Positions 1 through 52,850 of a DNA stretch of 52,850 nucleotides are shown piece by piece (the first letter of the stretch is position 1; each line of letters starts with the position of its first letter). Position numbers and translations under genes: made by a program. Source of the DNA: an uncultured Verrucomicrobiales bacterium (lineage in GTDB: Bacteria > Verrucomicrobiota > Verrucomicrobiia > Verrucomicrobiales > Akkermansiaceae); contig CAKZMG010000056.1 in NCBI GenBank assembly GCA_937128235.1, forward strand, positions 1 to 52,850, read 5' to 3'. Below the pieces are notes generated by a model. The model worked only from the letters and a program-made list of their open reading frames with translations, had not been told where the DNA came from and searched no databases.

Positions 1-102
1 AAGAGGAAGTCTGGAGCTCGAAAGATGAAGGGAGTTGAGGAGATGGAAGGTGAAGCGATCTGTGTGATGAGGGATTTACGGAAGGATGTTTTTGGCTCGT
101 GA
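1..102 (+). CDS. C-terminal end of a truncated CDS, unknown product
   Basis: Frame 1 is open from base 1 to TGA at 100-102 (KRKSGARKMKGVEEMEGEAICVMRDLRKDVFGS*); start lies outside the window. Confidence 0.4.
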   Translation, partial: KRKSGARKMKGVEEMEGEAICVMRDLRKDVFGS

Positions 103-299
103 GTAGGTTTCCTGAGCATAAGTATAATACATTTATACATCTTATACAATAAAGATACCGATATCATTCAAGTCAGCTATGGTGACGATATGGATACGAA
201 CATTTAGTAAACCTGAGCCATCGGGCATCGGGAGGCCTTTTGTCAGTTAATCATTTGTGCTGATGAAAGAAATGCTAAGTGATTCCGTATTAATCTGAC

Positions 300-1457
300 A
301 TGAAGCCTCAAGTTGAAATTCTTCGTGAAGTTACAGTATTAGTGATCGCCTCGTTTACATTATGCCAATGTGCCACTCAGGAGGTGAAGCGGGAGCTTAC
401 CCAGAAAGTGGAGAGGAAGGGGGAGACGTATAGCCGTGAATTGACGGCTCAGTCACCATTCAAGAAAGTGGAGATGTCTTGGCGTGAGGCGTCTGAGCTG
501 ATGAAGGAGAGAAACCCTAAGTATCGGCAAGCGATCCTGGATAAAGAAGAGTCACTGAATAAAAAAGGAATAGTGAATAACCTCACTCATGAGGTGCGCA
601 AGAGTCTCACTAGCAGCTTACAAACTACTCTGAACCCGAGCGAGATTGCGAAGGCGATGAAGGATCCGGTGGCGTCACTGCCAAGACAGCTGGAGTCCAT
701 CACGGATCTGAAAAATATCTCCCACTCGCTCACGCAGTCTGAGTGGGGTAGGGTGACGCAGAGTGTGCGTGCGGATGCTGCTCAGCGCAGAGAGATGGTG
801 AATCTTCACGTGCTTTTCTGCCAGAGTGAAAATTTAGAACAAGCTGAGCGAGAGCTTAAGATGATGAAGGATTCAGATAAGCTTAAAGCGAATAAGGTGG
901 TGGATGCGGAGTTAGTAAAAGCGCAGAAATTGTTAGAGAAAGAGCGTAGTCAGTGGCTAGATAGGGTGAGGGATTTTTTCAATGCGGAGTATTATGATGT
1001 GGAGCTGAATGCTTATCAGAAAAGGCTGAGTTTCTATCGCGATGTGACTGATCCAGGTTTCTCTGACTGGAGGCGCTGGCGGATGTTAGAAAATTCTGAT
1101 CGTTTAGCGAGCGAGATGCAAAAGCAGCACGATAAGGATAAGCCAGTGCTACCGGGGATGAATCGGCTGAAAGAAAATCTCGGAGTGAGTGAGCTGAGGA
1201 GCCAGCTGGCTGAGACATCTGGTGTGAACCAAGAGATGGCAAAGGAGGTGAGGCAGATGCTCAAGAACTGGCGAAACTTAAAGTCTGTGCAGCAGAAAAT
1301 AGTGGCTCAGAATAAGGCTGAAGTGCTAGATGAAGTCAGGGTAAATGATCTGAAACGCGTCACAACGCTGTATCAGTTGAAGAAGAAAGAGCTCGATCAT
1401 CTAAAGGTCTTCTGGATGATCGATGAGGAGTGCTGGAAATCTGAAAAGTCACTTTGA
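300..1457 (+). CDS. Hypothetical exported/lipoprotein-like, TolC-like helical protein
   Basis: Long ORF; N-terminal hydrophobic segment ending in LCQC; helical, charged remainder. Confidence 0.7.
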   Translation: MKPQVEILREVTVLVIASFTLCQCATQEVKRELTQKVERKGETYSRELTAQSPFKKVEMSWREASELMKERNPKYRQAILDKEESLNKKGIVNNLTHEVRKSLTSSLQTTLNPSEIAKAMKDPVASLPRQLESITDLKNISHSLTQSEWGRVTQSVRADAAQRREMVNLHVLFCQSENLEQAERELKMMKDSDKLKANKVVDAELVKAQKLLEKERSQWLDRVRDFFNAEYYDVELNAYQKRLSFYRDVTDPGFSDWRRWRMLENSDRLASEMQKQHDKDKPVLPGMNRLKENLGVSELRSQLAETSGVNQEMAKEVRQMLKNWRNLKSVQQKIVAQNKAEVLDEVRVNDLKRVTTLYQLKKKELDHLKVFWMIDEECWKSEKSL

Positions 1458-1570
1458 TTTCCATACTCGTAAAAAAGTGGATTTTTTATAGTAACGATTT
1501 TTGAAAAATTACGAACAGTAGGGTGAAGCATATTTGAAAAATGGAGATTGCATCCATTAATCCGTGTGTG

Positions 1571-1626
1571 GCCATTGTATCTAGGTTGTTAACGGCCATT
1601 TCCGATCTATGATACAATGGCGTTTT
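1571..1626 (+). terminator. Inverted repeat followed by T-run, possible terminator
   Basis: GCCATTGTATC (1571-1581) pairs perfectly with GATACAATGGC (1611-1621), followed by GTTTTT; long loop. Confidence 0.35.
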
Positions 1627-1720
1627 TATGGTCTGTTAATTCAGAGTTTTGATCTTCATTTTTTAGATGCTGGAGGTAAGTTTTACTCGCTAACTAGTTG
1701 ACAAAAAATGATGCGGTGGG

Positions 1721-2338
1721 ATGCTGGCTATTATGAAACGTATCATGCTGATTACTACGATGGTGTTCTCTGGATTTATGTCAGATGTCACTGCACAGGA
1801 GGCTCCGAAGGAAAAGATGACTAAGGATGTGCCAAAGTATCAGGCAGAGGCTCCTTTACCTGAGGGGTGGCCTACTCCGGGACCTTATGATCTGGTGAGC
1901 GAGAAGAAATTTCCTGCATACAGAGCAGCATACACTCCAGGATCATGGCAGAATTTTGCTTTCATGAGACTTTTTAAGCATATTCAGAGAAAGGAGATCC
2001 CTATGACTTCTCCAGTGGAAATGAAGATGGAGCAGAAGAATAAGAATCTCAAAATGGAGTCGATGGCATTTATGTACCAGAATACCGAAGTTGGAAAAAC
2101 TGGTAAGGATGGCGAGAGAGTGGAGGTGCGTGATGTGCCTGCCATGAAGACGCTCTGCTTCACGTGGCAGGGGAAGAACTCAGCTAAGAACCGTAAAATA
2201 GCCAAGACTGCTCTGGAAACTGAACTTCAAAAGCGAGGGTTAGAAGGAGCTGACTACCGGATATTGGGCTACAATGGGCCGGGTGTGCCTAACGATAAAA
2301 AGACTTGGGAGATGCTGGTGGTGCTTCCAAAAAAGTAG
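1721..2338 (+). CDS. SOUL-family heme-binding protein, exported
   Basis: Signal peptide; FPAYRAAYTPGSWQNFAFMRLFKHIQRKEIPMTSPVEMKM is typical of SOUL proteins; real start may be internal Met (MKRIMLITT). Confidence 0.8.
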   Translation: MLAIMKRIMLITTMVFSGFMSDVTAQEAPKEKMTKDVPKYQAEAPLPEGWPTPGPYDLVSEKKFPAYRAAYTPGSWQNFAFMRLFKHIQRKEIPMTSPVEMKMEQKNKNLKMESMAFMYQNTEVGKTGKDGERVEVRDVPAMKTLCFTWQGKNSAKNRKIAKTALETELQKRGLEGADYRILGYNGPGVPNDKKTWEMLVVLPKK

Positions 2339-2531
2339 TGATGAATTAGAGTTCTCCGGTTGTTATGCATGATGGTTTTACTTGGGAATCCCTCCCTATC
2401 GTTAATGAATCAAACTTTTCCGTCATGCATAACTGATAGCGAGTTGAGATTTGCTGTTTTTTACTGAAAATTGTGCGTGTTTTTCCAGAAATACTGGATA
2501 GAAGTATTCTGCACATGAAAGTAATTGGTCT

Positions 2532-3308
2532 ATGAAAGTAATCGCAATAGCAAATCAGAAGGGGGGAGTGGGGAAGACGACGACGACTATTTCTCTGGCT
2601 GCCGGGTTGGCTAAGCTGGGGAAAAAGGTGTTGCTGCTAGACCTAGACCCACAGGCTAATGCTACTTCTGGACTTGGGATAGAGGCGGATAGTAGTATTT
2701 ATTATCCACTTATTGGTGAGGCTCAGATCCTGGATAAGGTGGTGTCCGCTGAGCGCGAGAATTTATACATCGTCCCGTCTGGGATGGATCTTTCTGGGGT
2801 GGAAATAGAGTTAGCACGTAGAGATGATCACCTCACCTTTCTCAGAGATATGCTGGCGGGAGTGCGTGAGAGTGAGGATTTCGACTATTGTTTACTTGAT
2901 ACCCCGCCTAGTCTGGGGGTGTTGATGACTTCATCATTAGCTTCTGCGGATGAGGTGCTGATACCGCTTCAGTGCGAGTATTTCGGGCTAGAGGGACTGG
3001 CTAAGATCATCCACATTATTTCTCAGATCAAGGAAAGCGGAGCGGCACCTGATCTGACGCTAGGCGGCATCATCATGACGATGTATGATGGGCGGACGAA
3101 CCTTTCTAAGCAGGTGGTGGATGAGGTGACTAAGCATTTCCCGGATCAGGTCTATGAGCGTGTGGTGCCGAGAACTATCCGAATCGGTGAGGCGCCTTCA
3201 TTTGGAAAAACGATCTTCGAGCATGACTCAGGCGGCTCGGGGTCTCGTGCCTACATAGCGATAGCGCATGAGTTTCTTGAGCGGCATGGAGATAGGCCTG
3301 TGGAGTAA
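2532..3308 (+). CDS. parA: ParA/Soj family chromosome-partitioning ATPase
   Basis: Deviant Walker A KGGVGKTTTTISLA, DLDPQANATSGLG, DTPPSLGVLM. Confidence 0.93.
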   Translation: MKVIAIANQKGGVGKTTTTISLAAGLAKLGKKVLLLDLDPQANATSGLGIEADSSIYYPLIGEAQILDKVVSAERENLYIVPSGMDLSGVEIELARRDDHLTFLRDMLAGVRESEDFDYCLLDTPPSLGVLMTSSLASADEVLIPLQCEYFGLEGLAKIIHIISQIKESGAAPDLTLGGIIMTMYDGRTNLSKQVVDEVTKHFPDQVYERVVPRTIRIGEAPSFGKTIFEHDSGGSGSRAYIAIAHEFLERHGDRPVE

Positions 3309-3352
3309 TTTTTCTAAAAAATGGGTTGCTAATTTGCTATGGTGGGCTTAAA

Positions 3353-3458
3353 GGTTTGCTCGTCAGGAGCTGTGGAGTATTGGCAGATGAATCCCGCCAG
3401 GCCTTAATCGGAGCAACGGTAATTTGTCCAGTATTGCCGCAGTTTCCTGGCACTTTTC
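3353..3458 (+). ncRNA. ffs: Bacterial signal recognition particle RNA (small, 4.5S-type)
   Basis: Intergenic; CCGCCAGG-(10 nt)-AGCAACGGTAA matches the conserved SRP helix-8 symmetric loop with canonical tip length; outer stem GTCAGGAGCTGTGG pairs with CCGCAGTTTCCTGGC. Ends approximate. Confidence 0.75.
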
Positions 3459-3578
3459 GTTTTGTAAACATTGAGCAGTGAACAGAATCTATGGTTGTTT
3501 TTTGTAACCAAATAGGTTTTAAAATACAACTATAGTTGAAACGCTCTGTTTCATCAACTTAGCTATATTCATATCAAT

Positions 3579-5432
3579 ATGTCAGAATTTACCGCTCCTA
3601 GTGTGGAGGAACTACAAGAAAGGTTCCCCAATCATACTATCGAAAGCTTCATTGCCCAAGGTGGAATGGGTGCTGTGTATCTTGCTACCCAGACATCGCT
3701 AGATAGACCTGTGGCTATTAAGATTCTTCCTCAGGAGTTTGGTGAGGATGAGGACTATCGGGTTTCGTTTGAGACGGAAGCGAAGGCTATGGCTAGGCTG
3801 AACCACTCTAACTTGGTGGGGATTTATGATTTTGGTGACATCGATGGAATGCTTTTCATCATCATGGAGTACATTCCTGGGAGGTCATTATTCGATACCG
3901 CACATGGGCAACAGGTGGATCAGGTTGAGGCGGCTACTCTGATTGCGGAGATGTGTCATGGTCTGGATCACGCGCATTCTGCGGGGATGCTTCACCGTGA
4001 TATTAAGCCGGCTAACGTGTTGATCGATGATGAGGCGAGGCCTAAGATTGTGGACTTCGGGCTAGCGCGTCCGCTAGGTGAGGAGCAGAGTGATGGTGTG
4101 GTATTTGGCACGCCAGGTTATACCGCTCCGGAGGTGTTGACGAATCCATTTGCGGTGGATCAGCGCTCAGATATTTTTTCAATGGGAGTGATGCTCTACG
4201 AGATGCTCACTGGGCATTTGCCGGGAAATCCAATTATTCCTGCATCTAGTGTTTCACATTCTGATGTGAGATTTGATGCTATTTTAAATAAAGCGATCCA
4301 TCCAGATCCAGATCAGCGATACAAGACAGCTGGAGAAATGGCAGTGGCTCTTGAGGAATTGATCAAGAAATTTGAGGATGCTCCAGGGCTACTCACTTCA
4401 GGTGCATTGGCAAGGAAATCTACTGTTCTTGGTGGCAGACCTATAGCAGGTGGCGTAGCGGTCTCAGCTGGCAGACCAGTAGTGATGAGTGCTAAATCTG
4501 GAGGAAATACTGGACTCATTGTAGGCTTAGTAGCCGCAGTAGTGCTGGGAGTGATAGCTGTGGCTATGATGGGCGGTGATGATGAACCTAAAGGTCCAAC
4601 TGCCGCAGAGATAGCTGAAAAAGAACGACAGGAGAATGAGAGATTGCGTCTAGAAGAAGAAAAGCGCATGGCTAAGGTGGCGGAGAAAAAGCGGATAGCT
4701 AAGGAGAAAGAAGACAAAATAAGGAGAGAAAAAGAGGAGAAGCTAGCTAAAGAACGTGAGGAAAAAGAGCGCAAAGAAGCACTAGCTGAGGAAAAACGTA
4801 AGAAAGAAGAACAACTTAAGAAGGAGGAAGAGGAGCGGAAACGTGCTATGGCAGCCGCTGAAGAAGCGAAGAAGAATGAAGTAAAAGTTCCTGTATTTGA
4901 TCATGCTGGTTTTATCGCGAAACAACGAGCGGACATCACTGTGAGAGCCCAAACTGTGCTCAGAGATCACCAAGAGGCTAAGGATAAAATAATCGACCGA
5001 GCAGAGCGTGATGTAAAGAGAGTAGTAAGAAGGCTAAGAAAAGGAGCTGCTGGAAGAGTATTAGATGATGCTGTAGAAGCGTTTTTTGAGGAGTGGAGGG
5101 CAGAAGGAAAGATTCCAAAAATACCTAAGGCTACTCCTGCAAAGGCGAAGTCAGAACTTAGTGAAGCAACCATAGAGCTAGGTAAACTAGATATTAGACT
5201 CAATAATAATCTTAATAAATACCAAGATAGATACTCTAAAAAACTTAAAGAAAAAGGGGCGGTACTGCGGTCTGAAAAAGTAGTAGAATCTGTAGAAGCT
5301 ATCCTAGCCGAGCTAGACACACTCTCTAAGCCAGGCTATTTTCTAGCCATTGTTAGATCAGAAGATCCTTCTCCAGAAACTTTTCAAATCGAGGAGGAGA
5401 AAGAAGCTAAGGATAAGAAAAAGAAGAAGTAG
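3579..5432 (+). CDS. Serine/threonine protein kinase with single TM segment and long charged coiled-coil C-terminus
   Basis: Kinase motifs GGMGAVYLA, HRDIKPANVLID, DFGLARP; TM near GLIVGLVAAVVLGVIAVAMM; KEEKLAKEREEKERKE coiled coil. Confidence 0.92.
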   Translation: MSEFTAPSVEELQERFPNHTIESFIAQGGMGAVYLATQTSLDRPVAIKILPQEFGEDEDYRVSFETEAKAMARLNHSNLVGIYDFGDIDGMLFIIMEYIPGRSLFDTAHGQQVDQVEAATLIAEMCHGLDHAHSAGMLHRDIKPANVLIDDEARPKIVDFGLARPLGEEQSDGVVFGTPGYTAPEVLTNPFAVDQRSDIFSMGVMLYEMLTGHLPGNPIIPASSVSHSDVRFDAILNKAIHPDPDQRYKTAGEMAVALEELIKKFEDAPGLLTSGALARKSTVLGGRPIAGGVAVSAGRPVVMSAKSGGNTGLIVGLVAAVVLGVIAVAMMGGDDEPKGPTAAEIAEKERQENERLRLEEEKRMAKVAEKKRIAKEKEDKIRREKEEKLAKEREEKERKEALAEEKRKKEEQLKKEEEERKRAMAAAEEAKKNEVKVPVFDHAGFIAKQRADITVRAQTVLRDHQEAKDKIIDRAERDVKRVVRRLRKGAAGRVLDDAVEAFFEEWRAEGKIPKIPKATPAKAKSELSEATIELGKLDIRLNNNLNKYQDRYSKKLKEKGAVLRSEKVVESVEAILAELDTLSKPGYFLAIVRSEDPSPETFQIEEEKEAKDKKKKK

Positions 5433-5445
5433 TTTTGCATTGCGC

Positions 5446-8106
5446 TTAGTGCTTGGGCACTGAATTGAGTGTGTAATATGCGGTGCTTAGAAACGTTGAT
5501 TTTGTTTTACCGAATGCTGTTTTGTGGAGGTTGATACGGAATACGCGAGAAGTCGCGTTTGGGATTTTCTCACGCTCCGGATCAATGCCGAAATTCTCGA
5601 TTTTGTAGAGCACTGCTGTGCCTTCTTTGTTCCAAACGGGAGCACTTAGTTTTTCGACTCGCTTGCCCATTTCTGGGGAACCGTAAGATTTAGCATCTCT
5701 GTAGTGCCAGGAGTCGATCACTGCGGCATTGTATGAAGCCCGTTCTGTTTCCTCTACAGGCAGTGTAAAACTTACCTCTAGCCCATTTTTTTTCACTCTA
5801 ACAGAATGAATAGCTTGCTCAGTTTTGCCATTCCACTTGAATTTTTGTAGAGCGGACTGCTGTCTGCCGCGTGATGCCCAGCCTCTGCCAGTCTGACCCA
5901 CCCACATTTCTCCAGTGGGTGAGAAGCTGAGGCGCATGGGACCTGATGGGAGACCTGAGACGAAGGGCATGATGGAGCCTTGCTCTATTCCGTTCACAGT
6001 TTCTATGTGGATGCGGTGAATGTTAGAGAGTGTCTGGTCACCGATAAACATTTGTCCTTTGAATGGGCCAAATTTGCCACCAGTAGTATCCCATACTGGG
6101 TGTCCTGGTGAGTTCGCTACAAACTTGTGCGGCATGAGGATGACTGACTGCTCACGCTTAGCGATGTATTCTGCTTGCTTGCCATCTTTTAGCGCTTTTA
6201 CGCTCATATTCTTGAGGTCGATGAGTCCAGCTGGATGGCCGTAGAATTTGCCTTCTTCGACACGGTTGATGCGTGAGGTTCCCATGAACTCGCCTTGGTT
6301 ATCAGCTGAGTAGAGTTTATCATCTGGTGAGAAGGCGAGTCCGGCGGCACTGCGGAATCCCATAGCGAATGGGGTGAATGTTCCATCCGCTGAGATGCGG
6401 CAGTTCCAGCCGCGGAAGCCACCTTGTGAACCCATGTAGGGACCATCGGATTTGTAGATGTTGTTGCCATTGGCGTGCTGGAGATTAAGCGTGTAGTGGA
6501 TGTTGCCGTTGCTATCGACTGCCGGGCCGTGGTTGTAGGCGTGGTAGTTTCCGTTGAAGCGATAGTCTGCGGAGAGTGTTTGAAATTCATCAGCGATGCC
6601 ATCTTTATCACTATCCTTGATGAGGCTGACTTCTGGCTTCTGGCAGACGATGAGGTCACCATTTTCTTTGACCTTGAGTCCTAGAACCTCGAAAGTACCG
6701 AGAGCGTATGGTTGCCATTTGTTCTCCTTTATTTTCCAGATCCCAGCAGCGCGAGATCCGATGACTGGAGTTCCATCTTTCTCAAAATCAATGCCAGTGG
6801 GTTCAAAGAGTGGGCTGGTTCCGTCAGAGTACTGAGGGCCTTTTGCAGTCTGTGCGGTGAAGCCAGGGGTGATGTCTAGTTTAGCTTTCTCATCTGTCCA
6901 CGCAAAGGCAGACGGCTGAATACGGCTCGCTTTTTTCACAGGCCAGTGGGTGATAGGTTCTGCGGGCATGGCTGTCCAAGTGACAGGTTTATCGAGCGTG
7001 CTGAGTGTCCAGGTGCCTTTGGCTGCATCTAGTGTTCCGCCAGAAACTTCGAGTGTCTTGAAGCTTGCAGTAGGAAATGTGAGAGTGAGGTTTTGTTTGA
7101 TTTTTCCTGTGAGAGTGGCGTGGAATTTGCCATCGAGATCTATGCGGAAATTTAGATCAACCTTGTTGCCATCTAGCAGATAATGAATAGTAGGATTCTC
7201 TGTTAGTTTACCAGCTGTGTAGCCTAAAAACTTACCTCTACTTGCTTTGAGCTGATCATAGAATGAGGTGGTGCGGTTTAAGGTATCAGGTGTGATGGCG
7301 CTTGTGAGTGCTTTATCATAGGGTGTTTTTCCGTCAGCATAGAGTGGCTGTAGTATGTTAGAGTAGGGAGCGGGCCAGAGTTGAGCTTTGGCACCTATCG
7401 CGTTGGCTTTTCCTCCGCGACCATTCACCTCATTTCTCATGTCTAGGAAGTTGCCAGTCCAGATGGATTTGATAGAGAGAGTGCGTGGGTCGAAGGTGAA
7501 GTTCTGACCATTTGGCTGACCAATATGGATGCTGCGGGCTGAAGTATTATTCGCCACCAGACCTCGGACGATCATAGTGCTGTCACCTACTTGGAGGATG
7601 TAGGGATCTAGTGTATTACTGATTTTCTTGGGAGCGGCAGGGGCGAATACGATGGCTGGACCTGCGTTTTTTGGTGAGTTGAGAGTGAGTAAATAGTCAT
7701 GAATGGCGTTCACTTCATGAGCTGGGATCATCTCGCTAGAGTAGGCGGGCATGAGAGGCATGAAGGGCTTTCCTTTTTCAGCATTTTGGGTCTGGAGGGA
7801 AAGATGTTTGGAGGGATTCCCCATAGAAGATAGGAAATAATTCTTATCCGCAGTGACGTTGATGTTCTTTTTTAAGACAGAATCAAAGACGGTTTTCTGG
7901 ATCGCTTTTTTCTGGAACAATCCGTAAAGACTTGGCCCAGTTTTGATGGTTTTATCATCAGCAAATGTGGCGTGGCACTCGATGCATCCCCGATTCGTGA
8001 ATGCTTTTTTGCCAAGTGAGACAGTGTTGATCTGGGGTAGGTTCTCTTCAGCTTGAGAAATAGGGGCAATAAAGAGGGAGAAAAGTAGGCTGGATAAAGC
8101 TTTCAT
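5446..8106 (-). CDS. Cytochrome c-domain protein (DUF6797-like / PVC-type large protein)
   Basis: Signal peptide; heme c motif CIECH; beta-propeller-like C-terminal part. Confidence 0.75.
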   Translation of the reverse strand: MKALSSLLFSLFIAPISQAEENLPQINTVSLGKKAFTNRGCIECHATFADDKTIKTGPSLYGLFQKKAIQKTVFDSVLKKNINVTADKNYFLSSMGNPSKHLSLQTQNAEKGKPFMPLMPAYSSEMIPAHEVNAIHDYLLTLNSPKNAGPAIVFAPAAPKKISNTLDPYILQVGDSTMIVRGLVANNTSARSIHIGQPNGQNFTFDPRTLSIKSIWTGNFLDMRNEVNGRGGKANAIGAKAQLWPAPYSNILQPLYADGKTPYDKALTSAITPDTLNRTTSFYDQLKASRGKFLGYTAGKLTENPTIHYLLDGNKVDLNFRIDLDGKFHATLTGKIKQNLTLTFPTASFKTLEVSGGTLDAAKGTWTLSTLDKPVTWTAMPAEPITHWPVKKASRIQPSAFAWTDEKAKLDITPGFTAQTAKGPQYSDGTSPLFEPTGIDFEKDGTPVIGSRAAGIWKIKENKWQPYALGTFEVLGLKVKENGDLIVCQKPEVSLIKDSDKDGIADEFQTLSADYRFNGNYHAYNHGPAVDSNGNIHYTLNLQHANGNNIYKSDGPYMGSQGGFRGWNCRISADGTFTPFAMGFRSAAGLAFSPDDKLYSADNQGEFMGTSRINRVEEGKFYGHPAGLIDLKNMSVKALKDGKQAEYIAKREQSVILMPHKFVANSPGHPVWDTTGGKFGPFKGQMFIGDQTLSNIHRIHIETVNGIEQGSIMPFVSGLPSGPMRLSFSPTGEMWVGQTGRGWASRGRQQSALQKFKWNGKTEQAIHSVRVKKNGLEVSFTLPVEETERASYNAAVIDSWHYRDAKSYGSPEMGKRVEKLSAPVWNKEGTAVLYKIENFGIDPEREKIPNATSRVFRINLHKTAFGKTKSTFLSTAYYTLNSVPKH

Positions 8107-8156
8107 TGTAGCTTTTTAAATCATTGCCCAGCCTTGTCGATCAATAATTTACAGTG

Positions 8157-9224
8157 TTACTTATACGCTTCTAGGTAGCGCGGTCTCATGATGGCTTGGA
8201 TGATGAAGCCTAGACCGATTACGATCATAAAGAGAGAGAGGAACTGCCCCATGGTAAAGGTGGTCCCGAAGTAGGTGACGTCTTCCGTTTCTTGTTGGCG
8301 GAAATTCTCCATGATGATGCGGAATACCGCGTAGAAGAAGAAAAACATACCTGTAAGGATGCCGTGCGGGAGCTTTTTGAAGCACATTCTGGTGATCCAT
8401 AAAATGAGGAAAAGACCCAGTCCCTCGCCTGCCGCCTGGAAAAGCTGAGATGGATAGCGCGGTTCTAACAGATCGCCAATCGCTTGTCTCACTGGCTCGT
8501 GATCGCGGATGATAGCATTTAACCGAGCGCTCTCTTGGTTAGCTAGAGAAAGCCATTCATTGTACTGAGGAGTTCCTGGCTGGTATCCGTAAAGCTCAAT
8601 ATTGTCTCTAAGTTGCTGAACTTTTTCCAGATAAGCAGAGTATTCTGGGTCAGCAACTCTGGCAATTTCATTCGCTTGGCGTTGCTGCATAAATTCTGGT
8701 GCTTTGCTATCGAATAGTGTCTTGGGAAACTTCATGGACCACGCGAATGTCTTATCAATTCTACCGTAGAGTTCACCGTTGATGAAATTTGCAATTCTTC
8801 CGAACATGATCCCCAGAGGAGCAACGACACAGAGACCATCGCCTAGGCCAGTCCAAGAAACTTTCTTTTTCCAGGAGTAAACCAGAGTGAAGATCATGAG
8901 ACCTAGGATGCCTCCGTGAGAAGCCATGCCGCCTTCCCAGACTTTAAAAATCATCAATGGGTTTCCTACGAATTCATCCCATTGGTAGAAAATAATATTT
9001 CCAATTCGCCCACCAAGAAAGACGCCAAAGATGGCGGCAAGGGTGATGAAGTCACTCGCTTTCTCGCCAGGAAGCACCCAGAGTTTTTTGTCACCTAGCC
9101 TTTTTAGTAGGAAAAATCCTACTACGAATGCGAGGAGATACGCCATTCCATACCAGCGGAGCTTAATAGCATCACTGATGGAAAAGATGACGGGGTCGAT
9201 GTTATGGACGTAGGTTGCAAGCAC
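8157..9224 (-). CDS. lgt: Prolipoprotein diacylglyceryl transferase with internal insertion
   Basis: GRIANFINGELYGR signature, RYPSQLFQA, multi-TM. Confidence 0.93.
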   Translation of the reverse strand: MLATYVHNIDPVIFSISDAIKLRWYGMAYLLAFVVGFFLLKRLGDKKLWVLPGEKASDFITLAAIFGVFLGGRIGNIIFYQWDEFVGNPLMIFKVWEGGMASHGGILGLMIFTLVYSWKKKVSWTGLGDGLCVVAPLGIMFGRIANFINGELYGRIDKTFAWSMKFPKTLFDSKAPEFMQQRQANEIARVADPEYSAYLEKVQQLRDNIELYGYQPGTPQYNEWLSLANQESARLNAIIRDHEPVRQAIGDLLEPRYPSQLFQAAGEGLGLFLILWITRMCFKKLPHGILTGMFFFFYAVFRIIMENFRQQETEDVTYFGTTFTMGQFLSLFMIVIGLGFIIQAIMRPRYLEAYK

Positions 9225-9279
9225 GGCGGCATCATATGGAGAGATCCTTAGATGTAAAGTCCCTGAATGGACTACTACT

Positions 9280-9317
9280 AAAAAAAATAACCTGCTCCGC
9301 AGTGTGGAACAGGTTGT
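9280..9317 (-). terminator. Rho-independent terminator of the 9344-9643 gene
   Basis: On the minus strand: ACCTGTTCC-acactgc-GGAGCAGGT followed by TATTTTTTTT. Confidence 0.75.
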
Positions 9318-9343
9318 TAAAGTTTTAGAAAATTGGTGAGGAG

Positions 9344-9619
9344 TTATTTCTTAAGAATCATGTTTTTAATGAATCCAATCACAGTCATTAGGATGCCACC
9401 GCTTGCTGCACCTGCTACTGCTGCGTCGCCTTGTGGGTTTCCTGTTAGGTTGCCAAGTAAGTCACCTAAGCCAGGGATCTTATCATGCAGACCGCCGATA
9501 AGACCGCCGAGACCACCTGTAAGAAGATTACCCATTTTACCTAGGCTGAGTTTTTTAAGTAATCCGCCCATACCGCCTCCGCCAAGAAGCCCTGCTATTA
9601 AACTAATAATAATTTCCAT
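9344..9619 (-). CDS. Small glycine-rich membrane-associated hypothetical protein
   Basis: ORF 9344-9643; start more likely MEIIISLIAG at 9619; hydrophobic ends and a terminator downstream. Confidence 0.6.
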   Translation of the reverse strand: MEIIISLIAGLLGGGGMGGLLKKLSLGKMGNLLTGGLGGLIGGLHDKIPGLGDLLGNLTGNPQGDAAVAGAASGGILMTVIGFIKNMILKK

Positions 9620-9691
9620 ATCGAAACAAACGTAAGGATTCACCTCTCATCTGTCAATGAAGGAGATTTAAGGGTAGTTAGGCGATATTTT

Positions 9692-10063
9692 CTACCCATG
9701 ACCTGGCTTACGTTTGTGAATGCCTACAGAGTTTCCATCTGGGTCTTTTACGAATGCCATGTGGCAGACTGGGGTCTCGATGGGACCGAAGCCAAACTCT
9801 ACACCAGCTTCTTGTAGCTCAGCGATGGCTTGATCAAAGTCCTCCACCTCCAGCGATACACTACAGCCATCTGAGCTAGGGTTCATTCCTTCCGCGTTGC
9901 CTAGTGCTAGTGTCGCTGGACCAATGTCATATTCCACCCAGTGGCAGTCTTCCATTTCGTGATCCATGGTGACTACTAGTCCGAGTATGCGTTCGTAGAA
10001 TTTACGGGCACGAGCCATGTCAGTGACAGGGTAAACTGAGAATGCTATTTCGTTAATTTTCAT
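9692..10063 (-). CDS. VOC (glyoxalase/bleomycin-resistance) family protein
   Basis: MKINEIAFSVYPVTDMARARKFYERILGL ... FVKDPDGNSVGIHK. Confidence 0.88.
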   Translation of the reverse strand: MKINEIAFSVYPVTDMARARKFYERILGLVVTMDHEMEDCHWVEYDIGPATLALGNAEGMNPSSDGCSVSLEVEDFDQAIAELQEAGVEFGFGPIETPVCHMAFVKDPDGNSVGIHKRKPGHG

Positions 10064-10126
10064 GATTTAAATAATTTACAACTCAAAGCCAGAAAGACAA
10101 TATTAAAGAGAAACTGCCTAGATGAG

Positions 10127-10660
10127 ATGACTAAAATAATGAATGCTAAATATATAATAGCTGCGGTATGCGGCTGTGTCTCAGGATTTCTTTCTATAGT
10201 TTTGGCTGATTTTATAGGTTCTAATACATTGGTTTGGTTTCCAGGTGCTGTGTTTGGATTAATTTTCACCTGTTACGCAATCTGGGATACTAAGGCATAT
10301 AAGTTAAAAAAATTATTTTTGTGGGTGCTTTTCATCGCTCTATCTACAGGTGCTTATTATTCCGCTGTCTATGTCTGCAGCTACTTAATGAATAAGATGA
10401 TTATTGACTATTCTGAGCTTAGGTTATGGTTAGTAGGGGGCGTGGCGGGATTCTTGGGGAGTCTTATTTTAGTTGTATCTATCTGGTTGTGTTCTCTGAA
10501 AAAGCCAGCGTTGAATTATTCTATTTTAACTATTTTATTTGGGAGCGTTTTGGGATCTCTTGTTGCATATGATGGTGAGTTGGGAGTTACCATTTTATTT
10601 GTGCCTTGGCAGACAGTGGTCTTTGTGTGTTTGGCATTGATGTTGCCTGAGACTGATTAG
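10127..10660 (+). CDS. Hypothetical multi-pass membrane protein
   Basis: Several hydrophobic TM-like segments; no recognised family. Confidence 0.6.
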   Translation: MTKIMNAKYIIAAVCGCVSGFLSIVLADFIGSNTLVWFPGAVFGLIFTCYAIWDTKAYKLKKLFLWVLFIALSTGAYYSAVYVCSYLMNKMIIDYSELRLWLVGGVAGFLGSLILVVSIWLCSLKKPALNYSILTILFGSVLGSLVAYDGELGVTILFVPWQTVVFVCLALMLPETD

Positions 10661-10745
10661 AAATTCTCTCATTTGATTCCCTCAGAAAAAATGTTGGACT
10701 CAAAGTGGTTCTTCATGAATATTAATTGAAATTAATTTTTACACT

Positions 10746-12701
10746 ATGAAATATAGATATTTATTCACATCAATCATTTCGGGGCTGCTTTTTTCATCCA
10801 CGCTTGCTAGTCAGGCTAAGGAAATAGAGGTGACTCGTGCCCCGTACATTCAGCTTGCCACTGAGAGTTCGCAGGTAGTGGTTTGGCGGATGAATGGACA
10901 GATAGAGCCCGTGGTAAGGATTGGTAAATCAGTCGATAAATTAGATGTTCCTGTTGAGAAAATCTTAGTAAAGCATAGCGTGCATCTCTGGCGTGGACCA
11001 GAAGTGGGGCGCGCCCCGAAGGACACGATGCAGTATGAAGCTTATATTACAGATCTTGAGCCAGACACTACTTATTATTATGCGGTGTATAATGGCGACC
11101 AACGTTTGACTCCTTCTGATAAGAGTTATCATTTTAAAACGCATCCTAAGATTGGCTCTAAGACTCCTTCTAGGTTTTGGATCGTGGGGGATTCTGGTAC
11201 TGGTGGTAGAGACCAGAAACTAGTGCATGACGGGATGAAGAAATTTATGGGAGACAAGAAGCTGGATGGCTATCTTCACGTGGGCGATATGGCGTATGGC
11301 TCTGGACTGGATAAAGAGTTCTCAAGAAATTTCTTCCCAATGTATGAAACAACTCTCCGCAACACGGTCTGCTGGGGAGCAATGGGAAACCACGAAGGCT
11401 ACACATCTAAAGGAGAGAGCGCAACGGGTCCATACTATGATGCCTTTGTGCATCCCGCAATGGCAGAAGCTGGAGGAGTCCCTTCTGGCACAGAGGCTTA
11501 CTACTCATTTGACTATGGGAACGTGCATTTCATCTGTCTCAACTCCCATGACCTAGACCGTAGCCCTACCGCTGCCATGGCACAGTGGCTCAAGTCTGAT
11601 CTGGAGAAAACGAAGGCTGATTGGCTCGTTGCGTTTTTCCATCACCCACCATACACGAAGGGTTCTCACGATAGTGATAATGAAAAACAGCTCATCGAAA
11701 TGCGTGAGAACATCATGCCTATTCTAGAGTCTGGCGGGGTAGATGTAGTCTTTACTGGTCACTCACATATCTATGAGCGCTCGATGCTCATCGATGGAGC
11801 CTACGTTACGCCTAGTACTAATAAAGGAGTGGTGCTAGATGATGGCGATGGCGATCCGCGCGAAGGTGGCGATGGTAGCTACAAGAAAAGTGCAGGGCTA
11901 GCACCTAATAATGGTACCATCCAAGTAGTGGCTGGGCACGGTGGCACGGGACTCCGCAGGAAGGCTAACCATGTTCTTATGAGTAAGGTCATCTTGATGC
12001 ATGGTTCGGTGATTTTAGAAACAAAGGATAATAAACTCACTCTAAAAATGATCAACTACAATGGTGATAAGGTGGATCACTGCGTGATAGAGAAAGGTGG
12101 AAAAGTAGAGAGAAAAATTGTTGAGAACCCGAGAGCGCCTGAGCTCATCATTGATAAGAAAATACTCGCTAAAACAGGAGCAAAAATGCCGAAAAATCAT
12201 GAGCCAGTGATACCAAAACACGCTGAGTGGGACTACTTGGCTGGAGTAAATTTGCATCCTGCGAAGGGCTGGACGAATATTGAATTTGACACCTCTAACT
12301 GGAAAAAAGGTAAAGCAGGATTTGGCTACAGTGATAAGGATGATAATACCATTCTTGATATGAAGGACAAATTCACGGTCGTCTATACGCGCAAGGAATT
12401 TGTCATCAATGACCTCTCTCAAGTGAAGGTAAAAGGATTAGGCTTAGCAGCGAAATATGATGATGGATTCATCGCTTACCTCAATGGTGTTCCTATCGTC
12501 CGCTGTCTAGTCGATTATGGTGACGGTGCCACAGCAAAAGGATTTCATAATCACGAGGCGAATCACTATGAGTTTTTCCCATTGTCGAGGTATACTCGCC
12601 TTTTAAAGAAAGGTAAGAATGTGATCTCTATTGAGGGACATAATGCAGACATCGGTAGTTCAGACTTCACCTTAGATGCTTTCCTAACGATTAAAAAATG
12701 A
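10746..12701 (+). CDS. Exported metallophosphoesterase / purple acid phosphatase-like with N-terminal FN3-like domain
   Basis: Signal peptide; GDSGTGG, HVGDMAYG, GNHEGY, HHPPY, FTGHSHIYER. Confidence 0.88.
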   Translation: MKYRYLFTSIISGLLFSSTLASQAKEIEVTRAPYIQLATESSQVVVWRMNGQIEPVVRIGKSVDKLDVPVEKILVKHSVHLWRGPEVGRAPKDTMQYEAYITDLEPDTTYYYAVYNGDQRLTPSDKSYHFKTHPKIGSKTPSRFWIVGDSGTGGRDQKLVHDGMKKFMGDKKLDGYLHVGDMAYGSGLDKEFSRNFFPMYETTLRNTVCWGAMGNHEGYTSKGESATGPYYDAFVHPAMAEAGGVPSGTEAYYSFDYGNVHFICLNSHDLDRSPTAAMAQWLKSDLEKTKADWLVAFFHHPPYTKGSHDSDNEKQLIEMRENIMPILESGGVDVVFTGHSHIYERSMLIDGAYVTPSTNKGVVLDDGDGDPREGGDGSYKKSAGLAPNNGTIQVVAGHGGTGLRRKANHVLMSKVILMHGSVILETKDNKLTLKMINYNGDKVDHCVIEKGGKVERKIVENPRAPELIIDKKILAKTGAKMPKNHEPVIPKHAEWDYLAGVNLHPAKGWTNIEFDTSNWKKGKAGFGYSDKDDNTILDMKDKFTVVYTRKEFVINDLSQVKVKGLGLAAKYDDGFIAYLNGVPIVRCLVDYGDGATAKGFHNHEANHYEFFPLSRYTRLLKKGKNVISIEGHNADIGSSDFTLDAFLTIKK

Positions 12702-13606
12702 AGCCGAAGCTAACCGTATTACTATTCTGTTTAGTATGTGAATTTCTACCAGCGCATGAAGATCCACATGATGTGATCCATGCGCTGACTCACAAGCTAG
12801 AACATGCAGGAAAGGCGGAAAAAGCCGCTTTGTATTTTAAAAGATCTACTGAATACCGAGCATCCAGACAGGATGAAAAAGCTAAGCAAGATCTTCTAGC
12901 ATACACGAAGTTAAAACCAGCTGATCACCTTGGCTGGCTTGAGTTGAGTAAATTAGAAAAAGACAATGAGAACAGACTTCAGTATCTATCAAAGTCACTC
13001 AAACTTGCGACCGATTATTATGATAAAGCCCTATCACATATTGAATTAGCCAAGCATTTCTATATCACAGGAGATTTCAAAAGCTCGCTGGCAAGCTGTG
13101 AAGAAGCGATTCGGTTAGAAAAAAATGGAATCGTTCCCGTAGAGTTAAAATCTCATCTTCTCTGGTCTAAAGATCGGCTGGACGAGAGAGTTAAATTTCT
13201 AACTAAAGCGAGAGAGAAAAATGTTAGCATTGTGATAGAAAATATGTGGATTGAAGCGATGATCGATGCCGGAAACGGAGATCAACTTAAAGGATTGATT
13301 GAGAAGAATATGCAAGAATCTCGCTTTAAAAGCAGCTGGCAAATCCGAGCTGCACTCTGTGCGCCTCAGCATAGTGATGAAGCAAAATCCCTAGCAAAAA
13401 GTGCGATCAGTGAAATTAACAAGCGCCTAGATCTGGAGCGACCAGACATCACTCTACTCATGGATCTCGCGCGTGCTCACGCAATCACTCAAGATTATGA
13501 TCGAGCACAACATTACTTTAAACTAGTTAAATCCTCACCCCATGATCCATGGACGATCAGTGAACTAGAAAAAAGAATCAAGGAGACCGAGTTATCATCA
13601 AAATGA
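12698..13606 (+). CDS. TPR-repeat protein
   Basis: ATGA overlap with the upstream phosphatase gene; TPR-like helices. Confidence 0.7.
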   Translation: MKPKLTVLLFCLVCEFLPAHEDPHDVIHALTHKLEHAGKAEKAALYFKRSTEYRASRQDEKAKQDLLAYTKLKPADHLGWLELSKLEKDNENRLQYLSKSLKLATDYYDKALSHIELAKHFYITGDFKSSLASCEEAIRLEKNGIVPVELKSHLLWSKDRLDERVKFLTKAREKNVSIVIENMWIEAMIDAGNGDQLKGLIEKNMQESRFKSSWQIRAALCAPQHSDEAKSLAKSAISEINKRLDLERPDITLLMDLARAHAITQDYDRAQHYFKLVKSSPHDPWTISELEKRIKETELSSK

Positions 13607-13758
13607 AGTTTAAAAATCCTATGAAATTTAGGGATGAGGGAAGATGAACTATATCAACTGGCTGTATTTTTGGATGTAGAAGTAGTGTAATGAATCATTA
13701 TTTAGTAGTGAGAGGATTATTCTTTGCTTAGGGAGAAAAAGTATTTTTAATCAGAAGT

Positions 13759-15141
13759 ATGGATACAGACAATATGAGTGAGGGAGGTAGCAATATTTTC
13801 AATTATGAAAATCAGGAGGCAAAGCAAGAGTTTGTAACTGGTGAGTTTGACAAGAATTGGAGATTGGCAATAGAGGAGCATCTTGAAAAGCATCTAGGTC
13901 CTTGTGAAGGAGTTTTTCACGAGATTCTATCAGTGAATGTGCATATTGATCTGTATTGGTTCAAAGCGACTGAAGAACGACCTTACGTGACAGTGGTATC
14001 TGTAGGGTGTAGTGATAAACCGCTGACCACCCCTGAAGGTGCAGAGATTTTCCAGTATGTTGAGCTGGTCTTATGTCTGCCGGCAGACTGGCAGATGCCA
14101 GATTCAAGTGCTGATACAAATGAGAATGAATATTGGCCGATCCGAGCAATGAAAGAGATTATCCACATTCCCCATAGTTATGGTAGCTTCTTAGCTTATG
14201 GACACACGATTCCAAATGGAAATCCTGCGGAAAATTATCCGGGGACTAGCTTTAATTGTATGCTGTTAGATCAACCCTATCATGAGCCTGAGGAATTCAG
14301 CCAAATGACTTATACTGATGGGCGAATACTTACATTTCTGGCAATGTATCCTATTACTGAAAAAGAAACTGAGATCAAACTCCAAGCAGGAAATGATAGG
14401 CTGATAGAGCTTATGAATCAAAAGGGGATTCTAAACTCAGTGGTGAATGTTGATCGACCATGTTTATCATCCCTACTTGAAGATAGTGATTTCGAACAAA
14501 TGGATAGTCCTGAGATAGAAGAAATATTTACCGATGCCATCACTACTACTAGAGAAAAATTTAAAGCAGAGCAGCCGGCAATGAGTAAGGAACAACAAAA
14601 ACTGTTCAAGCATAGACGACCATTCTGGCTATGGAGAGATAAGAAAAATCGTATCAATGAGGTGTTTAGAGATGCGGAGCTTTTACGGTCACAAGGCACA
14701 GTGGTGTGGGGTCAAATAGTTCAAGCAAATATGCTGCTACATGACCCTAATAATCACCAAAACTGTCCGGCGGCGATCATCTATTCTCTTGATACCTATT
14801 ATGATGGTAACGTGATAGAGTTAGAGGAAATTGCCAGTAGTTTATACGCAGTGAAAGGTGAGGCTACCACCCCGCAATTACAAGAATTTAGCAGGATTCT
14901 AGAAGATGAATACGAAACGAATATGCGTCTTCAGATTCCGCATTCACTAACGGGTGGCCGTGATGTTTATTACACTTGCATCATGGTGCATAGAAACAAC
15001 TTACCGCTACCCTATCTGGGAGCTTCTAGTTTTCCTCTGTTAGTGGCTCCAGAGAAAACTGAGTCAAGCATGATACTACCTTATCCTTTCTGGAGTGATG
15101 CGGCTACAGGGATCTGGTTGTCTATGGCTGATCAGGGTTGA
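13759..15141 (+). CDS. Suppressor-of-fused (SUFU)-like domain protein
   Basis: VTVVSVGCSDKPLTTPEGAEIFQYVELVLCLPADW and following segment resemble bacterial SUFU domains; second half unassigned. Confidence 0.6.
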   Translation: MDTDNMSEGGSNIFNYENQEAKQEFVTGEFDKNWRLAIEEHLEKHLGPCEGVFHEILSVNVHIDLYWFKATEERPYVTVVSVGCSDKPLTTPEGAEIFQYVELVLCLPADWQMPDSSADTNENEYWPIRAMKEIIHIPHSYGSFLAYGHTIPNGNPAENYPGTSFNCMLLDQPYHEPEEFSQMTYTDGRILTFLAMYPITEKETEIKLQAGNDRLIELMNQKGILNSVVNVDRPCLSSLLEDSDFEQMDSPEIEEIFTDAITTTREKFKAEQPAMSKEQQKLFKHRRPFWLWRDKKNRINEVFRDAELLRSQGTVVWGQIVQANMLLHDPNNHQNCPAAIIYSLDTYYDGNVIELEEIASSLYAVKGEATTPQLQEFSRILEDEYETNMRLQIPHSLTGGRDVYYTCIMVHRNNLPLPYLGASSFPLLVAPEKTESSMILPYPFWSDAATGIWLSMADQG

Positions 15142-15198
15142 TAGATAGATGCTCATAGGCAAATAGCGGGAAGAGCTGAATGATTTCCACACTTTAGC

Positions 15199-15747
15199 CT
15201 AAAATGGGCTTTCCCAGTTTTTCTGGCTCATTAGATCTTTGATTTCTTCATAAGACAGAGGCTCAAAATCATGACAATCTACCCCTACATCAAGTGATAA
15301 CGAGTCAGAGAGATCCTCTAGCTCACCATGCGTGTGACCGTAGAGATGCCAAGTGCCGTAGTGGCTGGCGTTCCAGACACGCATCGCATAATGAAAAAGA
15401 GCAATGAACCTCACACCCTTAAATGCGTCTGGGTCTGGAACTTCTAGTTCGTGGTAGTCCTTGATCCATTCGAATCTAGAATGACAATCCTCAGCGGCAC
15501 TTTCGTGATTTCCTCGGATGAGATGAATCTTACCATTTAACCGATCTAGTATTTTACGCAACTTGCTAGATGAACATAAACCAACATCGCCAAGGTGATA
15601 AACCATATCATCAGGTCCCACTTTGTTGTTCCATCTCTCGATGATCTCCTCGTTCATTTCTTGTATCGTTTTAAATGGACGATCAGAAAATTTAATAATG
15701 TTTTTATGGCCGAAATGGGTATCTGCCGTGAAAAATATTTTACTCAT
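15199..15747 (-). CDS. Metallophosphoesterase
   Basis: MSKIFFTADTHFGHKNIIKFSDRPF, HLGDVGL, GNHE, YGHTHGE. Confidence 0.9.
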   Translation of the reverse strand: MSKIFFTADTHFGHKNIIKFSDRPFKTIQEMNEEIIERWNNKVGPDDMVYHLGDVGLCSSSKLRKILDRLNGKIHLIRGNHESAAEDCHSRFEWIKDYHELEVPDPDAFKGVRFIALFHYAMRVWNASHYGTWHLYGHTHGELEDLSDSLSLDVGVDCHDFEPLSYEEIKDLMSQKNWESPF

Positions 15748-15749
15748 AA

Positions 15750-16799
15750 TTACTTCTTGTTATTAAATCTATAATGCGAAACAAACCACTCCTCGCCATC
15801 ACGGAAGCCCCACAGTTCGGCGCATGCCATGTAGAAGCAGCGCCAGTAAACCCACCATTTTGTGGCTTGGTCTTTGCCGTAGGTTTCCTCGATGAGTGGG
15901 AATAGTTCTTCTTTATTTTCATCCATGAGGTAGAGCCAGGCGTTACTAGTGCGCTCGTAGTGGGTGCCGTTTACTTGCCAGTGATCGTCTATAGAAAGGT
16001 GATCCTGGAAGTAGAGGAGAAGGTCATCGCTCGGCATCTGTCCGCCGGTAAAAAAATACTTACTCATCCAGTCATCATCACTCTCTACCTCGAAGTGATA
16101 GGAGGTGTCCTTATGAGTGAAAATATGGACGAACAGAGTTCCCTGTGGTTTCAGCCAGCCACTAATTCTCTCTAACAGAAGCTGGTAATTCTTCATGTGC
16201 TCAAACATTTCTACCGAGACCACACGGTCAAATACGCTCTCACCTTCGCCACGATAGTCGATCATGTTCACGGTTTTAATCGTGACGTTTTTCAGCCCAC
16301 GGTCTTCGAGTTGGGAGTTTATAAATTCTCGCTGAGTGTTGGAATTAGAGATAGCGGTGATCTCGGAGTTTGGGAAATGTTTCGCCATCCAGAGTGTGAG
16401 TGACCCCCAGCCGCATCCGAGCTCTAGGATGCGGTCGCCGTCTTTGATAGCAGCGCGTTCACAGGTAAGTTTTAGCATTCTAGCCTCTGATGCTTCGATG
16501 TCTTGACTGGTCTCGCCATCCTTCCAGTAGCCTGAGCTGTATTTTAAATGCGGACCCAGACAGCCTTGGAAGAATTTTGTCGGTAGCTCGTAGTGTTGCT
16601 CATTCGCTTCATCGGTAGCGATGGCGAGCGGGCTATTTTTTAGACCGTTGACGTGTTTGATGAGCGCGGCTTGACGTTCCTCGCAGTTCTCATGGCGGAA
16701 TTTTTCCAGAGTTTTTAGTAGTCGTTTACGGATGCCGAATCGGATGAGCTTATCAGGGATACGGTCGTTTTCTAGCCAGTCGTTGATGTCGATTTTCAT
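15750..16799 (-). CDS. SAM-dependent methyltransferase, coclaurine N-methyltransferase/CFA-synthase-like
   Basis: NEQHYELPTKFFQGCLGPHLKYSSGYW, ILELGCGWGSLTLWMA, VSVEMFEHMKNY. Confidence 0.85.
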   Translation of the reverse strand: MKIDINDWLENDRIPDKLIRFGIRKRLLKTLEKFRHENCEERQAALIKHVNGLKNSPLAIATDEANEQHYELPTKFFQGCLGPHLKYSSGYWKDGETSQDIEASEARMLKLTCERAAIKDGDRILELGCGWGSLTLWMAKHFPNSEITAISNSNTQREFINSQLEDRGLKNVTIKTVNMIDYRGEGESVFDRVVSVEMFEHMKNYQLLLERISGWLKPQGTLFVHIFTHKDTSYHFEVESDDDWMSKYFFTGGQMPSDDLLLYFQDHLSIDDHWQVNGTHYERTSNAWLYLMDENKEELFPLIEETYGKDQATKWWVYWRCFYMACAELWGFRDGEEWFVSHYRFNNKK

Positions 16800-16810
16800 G
16801 GTAATGTATT

Positions 16811-17584
16811 TTAAATTTCTTTTTTAAACCAAGGAATAAAAGCACTCGTGGTCTGTTGATATTCTCTGTAGGCATCTCCTCTGCTTTTCAGCAGTGAGCG
16901 CTCAGTGGGTGGTATGCCAGTCACTTTTGTGAGTAGGAAAATCATTAGCAGGGGAGCATGGAATGTGTAAATGCCCAGTGGCGATGCGGCACAGAAAAGA
17001 TAAATGCCTACCCAGATCACAGCCTCGAAAAAATAGTTCGGATGTCGGCTGTAGTTCCACAGCCCGATGTCACAAATCTTACCTCCACCTTTCTGTTTCC
17101 TAAATAATGCTAGCTGATAATCCGCGATGATTTCACCGATGAATCCGATGACAAAAACAGCGAGACCAATCCACTCTAACAGCTGGATAGTGGCTGCGAA
17201 CTGAGAGGATAAATAGAAAGGTAGAGAGAGCGAGAAAACCAGTGCTGCATTGATGAGGAAAATGATGAGAAAATTTCTGTTAGAATGTTCTCCCCATTGT
17301 TCGCGCAGGATTTTGTAGCGAGAGTCTTCATCTGGATGATGCGCGTAGATTCGTTTCGCTAAATGAACGCCTAGCCTAAGCGACCAGATGAGAGCCATGC
17401 CGAGAAGGATTACTTCTCTGAGATCATTTCCCTGATGCGCAGAGACGTAGATGAAAACGGGGATGCCGAGGCTGAGCGCCCACATCGCATCCACGATGCT
17501 GGCGTTCTTGATCTTGATAGAAGCTAACCAGCCGATCAGAAATAGAATCGTGAGAATTAAGGCACTGAGGATGAGAACATTCAT
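16811..17584 (-). CDS. DUF1295 (steroid 5-alpha-reductase-like) membrane protein
   Basis: Multi-TM; SIVDAMWALSLG, GLWNYSRHPNYFFEAVIWVGIY. Confidence 0.85.
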   Translation of the reverse strand: MNVLILSALILTILFLIGWLASIKIKNASIVDAMWALSLGIPVFIYVSAHQGNDLREVILLGMALIWSLRLGVHLAKRIYAHHPDEDSRYKILREQWGEHSNRNFLIIFLINAALVFSLSLPFYLSSQFAATIQLLEWIGLAVFVIGFIGEIIADYQLALFRKQKGGGKICDIGLWNYSRHPNYFFEAVIWVGIYLFCAASPLGIYTFHAPLLMIFLLTKVTGIPPTERSLLKSRGDAYREYQQTTSAFIPWFKKEI

Positions 17585-18099
17585 GCGGCAGATTTCTTCA
17601 AGTGTTTATTCATGTATTTTCTGAGCAGAAAGCGAAAGATGAAATACAAAGGAATAGCGAACCAGGGAGCAATGATCGCCCACGCCTCAATCCCGTAGAG
17701 AGCAGTCATCCCGAAGTCTCTGGCAAACTGCATCGGGTCATCTTTAAATTTCACAAGCAACTCAGGAATACTAAATGGAATATGGGGTGCACCATTCATC
17801 GTCTCGCCAATCCGTATAAAAACCAAGATCATCCCCAGATGGAGTGGGTAAAAGATGCTCTTAAAAAGCAACAAGAACGGCAAATTTAACCTCAAAACAG
17901 AGCCAACTAATAGACTTAATAAATTCGTTGTGCCCAGCACCGGGAACATAGAAATCACTGGCGATACAGCCATCGCCAGTGAAACCTTCTCCACCGATGC
18001 CCCACGTGTGAGCTGGTTTTTGATAGGCTTCACCACAACCTTCCTCCACAGCCTGCGGAAAGTGCTTTCTGGTGCTTGAACTGTTTGTCCTTCTGTCAA
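17581..18099 (-). CDS. DUF2062 membrane protein
   Basis: SVEKVSLAMAVSPVISMFPVLGTTNLLSLLVG; overlaps DUF1295 start by 4 bp. Confidence 0.75.
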   Translation of the reverse strand: MTEGQTVQAPESTFRRLWRKVVVKPIKNQLTRGASVEKVSLAMAVSPVISMFPVLGTTNLLSLLVGSVLRLNLPFLLLFKSIFYPLHLGMILVFIRIGETMNGAPHIPFSIPELLVKFKDDPMQFARDFGMTALYGIEAWAIIAPWFAIPLYFIFRFLLRKYMNKHLKKSAA

Positions 18100-18130
18100 A
18101 TCTTAGATGTTATCTTACCGACCTACCGGC

Positions 18131-19381
18131 CTATCGACTAGGGGTAAGTTTTTCGTTGTTGGGTTTGGTGTAGATGGCTTGGACTACGCTGATGTTTCTT
18201 GTTTGGAAGGCGGCTTCGCAATATTTTAAGTAGTAGTTCCATTTGCGGATGAAGGTCTCGCTGAAGCCTTGTTGTTTGACTTCTGGGAGGGCGGCGTTGA
18301 AGCGATCATACCACTCGGAGAGGGTGCGGGCGTAGTCTAGTCCCATGTCTTCTACGTGGAAGGTGGAGAGCTCTCCGGTTTTCTTCATGACTTGGCTGAT
18401 GCGTCCGAGTGAGAGCAAGAGTGAACCCGGGAAGATGTGGCGCTGGATGAAGTCAACGCCGCTTTTTAGGGCTTCGTATCTGCTGTCTGGAACGGTGATG
18501 ATCTGGATGCCTAGTGCTCCATCAGGCTTGAGTAGTTCATTGCATTTCTTGAAGTAGCCGGGGAGGAATTTATCGCCGACTGCTTCTAACATTTCTATGG
18601 AGACGATGTGATCGAAGCTGCCTTTTATCTGGCGGTAGTCTTGGAGGCGGAGGTCTATTTGATCTTCTAATCCTTCGTTCTTTACGCGTTGGATAGCGTA
18701 GTTGAGTTGTTCTTGAGAAATGGTGACTCCGGTTATTTTACAGCCGTAGTTCTTGGCAGCATGACAGGCGAATCCTCCCCAGCCACAGCCTATTTCTAAT
18801 ACTTCGTCTCCTGGTTTGAGTTGGAGCTTGCGGCAGAGCGCATCGTATTTTTCGTATTGAGCCTCTTCTAGGGTGGAGTCTGCTTTGGCGAAAATTCCGC
18901 TGGAGTAGGTCATCGAGGGATCTAGGAAGAGCTTATAGAAATCATTTCCCAGATCATAGTGCTCGGAGATGTTTTTCTTGCTGGTGCGGATGGTGTTGGC
19001 TCGGGCGATGTGGAATAGCTTGTTGAGGAACTTCATTTTGTTCACTGCCTTGAGCTTGTTAGAAGAAGCATTCACACCCATTTTCGCTTTCATATTTCTG
19101 ATGAACCAAGTGATGACTGCCTTGATGTCTGGGGTGTCCCAGACTTTTGCCATGTAGGCTTCACCTAGCCCGATGTTGCCATAGGCTACGCATTGTCTGA
19201 AAAATTCGTTGTCGTCATTGAGGTGGATCTCAGCTTCTATTTCATGATCTTTAGCTCCGTATTGGGTTTCGGTGCCATCACTGTAGCGGAGAAGTAGTCC
19301 ACCGGTGGGCATGCTGGAGAAGAGTTTGTGAATGACTTTTTGTTGCCAAATTTGCTTAGTTTTTTCTAGGGCGGCGGGCAT
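18131..19381 (-). CDS. cfa: Cyclopropane-fatty-acyl-phospholipid synthase family methyltransferase
   Basis: HYDLGNDFYKLFLDPSMTYSSGIF, VLEIGCGWGGFACHAA, IVSIEMLEAVG. Confidence 0.92.
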   Translation of the reverse strand: MPAALEKTKQIWQQKVIHKLFSSMPTGGLLLRYSDGTETQYGAKDHEIEAEIHLNDDNEFFRQCVAYGNIGLGEAYMAKVWDTPDIKAVITWFIRNMKAKMGVNASSNKLKAVNKMKFLNKLFHIARANTIRTSKKNISEHYDLGNDFYKLFLDPSMTYSSGIFAKADSTLEEAQYEKYDALCRKLQLKPGDEVLEIGCGWGGFACHAAKNYGCKITGVTISQEQLNYAIQRVKNEGLEDQIDLRLQDYRQIKGSFDHIVSIEMLEAVGDKFLPGYFKKCNELLKPDGALGIQIITVPDSRYEALKSGVDFIQRHIFPGSLLLSLGRISQVMKKTGELSTFHVEDMGLDYARTLSEWYDRFNAALPEVKQQGFSETFIRKWNYYLKYCEAAFQTRNISVVQAIYTKPNNEKLTPSR

Positions 19382-19382
19382 T

Positions 19383-20180
19383 TTATTTTTTTGTTAGAGA
19401 TTTATGCGGGCGCAGAACTTCAGTTTGGTCGGAGGCTGTGCCTGATTTGTTAGAGATGGGGAACTTCCTTATCCACATGAGCAGAGCGTGCCAGTGAATG
19501 AGGAAAATGACACGTAATGTGAGCAGGGGATAGCGAATAATGTACCAGCTGAGACGAAGTGAGCTAAAGGCTTTCTGCTGCCCGCGTATGGTGCTGACTA
19601 AGACTAGCCCTTCTGCATCTTCATCGTTGATATTGACGGACCACTTTTCGTTTCGCGGACCTATCTGGAAGTCGAAGTGGTCGGTCACTTTTGAAAATGG
19701 CGAGACGTAGAAATCCTTTGCGGTTTTAAGGCGAAACCAGCCTTGTTTTTTGGAGTCTTTCTGGTCGATAAGAAACATTTTCTTTTCAAGGAATGTGTTT
19801 CCTACTTCAGCGACAACGGCAATGACATTAGCAGAATCATCTTCTAGGTAATAGAATGATACGGGATTAAACTGATACCCGAAGATGCGTGGGAATGTCT
19901 GCAAGGTGATGCGGGAGGGAGCTACTAGATCAACATCCTGAGTGGATAGAAAATCTAACAGCTTTTGTTTTATAGTGTGGGAGGTAGAATCTTGTAGGTA
20001 GTCACTGTCTCTTATGGAGTAAATGTTCCAGCGGTTTCTGCTGAAGAGCCAGTGATTCTTAGCGAGTGTGTCCAGCTCATCGAGGTCTAGCGACATCATG
20101 AATACCGAGTAGGCAAACTGACGTTTCACCGGTTTGATGCGTTTGTGGAAAATGTTGCATTGGTAGAGTGATGTGTTCAT
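19383..20180 (-). CDS. DUF1365 family protein
   Basis: ORF 19383-20264; start reassigned to MNTSLYQCNIFHKRIKPVKRQF at 20180, giving a 4-bp overlap with the upstream gene; FPRIFGYQFNPVSFYY is diagnostic. Confidence 0.88.
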   Translation of the reverse strand: MNTSLYQCNIFHKRIKPVKRQFAYSVFMMSLDLDELDTLAKNHWLFSRNRWNIYSIRDSDYLQDSTSHTIKQKLLDFLSTQDVDLVAPSRITLQTFPRIFGYQFNPVSFYYLEDDSANVIAVVAEVGNTFLEKKMFLIDQKDSKKQGWFRLKTAKDFYVSPFSKVTDHFDFQIGPRNEKWSVNINDEDAEGLVLVSTIRGQQKAFSSLRLSWYIIRYPLLTLRVIFLIHWHALLMWIRKFPISNKSGTASDQTEVLRPHKSLTKK

Positions 20181-21472
20181 TTCCAAACACTCCTTCCAAG
20201 TAAATTTTCGCAGAGATTTACTGCAGAAAGTAGTCCATCTTCGTGGAACCCATAGCGCTGCCACGCGCCACAGAAAAACGTATTTGTTTCCTGTTTTCCT
20301 GCCTCATGCAGTCGTGGTATTTCGTCTTGGGCAGCGATGGCATTGAGACCAAAGAGCGGGTGACGATACTCGATAGTTTTAATGACATTCTTCAACTCGC
20401 TCTGCGGATTGATAGTCACGAAATATTGCTCGTTTTCAGAGACACCTTGGAGCGAGTTCATCCAGTAGTGAGTGGAGCTTCTGAGACCATCTGGGGTGTC
20501 ACCTATTTCATAGTTCCATGATGCCCAGCAGGGTTTATTTTTTGGCATCACGCTGGTGTCTGTGTGCATCACTGCGGTGTTTGGCTGATACGGAAATGCG
20601 GATAAAATTGCTGATTCAGTTACGGTAGGATCTGAAAGAAGCTTCAGTGAGTCATCGCCATGGGTAGCGAGGATGACTTGGTCAAATACTCTGGTCTCAT
20701 TTTGAGAACTTACCTCTACGCCTTCAGCGGTGCGCCTTACTGCGGTTACTGGATTATTGATCTGGATTTTATCTTTAAATGGCTGGATTAATTTTTCCAC
20801 ATAGCATTTCGCACCGCCACAGACAGTTCGCCATTGCTTGCGTTTTTCTACAGCGAGAAATCCGTGATTTTTCCAGAATCTCATCAGTGTGATTGCCGGA
20901 AATTGTTCTATTTTCTCTGGCGGGCTAGACCAGACGGCAGATGCCATCGGCACGAGATACCAGCGTAGGAAATTTTCCCCATAGCCGCGGTGCTCCACAT
21001 ACTCGCGCAGTGTCATGTGATGGAGGGCTACGTTTTCTATGTCTTCCAGAGCATCGGTGTTGAAGCTCTTGATTTTGAAAAGCATGCGCCAGAATTTCAG
21101 ATTAAAGAGGTTCTTTCGTTGCCCGAAAATCTGGTTCATTTTGCCTCCGTTAAATTCAAGCCCATCAGGGAGATGATTCACTGAAAACGACATGTCCGTC
21201 TTCTTCGTCTCGACTCCTAACTCAGCGAATAGCCGCGTCAAATGCGGGTAGGTATCCTCATTGTAAACCATGAATCCGGTATCGATGGGGACGTCTTTTT
21301 CGCCTTCCTTCACGGTCACGGTGTTGGTGTGCCCACCGATGTAGTCGTTCGCTTCGTAGAGTGTGAGCTCTGCGTCGTCTTTCAGAAAATGCGCACAGCC
21401 TAAACCAGAAATACCAAGACCGATGATGGCGATGGTAGGTTTTTCTCTGGTGATGTTAGATTCTAAATCCAT
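20177..21472 (-). CDS. FAD-dependent oxidoreductase (NAD(P)-binding, amine-oxidase-like)
   Basis: IAIIGLGISGLGCAHFLKD Rossmann motif, YEANDYIGGHTNTV. Confidence 0.9.
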   Translation of the reverse strand: MDLESNITREKPTIAIIGLGISGLGCAHFLKDDAELTLYEANDYIGGHTNTVTVKEGEKDVPIDTGFMVYNEDTYPHLTRLFAELGVETKKTDMSFSVNHLPDGLEFNGGKMNQIFGQRKNLFNLKFWRMLFKIKSFNTDALEDIENVALHHMTLREYVEHRGYGENFLRWYLVPMASAVWSSPPEKIEQFPAITLMRFWKNHGFLAVEKRKQWRTVCGGAKCYVEKLIQPFKDKIQINNPVTAVRRTAEGVEVSSQNETRVFDQVILATHGDDSLKLLSDPTVTESAILSAFPYQPNTAVMHTDTSVMPKNKPCWASWNYEIGDTPDGLRSSTHYWMNSLQGVSENEQYFVTINPQSELKNVIKTIEYRHPLFGLNAIAAQDEIPRLHEAGKQETNTFFCGAWQRYGFHEDGLLSAVNLCENLLGRSVWK

Positions 21473-21480
21473 GAGTGATA

Positions 21481-22437
21481 CTATTTCTTGTGCTCTTCTA
21501 ACAGTTCTGGTGGGACCTTACGTAAGTTTCTAATGAGTCCCAGCCATGACATGATTTTCAAACCGTAGTAAGTGATGTCTATCTCCCACCACCTAAATCC
21601 CTGCCTGGTGCTGTGTGGGTATCGGTGGTGGTTGTTGTGCCAGCCTTCACCGAGTGTGATGGCTGCTAGCAGAGCGCTGTTTTTGCTGTCATCGTCTGTC
21701 TTAAATCTCTGCTTGCCCCAGACGTGAGCTAAGGAATTAATAAATAGAGTTCCATGTAGAAGTGCGACTGTACTCACGAAAAATGTCCACACGAAAAACT
21801 GCGCAGCTGTGACTCCGAGAGACGGATAAACGGTTTCCAGAAAATAACCAATGCCATACATCGCGGCTCCGTAGAGGTAAGGTACGAGCTGATCGAAGCG
21901 GTTCAGAAACACTAGTTCAGGGTATTTTGCGAGGTCCTTGATCTGATCATAGTCGGTAGGGAAGTTTCGTTTACAGGTGATCCAGCCGATGTGTGACCAC
22001 CAGAAGCCTTGCACGCCTGGAGAGTGGAGGTCTTCTTCTGTGTCTGAGTGCTTGTGATGGTGGCGGTGATTTGCTGCCCACCAGAGTGCGCCTCGCTGCA
22101 TGGCTGTATTTCCCCATACTGCGATGATGAACTGCATGGCTCTGCTCGTCTTAAAGGTGCGGTGAGAAAAGTAGCGATGGTAAAACCCCGTGATGGCGAA
22201 CATGCGTAGGACGTAGAGCAAGATCGCGCCGATCACTGCTGTGGGGCTCCAGCCTACCCAGATGAGAAAGACGAGTCCGAGGTGGATGATGATGAAAGGG
22301 ATGCAACGCTCCCAGTCCACTTTTTCTTCGAGCAACTTGGGATTTTCTATGCGTTTGTAATCAGAGTCCAGCCAGTGCCCGAGCATGTCTTTTAGCCTGG
22401 ATGCTGTCTTGGGTTTATGATCATTTCCATTGTCCAT
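21481..22437 (-). CDS. Acyl-CoA/fatty acid desaturase
   Basis: Histidine boxes HRYFSH, HRHHHK, HNNHH; multi-TM. Confidence 0.92.
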   Translation of the reverse strand: MDNGNDHKPKTASRLKDMLGHWLDSDYKRIENPKLLEEKVDWERCIPFIIIHLGLVFLIWVGWSPTAVIGAILLYVLRMFAITGFYHRYFSHRTFKTSRAMQFIIAVWGNTAMQRGALWWAANHRHHHKHSDTEEDLHSPGVQGFWWSHIGWITCKRNFPTDYDQIKDLAKYPELVFLNRFDQLVPYLYGAAMYGIGYFLETVYPSLGVTAAQFFVWTFFVSTVALLHGTLFINSLAHVWGKQRFKTDDDSKNSALLAAITLGEGWHNNHHRYPHSTRQGFRWWEIDITYYGLKIMSWLGLIRNLRKVPPELLEEHKK

Positions 22438-22446
22438 AATGCGCTG

Positions 22447-23106
22447 TTAGAGGCGTTTTTTGATCATGCGGATACCTCCACCGATGATGGGTACGTGCTC
22501 AAACATGCCTGCGGATGAGTCCCAGAAATCTTGGTGAAGCAAAACTTTTCCGTCTGTATCAAACACCACGTGCGACATCCCGATGGATACAATTTCCTTA
22601 CCACTGGCGAGCTTGGGAGCTGAGAATTTCATCGTCCAGCGGATGTAGTAGCCATTGCCTTTTGTGGACTTAGAAATGTCATCGATTTCTAAAGAATAAC
22701 TAGTCATCGTCTGGGAGGTTTTGATGAAATGCTGTTTTATCTCTTCTCGATTAGTGAGTGTTTTTAGCGTGTCATTGAGGTAAGCATTCTCTGCATAAAC
22801 ATTTGCTACTTCGCGTTCTATAAATTCTTCAGATCCGATGCCTTGGAGAAATTTTCCGAAGCGGTCTAATGACTGTTTCGCATCTGCTTCGCTCAGATCA
22901 GCTGCCTGAGAACTAGCAGAGGTTTTCGCTTTTTGATAAGTAATCGCTTGATCATTCATGGTATTATTTTGGCTACAGCCAGTGATACAGAATAGCGCAA
23001 TGCATAAGGAGAATCCCACCCATCCCAACCAAGGGAAAATGGCTCTTATCTTGGGCCCTATTTTGGCTCCAAACCGAGACGGCTTTTTATGATCACTAGT
23101 CTTCAT
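22447..23106 (-). CDS. NTF2/SnoaL-like protein with N-terminal membrane anchor or lipobox
   Basis: Hydrophobic segment ending ITGCSQ; NTF2-like fold pattern. Confidence 0.65.
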   Translation of the reverse strand: MKTSDHKKPSRFGAKIGPKIRAIFPWLGWVGFSLCIALFCITGCSQNNTMNDQAITYQKAKTSASSQAADLSEADAKQSLDRFGKFLQGIGSEEFIEREVANVYAENAYLNDTLKTLTNREEIKQHFIKTSQTMTSYSLEIDDISKSTKGNGYYIRWTMKFSAPKLASGKEIVSIGMSHVVFDTDGKVLLHQDFWDSSAGMFEHVPIIGGGIRMIKKRL

Positions 23107-23175
23107 TCCACTATAGAACGAAACATGAGTGATTTCAGATGCCTAAAAAGAATTTAGAGGTAAGTTTTTTTAGAA

Positions 23176-24333
23176 CTATTTGCGTTTAAGTAGGTCTGCT
23201 ACTTTAAAAGTCTCTTTTTTGACCGCTCCTAGGTCGGGATGGTTGTGCAGTGTGATGCTGCTGCCGTCATTTGACCATGTAGCTGACTCGACATATCTGC
23301 CACCGAAAACGTATTCTAAGCGGCTACTTTTCATCGCAGATTCACCTTTTCCGATGTCTAAGACGTATTGCTTGGTGTCATCATCTGGGGCGTGTTCTGC
23401 TAGTAGTAAAACATCACCTACTGGGCTAAATGACATGGGTCGAGAGTCAGGAATACTCGCTACTTTTTTCCCATCTTTCCAGATCTCAGTCATACCCTCA
23501 CCTTCGCCTTCTCCGGGGACGAATGTTGCTTTGAATCCGCTCACAGAAGTTAGAGGATCTTTCATCAGTTTTTTTATTTCAGGGACGAGTGCATTCGTCC
23601 AGATTCCGTAGCCTTTCGTATTTGGGTGGAGGAGATCTGGCATGATGTTTTTTGGCAGATTGCCTTTTTCATCGAGAAATCTCTGGTTGATGTCTTGGTA
23701 GTGGACGTAGTTTCTTTCCCCAAGTTTGGAGATGAGCTGGTTGATCTCGGAATTAAGAATGCGTTTTTTGTCTTTGGGGGTGGCTCCGCGAGGGAAGATG
23801 GCATTGAGGATGATCTGAGTTTTCGGAGAGCGGGAGTGAACTTCATCCACGATGAGGCGGATGCCTTCAGCCACGTCCGCTGCGGGCTGACCTTTTCCAT
23901 GACCCGTGTTGTTCGTGCCTATCATGATGACTGCCACTTTTGGTTTGAGCGACTCTGGGAAGGCTCCATTTTGTAATCTCCAGATCACGTGCTGAGTGTG
24001 GTCTCCGCTGATGCCAAGATTGAGTGCGTTCCATTTGCTGAAATGATTACTCCACATTTTCTTCCCGCCACTTTCCCAGCCCTGAGTGATGGAGTCTCCT
24101 ATGAATACGAGCTGACGCTGAGTGGTGTTGGTGTTGGTGTTGGCATTTTTTACCTGGTTAGCGTGACGCTTCTTCCACCATTCAGCTCCACGTGGTGCCG
24201 GAGTGGTGGATGGGCTTGCAGCATTAACTTTAACTTCTTTCTTAGCCGGGGCAGCAGGTGCTTCTACTTGCGCGTTTAAGTTTAAGGATGCAGTGGCTGT
24301 GAGGAGTGTGATGATGGGTGTGATGGATTTCAT
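23176..24333 (-). CDS. Exported SGNH/GDSL-type esterase
   Basis: Signal peptide; FIGDSITQGWE, MIGTNNTGHG, DLLHPNTKGY. Confidence 0.88.
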   Translation of the reverse strand: MKSITPIITLLTATASLNLNAQVEAPAAPAKKEVKVNAASPSTTPAPRGAEWWKKRHANQVKNANTNTNTTQRQLVFIGDSITQGWESGGKKMWSNHFSKWNALNLGISGDHTQHVIWRLQNGAFPESLKPKVAVIMIGTNNTGHGKGQPAADVAEGIRLIVDEVHSRSPKTQIILNAIFPRGATPKDKKRILNSEINQLISKLGERNYVHYQDINQRFLDEKGNLPKNIMPDLLHPNTKGYGIWTNALVPEIKKLMKDPLTSVSGFKATFVPGEGEGEGMTEIWKDGKKVASIPDSRPMSFSPVGDVLLLAEHAPDDDTKQYVLDIGKGESAMKSSRLEYVFGGRYVESATWSNDGSSITLHNHPDLGAVKKETFKVADLLKRK

Positions 24334-24375
24334 GATGATTTTTAAGCTTACTTGTTACATAGTAGTTCAGAGTGA

Positions 24376-24702
24376 CTATTCTTTCAACAATTCTAGTAAT
24401 TCTCCAATATTATGGTTCTTTTCTAGCTGATGTCTGAGGCGGTATTTGTAATCAATTTTATATACATTACGTCTTCCTTCTCGCTCGCGGGTGATGACTT
24501 GGGCTTCCACTAGCTCATTTAATATCCGCTGAACTGATCTCTCCGTGACGCCAATACTCAGCGCAAGACTTCGCACGGTGGTTTCTTCGTCTCGATGTAA
24601 ACAGAGGATCACATGGAGATGATTTGTCAGGAATGTCCAGTTCCCAGTGTCCTTTTTTTTCGATTCTTGTTTAGTCTTTATTATTTTTTTTGCTGTTTTC
24701 AT
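24376..24702 (-). CDS. Winged-helix transcriptional regulator
   Basis: TTVRSLALSIGVTERSVQRILNELVEAQVITREREGRRNVYKI. Confidence 0.82.
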   Translation of the reverse strand: MKTAKKIIKTKQESKKKDTGNWTFLTNHLHVILCLHRDEETTVRSLALSIGVTERSVQRILNELVEAQVITREREGRRNVYKIDYKYRLRHQLEKNHNIGELLELLKE

Positions 24703-24724
24703 AAGGTTTTTTATAGTGAAATCA

Positions 24725-24750
24725 AAAACATGAAAAAAAAGTCATGTTTT
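24725..24750. promoter_or_regulatory. Candidate operator in the regulator/baeRF divergent promoter
   Basis: AAAACATGA-8 nt-TCATGTTTT inverted repeat between divergent genes. Confidence 0.4.
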
Positions 24751-24839
24751 ATATTGCGTGTTTATGTATTCATGTATTATTATTCGCATAGTAAGAAACA
24801 GCCGACAAGAAAAAAACCAAAAGAATAGAATAAACGAAA

Positions 24840-25907
24840 ATGAAAATAGAGAACATAAAGGAAATGATGGTCCGCCTAGCGGAGGTGGAGTTAACTGAGA
24901 GCCCAGTAGTGACCTGTGTGGTGAATCTGACACAGACGCATCAGCAGGCTACAGAGGAAATGGAGCAGCAGGCAGCTGAGGTGAGCAGGGGGCTGGATGA
25001 TATACAGAAAGATTGCTTTAGTGAAGCTCTGGAGAATATGCAGAAATTCTTTCTTGATACGCCAATGCCGAACGCGAAGGGTGCAGTAATGTATGCAAGG
25101 GTGGGGGAGTCGCCATTTATCTATACATTTCCTGTGGGGATAGAGCTGGAGACAAAATTGGTGGTGGATGAGCTACCGCATATTTATCCGATTGTGGAGA
25201 CTCTGGATACATATCACCGTTTTGTGGTGGTGACTCTGACGAATAGAGAGGCACGAATCTTCGAGACGACTGCGGGTGCTGTGACGAGTGAAATTCTAAC
25301 AGAACGTCCTGACCTGAGACCTAAGATAGGAAGGGAGTGGACGCGAGAGCGCTACATTAACCACAAGAAAGATAGGAAGCAGAAATTTATCCAGGGCAAG
25401 ATAACGGTATTAGATGAGCTGATGGCTAAGGCTGGGCATAAGAGTCTGATCGTGGCTGGTAGTCCTAAAATGGTGAGTGCATTTACAAATGCGCTACCTA
25501 CGAGACTGCAAGATATGCTGGTGGATACGCTGACGGTAAATCCTAAGGCTGGGCTTGATCCGATACTGGTGGAGGCGATTAATTCTTTCGTAGAAAAGGA
25601 ATTTGAGGACAGCCATGATCAGGTGGACGAGCTAGAGTCTGCAATCATGAAGCAGGGTCTGGGAGTGGCAGGTGAAGCAGCTTCTCTTCAGGCACTGGAG
25701 CATGGCTACGCTGATGTGCTGATTATTGATCAGGATTTTGCTAATGAGGCTAAACAGGAAGATTTAGTAAGACGTGCTATTCAGTGTGATGCTGAGATAG
25801 AAACTGTGAAAGGTAGTGATAAATTAAAACGCCTAGGAGGTGTAGGATGTCTTTTGAGATACCGTCCTTCCTATGTGGATCAGCCTAGTGTCTTGGCAGC
25901 GAGTTAA
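24840..25907 (+). CDS. baeRF-like (bacterial archaeo-eukaryotic release factor) family protein
   Basis: VVVTLTNREARIFE, C-terminal eRF1-domain-3-like ALEHGYADVLIID ... GVGCLLRYRP. Confidence 0.7.
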   Translation: MKIENIKEMMVRLAEVELTESPVVTCVVNLTQTHQQATEEMEQQAAEVSRGLDDIQKDCFSEALENMQKFFLDTPMPNAKGAVMYARVGESPFIYTFPVGIELETKLVVDELPHIYPIVETLDTYHRFVVVTLTNREARIFETTAGAVTSEILTERPDLRPKIGREWTRERYINHKKDRKQKFIQGKITVLDELMAKAGHKSLIVAGSPKMVSAFTNALPTRLQDMLVDTLTVNPKAGLDPILVEAINSFVEKEFEDSHDQVDELESAIMKQGLGVAGEAASLQALEHGYADVLIIDQDFANEAKQEDLVRRAIQCDAEIETVKGSDKLKRLGGVGCLLRYRPSYVDQPSVLAAS

Positions 25908-25953
25908 CATCGGAACAGACTAACAGAATAAATATTTACCTAATAGAAACTAT

Positions 25954-27156
25954 ATGACCATCAATCAGAATCAGGGCGCACCTTCGAGATTTTCCTCTCT
26001 GTTTAAACATGAAGCCAGTGGGGGAGTGCTACTCATGCTAGCCACTCTCCTAGCCTTAATCGTGAGCAACTCGGGTGCTGCGTGGTATCCTGCATTGTTA
26101 GAGACACCAGCCAAGGTTCTGATTGGTGATTTAGTGATTCATAAGCCATTGTTACTATGGATAAATGATGGTCTCATGGCAGTGTTTTTCTTGCTAGTGG
26201 GACTGGAATTGAAGCGTGAGGTTCTCTATGGGGAACTTTCTGAGTGGAAGAAAATGACGCTTCCACTTGCCGCTGCGTTTGGTGGTCTGTGTATGCCAGC
26301 TGCTATTTATGTCTTATTTAACAAAGATAATCCAGCTGCGCTAAATGGCTGGGCTATCCCCGCTGCTACAGATATCGCCTTTGCGCTCGGTATCTTGGCA
26401 CTGCTGGGAAGTCGAGTCCCGGTGGCGTTGAAAATTTTGCTGACTTCGATCGCGGTGATTGATGATTTGGCAGCGATAGTGATCATTGCTTTATTTTACA
26501 CCAGCCAGCTGTCGATGATGGCGTTGGTGGTCTCACTACTGACGATTATTGGTCTATTTATTCTCAATAAACTGGGGGTAAAAACGATAGCTCCGTATCT
26601 TCTGTTCGGAGTAGTTCTGTGGGTGAGTGTGCTGAAGTCTGGAGTTCACGCCACGCTTGCAGGTGTGGCTTTGGCGGCATTTATCCCTGCCAAACCTACC
26701 GGGGAACATGCGGCTGCTGAGAAGATGGAGCACTTCCTACACGGATGGGTGGCGTTCTTTATTCTGCCGGTGTTCGCATTCGCAAATGCGGGTGTGCCAT
26801 TAGCTGGAATTTCTCTGGAGGCTCTGATGCGCCCTATTCCGCTCGGGATTGGGTTAGGATTATTCCTAGGTAAGCAGATTGGTATTTTCGGGCTGTGCTG
26901 GATGACGATCAAGATGGGGTGGGCATCACTTCCTAAGGGTGTGACTTGGAAACAGCTCTATGGTCTCGCCTGTCTCTGTGGAGTCGGATTCACGATGAGT
27001 TTATTCATAGCCTCACTCGCATTCGAGGGCTCAGGCGCACCGGTATTCAATGCTGAGGCTAGATTAGGAATACTCGTGGGTTCATTACTTTCTGGTGTGA
27101 CTGGATTCCTACTGATTAGGAAGTGCACTGCGAAGCCAGTGAGAGAGTCTGCTTAA
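25954..27156 (+). CDS. nhaA: Na+/H+ antiporter NhaA
   Basis: MAVFFLLVGLELKREVLYGELS, ATDIAFALGILALLG, AVIDDLAAIVIIALFY. Confidence 0.96.
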   Translation: MTINQNQGAPSRFSSLFKHEASGGVLLMLATLLALIVSNSGAAWYPALLETPAKVLIGDLVIHKPLLLWINDGLMAVFFLLVGLELKREVLYGELSEWKKMTLPLAAAFGGLCMPAAIYVLFNKDNPAALNGWAIPAATDIAFALGILALLGSRVPVALKILLTSIAVIDDLAAIVIIALFYTSQLSMMALVVSLLTIIGLFILNKLGVKTIAPYLLFGVVLWVSVLKSGVHATLAGVALAAFIPAKPTGEHAAAEKMEHFLHGWVAFFILPVFAFANAGVPLAGISLEALMRPIPLGIGLGLFLGKQIGIFGLCWMTIKMGWASLPKGVTWKQLYGLACLCGVGFTMSLFIASLAFEGSGAPVFNAEARLGILVGSLLSGVTGFLLIRKCTAKPVRESA

Positions 27157-27184
27157 ACTGACAATCTAAGTGAATCTTCAAGAT

Positions 27185-27222
27185 ATTACCGTTTTTTCAG
27201 TAAATTCTGAAAAAACGGTAAT
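27185..27222. terminator. Perfect 16-bp inverted repeat downstream of nhaA, possible terminator
   Basis: ATTACCGTTTTTTCAG-taaatt-CTGAAAAAACGGTAAT. Confidence 0.45.
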
Positions 27223-27265
27223 TATGTGATTGATGTGTAAGTTGAAATTGTCTTAATGTCGAAGA

Positions 27266-27976
27266 ATGAAGCGTAAAACAATTCTAATAGTAGGCGGGAA
27301 CAGTGGGATAGGAGCTGAGGTTTTGGATCAATTCTTGCAGAGAGATCACGCTGTGCATTTAGCGCTTAGAAATCCGGAAGAGATCACCCAACCAGTGGCG
27401 AGCAAGCAGTTTTATGATGCGCTTCAAGGAGGAGAGAATGAGCTGGAATTTCCAGATCATCTTGATGCCATCGTTTACTGTCCGGGCACTATTGCGCTGA
27501 AGCCATTTCACCGCACAGATAGTGAACAGATGAGCCGTGATATGGAAGTGAACGCTTTCGGGGCAGCGCGGATCATACAGGCGGCACTTCCAATGTTGAA
27601 AAAATCCACATCAGACGGTGGAGCATCGGTCATCATGTTCTCATCTGTAGCGGCACAGACTGGTCTGGCATTTCATGCTTCTATTAGTATGGCGAAGGCA
27701 GCAGTGGAGGGGCTGACACTGAGTCTGGCGAGTGAGCTAGCTCCAGCTGGAGTAAGAGTGAATGCGATTGCTCCCTCTCTGACAGATACGCCATTGGCTG
27801 AAATGCTGCTGAACTCAGATGCCAAGCGCGAAGCCTCCGCCGCCAGACACCCACTGAATAAAGTGGGGACCGCAGCTGGGGTGGCGAGCTTAGTTGGCTA
27901 CCTAGTGAGTGATGATGCCGCGTTTGTCACAGGACAGATATTCAAAGTGGATGGCGGGATGAGCGCGCTGAGATAA
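27266..27976 (+). CDS. Short-chain dehydrogenase/reductase
   Basis: ILIVGGNSGIGAEV, SSVAAQTGLAFHASISMAKAAVEGL. Confidence 0.92.
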   Translation: MKRKTILIVGGNSGIGAEVLDQFLQRDHAVHLALRNPEEITQPVASKQFYDALQGGENELEFPDHLDAIVYCPGTIALKPFHRTDSEQMSRDMEVNAFGAARIIQAALPMLKKSTSDGGASVIMFSSVAAQTGLAFHASISMAKAAVEGLTLSLASELAPAGVRVNAIAPSLTDTPLAEMLLNSDAKREASAARHPLNKVGTAAGVASLVGYLVSDDAAFVTGQIFKVDGGMSALR

Positions 27977-28035
27977 TACTGCCTGCTGAAGCGTCTTCGC
28001 ACTGGTTGGAAGAACCGCAAACGAAAAAATTAATT

Positions 28036-29526
28036 ATGAAAATAGGACTTATTTATCCACATCAATTATATGAAAATCATCCAGTGATGAAAGCTGCGGA
28101 TAAGGTGTATCTAGTGCATGAGCCACTAATTTTAGGCGGAGATGAAGAATGGCCGCTGGTGCCTCATGCTAAGAAATTGTTGCTGCATAAGGCATCCATG
28201 GATCTGTATGCAAATAAATATGAACTTCAAATAGTGAATGGATACGTTGATTTGGATCTAACAGATGTAGATGAGATTATCGTTTGTCGATTAGTAGATG
28301 ATGTGCTGACGCGTAGATTGATAGAGTTTGGCGAATCTCAAAACATTACGATTACGTATTTAGAAACGCCAGGATTTGTGACTCCTAGTGAGTGGGGGAA
28401 AGCATTTTTTGAGGGAAAGAAGAAGCCATTCATGAAGACTTTTTATGAGGCTCAGAGAAAGCGGATGGGCATTCTTGTGGATGAGAATAATCAGCCGGAA
28501 GGGGGGAGATGGAGCTATGATTATGAGAACCGTAAGAAATTTCCTCTGAAAGAAAACCCACCAAATGAGCCGATGGTGAGGCAGACGAAAAATGAAAAAA
28601 AGATCATTCTAGAAACTACTGCTAAACTCAATGAAGCAAACTGTGAAGTTTTTGGAAGCTATGAAGATTTCATCTATCCGGTAAGCCATGAGAGTGCTCG
28701 TGAATGGCTAGATGAATTTTTGAAGGAACGGTTTTCATTGTTTGGAACCTATGAGGATGCTCTGACTCACAGGAGTAAATTTCTCTACCATTCAGTGCTC
28801 ACGCCTATGCTGAATACTGGGCTGCTGACTCCACGAGAAGTAGTAGAAAGAGCATTAGAAGTGGGGCAGGAAAATAAGGTGGAGATTAATAATATTGAGG
28901 GATTTATCAGGCAGATCATTGGCTGGCGTGAGTTTATGGCGATCATGTATGAGAAGCATGGCAGATACTTGCGCACCCAGAATTTCTGGGGATTTACGGA
29001 GGATATGCCAGTATCTATTTATCATGGTAAGACAGGCATTCCGATTGTTGATGACGTTTTAAAGAAGGTGCACGATGATGCTTATGCGCACCACATCGAA
29101 CGGCTCATGGTATTAGGAAACTTCTTCCTGTTACTTCGAGTAAAGCCAGACGCGGTGTTTCGCTGGTTTTCCGAAATGTTTATAGATGCCTACGACTGGG
29201 TGATGGTTCCGAATGTCTATGGAATGAGTCAATTTAGCGATGGCGGTCTCCTAGTGACCAAACCTTACCTCAGTGGTTCTAATTATCTGAGAAAAATGTC
29301 TGACTACAAAACTGGCGAGTGGTGTGAAGTATGGGACGCGTTATTCTGGAGCTTTATTGATGACTACAGAGACTTCTTTTCAAGCCAGTATAGAATGAAA
29401 ATGATGGTCAGTCATCTAGTGAAAATGGGTGGTGATAAGCTGGCGAATCATCATCGCGTAGCAGCAGAATTTAGAGAAAAACTACAACTAGGAGGGTTCC
29501 TAGGAGATGAGTCTAACTTGCTATGA
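28036..29526 (+). CDS. Cryptochrome/photolyase-related protein (FeS-BCP clade)
   Basis: NNIEGFIRQIIGWREFMAIMY, DAYDWVMVPNVYGMSQFSDGGLLVTKPYLSGSNYLRKMSDY; start MKIGLIYPHQL chosen over upstream Met. Confidence 0.9.
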   Translation: MKIGLIYPHQLYENHPVMKAADKVYLVHEPLILGGDEEWPLVPHAKKLLLHKASMDLYANKYELQIVNGYVDLDLTDVDEIIVCRLVDDVLTRRLIEFGESQNITITYLETPGFVTPSEWGKAFFEGKKKPFMKTFYEAQRKRMGILVDENNQPEGGRWSYDYENRKKFPLKENPPNEPMVRQTKNEKKIILETTAKLNEANCEVFGSYEDFIYPVSHESAREWLDEFLKERFSLFGTYEDALTHRSKFLYHSVLTPMLNTGLLTPREVVERALEVGQENKVEINNIEGFIRQIIGWREFMAIMYEKHGRYLRTQNFWGFTEDMPVSIYHGKTGIPIVDDVLKKVHDDAYAHHIERLMVLGNFFLLLRVKPDAVFRWFSEMFIDAYDWVMVPNVYGMSQFSDGGLLVTKPYLSGSNYLRKMSDYKTGEWCEVWDALFWSFIDDYRDFFSSQYRMKMMVSHLVKMGGDKLANHHRVAAEFREKLQLGGFLGDESNLL

Positions 29527-29748
29527 GTGGTATGCATTTTTACAATTAAGGCTTGTACACCATATCCATTAGTTTACGCTGGCTAAATACTAACCAAAAC
29601 ACGCTCAGAATATACGCCGGAGGACTCCCTGATGGCATTGTTAATTTAACCATCTAATGAAATAGCAGCCCCTACTCTACAGCGATTAAATAGCGGATCG
29701 ATTCATTGACGGAGGGCGGGTTTTTATCTAGGTTACGTCTTACTCGTT

Positions 29749-31161
29749 ATGAAATTACTAAGCATCCTATTTTTAGCAGTCTTCCATTTATCCGCCTCAG
29801 CAGCAGAAAAACCTAACATTCTCTGGGTTTTTGTGGAGGATTTATCGCCCTGGATGGAGACTTATGGGGATGAGGTCAATGCTGGAAAAACACCTGCTCT
29901 CACCGCGATGAGCAAGAATGGTGTGCAGTTTTCGCGCTGTTTCGTGCCTGCTCCAGTCTGCTCTGCGTGTCGCTCTGCGATGCTCACCGGTGTCTATCAG
30001 ACTACCACGGGGACTCATCACCATCGCTCAGCACGCACTAAGGAGGCTCCTATTTATTTACCCAAAGGGATAAAGACGCTGCCGCAGATTTTTAAGGAAA
30101 ATGGCTATGCTACTTTTAATAAAGGGAAGGATGATTATAATTTTACCTATAAAAGAGGAGATCACTACACGGTGGGAAATGTGAGACAAAAACAGAGAGG
30201 TTCTGCTGGTAAAAAAGGGAATAGCCCGTGGAGGGATGTTCCAGAAGGGACGCCATGGTTTGGTCAGATCCAGCTGAGAGGGGGGAAGGCGAATACTAAG
30301 AAACTCACAGATAAAGTGGATCCGTCTAAGATGAAAGTGCCTCCGTATTTCCCGGATGAAGAGATGTTTAGAGCGGAATGGGCGCACCACTACGACACGG
30401 TGCGAGTCACTGACATGGATATGAAAAAGATCATGGATGGGCTAAAAAAAGATGGTCTGTTAGAGAATACGATTGTGTTCTTTTTTTCCGACCATGGAAA
30501 TAATCATTCACTGAGGCATAAGCAATTTTGCTATGAAGGAGGGGTGCATGTGCCGCTTATTATTTCAGGACCTGGGATTGATAAAAATGTGGAGCGTAGG
30601 GAGATGATCAGCGCGCTGGATATATCTGCTACTACCCTCGCATTAGCTGGTTTAGAGCTTCCTAAATATCTGCATGGTCAGGATCTCTTTGCTAAAGATT
30701 ACAAGCAGCGTGACCATGTCATCTCAGCACGCGATCGATGTGACTACACGATCGACCGCATCCGCACGGTGCGCACGGAGAAGTATCGCTATATCAAGAA
30801 TTTTCTAACAGATCGGATCCTACTCCAGCCACAATACCGAGATGGTCAGAAGCCAACCAAGCGTCTGCGTGAGCTGCATGCTAGTGGCGAATTAGGTAAA
30901 ATTCCTGAGTGGGCATTTTTCGGAAAGCGCCCAGCTGAGGAACTCTACGATCTGGAGAAAGATCCTCATCAAGTGAATAATCTCGCAGGTGATCCCGTAT
31001 TTGCGGAAGAGCTAAAAAAGCATCGTGATCTGCTGAATACTTGGATCAAAGATACAGGTGATAAAGGTGAGCAGCCTGAGGCGGAAGATCAACTCCGAGC
31101 TACCTTTAAACGCTGGGGAAAACGGTGTGTGAATCCAGAGTTCGATGTTTTTAAAAACTAA
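29749..31161 (+). CDS. Exported sulfatase
   Basis: Signal peptide; FGly motif CSACR; FFFSDHGNNHSLRHKQFCYEGGVHVPLII. Confidence 0.92.
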   Translation: MKLLSILFLAVFHLSASAAEKPNILWVFVEDLSPWMETYGDEVNAGKTPALTAMSKNGVQFSRCFVPAPVCSACRSAMLTGVYQTTTGTHHHRSARTKEAPIYLPKGIKTLPQIFKENGYATFNKGKDDYNFTYKRGDHYTVGNVRQKQRGSAGKKGNSPWRDVPEGTPWFGQIQLRGGKANTKKLTDKVDPSKMKVPPYFPDEEMFRAEWAHHYDTVRVTDMDMKKIMDGLKKDGLLENTIVFFFSDHGNNHSLRHKQFCYEGGVHVPLIISGPGIDKNVERREMISALDISATTLALAGLELPKYLHGQDLFAKDYKQRDHVISARDRCDYTIDRIRTVRTEKYRYIKNFLTDRILLQPQYRDGQKPTKRLRELHASGELGKIPEWAFFGKRPAEELYDLEKDPHQVNNLAGDPVFAEELKKHRDLLNTWIKDTGDKGEQPEAEDQLRATFKRWGKRCVNPEFDVFKN

Positions 31162-31216
31162 AAAGTAGCAATGAGCTCCCATGGAATATCCAACCAGAGC
31201 AGAGTGAAATTTTATT

Positions 31217-32383
31217 CTATGTGTTAGCAAATTTCTTTCTAAATTCTCCAGGAGTCTCGCCAGTTTCTCTGCTGAAAAAAACTACGAAGGGGCGCGCATC
31301 TGTGAAGCCCACGCTGAATGCAATCTCGTCTATCGTTCTCTGCGTCGTCAGGAGTAGCTGTCTAGCAGTTTCGACCCTGATTTCGCGAATATGTTGCGCC
31401 GGGCTAGCGCCTGTCATTGCCCGGTAACGTTTCTCAAAGGTGCTGCGAGCCAGAGGTAAGGATTGCACTAGCTCATCTACAGTCAGTCCTGAGCAGGCAT
31501 TTTCTCGTATGATCGACCTAGCTTGCAGCACGATCATATCTGGGTTTTTCTCACCCACGGTTGATTGCCTTACGCGGATCTCTTGAGCTTTCGGTCTAGG
31601 GTGTAAATCTTCTATTTCTCTGCCTTCTATGAGATTGATCAGAAGCTGCATCGCTTGGACGCCCATCTTAGTCGTTGGAACGACTATGCTCGACAGCTCC
31701 GGAGTGCAGAGCCGCGCATTAAGAGTGTTAAACCTACCTAGGACTCCCACCTCTTCGGGTATTTTCACCCCTAAATCTGCGCAATAATCCACGAGCAAGC
31801 GACCCCGAATATCATGGAACGTATAGACGCCAGTGCTGCCCTTTGAATTGAGTAATTTGTCTTTCAAGTCAGGGGCACTTTTCTTGAAGTAATCTGTATC
31901 TCCAGGGCTAATGCCATCGGGCACACTAATCATCCAGCATGGTAGATCTCGTTTAGCGCACTCTTCAGTAAATGCTTGATATATATCTTGTGTGAAAAGA
32001 GTTTCATTCGTTCCCAAGACCCCGATGTTTGTGTAATTTAAATTGGAAAAATGCTCAACTGCTAGAGCTGCTATCGACTGATAATCTAGCCCTACGCTCG
32101 GGTGGTGTTTCTTGACTGAGTTGAAAATATTCACCACTGGCACATCCATAGCATCTAGCCAATCCGCCTGAAAAAGATCATCATCATAGGATACCAAGAT
32201 TCCATCGGGCGTGTAATCTTTAGGGAATACCAGTGGTTTATTGAAATCATGCGATATGAAATTTAAGAAATGGCAGTGACTTCTAATGCTGTGGATAGAC
32301 AAAACGCCCTCCATTACATCATTCAGAAATGAATACCAATTTGGAAAAATAACAGCGATGTTGTAGTGTTTTTTTTGCGGCAT
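31217..32383 (-). CDS. AraC-family XylR-like transcriptional regulator with LacI-type sensor domain
   Basis: Periplasmic-binding-like N-terminus; C-terminal AraC HTH (SCSGLTVDELVQSLPLARSTFEKRYRAMTGASPAQHIREIRVETARQLL region). Confidence 0.88.
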   Translation of the reverse strand: MPQKKHYNIAVIFPNWYSFLNDVMEGVLSIHSIRSHCHFLNFISHDFNKPLVFPKDYTPDGILVSYDDDLFQADWLDAMDVPVVNIFNSVKKHHPSVGLDYQSIAALAVEHFSNLNYTNIGVLGTNETLFTQDIYQAFTEECAKRDLPCWMISVPDGISPGDTDYFKKSAPDLKDKLLNSKGSTGVYTFHDIRGRLLVDYCADLGVKIPEEVGVLGRFNTLNARLCTPELSSIVVPTTKMGVQAMQLLINLIEGREIEDLHPRPKAQEIRVRQSTVGEKNPDMIVLQARSIIRENACSGLTVDELVQSLPLARSTFEKRYRAMTGASPAQHIREIRVETARQLLLTTQRTIDEIAFSVGFTDARPFVVFFSRETGETPGEFRKKFANT

Positions 32384-32509
32384 GAGGTAGGGCGAAAGAA
32401 TGAAGGAACGATGAAAATTGTTGATCTAATAAAATGGTAGATTTTGTAGAGCCATGTAAGTTTATCCTCAAAGCTTATTGGACTCCATTTTAAAAAGCAA
32501 ACCGAAACA

Positions 32510-33961
32510 ATGATGAAAAAAACAATTCTACTTCTTCTATCTCTGACCAGTATCAGTGTCAGTGCCGCTACGCAGAAGCCTAACATTATATACATTCTGG
32601 CAGATGACTTAGGATACAATGAACTAGGCAGCTACGGACAGAAAAACATCAAGACACCACATATTGATGCTCTGGCGAAGTCTGGTATAAAGTTTTCTCA
32701 GCACTACTCTGGCTCAGCAGTCTGCGCACCTACTCGCGCTTGTTTTATCACTGGCCAGCACAGTGGGCACTCACAGGTGCGCAATAACTCGGCAGGGATA
32801 TTTAAAAACCCGGCGAGCAAGAAAAACCCAGCTGGGGAAGGACAGTATCCTCTGGAGCGAGGCACTGAAACCATCGGAAAAGTGCTACAGAAAGCAGGCT
32901 ACGAGACCTGCGCTGTGGGTAAGTGGGGACTGGGTGGACCGTTTAATGAAGGCTCACCAAATAAGCAGGGTTTTGATCACTTTTTTGGCTATCTATGCCA
33001 ACGCCAGGCACACAACTATTTCCCAACTCACTTGTGGAGAAATGAGAAGATGGTGGAGCTTGATGGCAATGAAGGCGGCAAACAATTACTCGGGAAACAT
33101 TATGCCCCTGACCTCATCAACAAAGAAGTGTTAGAGTTTATCGATAAGAATCATAAGAAGCCATTTTTTCTCTATTATGCTACGATTATTCCTCATGTTT
33201 CTCTTCAGGTTCCTGAGAATGATCCAGCCTTAGCTGAGTACCGCAAGCAGTGGCCAGACGAGGAACCATACACTGGAAACCGAGGTTATATTCCGAACAA
33301 AACACCACATGCTACCTACGCAGCTATGATCACAAGGATGGATCGGTACATCGGAAATGTAGTGGCTAAGCTGAAGGAAAAGGGAGTCTATGAAAACACT
33401 CTCATCATCTTCACATCAGACAATGGACCTACCAATGCAGGTGGAGGCGGTGCTTCTTACTTTAACTCAGCTGGAGATCTCCGCGCATCAAAAGGCTCGC
33501 TCTACGAGGGTGGGATTCGCGTGCCATTCGTGGCTTCCTGGCCTGGTAAAATAAAGCCGGGCAGTGAGTCAGATCACATCTCAGCTGGCTGGGATATGCT
33601 CGCTACGTTTGCTGAGATTTCCGGTGAGAAACTGAAGTCTAAGACTGACGGGCTATCTATTCTTCCTTCTCTAACAGGTAAAGGTGAGCAGCAAGTGCAT
33701 GATCATCTCTACTGGGAGCTAGGCAGCCAGCAGGCAGTGCGTAAGGGAGACTGGAAGGCCTATCGCCGCAGTGGAGGTAAGGTTTTTCTCTATGATCTTT
33801 CTAAGGACATCGGAGAGAAAAATAATTTAGCAGGTAAGGAGGAAAAGATTTTAGCAGAAATGACAGAGCTCTTTACCTCATCAAGAACCGATCACAAAGA
33901 CTTCAGAGATCCTGCTCAGCCACGCCAGAAGAAAACAAAGAAAAAGAAGGGTAAAAAATAA
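32510..33961 (+). CDS. Exported arylsulfatase
   Basis: Signal peptide; PNIIYILADDLGYNELGSYGQ, FGly motif CAPTR, FTSDNGPTNAGG. Confidence 0.94.
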   Translation: MMKKTILLLLSLTSISVSAATQKPNIIYILADDLGYNELGSYGQKNIKTPHIDALAKSGIKFSQHYSGSAVCAPTRACFITGQHSGHSQVRNNSAGIFKNPASKKNPAGEGQYPLERGTETIGKVLQKAGYETCAVGKWGLGGPFNEGSPNKQGFDHFFGYLCQRQAHNYFPTHLWRNEKMVELDGNEGGKQLLGKHYAPDLINKEVLEFIDKNHKKPFFLYYATIIPHVSLQVPENDPALAEYRKQWPDEEPYTGNRGYIPNKTPHATYAAMITRMDRYIGNVVAKLKEKGVYENTLIIFTSDNGPTNAGGGGASYFNSAGDLRASKGSLYEGGIRVPFVASWPGKIKPGSESDHISAGWDMLATFAEISGEKLKSKTDGLSILPSLTGKGEQQVHDHLYWELGSQQAVRKGDWKAYRRSGGKVFLYDLSKDIGEKNNLAGKEEKILAEMTELFTSSRTDHKDFRDPAQPRQKKTKKKKGKK

Positions 33962-34006
33962 AAGAAGTTAAACTCTTTTATTTTGCAGCTGGATAGTCTA
34001 TAGGGT

Positions 34007-35221
34007 TTGGCGATGAAGAATGAGCCTAAATTTGCGAGTGAACCCTACCGAGTGTTTTTCCCAGTAGCTATTTTGGCAAGTGTGCTTGGGGTGATGTTGT
34101 GGCCGATGTTTTATGGTGAGTACATCAGTTTTTATCCATCGTTAGCCCATGCTAGGATGATGATTGAGGGGTTTGTGGGAGGATTTGCGATTGGTTTTCT
34201 GGGGACGGCAATGCCGAAGATGCTGGGAGTTCAGACGTTTAGATTATGGCAGGTGCTGCTCATGCTGGCGCTGCATCTGAGCTTGTGTGTAGCGCACCTG
34301 CTGGGTAAGTGGCAGCTTGGTGATGGTGTATTCGTAGCGCTAATGGCGCTCATGTTTAGCATCCTGATCCCCAGAATAATGCAGCGTAAACAACTTCCGC
34401 CTCCTGGAATGGTACTGGCGGGGATGGGATTGCTTTGCGGGATGTTCGGAGCGTTCTGGGGTGCGTTTTTAGAGGATTATGATGGGAGCTATTATGGGTT
34501 TTTGTTTAGTCAGAGATTGCTGTATCAGGCGTTTATTTTACTGCCTCTGTTAGGTGTGGGGAGCTTTATGTTCCCGATGATTTTAGAGACTGAGGATAAA
34601 GGCAAGCTGAGTGGTAAAGCGTGGCGTAGGAGAGCATATCTGGCATGGATAGCCGGTGTGCTGATCATCGGTTCTTACTGGTTTGAAGTGATGGGCTACA
34701 CGCGCGCTATGTCTGGGTGCAGGTTTATCATTGCGGGGTTATGGTTTGCTAGTGAATGCAATTGCCTGAGGTGGAAGGTGGGCAGAGGAGTGATGGCACA
34801 GAGCCTGCGCGCAGGGATAGGCTGCGTGCTTTTAGCATTGCTGGCAGTAGCTCTAGTGAACAAACAGAAGGTGGCACTGGATCATATTTTATACATCGGT
34901 GGGTTCGGTTTAGTAACAATGATAGTGGCGACGCGGGTGATCTTTGGGCACAGTGGGCAGGGTGATAAATTTAAACGCTGGATCAAGCCGCTGGTGGTGT
35001 GTGTGGCACTACTTTTATTAGGTATGGCGACTCGGGTATCCGCAGATTTTATCCCAGTGATGCGCATTTCTCACCACGTCTATGCAGCCATTTGCTGGGT
35101 GGTGGTGAGCGTGATCTGGGGGATCGCTATCTTGCCTTCTGTTAGAAAATTACCTCCAGAGAAAAAGGAGATGAAGGCTAAGAAGGGCTTCGATATGATG
35201 GATGTGGATTTTAGGAAGTAG
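34007..35221 (+). CDS. NnrS family membrane protein
   Basis: 12-TM-like; EPYRVFFPVAILASVLGVMLWP, HARMMIEGFVGGFAIGFLGTAMPK. Confidence 0.85.
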   Translation: MAMKNEPKFASEPYRVFFPVAILASVLGVMLWPMFYGEYISFYPSLAHARMMIEGFVGGFAIGFLGTAMPKMLGVQTFRLWQVLLMLALHLSLCVAHLLGKWQLGDGVFVALMALMFSILIPRIMQRKQLPPPGMVLAGMGLLCGMFGAFWGAFLEDYDGSYYGFLFSQRLLYQAFILLPLLGVGSFMFPMILETEDKGKLSGKAWRRRAYLAWIAGVLIIGSYWFEVMGYTRAMSGCRFIIAGLWFASECNCLRWKVGRGVMAQSLRAGIGCVLLALLAVALVNKQKVALDHILYIGGFGLVTMIVATRVIFGHSGQGDKFKRWIKPLVVCVALLLLGMATRVSADFIPVMRISHHVYAAICWVVVSVIWGIAILPSVRKLPPEKKEMKAKKGFDMMDVDFRK

Positions 35222-35231
35222 GGAAATTAAA

Positions 35232-36044
35232 TTACTGCCATTCTAGTGGATTCACTCCGTAGTATTTTACCAGTAGGTCATAGAGTTCTGGGTGTTTTTC
35301 TTGGAGTTGGTCTGGCTTTTCGTAGAAGGTCTCGGTAGCTACTGCGAAAAATTCTGCTGGGTTAGTGGCACCGTATGAGTCTAGGACGGTGCGTTTATTT
35401 TTGTTGCTGCGATCGATGAGAGATTGAAATTCTGGCTTCATAATGGTCGCCCATTCTTTGTAGCAGCCCTTGGTTTCTAATAGCGGGACACCGTCTCCTG
35501 CTCCGTCTTCTTGGTCGAGTTGGTGTGAGAATTCATGAATAGTTACGTTGTGCCCGTCTTCGGTGTTTCTTCCGCCGCTGACTACGCTTGCCCAGGAGAG
35601 AACTACGGAGCCTGTGGTCCAGCTTTCTCCGAGACGAACGGACTGCTCACCGTTTTCGCCAGTGGCGATGTAGGCTTCTGGGTAGAGGCGGATGGTGCGG
35701 AGTTTGGCATAGAGATCATGCGGTTTTCTGAGTAGTAGGAGGCACGCCTGAGCCGCGATGACACGCTGCATGTGGGGGGTGACTTCTTCTAGCCCGCCAC
35801 AGGGCTCGAAGGCTTTTTCTGAGATGAAGACATGGATGAGTCCTTCTAGTTCTTGCTGGAGCTCGTGTGGCAGGGTGAGGTAGAGCGGGAAGTCAGCTCC
35901 TAGCTCGGCGCGCTGCTCTGGTGTGAGACGCTGCTGCGCGATGGTGTGCCGGCGGATCATGCGATTGCGTTTGATCCTGCGTATCATCAACATGGGGATG
36001 AGAAAGAGGAGGCCAAAGAGGATGATTTTGATGAAGGGTCCCAT
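35232..36044 (-). CDS. mtfA: MtfA-like zinc-dependent peptidase (DUF980)
   Basis: VTIHEFSHQLDQEDGAGDGVP, NPAEFFAVATETFYEKP. Confidence 0.9.
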   Translation of the reverse strand: MGPFIKIILFGLLFLIPMLMIRRIKRNRMIRRHTIAQQRLTPEQRAELGADFPLYLTLPHELQQELEGLIHVFISEKAFEPCGGLEEVTPHMQRVIAAQACLLLLRKPHDLYAKLRTIRLYPEAYIATGENGEQSVRLGESWTTGSVVLSWASVVSGGRNTEDGHNVTIHEFSHQLDQEDGAGDGVPLLETKGCYKEWATIMKPEFQSLIDRSNKNKRTVLDSYGATNPAEFFAVATETFYEKPDQLQEKHPELYDLLVKYYGVNPLEWQ

Positions 36045-36102
36045 TTTTTATTAATGTTAGAGGTAAGTTTTTTAGCTGGAGGTAAGTTTTTCCGAGTGGC
36101 TG

Positions 36103-36879
36103 TTAGATGCTACTAGAGTTCCATTCGGTGAGTTCTGTTAGAGTGATGCCTTTTCCTCCGAAGATGTCTAGCGCGCTGCCTACGGTGATGTCCACATTGC
36201 CCTGGCTGTGCTGCTGGGTGAGGTGGATGTCTGCCATGGTGGCGGCTCCGCCAGCGTAGGTGATGGGTAGCTGAGCCCACTGTCCTAAGGTCTCCACTAG
36301 CTCATGGTCTATGCCTTTGCAGAGACCTTCTACATCGGCGGCATGGATGAGTAGCTCGTCACAGTGCTGGGCGATGTGATCTAGATTATCTGGTGTGATG
36401 TGGAGATCTGTTAGAGTCTGCCAGCGGTTCATAGCAACTGTCCATCCACTGTCTGTGCGGCGGCATGAGAGGTCTATGACGAGCTTTTCTTTGCCAATTT
36501 CTGCGCTTAGCTGGGTGAGTCTTTCTGGTAGGAAGGTGCCGTCTGGGGCGAAGAGCCATGAGGTGACGATGATGTGTGAGGCTCCTGCAGTGAGCCAATC
36601 TGATGCATTTTCTATGGTGATGCCTCCACCTATCTGCATGCCATCTGGCCAGGCGGCAAGTGCGTTGAGTGCGGCTTGCTTATTCTCTGGTGTCTGCCCT
36701 AGCTGGATGATGTGCCCACCAGTGAGCTGATGCTCGCGGTAAAGATCAGCATAGTCTGCGGAGGATTTCTCTGATACAAAGTTTTCTCGCAGGGTGCTAT
36801 CATCATCGGTGAGTGTTCCCCCGATGATTTGTTTTACTTTGCCGTCGTGGAGGTCGATACAGGGTCTAAATTTTGTCAT
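36103..36879 (-). CDS. hisA: Eukaryote-type ProFAR isomerase (HisA/HIS6)
   Basis: FRPCIDLHDGKVKQIIGGTL, VTSWLFAPDG, VIDLSCRRTDSGWTVAMNRWQTLTDL, LIHAADVEGLCKGID, GSALDIFGG match remembered yeast HIS6 sequence. Confidence 0.93.
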   Translation of the reverse strand: MTKFRPCIDLHDGKVKQIIGGTLTDDDSTLRENFVSEKSSADYADLYREHQLTGGHIIQLGQTPENKQAALNALAAWPDGMQIGGGITIENASDWLTAGASHIIVTSWLFAPDGTFLPERLTQLSAEIGKEKLVIDLSCRRTDSGWTVAMNRWQTLTDLHITPDNLDHIAQHCDELLIHAADVEGLCKGIDHELVETLGQWAQLPITYAGGAATMADIHLTQQHSQGNVDITVGSALDIFGGKGITLTELTEWNSSSI

Positions 36880-36918
36880 GTGCTTGCTTTGCTGTGGATG
36901 AACGTTACAGTGTGCGTG

Positions 36919-38385
36919 ATGAGAAGCAAGTTGAAGATTTTAGCAGCGTTGAGCCTGGTGGTGATGCCTAGCTGTAAGGATACAGCTGAGGTAGTATTAC
37001 CACCTGCTGAGAGTGAAGTAGGTAAGGCTGAGTCAGCTAAGGCGAAGGCTGAGAGGGAGGCTGCTGAAGCTCAAGAGAAGACGCGGGCTAAGCTACAGAA
37101 AGCGGTGCAGAATCTGGATAATTATACGAAAGAGGGGCTAGAGAAGGACACTGAGATGGATCCATTTATCAAGAATGCGATGCTAATGGCGATGGAGCAG
37201 AAGGAGGAGCGGAAGCGTAAGAAAGAGGAGGAGAAACGCGAGCTGATGGCCAGAGAGAAGGGGGCTGGTGAGTTGCTCAGCCAGATCGACCTTGAGAAAA
37301 AAACCTTAGCTGCGGCTGAAGCAGAAATTCAACAAATAGCCGCTGAACAGAAGCTGCGAGAGGACGCAGAGCGTGCTACTAAAAACGCAACCGCAGCACC
37401 AGGAATGGTGTGGGTGCCTGGAGGTAAGTATTTGCGCGGGAGTAAGGATTTAAAAGCGGGGCACAGACAGCAGTATGGTGAGGAGTTCCCAGCGCATCTG
37501 GTAGAAGTGGATGGATTTTACATGGATGCCACGGAGGTGACGAATGCGCAGTTTGCGGAGTTTGTGAAGGCGACAGGCTATAAGACCTTGGCGGAAGTGG
37601 GTCTCAAAGCAGAAGATTTCCCACAAGCGAGACCACAAGATTTACAAGGTGGTGCAAATGTATTTAAAAAGACGAAAGGTAAGATAGATCCTTGGGTGGG
37701 TTCTGCTTGGAGATGGTGGAGTTTCACACCGGGAGCTACATGGAAAACACCGGAGGGTCCAGGCTCTGACATCAAAGATAAGATGGATCACCCTGTGACC
37801 TGCGTAAATTATGATGATGCTCAGGCATATGCGAAGTGGGCTGGTAAACGTCTGCCTACGGAGGCGGAATGGGAGCGAGCAGCGAGGGCTGGGCAGCATG
37901 GTGTAAAATATACTTGGGGCGATGAAATGAAGGTGGATGGAAAGTGGATGGCGAATGTCTATCAGGGAGAATTTCCAAGTAGTGTGAAAGCTGAGGATGG
38001 CTTTATTTTAACTGCTCCAGTGAAAAGCTACCCGCCAAATGCGTGGGGGCTCTATGAGATGGCGGGAAATGTCTGGGAAATTTGTAATGATTATTATCAC
38101 CCTGGTTACTATCACACCTTTGTGAAACAGCCTCATAAAAATCCGCAAGGACCTAAGAACCCAATCACTGATGCGGAGCGAATGGCGTATAATCCTGTGG
38201 CAGGGACTTGCCCAGAACCTCGTGGAGATAGCCATGTGCTGACTCATCTCCGCGTTGCGAAAGGTGGATCATTTTTATGTAGCTCGCAGTATTGTATGAG
38301 ATTTAGACCCGCTGCGAGACATCATCATGAGGTGCTGACTCCCAGCCAGCATACTGGATTCCGCTGTGTGAAAGATGAGAATTAG
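36919..38385 (+). CDS. Formylglycine-generating enzyme (SUMF1/FGE) with N-terminal lipobox and coiled coil
   Basis: ORF opens at 36829 but overlaps hisA; MRSKLKILAALSLVVMPSC gives a lipobox start; GGSFLCSSQYCMRFRPAARHHHEVLTPSQHTGFRC. Confidence 0.88.
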   Translation: MRSKLKILAALSLVVMPSCKDTAEVVLPPAESEVGKAESAKAKAEREAAEAQEKTRAKLQKAVQNLDNYTKEGLEKDTEMDPFIKNAMLMAMEQKEERKRKKEEEKRELMAREKGAGELLSQIDLEKKTLAAAEAEIQQIAAEQKLREDAERATKNATAAPGMVWVPGGKYLRGSKDLKAGHRQQYGEEFPAHLVEVDGFYMDATEVTNAQFAEFVKATGYKTLAEVGLKAEDFPQARPQDLQGGANVFKKTKGKIDPWVGSAWRWWSFTPGATWKTPEGPGSDIKDKMDHPVTCVNYDDAQAYAKWAGKRLPTEAEWERAARAGQHGVKYTWGDEMKVDGKWMANVYQGEFPSSVKAEDGFILTAPVKSYPPNAWGLYEMAGNVWEICNDYYHPGYYHTFVKQPHKNPQGPKNPITDAERMAYNPVAGTCPEPRGDSHVLTHLRVAKGGSFLCSSQYCMRFRPAARHHHEVLTPSQHTGFRCVKDEN

Positions 38386-38402
38386 ATATTTTTCGATTAG
38401 TT

Positions 38403-38822
38403 ATGGGCAAAAAAGTACAAACAATATTACTTGGTAAAGGGTTGGATGATTTGCCTTTTGGGGCGAGTCAGGCAGATGTGGAGGCTGTGTTGGGAAAGGC
38501 AGAGGAGACTGATGAGCTGGATATGCGAGGCGAGAAGTCTATAGCTTGGCATTACTGGGAGCTGGGTATTTCTCTAAACTTTGATGAAGGGCAGGAGTTT
38601 CGGCTGAGTTCTATTGATGTGGCGGCACCTGAGGTTGAGATTTTTGGCGAGGCTCTCATCGGGCGGAGCAGAGAGGATGTGAAGGAATTTCTTGCCAAGC
38701 AAAACATCGGTGAGTCAGTAGATGAGGTGCAACGTGGATTGATCTATCCAGATGCGAACTTGAGCTTGTGGTTCAATGGTGGTGATCTGGAGGAAATCCA
38801 GTGGGGTGTCATTGAAGAATAA
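38403..38822 (+). CDS. Hypothetical protein
   Basis: Complete ORF between FGE gene and non-coding gap; no recognised family. Confidence 0.65.
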   Translation: MGKKVQTILLGKGLDDLPFGASQADVEAVLGKAEETDELDMRGEKSIAWHYWELGISLNFDEGQEFRLSSIDVAAPEVEIFGEALIGRSREDVKEFLAKQNIGESVDEVQRGLIYPDANLSLWFNGGDLEEIQWGVIEE

Positions 38823-38956
38823 ATATTCGTGTATTATATTTATCATCAGATTGTTGTGATGTGAGAAAAAACTCTATTTTTTAATAGACAGGTATTTAGA
38901 TGTGGGGCATATTGCTCACGCCACCTTGAGGCAATAAAGCAAAACGACACACACAC

Positions 38957-38986
38957 TTTGGCGGAGAACTTCGGTTCTTCGCCAAA
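38957..38986. other. Strong C(UUCG)G hairpin in intergenic region, candidate sRNA or terminator
   Basis: TTTGGCGGAGAAC-TTCG-GTTCTTCGCCAAA, 13 bp with one G-U. Confidence 0.55.
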
Positions 38987-39064
38987 AGCTTTTCTATGAG
39001 AGGAAATCACCAGTTCATGAAAAATATTGCATTCTGGTAAGAAATTATTGTTAGATTTGCAGGT

Positions 39065-39493
39065 ATGAAAAAGGTTATCATAGGGCGTGACGAGATGATT
39101 AAATTTCCTGCTCTGGGAAATGGCGAGATGCGTGCAGTGGATGGACGTGTAGATACTGGTGCGAGGACATCCTCTATGCATGCCTCTAATATATTGGTGT
39201 TTGAGAAAGAAGGAGTGCAATGGGTAAGATTTGATTTTGAGGAATACGAAGGGCTGGAAGCGAGACTCTGGAAACAGAAGTATGTGCGTAGCTCGAATGG
39301 GAAAAAACAAAGTAGGTATTTTATTAAAACAAAGATCGAGTTTGCCAACGGGAAGAAATATCCGATTACGATGAGTTTGACAGATCGCTCAAAGATGAAA
39401 TTTCCCGTGCTACTGGGCAGGAGACTTCTTGCGGGTAAATTTCTTGTGGATGTGGGGAAGATGTTCCTTCTAGGTAAGCATGGTGAAAACTGA
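39065..39493 (+). CDS. RimK-associated retropepsin-like ATP-dependent zinc protease family (DUF785)
   Basis: GRVDTGARTSSMHASNI, FPVLLGRRLLAGKFLVDV. Confidence 0.85.
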   Translation: MKKVIIGRDEMIKFPALGNGEMRAVDGRVDTGARTSSMHASNILVFEKEGVQWVRFDFEEYEGLEARLWKQKYVRSSNGKKQSRYFIKTKIEFANGKKYPITMSLTDRSKMKFPVLLGRRLLAGKFLVDVGKMFLLGKHGEN

Positions 39494-39586
39494 CGGACTG
39501 TATGAATTGCTCATTGTTGGGAATGCTTTGAAGTGAACTTAAATCAGCCTTGACCATTCTCAGGTGCTCGGCTTGACTGCGTGCTT

Positions 39587-40837
39587 ATGAAAATTTTAGT
39601 AGTAGGTAAAGGTGGACGTGAGCACGCGCTGATCACGGCGATGCATGAGTCAGCGACGCAGACAGAAATCTATAGTTTCCCAGGGAGCGATGCCATTTCC
39701 GAGTTGGCGGAGGTGGTAAATGTAGATGGCTTAGAATCGCTTATCAGCTGGATGAAGCAGAATGAAATTGATCTCTGTGTGGCTGGTGAAGAGAGCTATC
39801 TGGTGACTGGCGAAGGGCTGGCTAATCTTTGCGAAAAAGAGGGCATTCCTTGCTGGGGACCACATTTACAGTCCGCTCAGCTAGAGGCGTCTAAGGAATT
39901 TGCGAAAGAATTTATGCAACGCCATGACATCCCTACCGGTGGAGCGACTGGCTGCGCGGATGCTGATGAGGCGCGTGCTGCGATCAATGGAATTTACCCA
40001 ACTGTGCTGAAGTTCGATGGACTCGCGGCTGGAAAAGGCGTAGCTGTCTGTGCGGATGAGGCCTCTGCTGAGGAATTTATCCAAGAAGTCATGGTGGAGC
40101 GGAAATTTGGTGAAGGCAGACTGCTCGTAGAGGAATGTCTCGTAGGTCCAGAGGTAAGTATTTTCGCCGCAGTGGTGGATGGTGAATATCACATTTTCAC
40201 CCCAGCGAGAGACTACAAACGGGCTCTCGATGAAGATGCAGGACCGAATACAGGAGGAATGGGGGCGGTGGCTTCTCGTCAATTGATTGATGCAGAGTTG
40301 CTCAGTCAGATCGAAGCAACGATCGTGAAACCCACTGTAAACGGACTAGTGAAAGATTGCTTGCCCTACCGAGGATTCATTTATTTCGGCTTAATGATCA
40401 CAGCAGAAGGACCTAAAATTATCGAGTATAACTGCCGTTTCGGCGATCCAGAGTGCCAGGCAGTGATGCCGCTTGTAGGCGGTGATTTGGCTGCCTTTTG
40501 TGCTGAAGGAGCTAGAGGTAAGCTTTCTCCTGAATTACTAAGTTTCAGCGATGGGTGGTCAGTCTGTCTAGTGCGCGCATCAGCGGGATACCCAGAGAGC
40601 TCACGTAGTGGTGATGTCATCTCAGGGATAGAAAATGTTAAAAATGCGAGAGTTTATCACGCAGGGACGAAGAAAAATGCTGAAGGAGACTGGGAAACGA
40701 ATGGCGGCAGAGTGCTGGCTGTTGTCTCAGGAGGGGAGACTCGTGCAGAGGCTGTAAGAGCTGCTTACGATGAGCTGGAAAACGTTATTTTTGATGGGAT
40801 GCAGAGCAGATCAGACATTGGTGTGTTTAACTTTTAG
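39587..40837 (+). CDS. purD: Phosphoribosylamine--glycine ligase
   Basis: MKILVVGKGGREHAL, GPNTGGMGAV, EYNCRFGDPE; start MKILVVG chosen over upstream codon. Confidence 0.96.
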   Translation: MKILVVGKGGREHALITAMHESATQTEIYSFPGSDAISELAEVVNVDGLESLISWMKQNEIDLCVAGEESYLVTGEGLANLCEKEGIPCWGPHLQSAQLEASKEFAKEFMQRHDIPTGGATGCADADEARAAINGIYPTVLKFDGLAAGKGVAVCADEASAEEFIQEVMVERKFGEGRLLVEECLVGPEVSIFAAVVDGEYHIFTPARDYKRALDEDAGPNTGGMGAVASRQLIDAELLSQIEATIVKPTVNGLVKDCLPYRGFIYFGLMITAEGPKIIEYNCRFGDPECQAVMPLVGGDLAAFCAEGARGKLSPELLSFSDGWSVCLVRASAGYPESSRSGDVISGIENVKNARVYHAGTKKNAEGDWETNGGRVLAVVSGGETRAEAVRAAYDELENVIFDGMQSRSDIGVFNF

Positions 40838-40990
40838 CTAGTTTCCGTATCAGATACTAAACTTCTTTTTTAGTAGTTATAGAAATTTTATCTTGCAGTA
40901 GCGCGTAGAATCTATATCTGAACTACTTCTGTAACTCTCTAGTGATGTTAACAGAAATATTTTTACTAAATTAGCAACAATCCACTAATC

Positions 40991-41660
40991 ATGGCAGCAA
41001 AGAAAAAAACCGCAAAAAAAGCAGTGAAGAAGTCACCTACTAAGAAGAAGGTAGCGAAGAAAACTGTGAAAAAAGTAGCTAAAAAGGCAAGCAAAAAAGC
41101 CTCAAAAAAAATAGCTAAGAAAGTAACTAAGAAGACTGCTAAAAAAGCTGTAAAGAAAGCTACTAAAAAGAAGGTTGCGAAGAAGGTTGCCAAAAAAGCA
41201 GTGAAAAAGAAGGTAGCTAAAAAGGTGAAGAAGAAAGTTGCTAAGAAGATAACCAAAAAGAAAACCGCAAAAAAAGTAGCCAAGAAGACCGTGAAAAAAG
41301 CGGTTAAAAAGGCAGCAAAAAAGAAGGTAGCAAAAAAGAAATCGGTTAAAAAGTCAGCGAAGAAAGTCACTAAAAAAGTGGCGAAGAAAAAAGTGGCGAA
41401 AAAAGCTTCTAAGAAAGTAACTAAGAAAGCCGCCAAAAAAGTATCTAAAAAGATAGCGAAGAAGAAAGCTACAAAAAAGAAAGTAGCTAAAAAAGCGGTG
41501 AAAAAGGCAACTAAAAAAGCTGTAAAAAAAGCAGTTAAGAAGCCAGCAAAGAAAGTAGCTAAAAAAGCCGCGCCCAAGAAAGCCGCGAAGAAAGCAGCTT
41601 CTAAGAAAGCCGTTAAGAAGCCTACAAAAAAAACAGCAAAGAAGGCAGCGGCTACTGTAG
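40991..41660 (+). repeat. Low-complexity AAG/AAA/GCA-rich coding repeat (K/A-rich tail)
   Basis: Imperfect tandem AAGAAAGTAGCT-like units. Confidence 0.85.
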
Positions 41661-42172
41661 CCAGAAAGCCAGTTAGAACGATTGAGCTCAAGGCGACTGG
41701 TCCTGCGAAGAAAATTTCTAAGAACAAAAAAAAGCCGATCAAGCCTAGAAAACTGACAGCATTCGATAAGAAACAATACAAACGTCTCCTTGATCTCAAG
41801 GATCAACTCATTGACTCTACAGTGGGGCATACCAAGGACACGCTGATGGCTGCTACTGAAGATTTGTCTGGGTCTGGTCAGCATACGGGAGACGCAGGAA
41901 GTGATGCATACGATAGAGATCTAGCGCTGAATCTCCTCTCGAAAGAGCAAGATGCACTCTATGAAATTCAAGATGCAATCAAGCGACTAGAGAGAGGAGT
42001 TTATGGATACTGTGAAATTTCTGGTGAAAAAATCATCAAAGAACGACTCGAAGCTATCCCATTTTGCCGCCTCACGGTGCAGGTGCAGGAGCGCTGGGAA
42101 GAGAAGCACGGTAAGCTCAGATTCCGCCGTAGTGATGAGCCAGGATACACTGGAGCTACTTTAGACTACTAG
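40991..42172 (+). CDS. Histone H1-like Lys/Ala-rich N-terminus fused to DksA/TraR-type domain
   Basis: About 220 aa of KKxAKKxxKK repeats, then DSTVGHTKDTLMAATEDLSGSGQHTGDAGSDAYDRDLALNLLSKEQ...YGYCEISGEKIIKERLEAIPFCRLTVQVQERWE. Confidence 0.85.
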   Translation: MAAKKKTAKKAVKKSPTKKKVAKKTVKKVAKKASKKASKKIAKKVTKKTAKKAVKKATKKKVAKKVAKKAVKKKVAKKVKKKVAKKITKKKTAKKVAKKTVKKAVKKAAKKKVAKKKSVKKSAKKVTKKVAKKKVAKKASKKVTKKAAKKVSKKIAKKKATKKKVAKKAVKKATKKAVKKAVKKPAKKVAKKAAPKKAAKKAASKKAVKKPTKKTAKKAAATVARKPVRTIELKATGPAKKISKNKKKPIKPRKLTAFDKKQYKRLLDLKDQLIDSTVGHTKDTLMAATEDLSGSGQHTGDAGSDAYDRDLALNLLSKEQDALYEIQDAIKRLERGVYGYCEISGEKIIKERLEAIPFCRLTVQVQERWEEKHGKLRFRRSDEPGYTGATLDY

Positions 42173-42330
42173 AAATCGTCATTAGACCTAGCCATTCACT
42201 ATTTAATCAACAAATCCGAAGTAAAAAAATTAACGTAAAATGTCGGTTTCGCTTGACCTAAGCTCAAATCTAGGTAGTTTGCGCACCCCATTACAAACCA
42301 ATTTTAAATTGATTTCAACCAATTCAAACC

Positions 42331-42504
42331 ATGCCACGCGACATCATCATCATAGAATGCACCGAAGCTAGAGGCGAAGGAAAGTCTCCTTCCCGCTACA
42401 CCACTACACGTAACAAGAAAAGTCTCAACACACCGGGACGTCTTGAGAAGAAGAAATACAATCCAGCTCTCAGACGCCGCACAGTGCACCGTGAGCTTCG
42501 ATAA
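42331..42504 (+). CDS. rpmG: 50S ribosomal protein L33 (57 aa; absent from ORF track)
   Basis: Translation [57 protein letters not shown]. Confidence 0.93.
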
Positions 42505-42532
42505 TCATTTTCCAAATTAACTTATAAACTTT

Positions 42533-42775
42533 ATGTCAGAACCAAAGACCATCGAACGCCGCATTGCCTTCCGTAAGGCAAACCGCTGCATGACCAAGAA
42601 AAGATTAGATCTCCCTGCAGAACTTATCGAATACAAGAATACTGATATTCTTAGCAAATTCACTACTGAAACTGGTAAGATCCTTCCACGTCGCGTGACT
42701 GGAGTATCTGCTAAGCTTCACCGTAAGATCACTCGTGAAATCAAGCGAGCTCGTTCTTGCAATCTCCTTCCATAA
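42533..42775 (+). CDS. rpsR: 30S ribosomal protein S18
   Basis: [40 protein letters not shown]. Confidence 0.95.
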
Positions 42776-42847
42776 CCTTACCCACGAGGTAAGGATGGTG
42801 AGTAGATCTCGCTAAACATTTCAGCATGGTTTTCTATAAATCTAAAC

Positions 42848-42880
42848 GAGCTTGTCTATCATTTTAGGCAGGCTTCTTTT
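42848..42880 (+). terminator. Terminator-like hairpin downstream of rpmG-rpsR
   Basis: GAGCTTGTCT-atcatttt-AGGCAGGCTT (10 bp with G-U pairs) followed by CTTTTG. Confidence 0.55.
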
Positions 42881-42921
42881 GTTTAATAAGTCCTCATAAA
42901 TATCCCTCAGTTATTTTCCCA

Positions 42922-43737
42922 ATGCCAGCACCGATACAGAAAAATCAGAAGCTACAAGAGCTAACAGATACTCAAAATGAGCGAGACGACCGTAACATCG
43001 CCATCGATCGCGTAGGAGTGAAAGCGCTCAGATTTCCAGTGGAAGTGAGAGAGAAAGAAGGCGGCTCACAGCGCACCGTAGCCACCACATCTCTAGCTGT
43101 CCATCTTCCCGAGCATTTCAAAGGCACGCACATGAGCCGCTTCGTGGAGGTGTTAAATTCTCACGGAAACTGTCTCGATGTCCGCGAAATGAAAAAAGTC
43201 CCAGAAGAATTGCTAGAGAGATTAGACGCCTCTCGCGCACATGTGGAATTTCAATTCCCGTTCTTCCGCACCAAGCCTGCACCCGTCACAGGAAAAGGCG
43301 GCGTGCTAGACTACGAAGTAAAGTTCGAGGTCGATGCCACCAGCGATGGCACCACAGATTTCATCTGCACAGTCATGGTTCCAGTAGCCACACTCTGCCC
43401 ATGCTCCAAAGCAATCAGCGACTACGGAGCGCATAACCAACGCGGACTCGTCACCTTCGCAGTCCGCGCCAAACGCCCGATCTGGGTAGAAGATCTCATC
43501 GACCTCGTGGAGTCATCCGCCAGCTGCGAGCTATACAGCCTGCTCAAGCGCCCCGATGAAAAATACGTCACCGAGCGCGCTTATGATAACCCAGTTTTCG
43601 TAGAAGACTTAGTCCGCAACGTAGCCTCAAAAGCCAACGCCCAAGACAACATCATCTGGTATCGCGTAGAAGCAGAGAACTACGAATCCATCCACAATCA
43701 CAACGCCTACGCGATGATTGAGCATACAGCTGAGTAA
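42922..43737 (+). CDS. folE2: GTP cyclohydrolase FolE2 (type IB)
   Basis: IDRVGVKALRFPVEV, TLCPCSKAISDYGAHNQRG. Confidence 0.92.
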   Translation: MPAPIQKNQKLQELTDTQNERDDRNIAIDRVGVKALRFPVEVREKEGGSQRTVATTSLAVHLPEHFKGTHMSRFVEVLNSHGNCLDVREMKKVPEELLERLDASRAHVEFQFPFFRTKPAPVTGKGGVLDYEVKFEVDATSDGTTDFICTVMVPVATLCPCSKAISDYGAHNQRGLVTFAVRAKRPIWVEDLIDLVESSASCELYSLLKRPDEKYVTERAYDNPVFVEDLVRNVASKANAQDNIIWYRVEAENYESIHNHNAYAMIEHTAE

Positions 43738-43786
43738 TCAGAGATTTACCCTTGCCCCATCACAGGCAAAAGTGCAAATTCCTCAC

Positions 43787-44608
43787 ATGCAAATAAAAAA
43801 CGCCAGTGAGACATACTTAGTAAAACCCGGTAGTAAGGTCAAACTCGACAAGATAGAGACCGATGACAAATCTCTCTTTGATGCTGGTAAAGAGCACCAC
43901 TATGATAAGCTCAGTGAGCTAAACGAAGAGCTCAAAGAAATGCAGAACCTGCTCTATGGAGAAGGTAAGAAAAAACTACTCGTCATCATCCAGGCTATGG
44001 ATACTGGCGGCAAGGACGGTTGTGTGAAATCAGTCTTCAGCCGCGTAGATCCGCAGGGCATCAATGTCACCTCATTTAAGAGACCATCAGCTGAAGAGCT
44101 ATCGCACGACTATCTCTGGCGCGTCCACCAGCACGCCCCAGCCAGCGGAATGATCTCGGTTTTTAATCGCAGCCAATACGAAGACATTATCGCGGTGAAG
44201 GTGAAGAAAATTTTCCCCGAGTCAGTCTGGAGTAAGCGATACCGTCACATCGTAGAGTTCGAGCGCATGCTCGCTGAAGAAGGCACCAAGATCGTCAAAA
44301 TCTTCCTCCACATCTCAAAAGACGAACAGAAAGAACGCCTCCAAGCCAGACTGGATGAGCCGTCCAAGAACTGGAAATTTAACCCCGGCGACCTCGATGA
44401 CCGCGCAAGATGGGATGAGTTCATGGCGGAGTATGAAAACATCCTAGAGAAAACCAGCACAGATCACGCACCATGGTACATCATCCCAGCAGACAGGAAG
44501 TGGTATAGAAATTTAATCGTCAGCCAGATCATTATCGATGCCCTCAAATCACTCGACATGAAATACCCAGAGATCGATTGGGATCCAGCCACAATGCAAA
44601 TTGAGTAA
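43787..44608 (+). CDS. ppk2: Polyphosphate kinase 2 family protein
   Basis: QAMDTGGKDGCVKSVFSRVDPQGINVTSFKRPS, FNRSQYEDI; start MQIKNASETYL. Confidence 0.92.
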   Translation: MQIKNASETYLVKPGSKVKLDKIETDDKSLFDAGKEHHYDKLSELNEELKEMQNLLYGEGKKKLLVIIQAMDTGGKDGCVKSVFSRVDPQGINVTSFKRPSAEELSHDYLWRVHQHAPASGMISVFNRSQYEDIIAVKVKKIFPESVWSKRYRHIVEFERMLAEEGTKIVKIFLHISKDEQKERLQARLDEPSKNWKFNPGDLDDRARWDEFMAEYENILEKTSTDHAPWYIIPADRKWYRNLIVSQIIIDALKSLDMKYPEIDWDPATMQIE

Positions 44609-44609
44609 C

Positions 44610-44930
44610 ATGAAATTCATCTACAAATATTTACTACTCGTCGTAGCGGTAGCGACGAGTGGATTCTTCATTCAGAAAATCTGTTACAGATTTCCTACCG
44701 TGGAGGAAATGAAAGACTATCACGAAGGGCACTATGCCACCTCCATTGTTTCCATGGCGATAGATCCCACGTATGAAAAAGAGAAAAATCTCAGACTTTT
44801 CCGTGCCCAGCACACTGATGGAAAAGGCTTCACCGAGCGCTACAAAGTAGAAACCGGCAAAGCATGGGTCCTCCCGTGGGAGACCTACTGGGAAAGTCGA
44901 GCACGGATGAAGGATGATGAAAAAAAATGA
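44610..44930 (+). CDS. Small exported/anchored hypothetical protein
   Basis: MKFIYKYLLLVVAVATSGFFIQ hydrophobic N-terminus; stop of ppk2 lies immediately upstream/overlapping. Confidence 0.6.
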   Translation: MKFIYKYLLLVVAVATSGFFIQKICYRFPTVEEMKDYHEGHYATSIVSMAIDPTYEKEKNLRLFRAQHTDGKGFTERYKVETGKAWVLPWETYWESRARMKDDEKK

Positions 44931-45056
44931 TCTTCATTAGCGATAACATCGCTCATTGTGTAAAATAGATGTCACAAATCCCATGGTTCGTGACAAGTAG
45001 TGTTGTAGTGCCGTGATATCCTTGTTACGTTCTATACAATAACCATTTATTTCACA

Positions 45057-48000
45057 ATGAAACACACTCATCTAAAATTTTTCCTGCTCTCTGTTGTTTA
45101 CTGTTTGTTGACCTTTTTAGCTAGTGCGGACATCGCAGAAGACCGTGCATCCATGAACAAACTCTTCAAGGATGGCAACTGGAAAGAATGCCTCGCGCAA
45201 GCTCAGAAAAATTTCTCTGCCGCCTCAGATGAGAAATCATATGATGATCTAAATGCCGCCGTTCAATGCATGAACAAGCTCCGAAAATATGAAGAGTTTG
45301 AGAAACTGATGCAATTAGCAGTAGATAAACACGGAACTAATCCTAAAGTCCTAGTTCAGGCAGCAACATCACTGAGCAGAGTCCCTAGCTCTGGGGCATG
45401 GCTGGATAATGAATATGTCCGCGGTGCGAGTCCTTATAGCCGCAGAGGAACCAGAGGCGAGCACGCCAACAGCATGGAGCTCGATAGAGTGCGTGCGCTT
45501 CAGTTACTAGAAAAAGCATACAATCTGGAAAATGATGACCAGAACGCAAAAGCAATGATCCTCTCAGAATGGGCTTCAACGATAAAGCGTAACAGAACTC
45601 ACAACCAAAGCTGGAAACTACAATCTCTAACAGATACCAAAACCTTACCTGAAATACACCGAGGCTATAACCACCACTCAAGCACCCGTGGAGCACCGAT
45701 GACCGAAAAGGGAGATCCACTTTTCTACGAAGTGCCAGCCAGCTACGCGGAGGCGGTAAATGATGGTGAGCGCTGGAGATGGCTACTTCATGAGCACGTG
45801 AAAATTTCACCCCAGAGCAAAACCAATGTAAACCGCCAACTCGCCGCATTCCTGCATCAGCAGTTCGGGGTGCGTAGCTTGCAGAGCTTTAGCTGGTATC
45901 ACCGCATGGCGCAAAATGATGACAAAGATAACCAAGCTGGCATCATGCAAGTCCACACTCTCAAGGACACAGAAACCATCGCCAGACTTGCCAATGGCAT
46001 CAAGAGATTCAATCTCCCAGAGAGCCAAAATTTCATCAAACTCTACCAGAATAACTGGGATAATGGTGACGTCTATTCAGCTGACCAGCTGGTAGAAATC
46101 TATCTCGATAGACGCATGTATGATCGCGCTGCCGAGCTGCTCCGAGTGATCATCCTGACCAAAGGAGACGATAATAATAAGCGAAGACAAAAGAAGCTAG
46201 ACCAGATCACTGAAGACTGGGGAAGATTTGAAAACCAAGCTGGAGCCTTCACTCTAACAGATGAAAAACGTATCTCCCTCACCTACAGAAATGCCAAGCA
46301 AGTCACACTCACACTCCACGAAATAAACATCCAAGCCATCAACGATAACATCTGGGAATACCTCAAAAGCAACCCAAGAACCGTTGACTGGAACAAAGTC
46401 AACTGGGGAAATCTCCTCCACAGCAGCATCAACGGAAAGCATGATCAATACATAGGCGAGCAAGTCGCTGGACAAACCTACGCTCTCAAACCACGCGCCA
46501 AACACTGGGACACCAGGGCAGAACTCACCTTACCCAAGCTCAATAAAGCCAAAGCAGGAGCCTATCTCCTCAGAGGCGAGATGCCAGATGGAAAGAAATT
46601 TTACTCCATGGTCTGGGTAGATGACATGATGCTCGTGTCGCGCCACGTCACTGGCGGCACACTCTACATCGCCGCAGATGCAGAGACAGGAAAGCCAATC
46701 CCAGGTGTGGAACTCATCGTCCGCGGATATAAGGCGGAGCAGCTGAAGAAGAAAACTCTCCTCAGAAAATACAACACCATCACGAAAAGCTACAAGGCAG
46801 TGACCGATGAAAATGGTCAAGTCGTCCTCAAGAATAGAGATAAAGGCGACCGTAATTTCCAATGGACTGTGGAAGCCAGAAAAGGTGACAAGCGCGCGTG
46901 GACAGGGATGAATAGAATCTGGTCATGGCACAGCGATAACAATAGCTTCTACCAACAGCGCAAAGCATTCTGCATCACCAGCCAGCCAGTTTACAAACCA
47001 GAAAGCAAGGTCCAAGGTAAGTTTTGGGTGCGCGATGTGAAGTATGATCTCGGTGATAAATCAAACTACGCAGGAAGAAAATTTTGCATCCAAATAACAG
47101 ACCCTCGCGGTCAGAAATTCGGCAAACCGCAACTGGTCAATGCAGATGAGTTCGGTGGCGTGCCATTTAGTATAGAACTACCAGATGATGCCATGCTGGG
47201 CAGATATACTATCCGACTCCAATTTGATCATGAGAAAGGCAGCTACGCAGGAGCTGGAAATTTCCGCGTAGAGAAATACAAGAAGCCAGAATACGAAGTG
47301 AAAGTAGATGCTCCCTCGAAGCCAGTGCAGCTAGGAGAAGCCTTCGAAGCCACCGTAAAGGCAAACTACTATCACGGAGCACCCGTCACCAATGCCAAGG
47401 TGAAAGTCAAAGTCCTCCGCCACGTGCACAACTCCAGATGGTTCCCCGTGAGCCGCTGGGATTGGCTCTACGGCAGTGGTTACGGCTGGATGGACATTGA
47501 GCGTAGCTGGTATCCGGGCTGGTATAATTGGGGATGCAGATGCCCGCTCCCATTCTGGTATCGCGGAAATTATGAGCAGCCAGAACTCGTCGTAGAAGAA
47601 GAAATGCAGATCGGTGAAGACGGCACAGTGAAAGTCAAAGTTGACTCTGCTCTAGCCAAACTCGTCCACGGAGACGATGACCACCGCTACGAAATCAAAG
47701 TCGAAGTCATCGATGCCTCACGCCGCACCATCTTCGGAAGCGGCTCCGTCCTCGCTACCAGAAAGCCATTCCAAGTCACCACCTGGCTCAACCGAGGCTA
47801 CGCACTGGCAGGAGAAAGAATCCAAGCATCCATCGCCGCCAACACCCTAGACAACCGCAAAGTCAAAGGCTGGGTAGCCACCACGCTGTATAAAATTTCA
47901 TCAGACGAAAATGGAGAGCTCAAGGAAACAATCGTTCGCCAATGGGAGCGCGCGCAGTTCACAGGCGAGCAAGCAAAGATAGATTTCAAAGTAGATCAAG

Positions 48001-51000
48001 CAGGTCAGTACCGCCTAGTCAGCATCGTCACCGATGAGAAAGGCAGAGAAGTTGAAGGCGCGATCATTTTTACAGCCAGAGGACCAGCAGGCGAAGAGGG
48101 CGATGTCAGATACAATGACCTAGAACTCATCACAGACAAACGCACCTATGCCCCAGGCGATACCGTAAAACTCCTCATCAACACCAAGCGCAAGAACAGC
48201 ACCGTCATGGTCATGATCAGAGGAATGAAAGACAGACAACTCATCACTCTCACAGGAAATAGCCAAGTCGTAGAAATTCCCGTAACACTCGCAGACATGC
48301 CAAACTTCTTCATCGAAGCCATGACCATCAGCGATGCACGCGTCCATACTCAGGTCAGAGAAGTCATCGTCCCACCACAGAAACGCACGCTCAACGTAGC
48401 CATCGTTCCCAGCTCAGAGAAATACAAGCCGCAAGAAAAAGGCAGTGTGAAAATAAAAGTCACCGATGAAAATGGCGAGCCAGTCACTGGCGATTGCGTC
48501 CTAGCCATCTATGATAAATCACTCGAATACATTTCCGGCGGCAGCAATGTAGCCGAGATCAAATCCTTCTTCTGGAAATGGAGAAGGCACTACCAGCACG
48601 GCTACTGGCAGCGATCCATGGTCATCGCAGGCGGAAGCATCGTGAAAAATGGAAAGCAAAGGATGAGTAATTTAGGAGCATTCGGGCACCAGCTCGGTCT
48701 GGATATGCTGGATGCTGATGCCTACGCTGGAGCTGGCGGTATGCCAAAAAGCAGCATGGCTAAAAAAAGTATAGCAGGTAGGATGAGTGCCGATAATTCC
48801 CTGATGCCTAGTCCTATGGCAGAGGCATCTTTAGCCAGTGAGTCAGTAGATGCATTTGGTGATGTGGAAGAAGCAGGAGGTGAAGAGAAAAATGCCACCG
48901 GAAACCAACCAGAAATCCTCATCCGCAAAGATTTCGCAGACCTCATCAAGTGGTCAGGCTCAGTAAAATTAGATCAAAACGGCATGGCAGAAGTCCCTGT
49001 AGAATACCCAGATAATCTAACAACTTGGAAAATCCAAACATGGGCAATGGCACACGGAACCCGAGTGGGGCACGGCTCAGCGGAAGTCATCACCAGCAAG
49101 GATCTCATCATCAGACTCCAGGCTCCGCGCTTCTTCGTAGAGAAAGATGAAGTCGTCCTCAGCGCAGTGGTGCATAACTATCACGACAACGCAGCTGACG
49201 CTAAAGTATCGCTCGAACTCGAAGGCGGCACCCTAAAACTCATCGAAGGAGAACTCACCCAAGCTGCGAAATTAGCCGCAAAAAATGGCGAGCAACGCAT
49301 CAACTGGAGAGTCAAAGTCACCAGAGAAGGCGAAGCCATCATCCGCATGAAAGTCATCACAGCGGACGACACAGACGCCATGGAAATGACCTTCCCAGTT
49401 TACGTCCACGGCATGCTAAAACAAATGGCATGGAGCCGCGAAGTAGAGCCAGGAAAGGACTCAGCGCAGATCATCATAGAAGTTCCAGAAGAAAGAAGAC
49501 CAGAAGACTCAAGGCTAGAGGTAAGGTTTTCACCGACCATTGCAGGTGCCATCGTAGATGCGCTTCCATACCTCGCAGACTATCCGTATGGCTGCACCGA
49601 GCAGACTCTAAACCGATTCGTCCCGACCGTCATCACCCAGAAAATTCTTAAAGACATGGGCATCGATCTCGAAGAAGTCAGAAACAAACGTACCAATCTG
49701 AACCCACAAGAACTAGGCGATGACCGCGAGCGAGCCAAGCAATGGAAGCGCCACAGACGCTGGCAGACCAACCCAGTATTCAGCGAAAAAGAAGTGGATA
49801 AAATGGTGCGCACAGGCGTGCAGAGACTCATAGAAATGCAAGTCTCAGACGGTGGCTGGGGCTGGTTCTCAGGTCATGGCGAGAGATCCTATCCGCACAC
49901 CACAGCAGTCGTGGTTCACGGACTCAGACTCGCTCAGCAAAACGGAGCGAAGGTTCCAGAAGACAGAATAAAACTCGGAGTAGAATGGCTCAAACGCCAC
50001 GAAGCACGCGAGACAGGAAAAATCCGCATGTGGAAGAAACGTGAGAGAAATACCAAGCCTGGACCAAGTACCTCAGATGTTTTTGTTAGACTCGTCCTCG
50101 CAGAAAATGGAGTCTCTAACAAAGAAATGTTAGACTACCAATTCCGCGATAAAAAAGACTTCGGAGTCTATGCCAAATCCATGCTCGGAATGAGTCTCCA
50201 TTTAGCAAAGGACGCCAAACGCCGCGATGAAGTCATCCGCAACATCGAGCAATTCCTCAACTATGATGAAGAAAACCAGACCGCCTTCCTAGAAATGGGC
50301 AACAACGGATACTGGTGGCGTTGGTATGGCAGCGAGATAGAAGCGCACGCGTGGTATCTAAAATTACTCGTCGTCACCAAACCAGAAAGCAAGCAGGCGA
50401 GGGGAATAGTAAAGTTCCTCATAAACAACCGCAAGCACGCCACCTACTGGAACTCCACCCGCGACACCGCCTACTGCATAGAAGCCATCGCAGCCTACAT
50501 GACCGCCAGTGGCGAGTCAGATCCGAGCGCTGAGGTCGAAGTTCTGTTAGATGGAAAAAGCTACAAGAAAGTGAAAATCACCAAAGAAAATCTCTTCAGC
50601 TTCGACAACAAAATGACCCTAGCTGGCGACATCCTCACCACCGGAAAACACACCGTAGAAATCCGCAGAGTAGGGGAAGGACCACTCTACACCAATGCCT
50701 ACCTCACCGTCTTCACCAAGGAAGACAATATCAAAAAGGCGGGGCTAGAAGTGAAAGTGGAGCGCAGATTCTATAAACTTACCCCTAAAAAAGCGACAAA
50801 CAAAGTCGCAGGAAATAACGGACAAGTAGTGGAGCAAAAAGCAGACAAATATGACCGCACCCCACTCAAGCTAGGTGACAAAGTCCTCAGTGGAGACATC
50901 ATCGAAGTAGAGCTCATCATGGAGAGCAAGAACGACTACGAGTATCTCCTATTCTCAGACTTCAAAGCAGCAGGCACCGAAGCCGAAGCAGTGCGCAGCG

Positions 51001-51221
51001 GCTACATGAGCACCGGCAACATGAGCGCCTACATGGAAGTTCACGATGAAAAAGTCTGCTTCTTCATCCGCCAGCTGCCCCAAGGAAAACACAGCCTCAC
51101 TTACAAACTCCGCGCCGAGATCCCCGGAAAATTCAGCGCACTCCCCGCAACCGCAGACGCCATGTACGCGCCTGAACTAAGGGCAAATTCAAATGAGATG
51201 AAGATTGAGATAGGGGAGTAG
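45057..51221 (+). CDS. Secreted alpha-2-macroglobulin family protein with thioester motif
   Basis: 2054 aa; signal peptide; MG2-type SKVQGKFWVR; YPYGCTEQTLNRF thioester; SDGGWGWFSG TED helices. Confidence 0.92.
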   Translation: MKHTHLKFFLLSVVYCLLTFLASADIAEDRASMNKLFKDGNWKECLAQAQKNFSAASDEKSYDDLNAAVQCMNKLRKYEEFEKLMQLAVDKHGTNPKVLVQAATSLSRVPSSGAWLDNEYVRGASPYSRRGTRGEHANSMELDRVRALQLLEKAYNLENDDQNAKAMILSEWASTIKRNRTHNQSWKLQSLTDTKTLPEIHRGYNHHSSTRGAPMTEKGDPLFYEVPASYAEAVNDGERWRWLLHEHVKISPQSKTNVNRQLAAFLHQQFGVRSLQSFSWYHRMAQNDDKDNQAGIMQVHTLKDTETIARLANGIKRFNLPESQNFIKLYQNNWDNGDVYSADQLVEIYLDRRMYDRAAELLRVIILTKGDDNNKRRQKKLDQITEDWGRFENQAGAFTLTDEKRISLTYRNAKQVTLTLHEINIQAINDNIWEYLKSNPRTVDWNKVNWGNLLHSSINGKHDQYIGEQVAGQTYALKPRAKHWDTRAELTLPKLNKAKAGAYLLRGEMPDGKKFYSMVWVDDMMLVSRHVTGGTLYIAADAETGKPIPGVELIVRGYKAEQLKKKTLLRKYNTITKSYKAVTDENGQVVLKNRDKGDRNFQWTVEARKGDKRAWTGMNRIWSWHSDNNSFYQQRKAFCITSQPVYKPESKVQGKFWVRDVKYDLGDKSNYAGRKFCIQITDPRGQKFGKPQLVNADEFGGVPFSIELPDDAMLGRYTIRLQFDHEKGSYAGAGNFRVEKYKKPEYEVKVDAPSKPVQLGEAFEATVKANYYHGAPVTNAKVKVKVLRHVHNSRWFPVSRWDWLYGSGYGWMDIERSWYPGWYNWGCRCPLPFWYRGNYEQPELVVEEEMQIGEDGTVKVKVDSALAKLVHGDDDHRYEIKVEVIDASRRTIFGSGSVLATRKPFQVTTWLNRGYALAGERIQASIAANTLDNRKVKGWVATTLYKISSDENGELKETIVRQWERAQFTGEQAKIDFKVDQAGQYRLVSIVTDEKGREVEGAIIFTARGPAGEEGDVRYNDLELITDKRTYAPGDTVKLLINTKRKNSTVMVMIRGMKDRQLITLTGNSQVVEIPVTLADMPNFFIEAMTISDARVHTQVREVIVPPQKRTLNVAIVPSSEKYKPQEKGSVKIKVTDENGEPVTGDCVLAIYDKSLEYISGGSNVAEIKSFFWKWRRHYQHGYWQRSMVIAGGSIVKNGKQRMSNLGAFGHQLGLDMLDADAYAGAGGMPKSSMAKKSIAGRMSADNSLMPSPMAEASLASESVDAFGDVEEAGGEEKNATGNQPEILIRKDFADLIKWSGSVKLDQNGMAEVPVEYPDNLTTWKIQTWAMAHGTRVGHGSAEVITSKDLIIRLQAPRFFVEKDEVVLSAVVHNYHDNAADAKVSLELEGGTLKLIEGELTQAAKLAAKNGEQRINWRVKVTREGEAIIRMKVITADDTDAMEMTFPVYVHGMLKQMAWSREVEPGKDSAQIIIEVPEERRPEDSRLEVRFSPTIAGAIVDALPYLADYPYGCTEQTLNRFVPTVITQKILKDMGIDLEEVRNKRTNLNPQELGDDRERAKQWKRHRRWQTNPVFSEKEVDKMVRTGVQRLIEMQVSDGGWGWFSGHGERSYPHTTAVVVHGLRLAQQNGAKVPEDRIKLGVEWLKRHEARETGKIRMWKKRERNTKPGPSTSDVFVRLVLAENGVSNKEMLDYQFRDKKDFGVYAKSMLGMSLHLAKDAKRRDEVIRNIEQFLNYDEENQTAFLEMGNNGYWWRWYGSEIEAHAWYLKLLVVTKPESKQARGIVKFLINNRKHATYWNSTRDTAYCIEAIAAYMTASGESDPSAEVEVLLDGKSYKKVKITKENLFSFDNKMTLAGDILTTGKHTVEIRRVGEGPLYTNAYLTVFTKEDNIKKAGLEVKVERRFYKLTPKKATNKVAGNNGQVVEQKADKYDRTPLKLGDKVLSGDIIEVELIMESKNDYEYLLFSDFKAAGTEAEAVRSGYMSTGNMSAYMEVHDEKVCFFIRQLPQGKHSLTYKLRAEIPGKFSALPATADAMYAPELRANSNEMKIEIGE

Positions 51222-51275
51222 TTATTGGCTAATGGTTATTGGGTAGAGACTTTACACTAGAGGTAATTTTTTAGT

Positions 51276-52850
51276 TTAAAATGCGTTGAAGTGGTTTCCT
51301 AGGAAGTGTTTTAGGTTCCATTTGGCGGTGGTGGTGAGGGAGCGTTCTAGGCAGATGAAGAAGGGGCGGTCGCCTGCTTCTGCTTGGTCACGGAGGGTTT
51401 TGATGGTGCTGTCTTTGATGCTCTCGTTCCAAGCTAGGCAGACGAGTGCGGTTCTGCGTCCGTCGTTGATCTCATAAATTGTGTTGTCTGGGAAATCATC
51501 GCGTAGGGTGCGGGTGTAGTGCAGCTGGAAGCCGTTCTTGAGCAGCACTTCATCGAAGACGGCTTGCTCACCGTCTGCACTTAGAGTGAGGAAGTAGGAG
51601 GCTTCTTTTTCCTCGATGTATTGGCGCAGGGCGGCAACATTCGTCGCTTCGTCCGCATCTGGATCTGGCTTGAATTCGCAGCGTGGGAAGTTGGATTTCT
51701 GGAGTTTGTAAACTTTGAAGCCTGTGTCTGGGATGGGCTGTGGGTTGTCGCCGTAGCCTTCGATGACACGTTTTACACGCTCGATGGTGATGTCGGAGAG
51801 AATTTCATGATCTAAAGCACGTGCTGGGCTATCTTCAGGCAAAAACTCGGGAATTTGAACTGAAATACATCTACGGTTTCCTTCATCTGCCAAATTTTGT
51901 TTTAAAACTGCGTCGGCGAATGTTCCTGATCCCGCAAAGAAATCCATTGTTAAAGCCTGTTCCTTTGGATTAGTAGTAATTTGTAAGATGCGTTGAAGAA
52001 GTTCTACAGATTTAGGTGTGTCAAATGCTTCTACCCCTCCAAAAACATTTATCAAATGTTTTTTCGCAGTATCTGTAGTTCCTACTTCATTAGCTTGCCA
52101 TAATGTATGTGGAACTAGACCGTCATTTGATTCTGATTTAAATAGTTTTTCTCTGGGAACATTACCACCATCTTTTCCAAACCAAATGCGCCCATCATCA
52201 ATTAATTCTTGTAAGCGCTCTTGAGTTACAATCCAACAACGACCAGAAGGAGGATCAACTTTTCTACCTGATGGAGTTGTTATTGTGAAAAACTGTTCTT
52301 TTCTTCTTCCTGGACCAGCCTGAGCATTGATTGAAACTGATTGCCATTCTCCTCTAGCATCATTATCAGGGTTAGAATATCTAGCTTCGACTTCTGCTGT
52401 TATAGGCAGCATATTTCTACGCTCTGTAAAACGCTCTTTGTCCCTAGCATAGCACAGAATATAATCGTGATTTATAGAAAATACTTTCCGGTTTTCTCTT
52501 GTTGTTCGTTTTTCCCAAAGGAATGTAGCTATGAAATTATCTTCACCAAATACAAGGTCTAGAACTCGCTTTAAATTTGTGAGTTCGTTGTCATCACATG
52601 AGACGAATATAGCCCCATCTGGATGTAATAACGAGCGGGCGACACATAGCCTTGCATATATCATAGATAGCCAGTCAGAATGATGTCGTCCAGATGTTTC
52701 AGGATTACTGTTAAGTTGAACTCCATTATCTGTGACACCTGATTCTTCCCAGTAGCTTTGTTTGTCTTTTTTGTAGTCGTCTTTGTAAATAAAATCGTGC
52801 CCTGTGTTATCTGGTGGCGCGATGTAGATGCTTTTTCCTTGATTTCGACA
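51276..52850 (-). CDS. Type III-like (beta-class) site-specific DNA methyltransferase, N-terminus truncated by window edge
   Basis: Frame stays open from 52664 to 52850 (CRNQGKSIYIAPPDNTGHDFIYKDDYKKDKQSYWEES...TSGRHHSDWLS); SDWLSMIYARL, LWEKRTTRENRKVFS, MDFFAGSGT. Confidence 0.9.
   Translation of the reverse strand, partial: CRNQGKSIYIAPPDNTGHDFIYKDDYKKDKQSYWEESGVTDNGVQLNSNPETSGRHHSDWLSMIYARLCVARSLLHPDGAIFVSCDDNELTNLKRVLDLVFGEDNFIATFLWEKRTTRENRKVFSINHDYILCYARDKERFTERRNMLPITAEVEARYSNPDNDARGEWQSVSINAQAGPGRRKEQFFTITTPSGRKVDPPSGRCWIVTQERLQELIDDGRIWFGKDGGNVPREKLFKSESNDGLVPHTLWQANEVGTTDTAKKHLINVFGGVEAFDTPKSVELLQRILQITTNPKEQALTMDFFAGSGTFADAVLKQNLADEGNRRCISVQIPEFLPEDSPARALDHEILSDITIERVKRVIEGYGDNPQPIPDTGFKVYKLQKSNFPRCEFKPDPDADEATNVAALRQYIEEKEASYFLTLSADGEQAVFDEVLLKNGFQLHYTRTLRDDFPDNTIYEINDGRRTALVCLAWNESIKDSTIKTLRDQAEAGDRPFFICLERSLTTTAKWNLKHFLGNHFNAF

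Follow-up and report, generated by a model that had tools for sequence, protein, structure and literature searches.

The stretch of DNA analysed here (hereafter the window), 52,850 nucleotides of an uncultured Verrucomicrobiales genome of the family Akkermansiaceae (contig CAKZMG010000056.1), carries nine open reading frames on the minus strand at 15199-23106. An initial annotation had described these as a compact operon of up to nine genes, and its domain calls (FA_desaturase, Amino_oxidase/FAD, DUF1365, two CMAS proteins, DUF2062, and DUF1295) were borne out, with a SnoaL-like lipoprotein and a Metallophos protein as additions. Operon gene 1 (22447..23106) encodes a SnoaL/NTF2-like lipoprotein with the lipobox ITGC (PF12680, E 2.5e-7) and is followed by genes for a membrane acyl desaturase with the His boxes HRYFSH, HRHHH, and HNNHH (21481..22437; PF00487, E 5.4e-20), a FAD-dependent dehydrogenase with a GxGxxG motif, orthologous to UfaD (20177..21472; PF01593, Amino_oxidase, E 1.4e-22), a DUF1365 protein orthologous to UfaO (19383..20180; PF07103, E 1.9e-69), and a SAM methyltransferase of the CMAS family, orthologous to UfaM (18131..19381). 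These are followed by genes for a small DUF2062 membrane protein (17581..18099; PF09835, E 5.4e-10), a steroid 5-alpha-reductase-like DUF1295 membrane protein (16811..17584; PF06966, E 6.4e-64), a coclaurine-NMT-like protein with a CMAS domain (15750..16799), and a metallophosphoesterase (15199..15747; Metallophos_2, phrog_547). Both 4-bp overlaps reported previously are ATGA, one between the UfaD and DUF1365 genes (20177-20180) and one between the DUF2062 and DUF1295 genes (17581-17584); the former places the DUF1365 start at ATG 20180 and not at GTG 20264. Scans for σ70 promoters and terminators stayed near background (18 found against 13.5, and 15 against 9.3, respectively).

Four of these proteins fall into the same enzyme families, and share conserved sequence features, with the enzymes of the Rhodobacter sphaeroides/Rhodopseudomonas palustris furan pathway (Lemke et al. 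2020), in which UfaM, UfaD, UfaO, and FufM make 9M5- and 9D5-FuFA, as demonstrated in vivo and partly in vitro (PMC7380195). With Rhodopseudomonas sp. BR0M22 as the R. palustris-group reference, identities were 46% for UfaM, 41% over 411 aa for UfaD, and a modest 36% over 232 aa for UfaO. What we take to be the RPA1163 fluoroacetate dehalogenase sequence, used as a probe only, matched this strain at 97% over 302 aa. The BR0M22 genome contains three CMAS-family genes, in agreement with PMC7380195, and its FufM gene lies directly after DUF1295. The final lipid product, which the initial annotation had left unnamed, can thus be predicted, as the core enzymes match makers of dimethyl furan fatty acids (PMC7380195). 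With regard to UfaO, no sequence relative was found in the PDB, and the confidently predicted model (pLDDT 93; structure-prediction alignments were built from genome loci only, with no plasmid sequences) is a beta-barrel whose likeness to Ycf58 and nitrobindin (query TM of 0.26-0.37) is too weak for a cofactor to be named.

The operon arrangement is real and conserved rather than a product of chance. Co-conservation in relatives, which had been suggested as a check, was found across 20 loci from the same order: the UfaD-UfaO core is present in all 20, UfaM stands beside it in 19, DUF1295-FufM in 18 (one of the two losses coincides with a contig end), the desaturase in 16, DUF2062 in 13, and SnoaL in 12. 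SnoaL is the first gene in most relatives and is also present near proteobacterial clusters, and the desaturase recurs in an Acinetobacter plasmid cluster. In eight loci UfaO and UfaM are fused into proteins of about 653-666 aa; other long fusion-like reading frames in GC-rich genomes proved mostly to be frame artefacts, and only the UfaO-UfaM fusions stood. By contrast, the metallophosphoesterase, previously counted as an operon member, has no counterpart in any of the 20 loci; it was ruled out as a pathway gene and is probably an adjacent gene outside the pathway, so that the conserved unit comprises 15750-23106 together with a predicted promoter at 23117-23142.

Judged by its sequence relationships, the coclaurine-NMT-like enzyme at 15750-16799 is a FufM orthologue, and its presence makes a dimethyl furan fatty acid the predicted end product. 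It matches most closely the FufM candidate that adjoins DUF1295 in the R. palustris-group genome (45% identity), and in a phylogenetic tree it falls within the FufM clade (support 97/85), outside the separate clade formed by plant coclaurine and pavine N-methyltransferases (100/99). FufM-like enzymes are nevertheless also 38% identical to these plant alkaloid N-methyltransferases, and the active-site block EHMKNY is retained, so that the FufM substrate is read from genomic context; the pathway could instead end at a monomethyl furan (or a methyl diene), with 15750-16799 methylating another target such as an amine or head group. We consider this unlikely, given the closer relationship to FufM than to the plant enzymes and given that, among 289 genomes of the phylum, FufM was never seen without UfaO (53/53).

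The DUF1295 protein is a near-obligate companion of the pathway: 58 of 59 strong DUF1295 matches in the 289 phylum genomes occur with UfaO, and 43 of 44 plasmid copies of FufM adjoin DUF1295. This link is the new part, the pathway itself being already known. In PbSRD5A of the steroid 5-alpha-reductase superfamily, NADPH is bound by N159, D163, R170, N192, Y193, and E196 of TM5-TM6 (PMC7815742); at the corresponding positions DUF1295 keeps Asp, Arg/Lys, Asn, Tyr, and Glu/Gln, N159 being replaced by Glu, and Asp155, Asn183, and Tyr184 are invariant in 41 sequences. The predicted model matches 7c83 with probability 1.00, at a TM of only 0.53, and in the region of the QEY motif, which in SRD5A serves the substrate carbonyl, the N-terminal half of DUF1295 does not align to SRD5A. 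DUF1295 is a membrane-embedded, probably NADPH-dependent protein. Since it resembles NADPH ene-reductases from the steroid 5-alpha-reductase family and is tightly linked to both methyltransferases, one could also envisage that it acts on the methylated olefin or diene by reducing it, the operon then yielding a mid-chain methyl-branched, saturated acid (or a mixture) in place of a furan. This is very improbable, as UfaO, the furan maker and most conserved partner, would then be pointless, and as R. palustris accumulates furans despite carrying DUF1295 beside fufM (PMC7380195).

Within a furan-forming pathway, formation of the furan itself may not require DUF1295, since UfaM, UfaD, and UfaO were enough for it when tested against an R. 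sphaeroides background (PMC7380195). The DUF1295 gene of R. palustris is probably RPA0923, for which Lemke et al. made a deletion that their main text does not discuss. It is conceivable, and we put this forward tentatively, that DUF1295 represents a hitherto unrecognised fifth enzyme of furan fatty acid metabolism, shared by bacteria and green algae: an NADPH-dependent membrane reductase that either prepares an intermediate or detoxifies and recycles the spent furan lipid. After quenching singlet oxygen, a furan becomes a reactive ene-dione, an alpha,beta-unsaturated ketone, which is the group that steroid 5-alpha-reductases reduce; the suggested role in detoxification or recycling follows from this likeness.

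The protein at 18131-19381, previously labelled a CFA synthase, carries UfaM residues and groups with R. palustris UfaM. In classical CFA synthases bicarbonate is bound by Glu239, His266, and Tyr317 in E. coli numbering (PMC11387697). The window protein retains the Glu and Tyr and, as in R. palustris-group UfaM, has Gln in place of His266, Glu in place of Gly236, and Ala in place of His240; the Glu236/Ala240/Gln266 signature occurs in 33 of 33 cluster proteins and in none of three classical synthases. Ordinary cyclopropane synthesis by this protein amid unrelated lipid genes, for which one could cite its CMAS family, its closest solved structures (CFA synthases), and the cyclic fatty acids reported alongside a furan intermediate for Halomonas UfaM in E. 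coli (PMC12089945), is very improbable, in view of these three substitutions, the placement in the UfaM clade (100/99), and the adjoining UfaD and UfaO genes in 19 of 20 related loci.

With regard to regulation, the initial annotation correctly stated that the window holds no ECF σ/ChrR pair, and none was found there; its suggestion that regulation may differ probably does not hold, as a ChrR-like ECF σ/cupin pair is encoded on another contig of the same genome (C233), with one promoter motif preceding both its σ gene and the operon. Such a pair adjoins the operon in three relatives. The sequence GCATCT-N16-CGTT, at 23117..23142 on the minus strand, occurs just once in the window, against an expectation of 0.11, and the motif with its 16-nt spacing lies upstream of the operon in all seven genus genomes that cover the region and precedes the ECF gene in six of six, the conserved form common to both being GCATCY-N16-CGTT. 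We therefore predict, from the motif, that 23117-23142 is the ECF σ site of the operon. The anti-σ protein has a ChrR cupin domain (PF12973, E 6.2e-17) with the HxHx3E metal motif, present as HDHHGVE. The N-terminal zinc motif of ChrR, HxxxCxxC, was not found within residues 1-90 in any of six orthologues, and the TIGR02451 score (43.9 bits) lies below the cut-off of 124.5, so that the signal sensed may differ from that of ChrR. In these respects, and in having the pair on a separate contig, the genome differs from proteobacterial ECF/ChrR regulons (e.g., in Burkholderia anthina and Rhizobium tropici), where σ and anti-σ genes lie beside the UfaD, UfaO, UfaM, and FufM genes.

A helix-turn-helix gene at 24376-24702, considered as a dedicated regulator, was found upstream only in one relative (G005) and is not favoured. 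Conserved neighbours on the plus strand, divergent from the operon, are an SDR oxidoreductase (27266..27976), so arranged in relatives G002, G005, G009, and G011, and a photolyase-related protein (DPRP; 28006..29526; PF04244, E 2.4e-35), near the operon in the last three of these. The SDR oxidoreductase is a probable member of the same stress response. Photolyase genes also adjoin the Acinetobacter and Cupriavidus clusters.

Compared with known systems, the window is distinguished by having all pathway genes in one operon, together with the desaturase, DUF1295, DUF2062, and the SnoaL lipoprotein. In R. sphaeroides, by contrast, ufaM lies away from ufaD-ufaO; genomes of the R. palustris group carry ufaDOM and fufM-DUF1295 at different places, although DUF1295 directly precedes fufM there and is likewise adjacent to it here. 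The order desaturase-UfaD-UfaO-UfaM-DUF1295-FufM is identical on a plasmid of Acinetobacter sp. WY4 (NZ_CP053948.1); that cluster lacks DUF2062, has SnoaL and regulators on the opposite side, and adjoins a two-component system rather than an ECF-ChrR pair. In Chlamydomonas reinhardtii, singlet oxygen acting via SAK1 co-induces CFA1, CFA2/CPLD27 (coclaurine-NMT-like), DUF1365, and DUF1295, in this case as separate eukaryotic genes and not as an operon (PMC4067076).

Taken together, gene identity, orthology, co-occurrence, and the common promoter motif, all directly supported, make it probable that the locus unites the dimethyl furan fatty acid pathway in a single operon controlled by a ChrR-like ECF σ factor. 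We infer the individual reactions from those described by Lemke et al. 2020. The desaturase would make a cis-monoene on membrane phospholipid chains, probably as substrate supply; UfaM would transfer a methyl group from SAM onto the double bond, which is thereby shifted; UfaD, with FAD, would produce a conjugated methyl-diene by taking away two hydrogens; UfaO would insert an O2-derived oxygen and close the furan ring; and FufM would methylate the ring a second time to yield the dimethyl furan. DUF1295 would act as a putative NADPH-dependent membrane partner, and SnoaL and DUF2062 are putative accessories. Photo-oxidative or singlet-oxygen stress would free the ECF σ factor from its cupin anti-σ factor, allowing it to transcribe the operon from GCATCY-N16-CGTT. 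The earlier proposal of a multistep acyl-chain route, related both to furan fatty acid genes and to the FAD oxidoreductase/DUF1365/CFA sets known from singlet-oxygen regulons, thus agrees with this reading; of its step order, desaturation followed by methylation is retained, and the final reduction gives way to dehydrogenation, oxygenation to the furan, and renewed methylation.

Fish, plants, and microbes contain furan fatty acids, which scavenge radicals and singlet oxygen. Little is known about the microbial sources of these lipids, and we found no report in the literature of a furan fatty acid pathway in this lineage. The locus presents a complete predicted dimethyl pathway in one compact operon, tied by its promoter motif to a σ factor of the photo-oxidative-stress type, and names the predicted membrane reductase DUF1295 as an almost invariable companion of the pathway, the role of which can be addressed by adding or removing a single gene.

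Nine minus-strand ORFs were identified by ORF and domain searches in the operon at 15199-23106; in order of transcription, these encode a SnoaL-like lipoprotein, a membrane acyl desaturase, an FAD amine-oxidase-type enzyme, a DUF1365 protein, a CMAS-family methyltransferase, a DUF2062 protein, a DUF1295 protein, a second CMAS-family methyltransferase, and a small metallophosphoesterase. The two ATGA overlaps named in the initial annotation proved exact on inspection. UfaM (a CFA-like SAM methyltransferase), UfaD (a desaturase), UfaO (DUF1365), and FufM were shown by Lemke et al. 2020 (PMC7380195) to build furan fatty acids, in both mono- and dimethyl form, on the acyl chains of phospholipids; a later paper equated Arabidopsis AT4G33110 with FufM (PMC10940516). 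Membership in this pathway was assessed by searching the window proteins against the R. palustris group genome of Rhodopseudomonas sp. BR0M22, which carries a cluster of UfaD, UfaO, and UfaM genes plus two additional CMAS genes, a content that matches the CMAS gene set reported for R. palustris (PMC7380195). The window FAD enzyme, DUF1365 protein, and first CMAS protein are 41%, 36%, and 46% identical to UfaD, UfaO, and UfaM of this cluster, respectively. The second CMAS protein is 45% identical to one of the two other BR0M22 CMAS proteins; because the gene for this BR0M22 protein overlaps by 4 bp the DUF1295 gene directly 5' of it, the protein is probably RPA0924 (FufM), and the DUF1295 neighbour is probably RPA0923. 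The third BR0M22 CMAS copy is a classical CFA synthase. In a tree of 43 proteins, window UfaM and FufM grouped with their R. palustris-group counterparts (support 100/99 and 97/85, respectively), while plant N-methyltransferases fell outside the FufM group (100/99).

The initial annotation had named products limited to ordinary cyclopropane fatty acids as a finding that would speak against a multistep route, a concern answered in part by the predicted active site of UfaM. Glu236, Ala240, and Gln266 are present in 33/33 cluster UfaM proteins, including those of the window and the R. palustris group, whereas these positions are Gly, His, and His in the three classical synthases compared; in E. 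coli Cfa, a bicarbonate ion is bound by Glu239, His266, and Tyr317 (PMC11387697). At the sequence level, this signature separates putative olefin-methylating UfaM from ordinary cyclopropane synthase.

Co-conservation in relatives, a check proposed in the initial annotation, was borne out, as the SnoaL-desaturase-FAD-DUF1365-CMAS-(DUF2062)-DUF1295-CMAS block recurs across 20 loci from relatives belonging to the same taxonomic order. The FAD enzyme and DUF1365 are kept in all 20, the first CMAS gene in 19, DUF1295 and the second CMAS gene in 18, the desaturase in 16, DUF2062 in 13, and SnoaL in 12; a metallophosphoesterase counterpart was found in none of the 20. UfaO-UfaM fusions of about 653-666 aa occur at eight loci (L203, L213-L217, L225, and L227) from several families of the phylum. 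Since the same genome encodes a second acyl desaturase on another contig (C263), the operon copy may be specialised. A 12-bp inverted repeat with a T-containing tail (17955-17982) lies within the DUF2062 gene and could have arisen by chance.

Among 289 phylum genomes, 64 carry UfaO, 53 a FufM orthologue, and 59 a strong DUF1295 match; UfaO was present in 53/53 FufM genomes and 58/59 strong-DUF1295 genomes (Fisher p about 1e-47 and 1e-52, respectively, ignoring phylogeny). DUF1295 lies within 600 bp of 43 of 44 plasmid FufM copies; in the one other record, DUF1295 matches at two places, one of which was inspected. At three loci (L220, L221, and L226), FufM is located elsewhere and DUF1295 is grouped with UfaM and the desaturase. 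In Chlamydomonas, the genes that require SAK1 for singlet-oxygen induction include CFA1, CFA2 (also listed as CPLD27, coclaurine NMT), and one gene each for a DUF1365 and a DUF1295 protein (PMC4067076). Based on these counts and this gene set, DUF1295 appears to accompany the pathway in lineages as distant as green algae. Our literature search found no paper assigning a role to DUF1295. Its predicted model (pLDDT 95.6) resembles ICMT and the steroid reductase PbSRD5A in its NADPH-bound form (7c83); the match probabilities are good, but the E-values are weak. The NADPH ligands of PbSRD5A include D163, R170, N192, Y193, and E196 (PMC7815742), which a profile alignment places at DUF1295 Asp155, Arg162, Asn183, Tyr184, and Glu187; Asp155, Asn183, and Tyr184 are invariant in 41 sequences. 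DUF1295 is likely a reductase.

The initial annotation was right that the window lacks a sigma/ChrR gene, and none was found on its contig. Contig C233 of the same genome encodes an ECF sigma factor and an anti-sigma factor with a ChrR cupin domain (PF12973, E 6.2e-17). As the latter lacks the N-terminal zinc motif of ChrR and scores below the TIGR02451 cut-off, "ChrR-like" denotes likeness, not membership. Orthologues of this pair adjoin the operon divergently in three relatives (G002, G009, and G011), together with an SDR gene and, in two of the three, a photolyase gene. The cupin was found in 6/8 genus genomes with the operon (the other two are 58% and 83% complete) and in 0/4 without it. 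The predicted ECF promoter motif GCATCY-N16-CGTT has a single copy in the window, against 0.11 expected; this copy lies at 23117-23142 on the minus strand, immediately 5' of the first operon gene; with identical spacing, the motif precedes the operon in 7/7 genus genomes having the region and the sigma gene in 6/6 having that gene. Because the first ATG follows the motif by only about 10 bp in the window (22447-23142), with similarly short distances after the -10-like CGTT in several genus genomes, the operon mRNA is suggested to be leaderless or very short-leadered. In two genomes with this pair located apart from the furan operon, the genes for the sigma factor, the ChrR-like cupin, and an alpha/beta hydrolase stay together as a conserved trio (L210:5677-7887, on C233, and L239:634-2835). 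In relative G003, a second GCATCC-N16-CGTT lies on the opposite strand near the sigma gene (L238, near 1982), possibly marking another regulon member.

Divergent from the operon are an SDR gene and a photolyase-related (DPRP) gene (27266-29526), neighbours conserved in the genus; an NmrA-like/DUF2867 gene found between them in relatives (L033:12880-14355) is missing from the window. Adjoining the operon end is a protein (13759-15141) with a SUFU domain (PF05076, E 2.4e-35), which belongs to a family known mainly from animals. A probable sulfated-glycan locus (29749-38385) comprises two sulfatases, a formylglycine-generating enzyme, NnrS, and an AraC-type regulator that carries a periplasmic-binding domain. 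The window also encodes a DksA/YteA-like protein (40991-42172) whose long N-terminal part is repetitive and rich in Lys and Ala (tandem repeats at 41045-41619), a 2054-aa alpha-2-macroglobulin-like protein (45057-51221), and a bacterial small SRP RNA (3361-3455, RF00169). PEP-CTERM-like proteins, together with one window domain that weakly matches a model of Planctomycetes/Verrucomicrobia type, would fit a host in Verrucomicrobiota, probably close to Akkermansiaceae.

With enzyme steps transferred from proteobacterial work, the operon desaturase would supply a monoene, which UfaM would methylate with a double-bond shift; UfaD would introduce a second double bond, UfaO would close the furan in an O2-dependent step, and FufM would add a second methyl group, with induction through the ECF factor under photo-oxidative stress. 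Neither the pathway nor its connection to singlet oxygen is new, and an Acinetobacter plasmid carries nearly the same gene order; our literature search found no report of the pathway in the present lineage. The new elements are the lineage, the complete consolidation of the pathway, the evidence on its promoter, and the quantification of its association with DUF1295.
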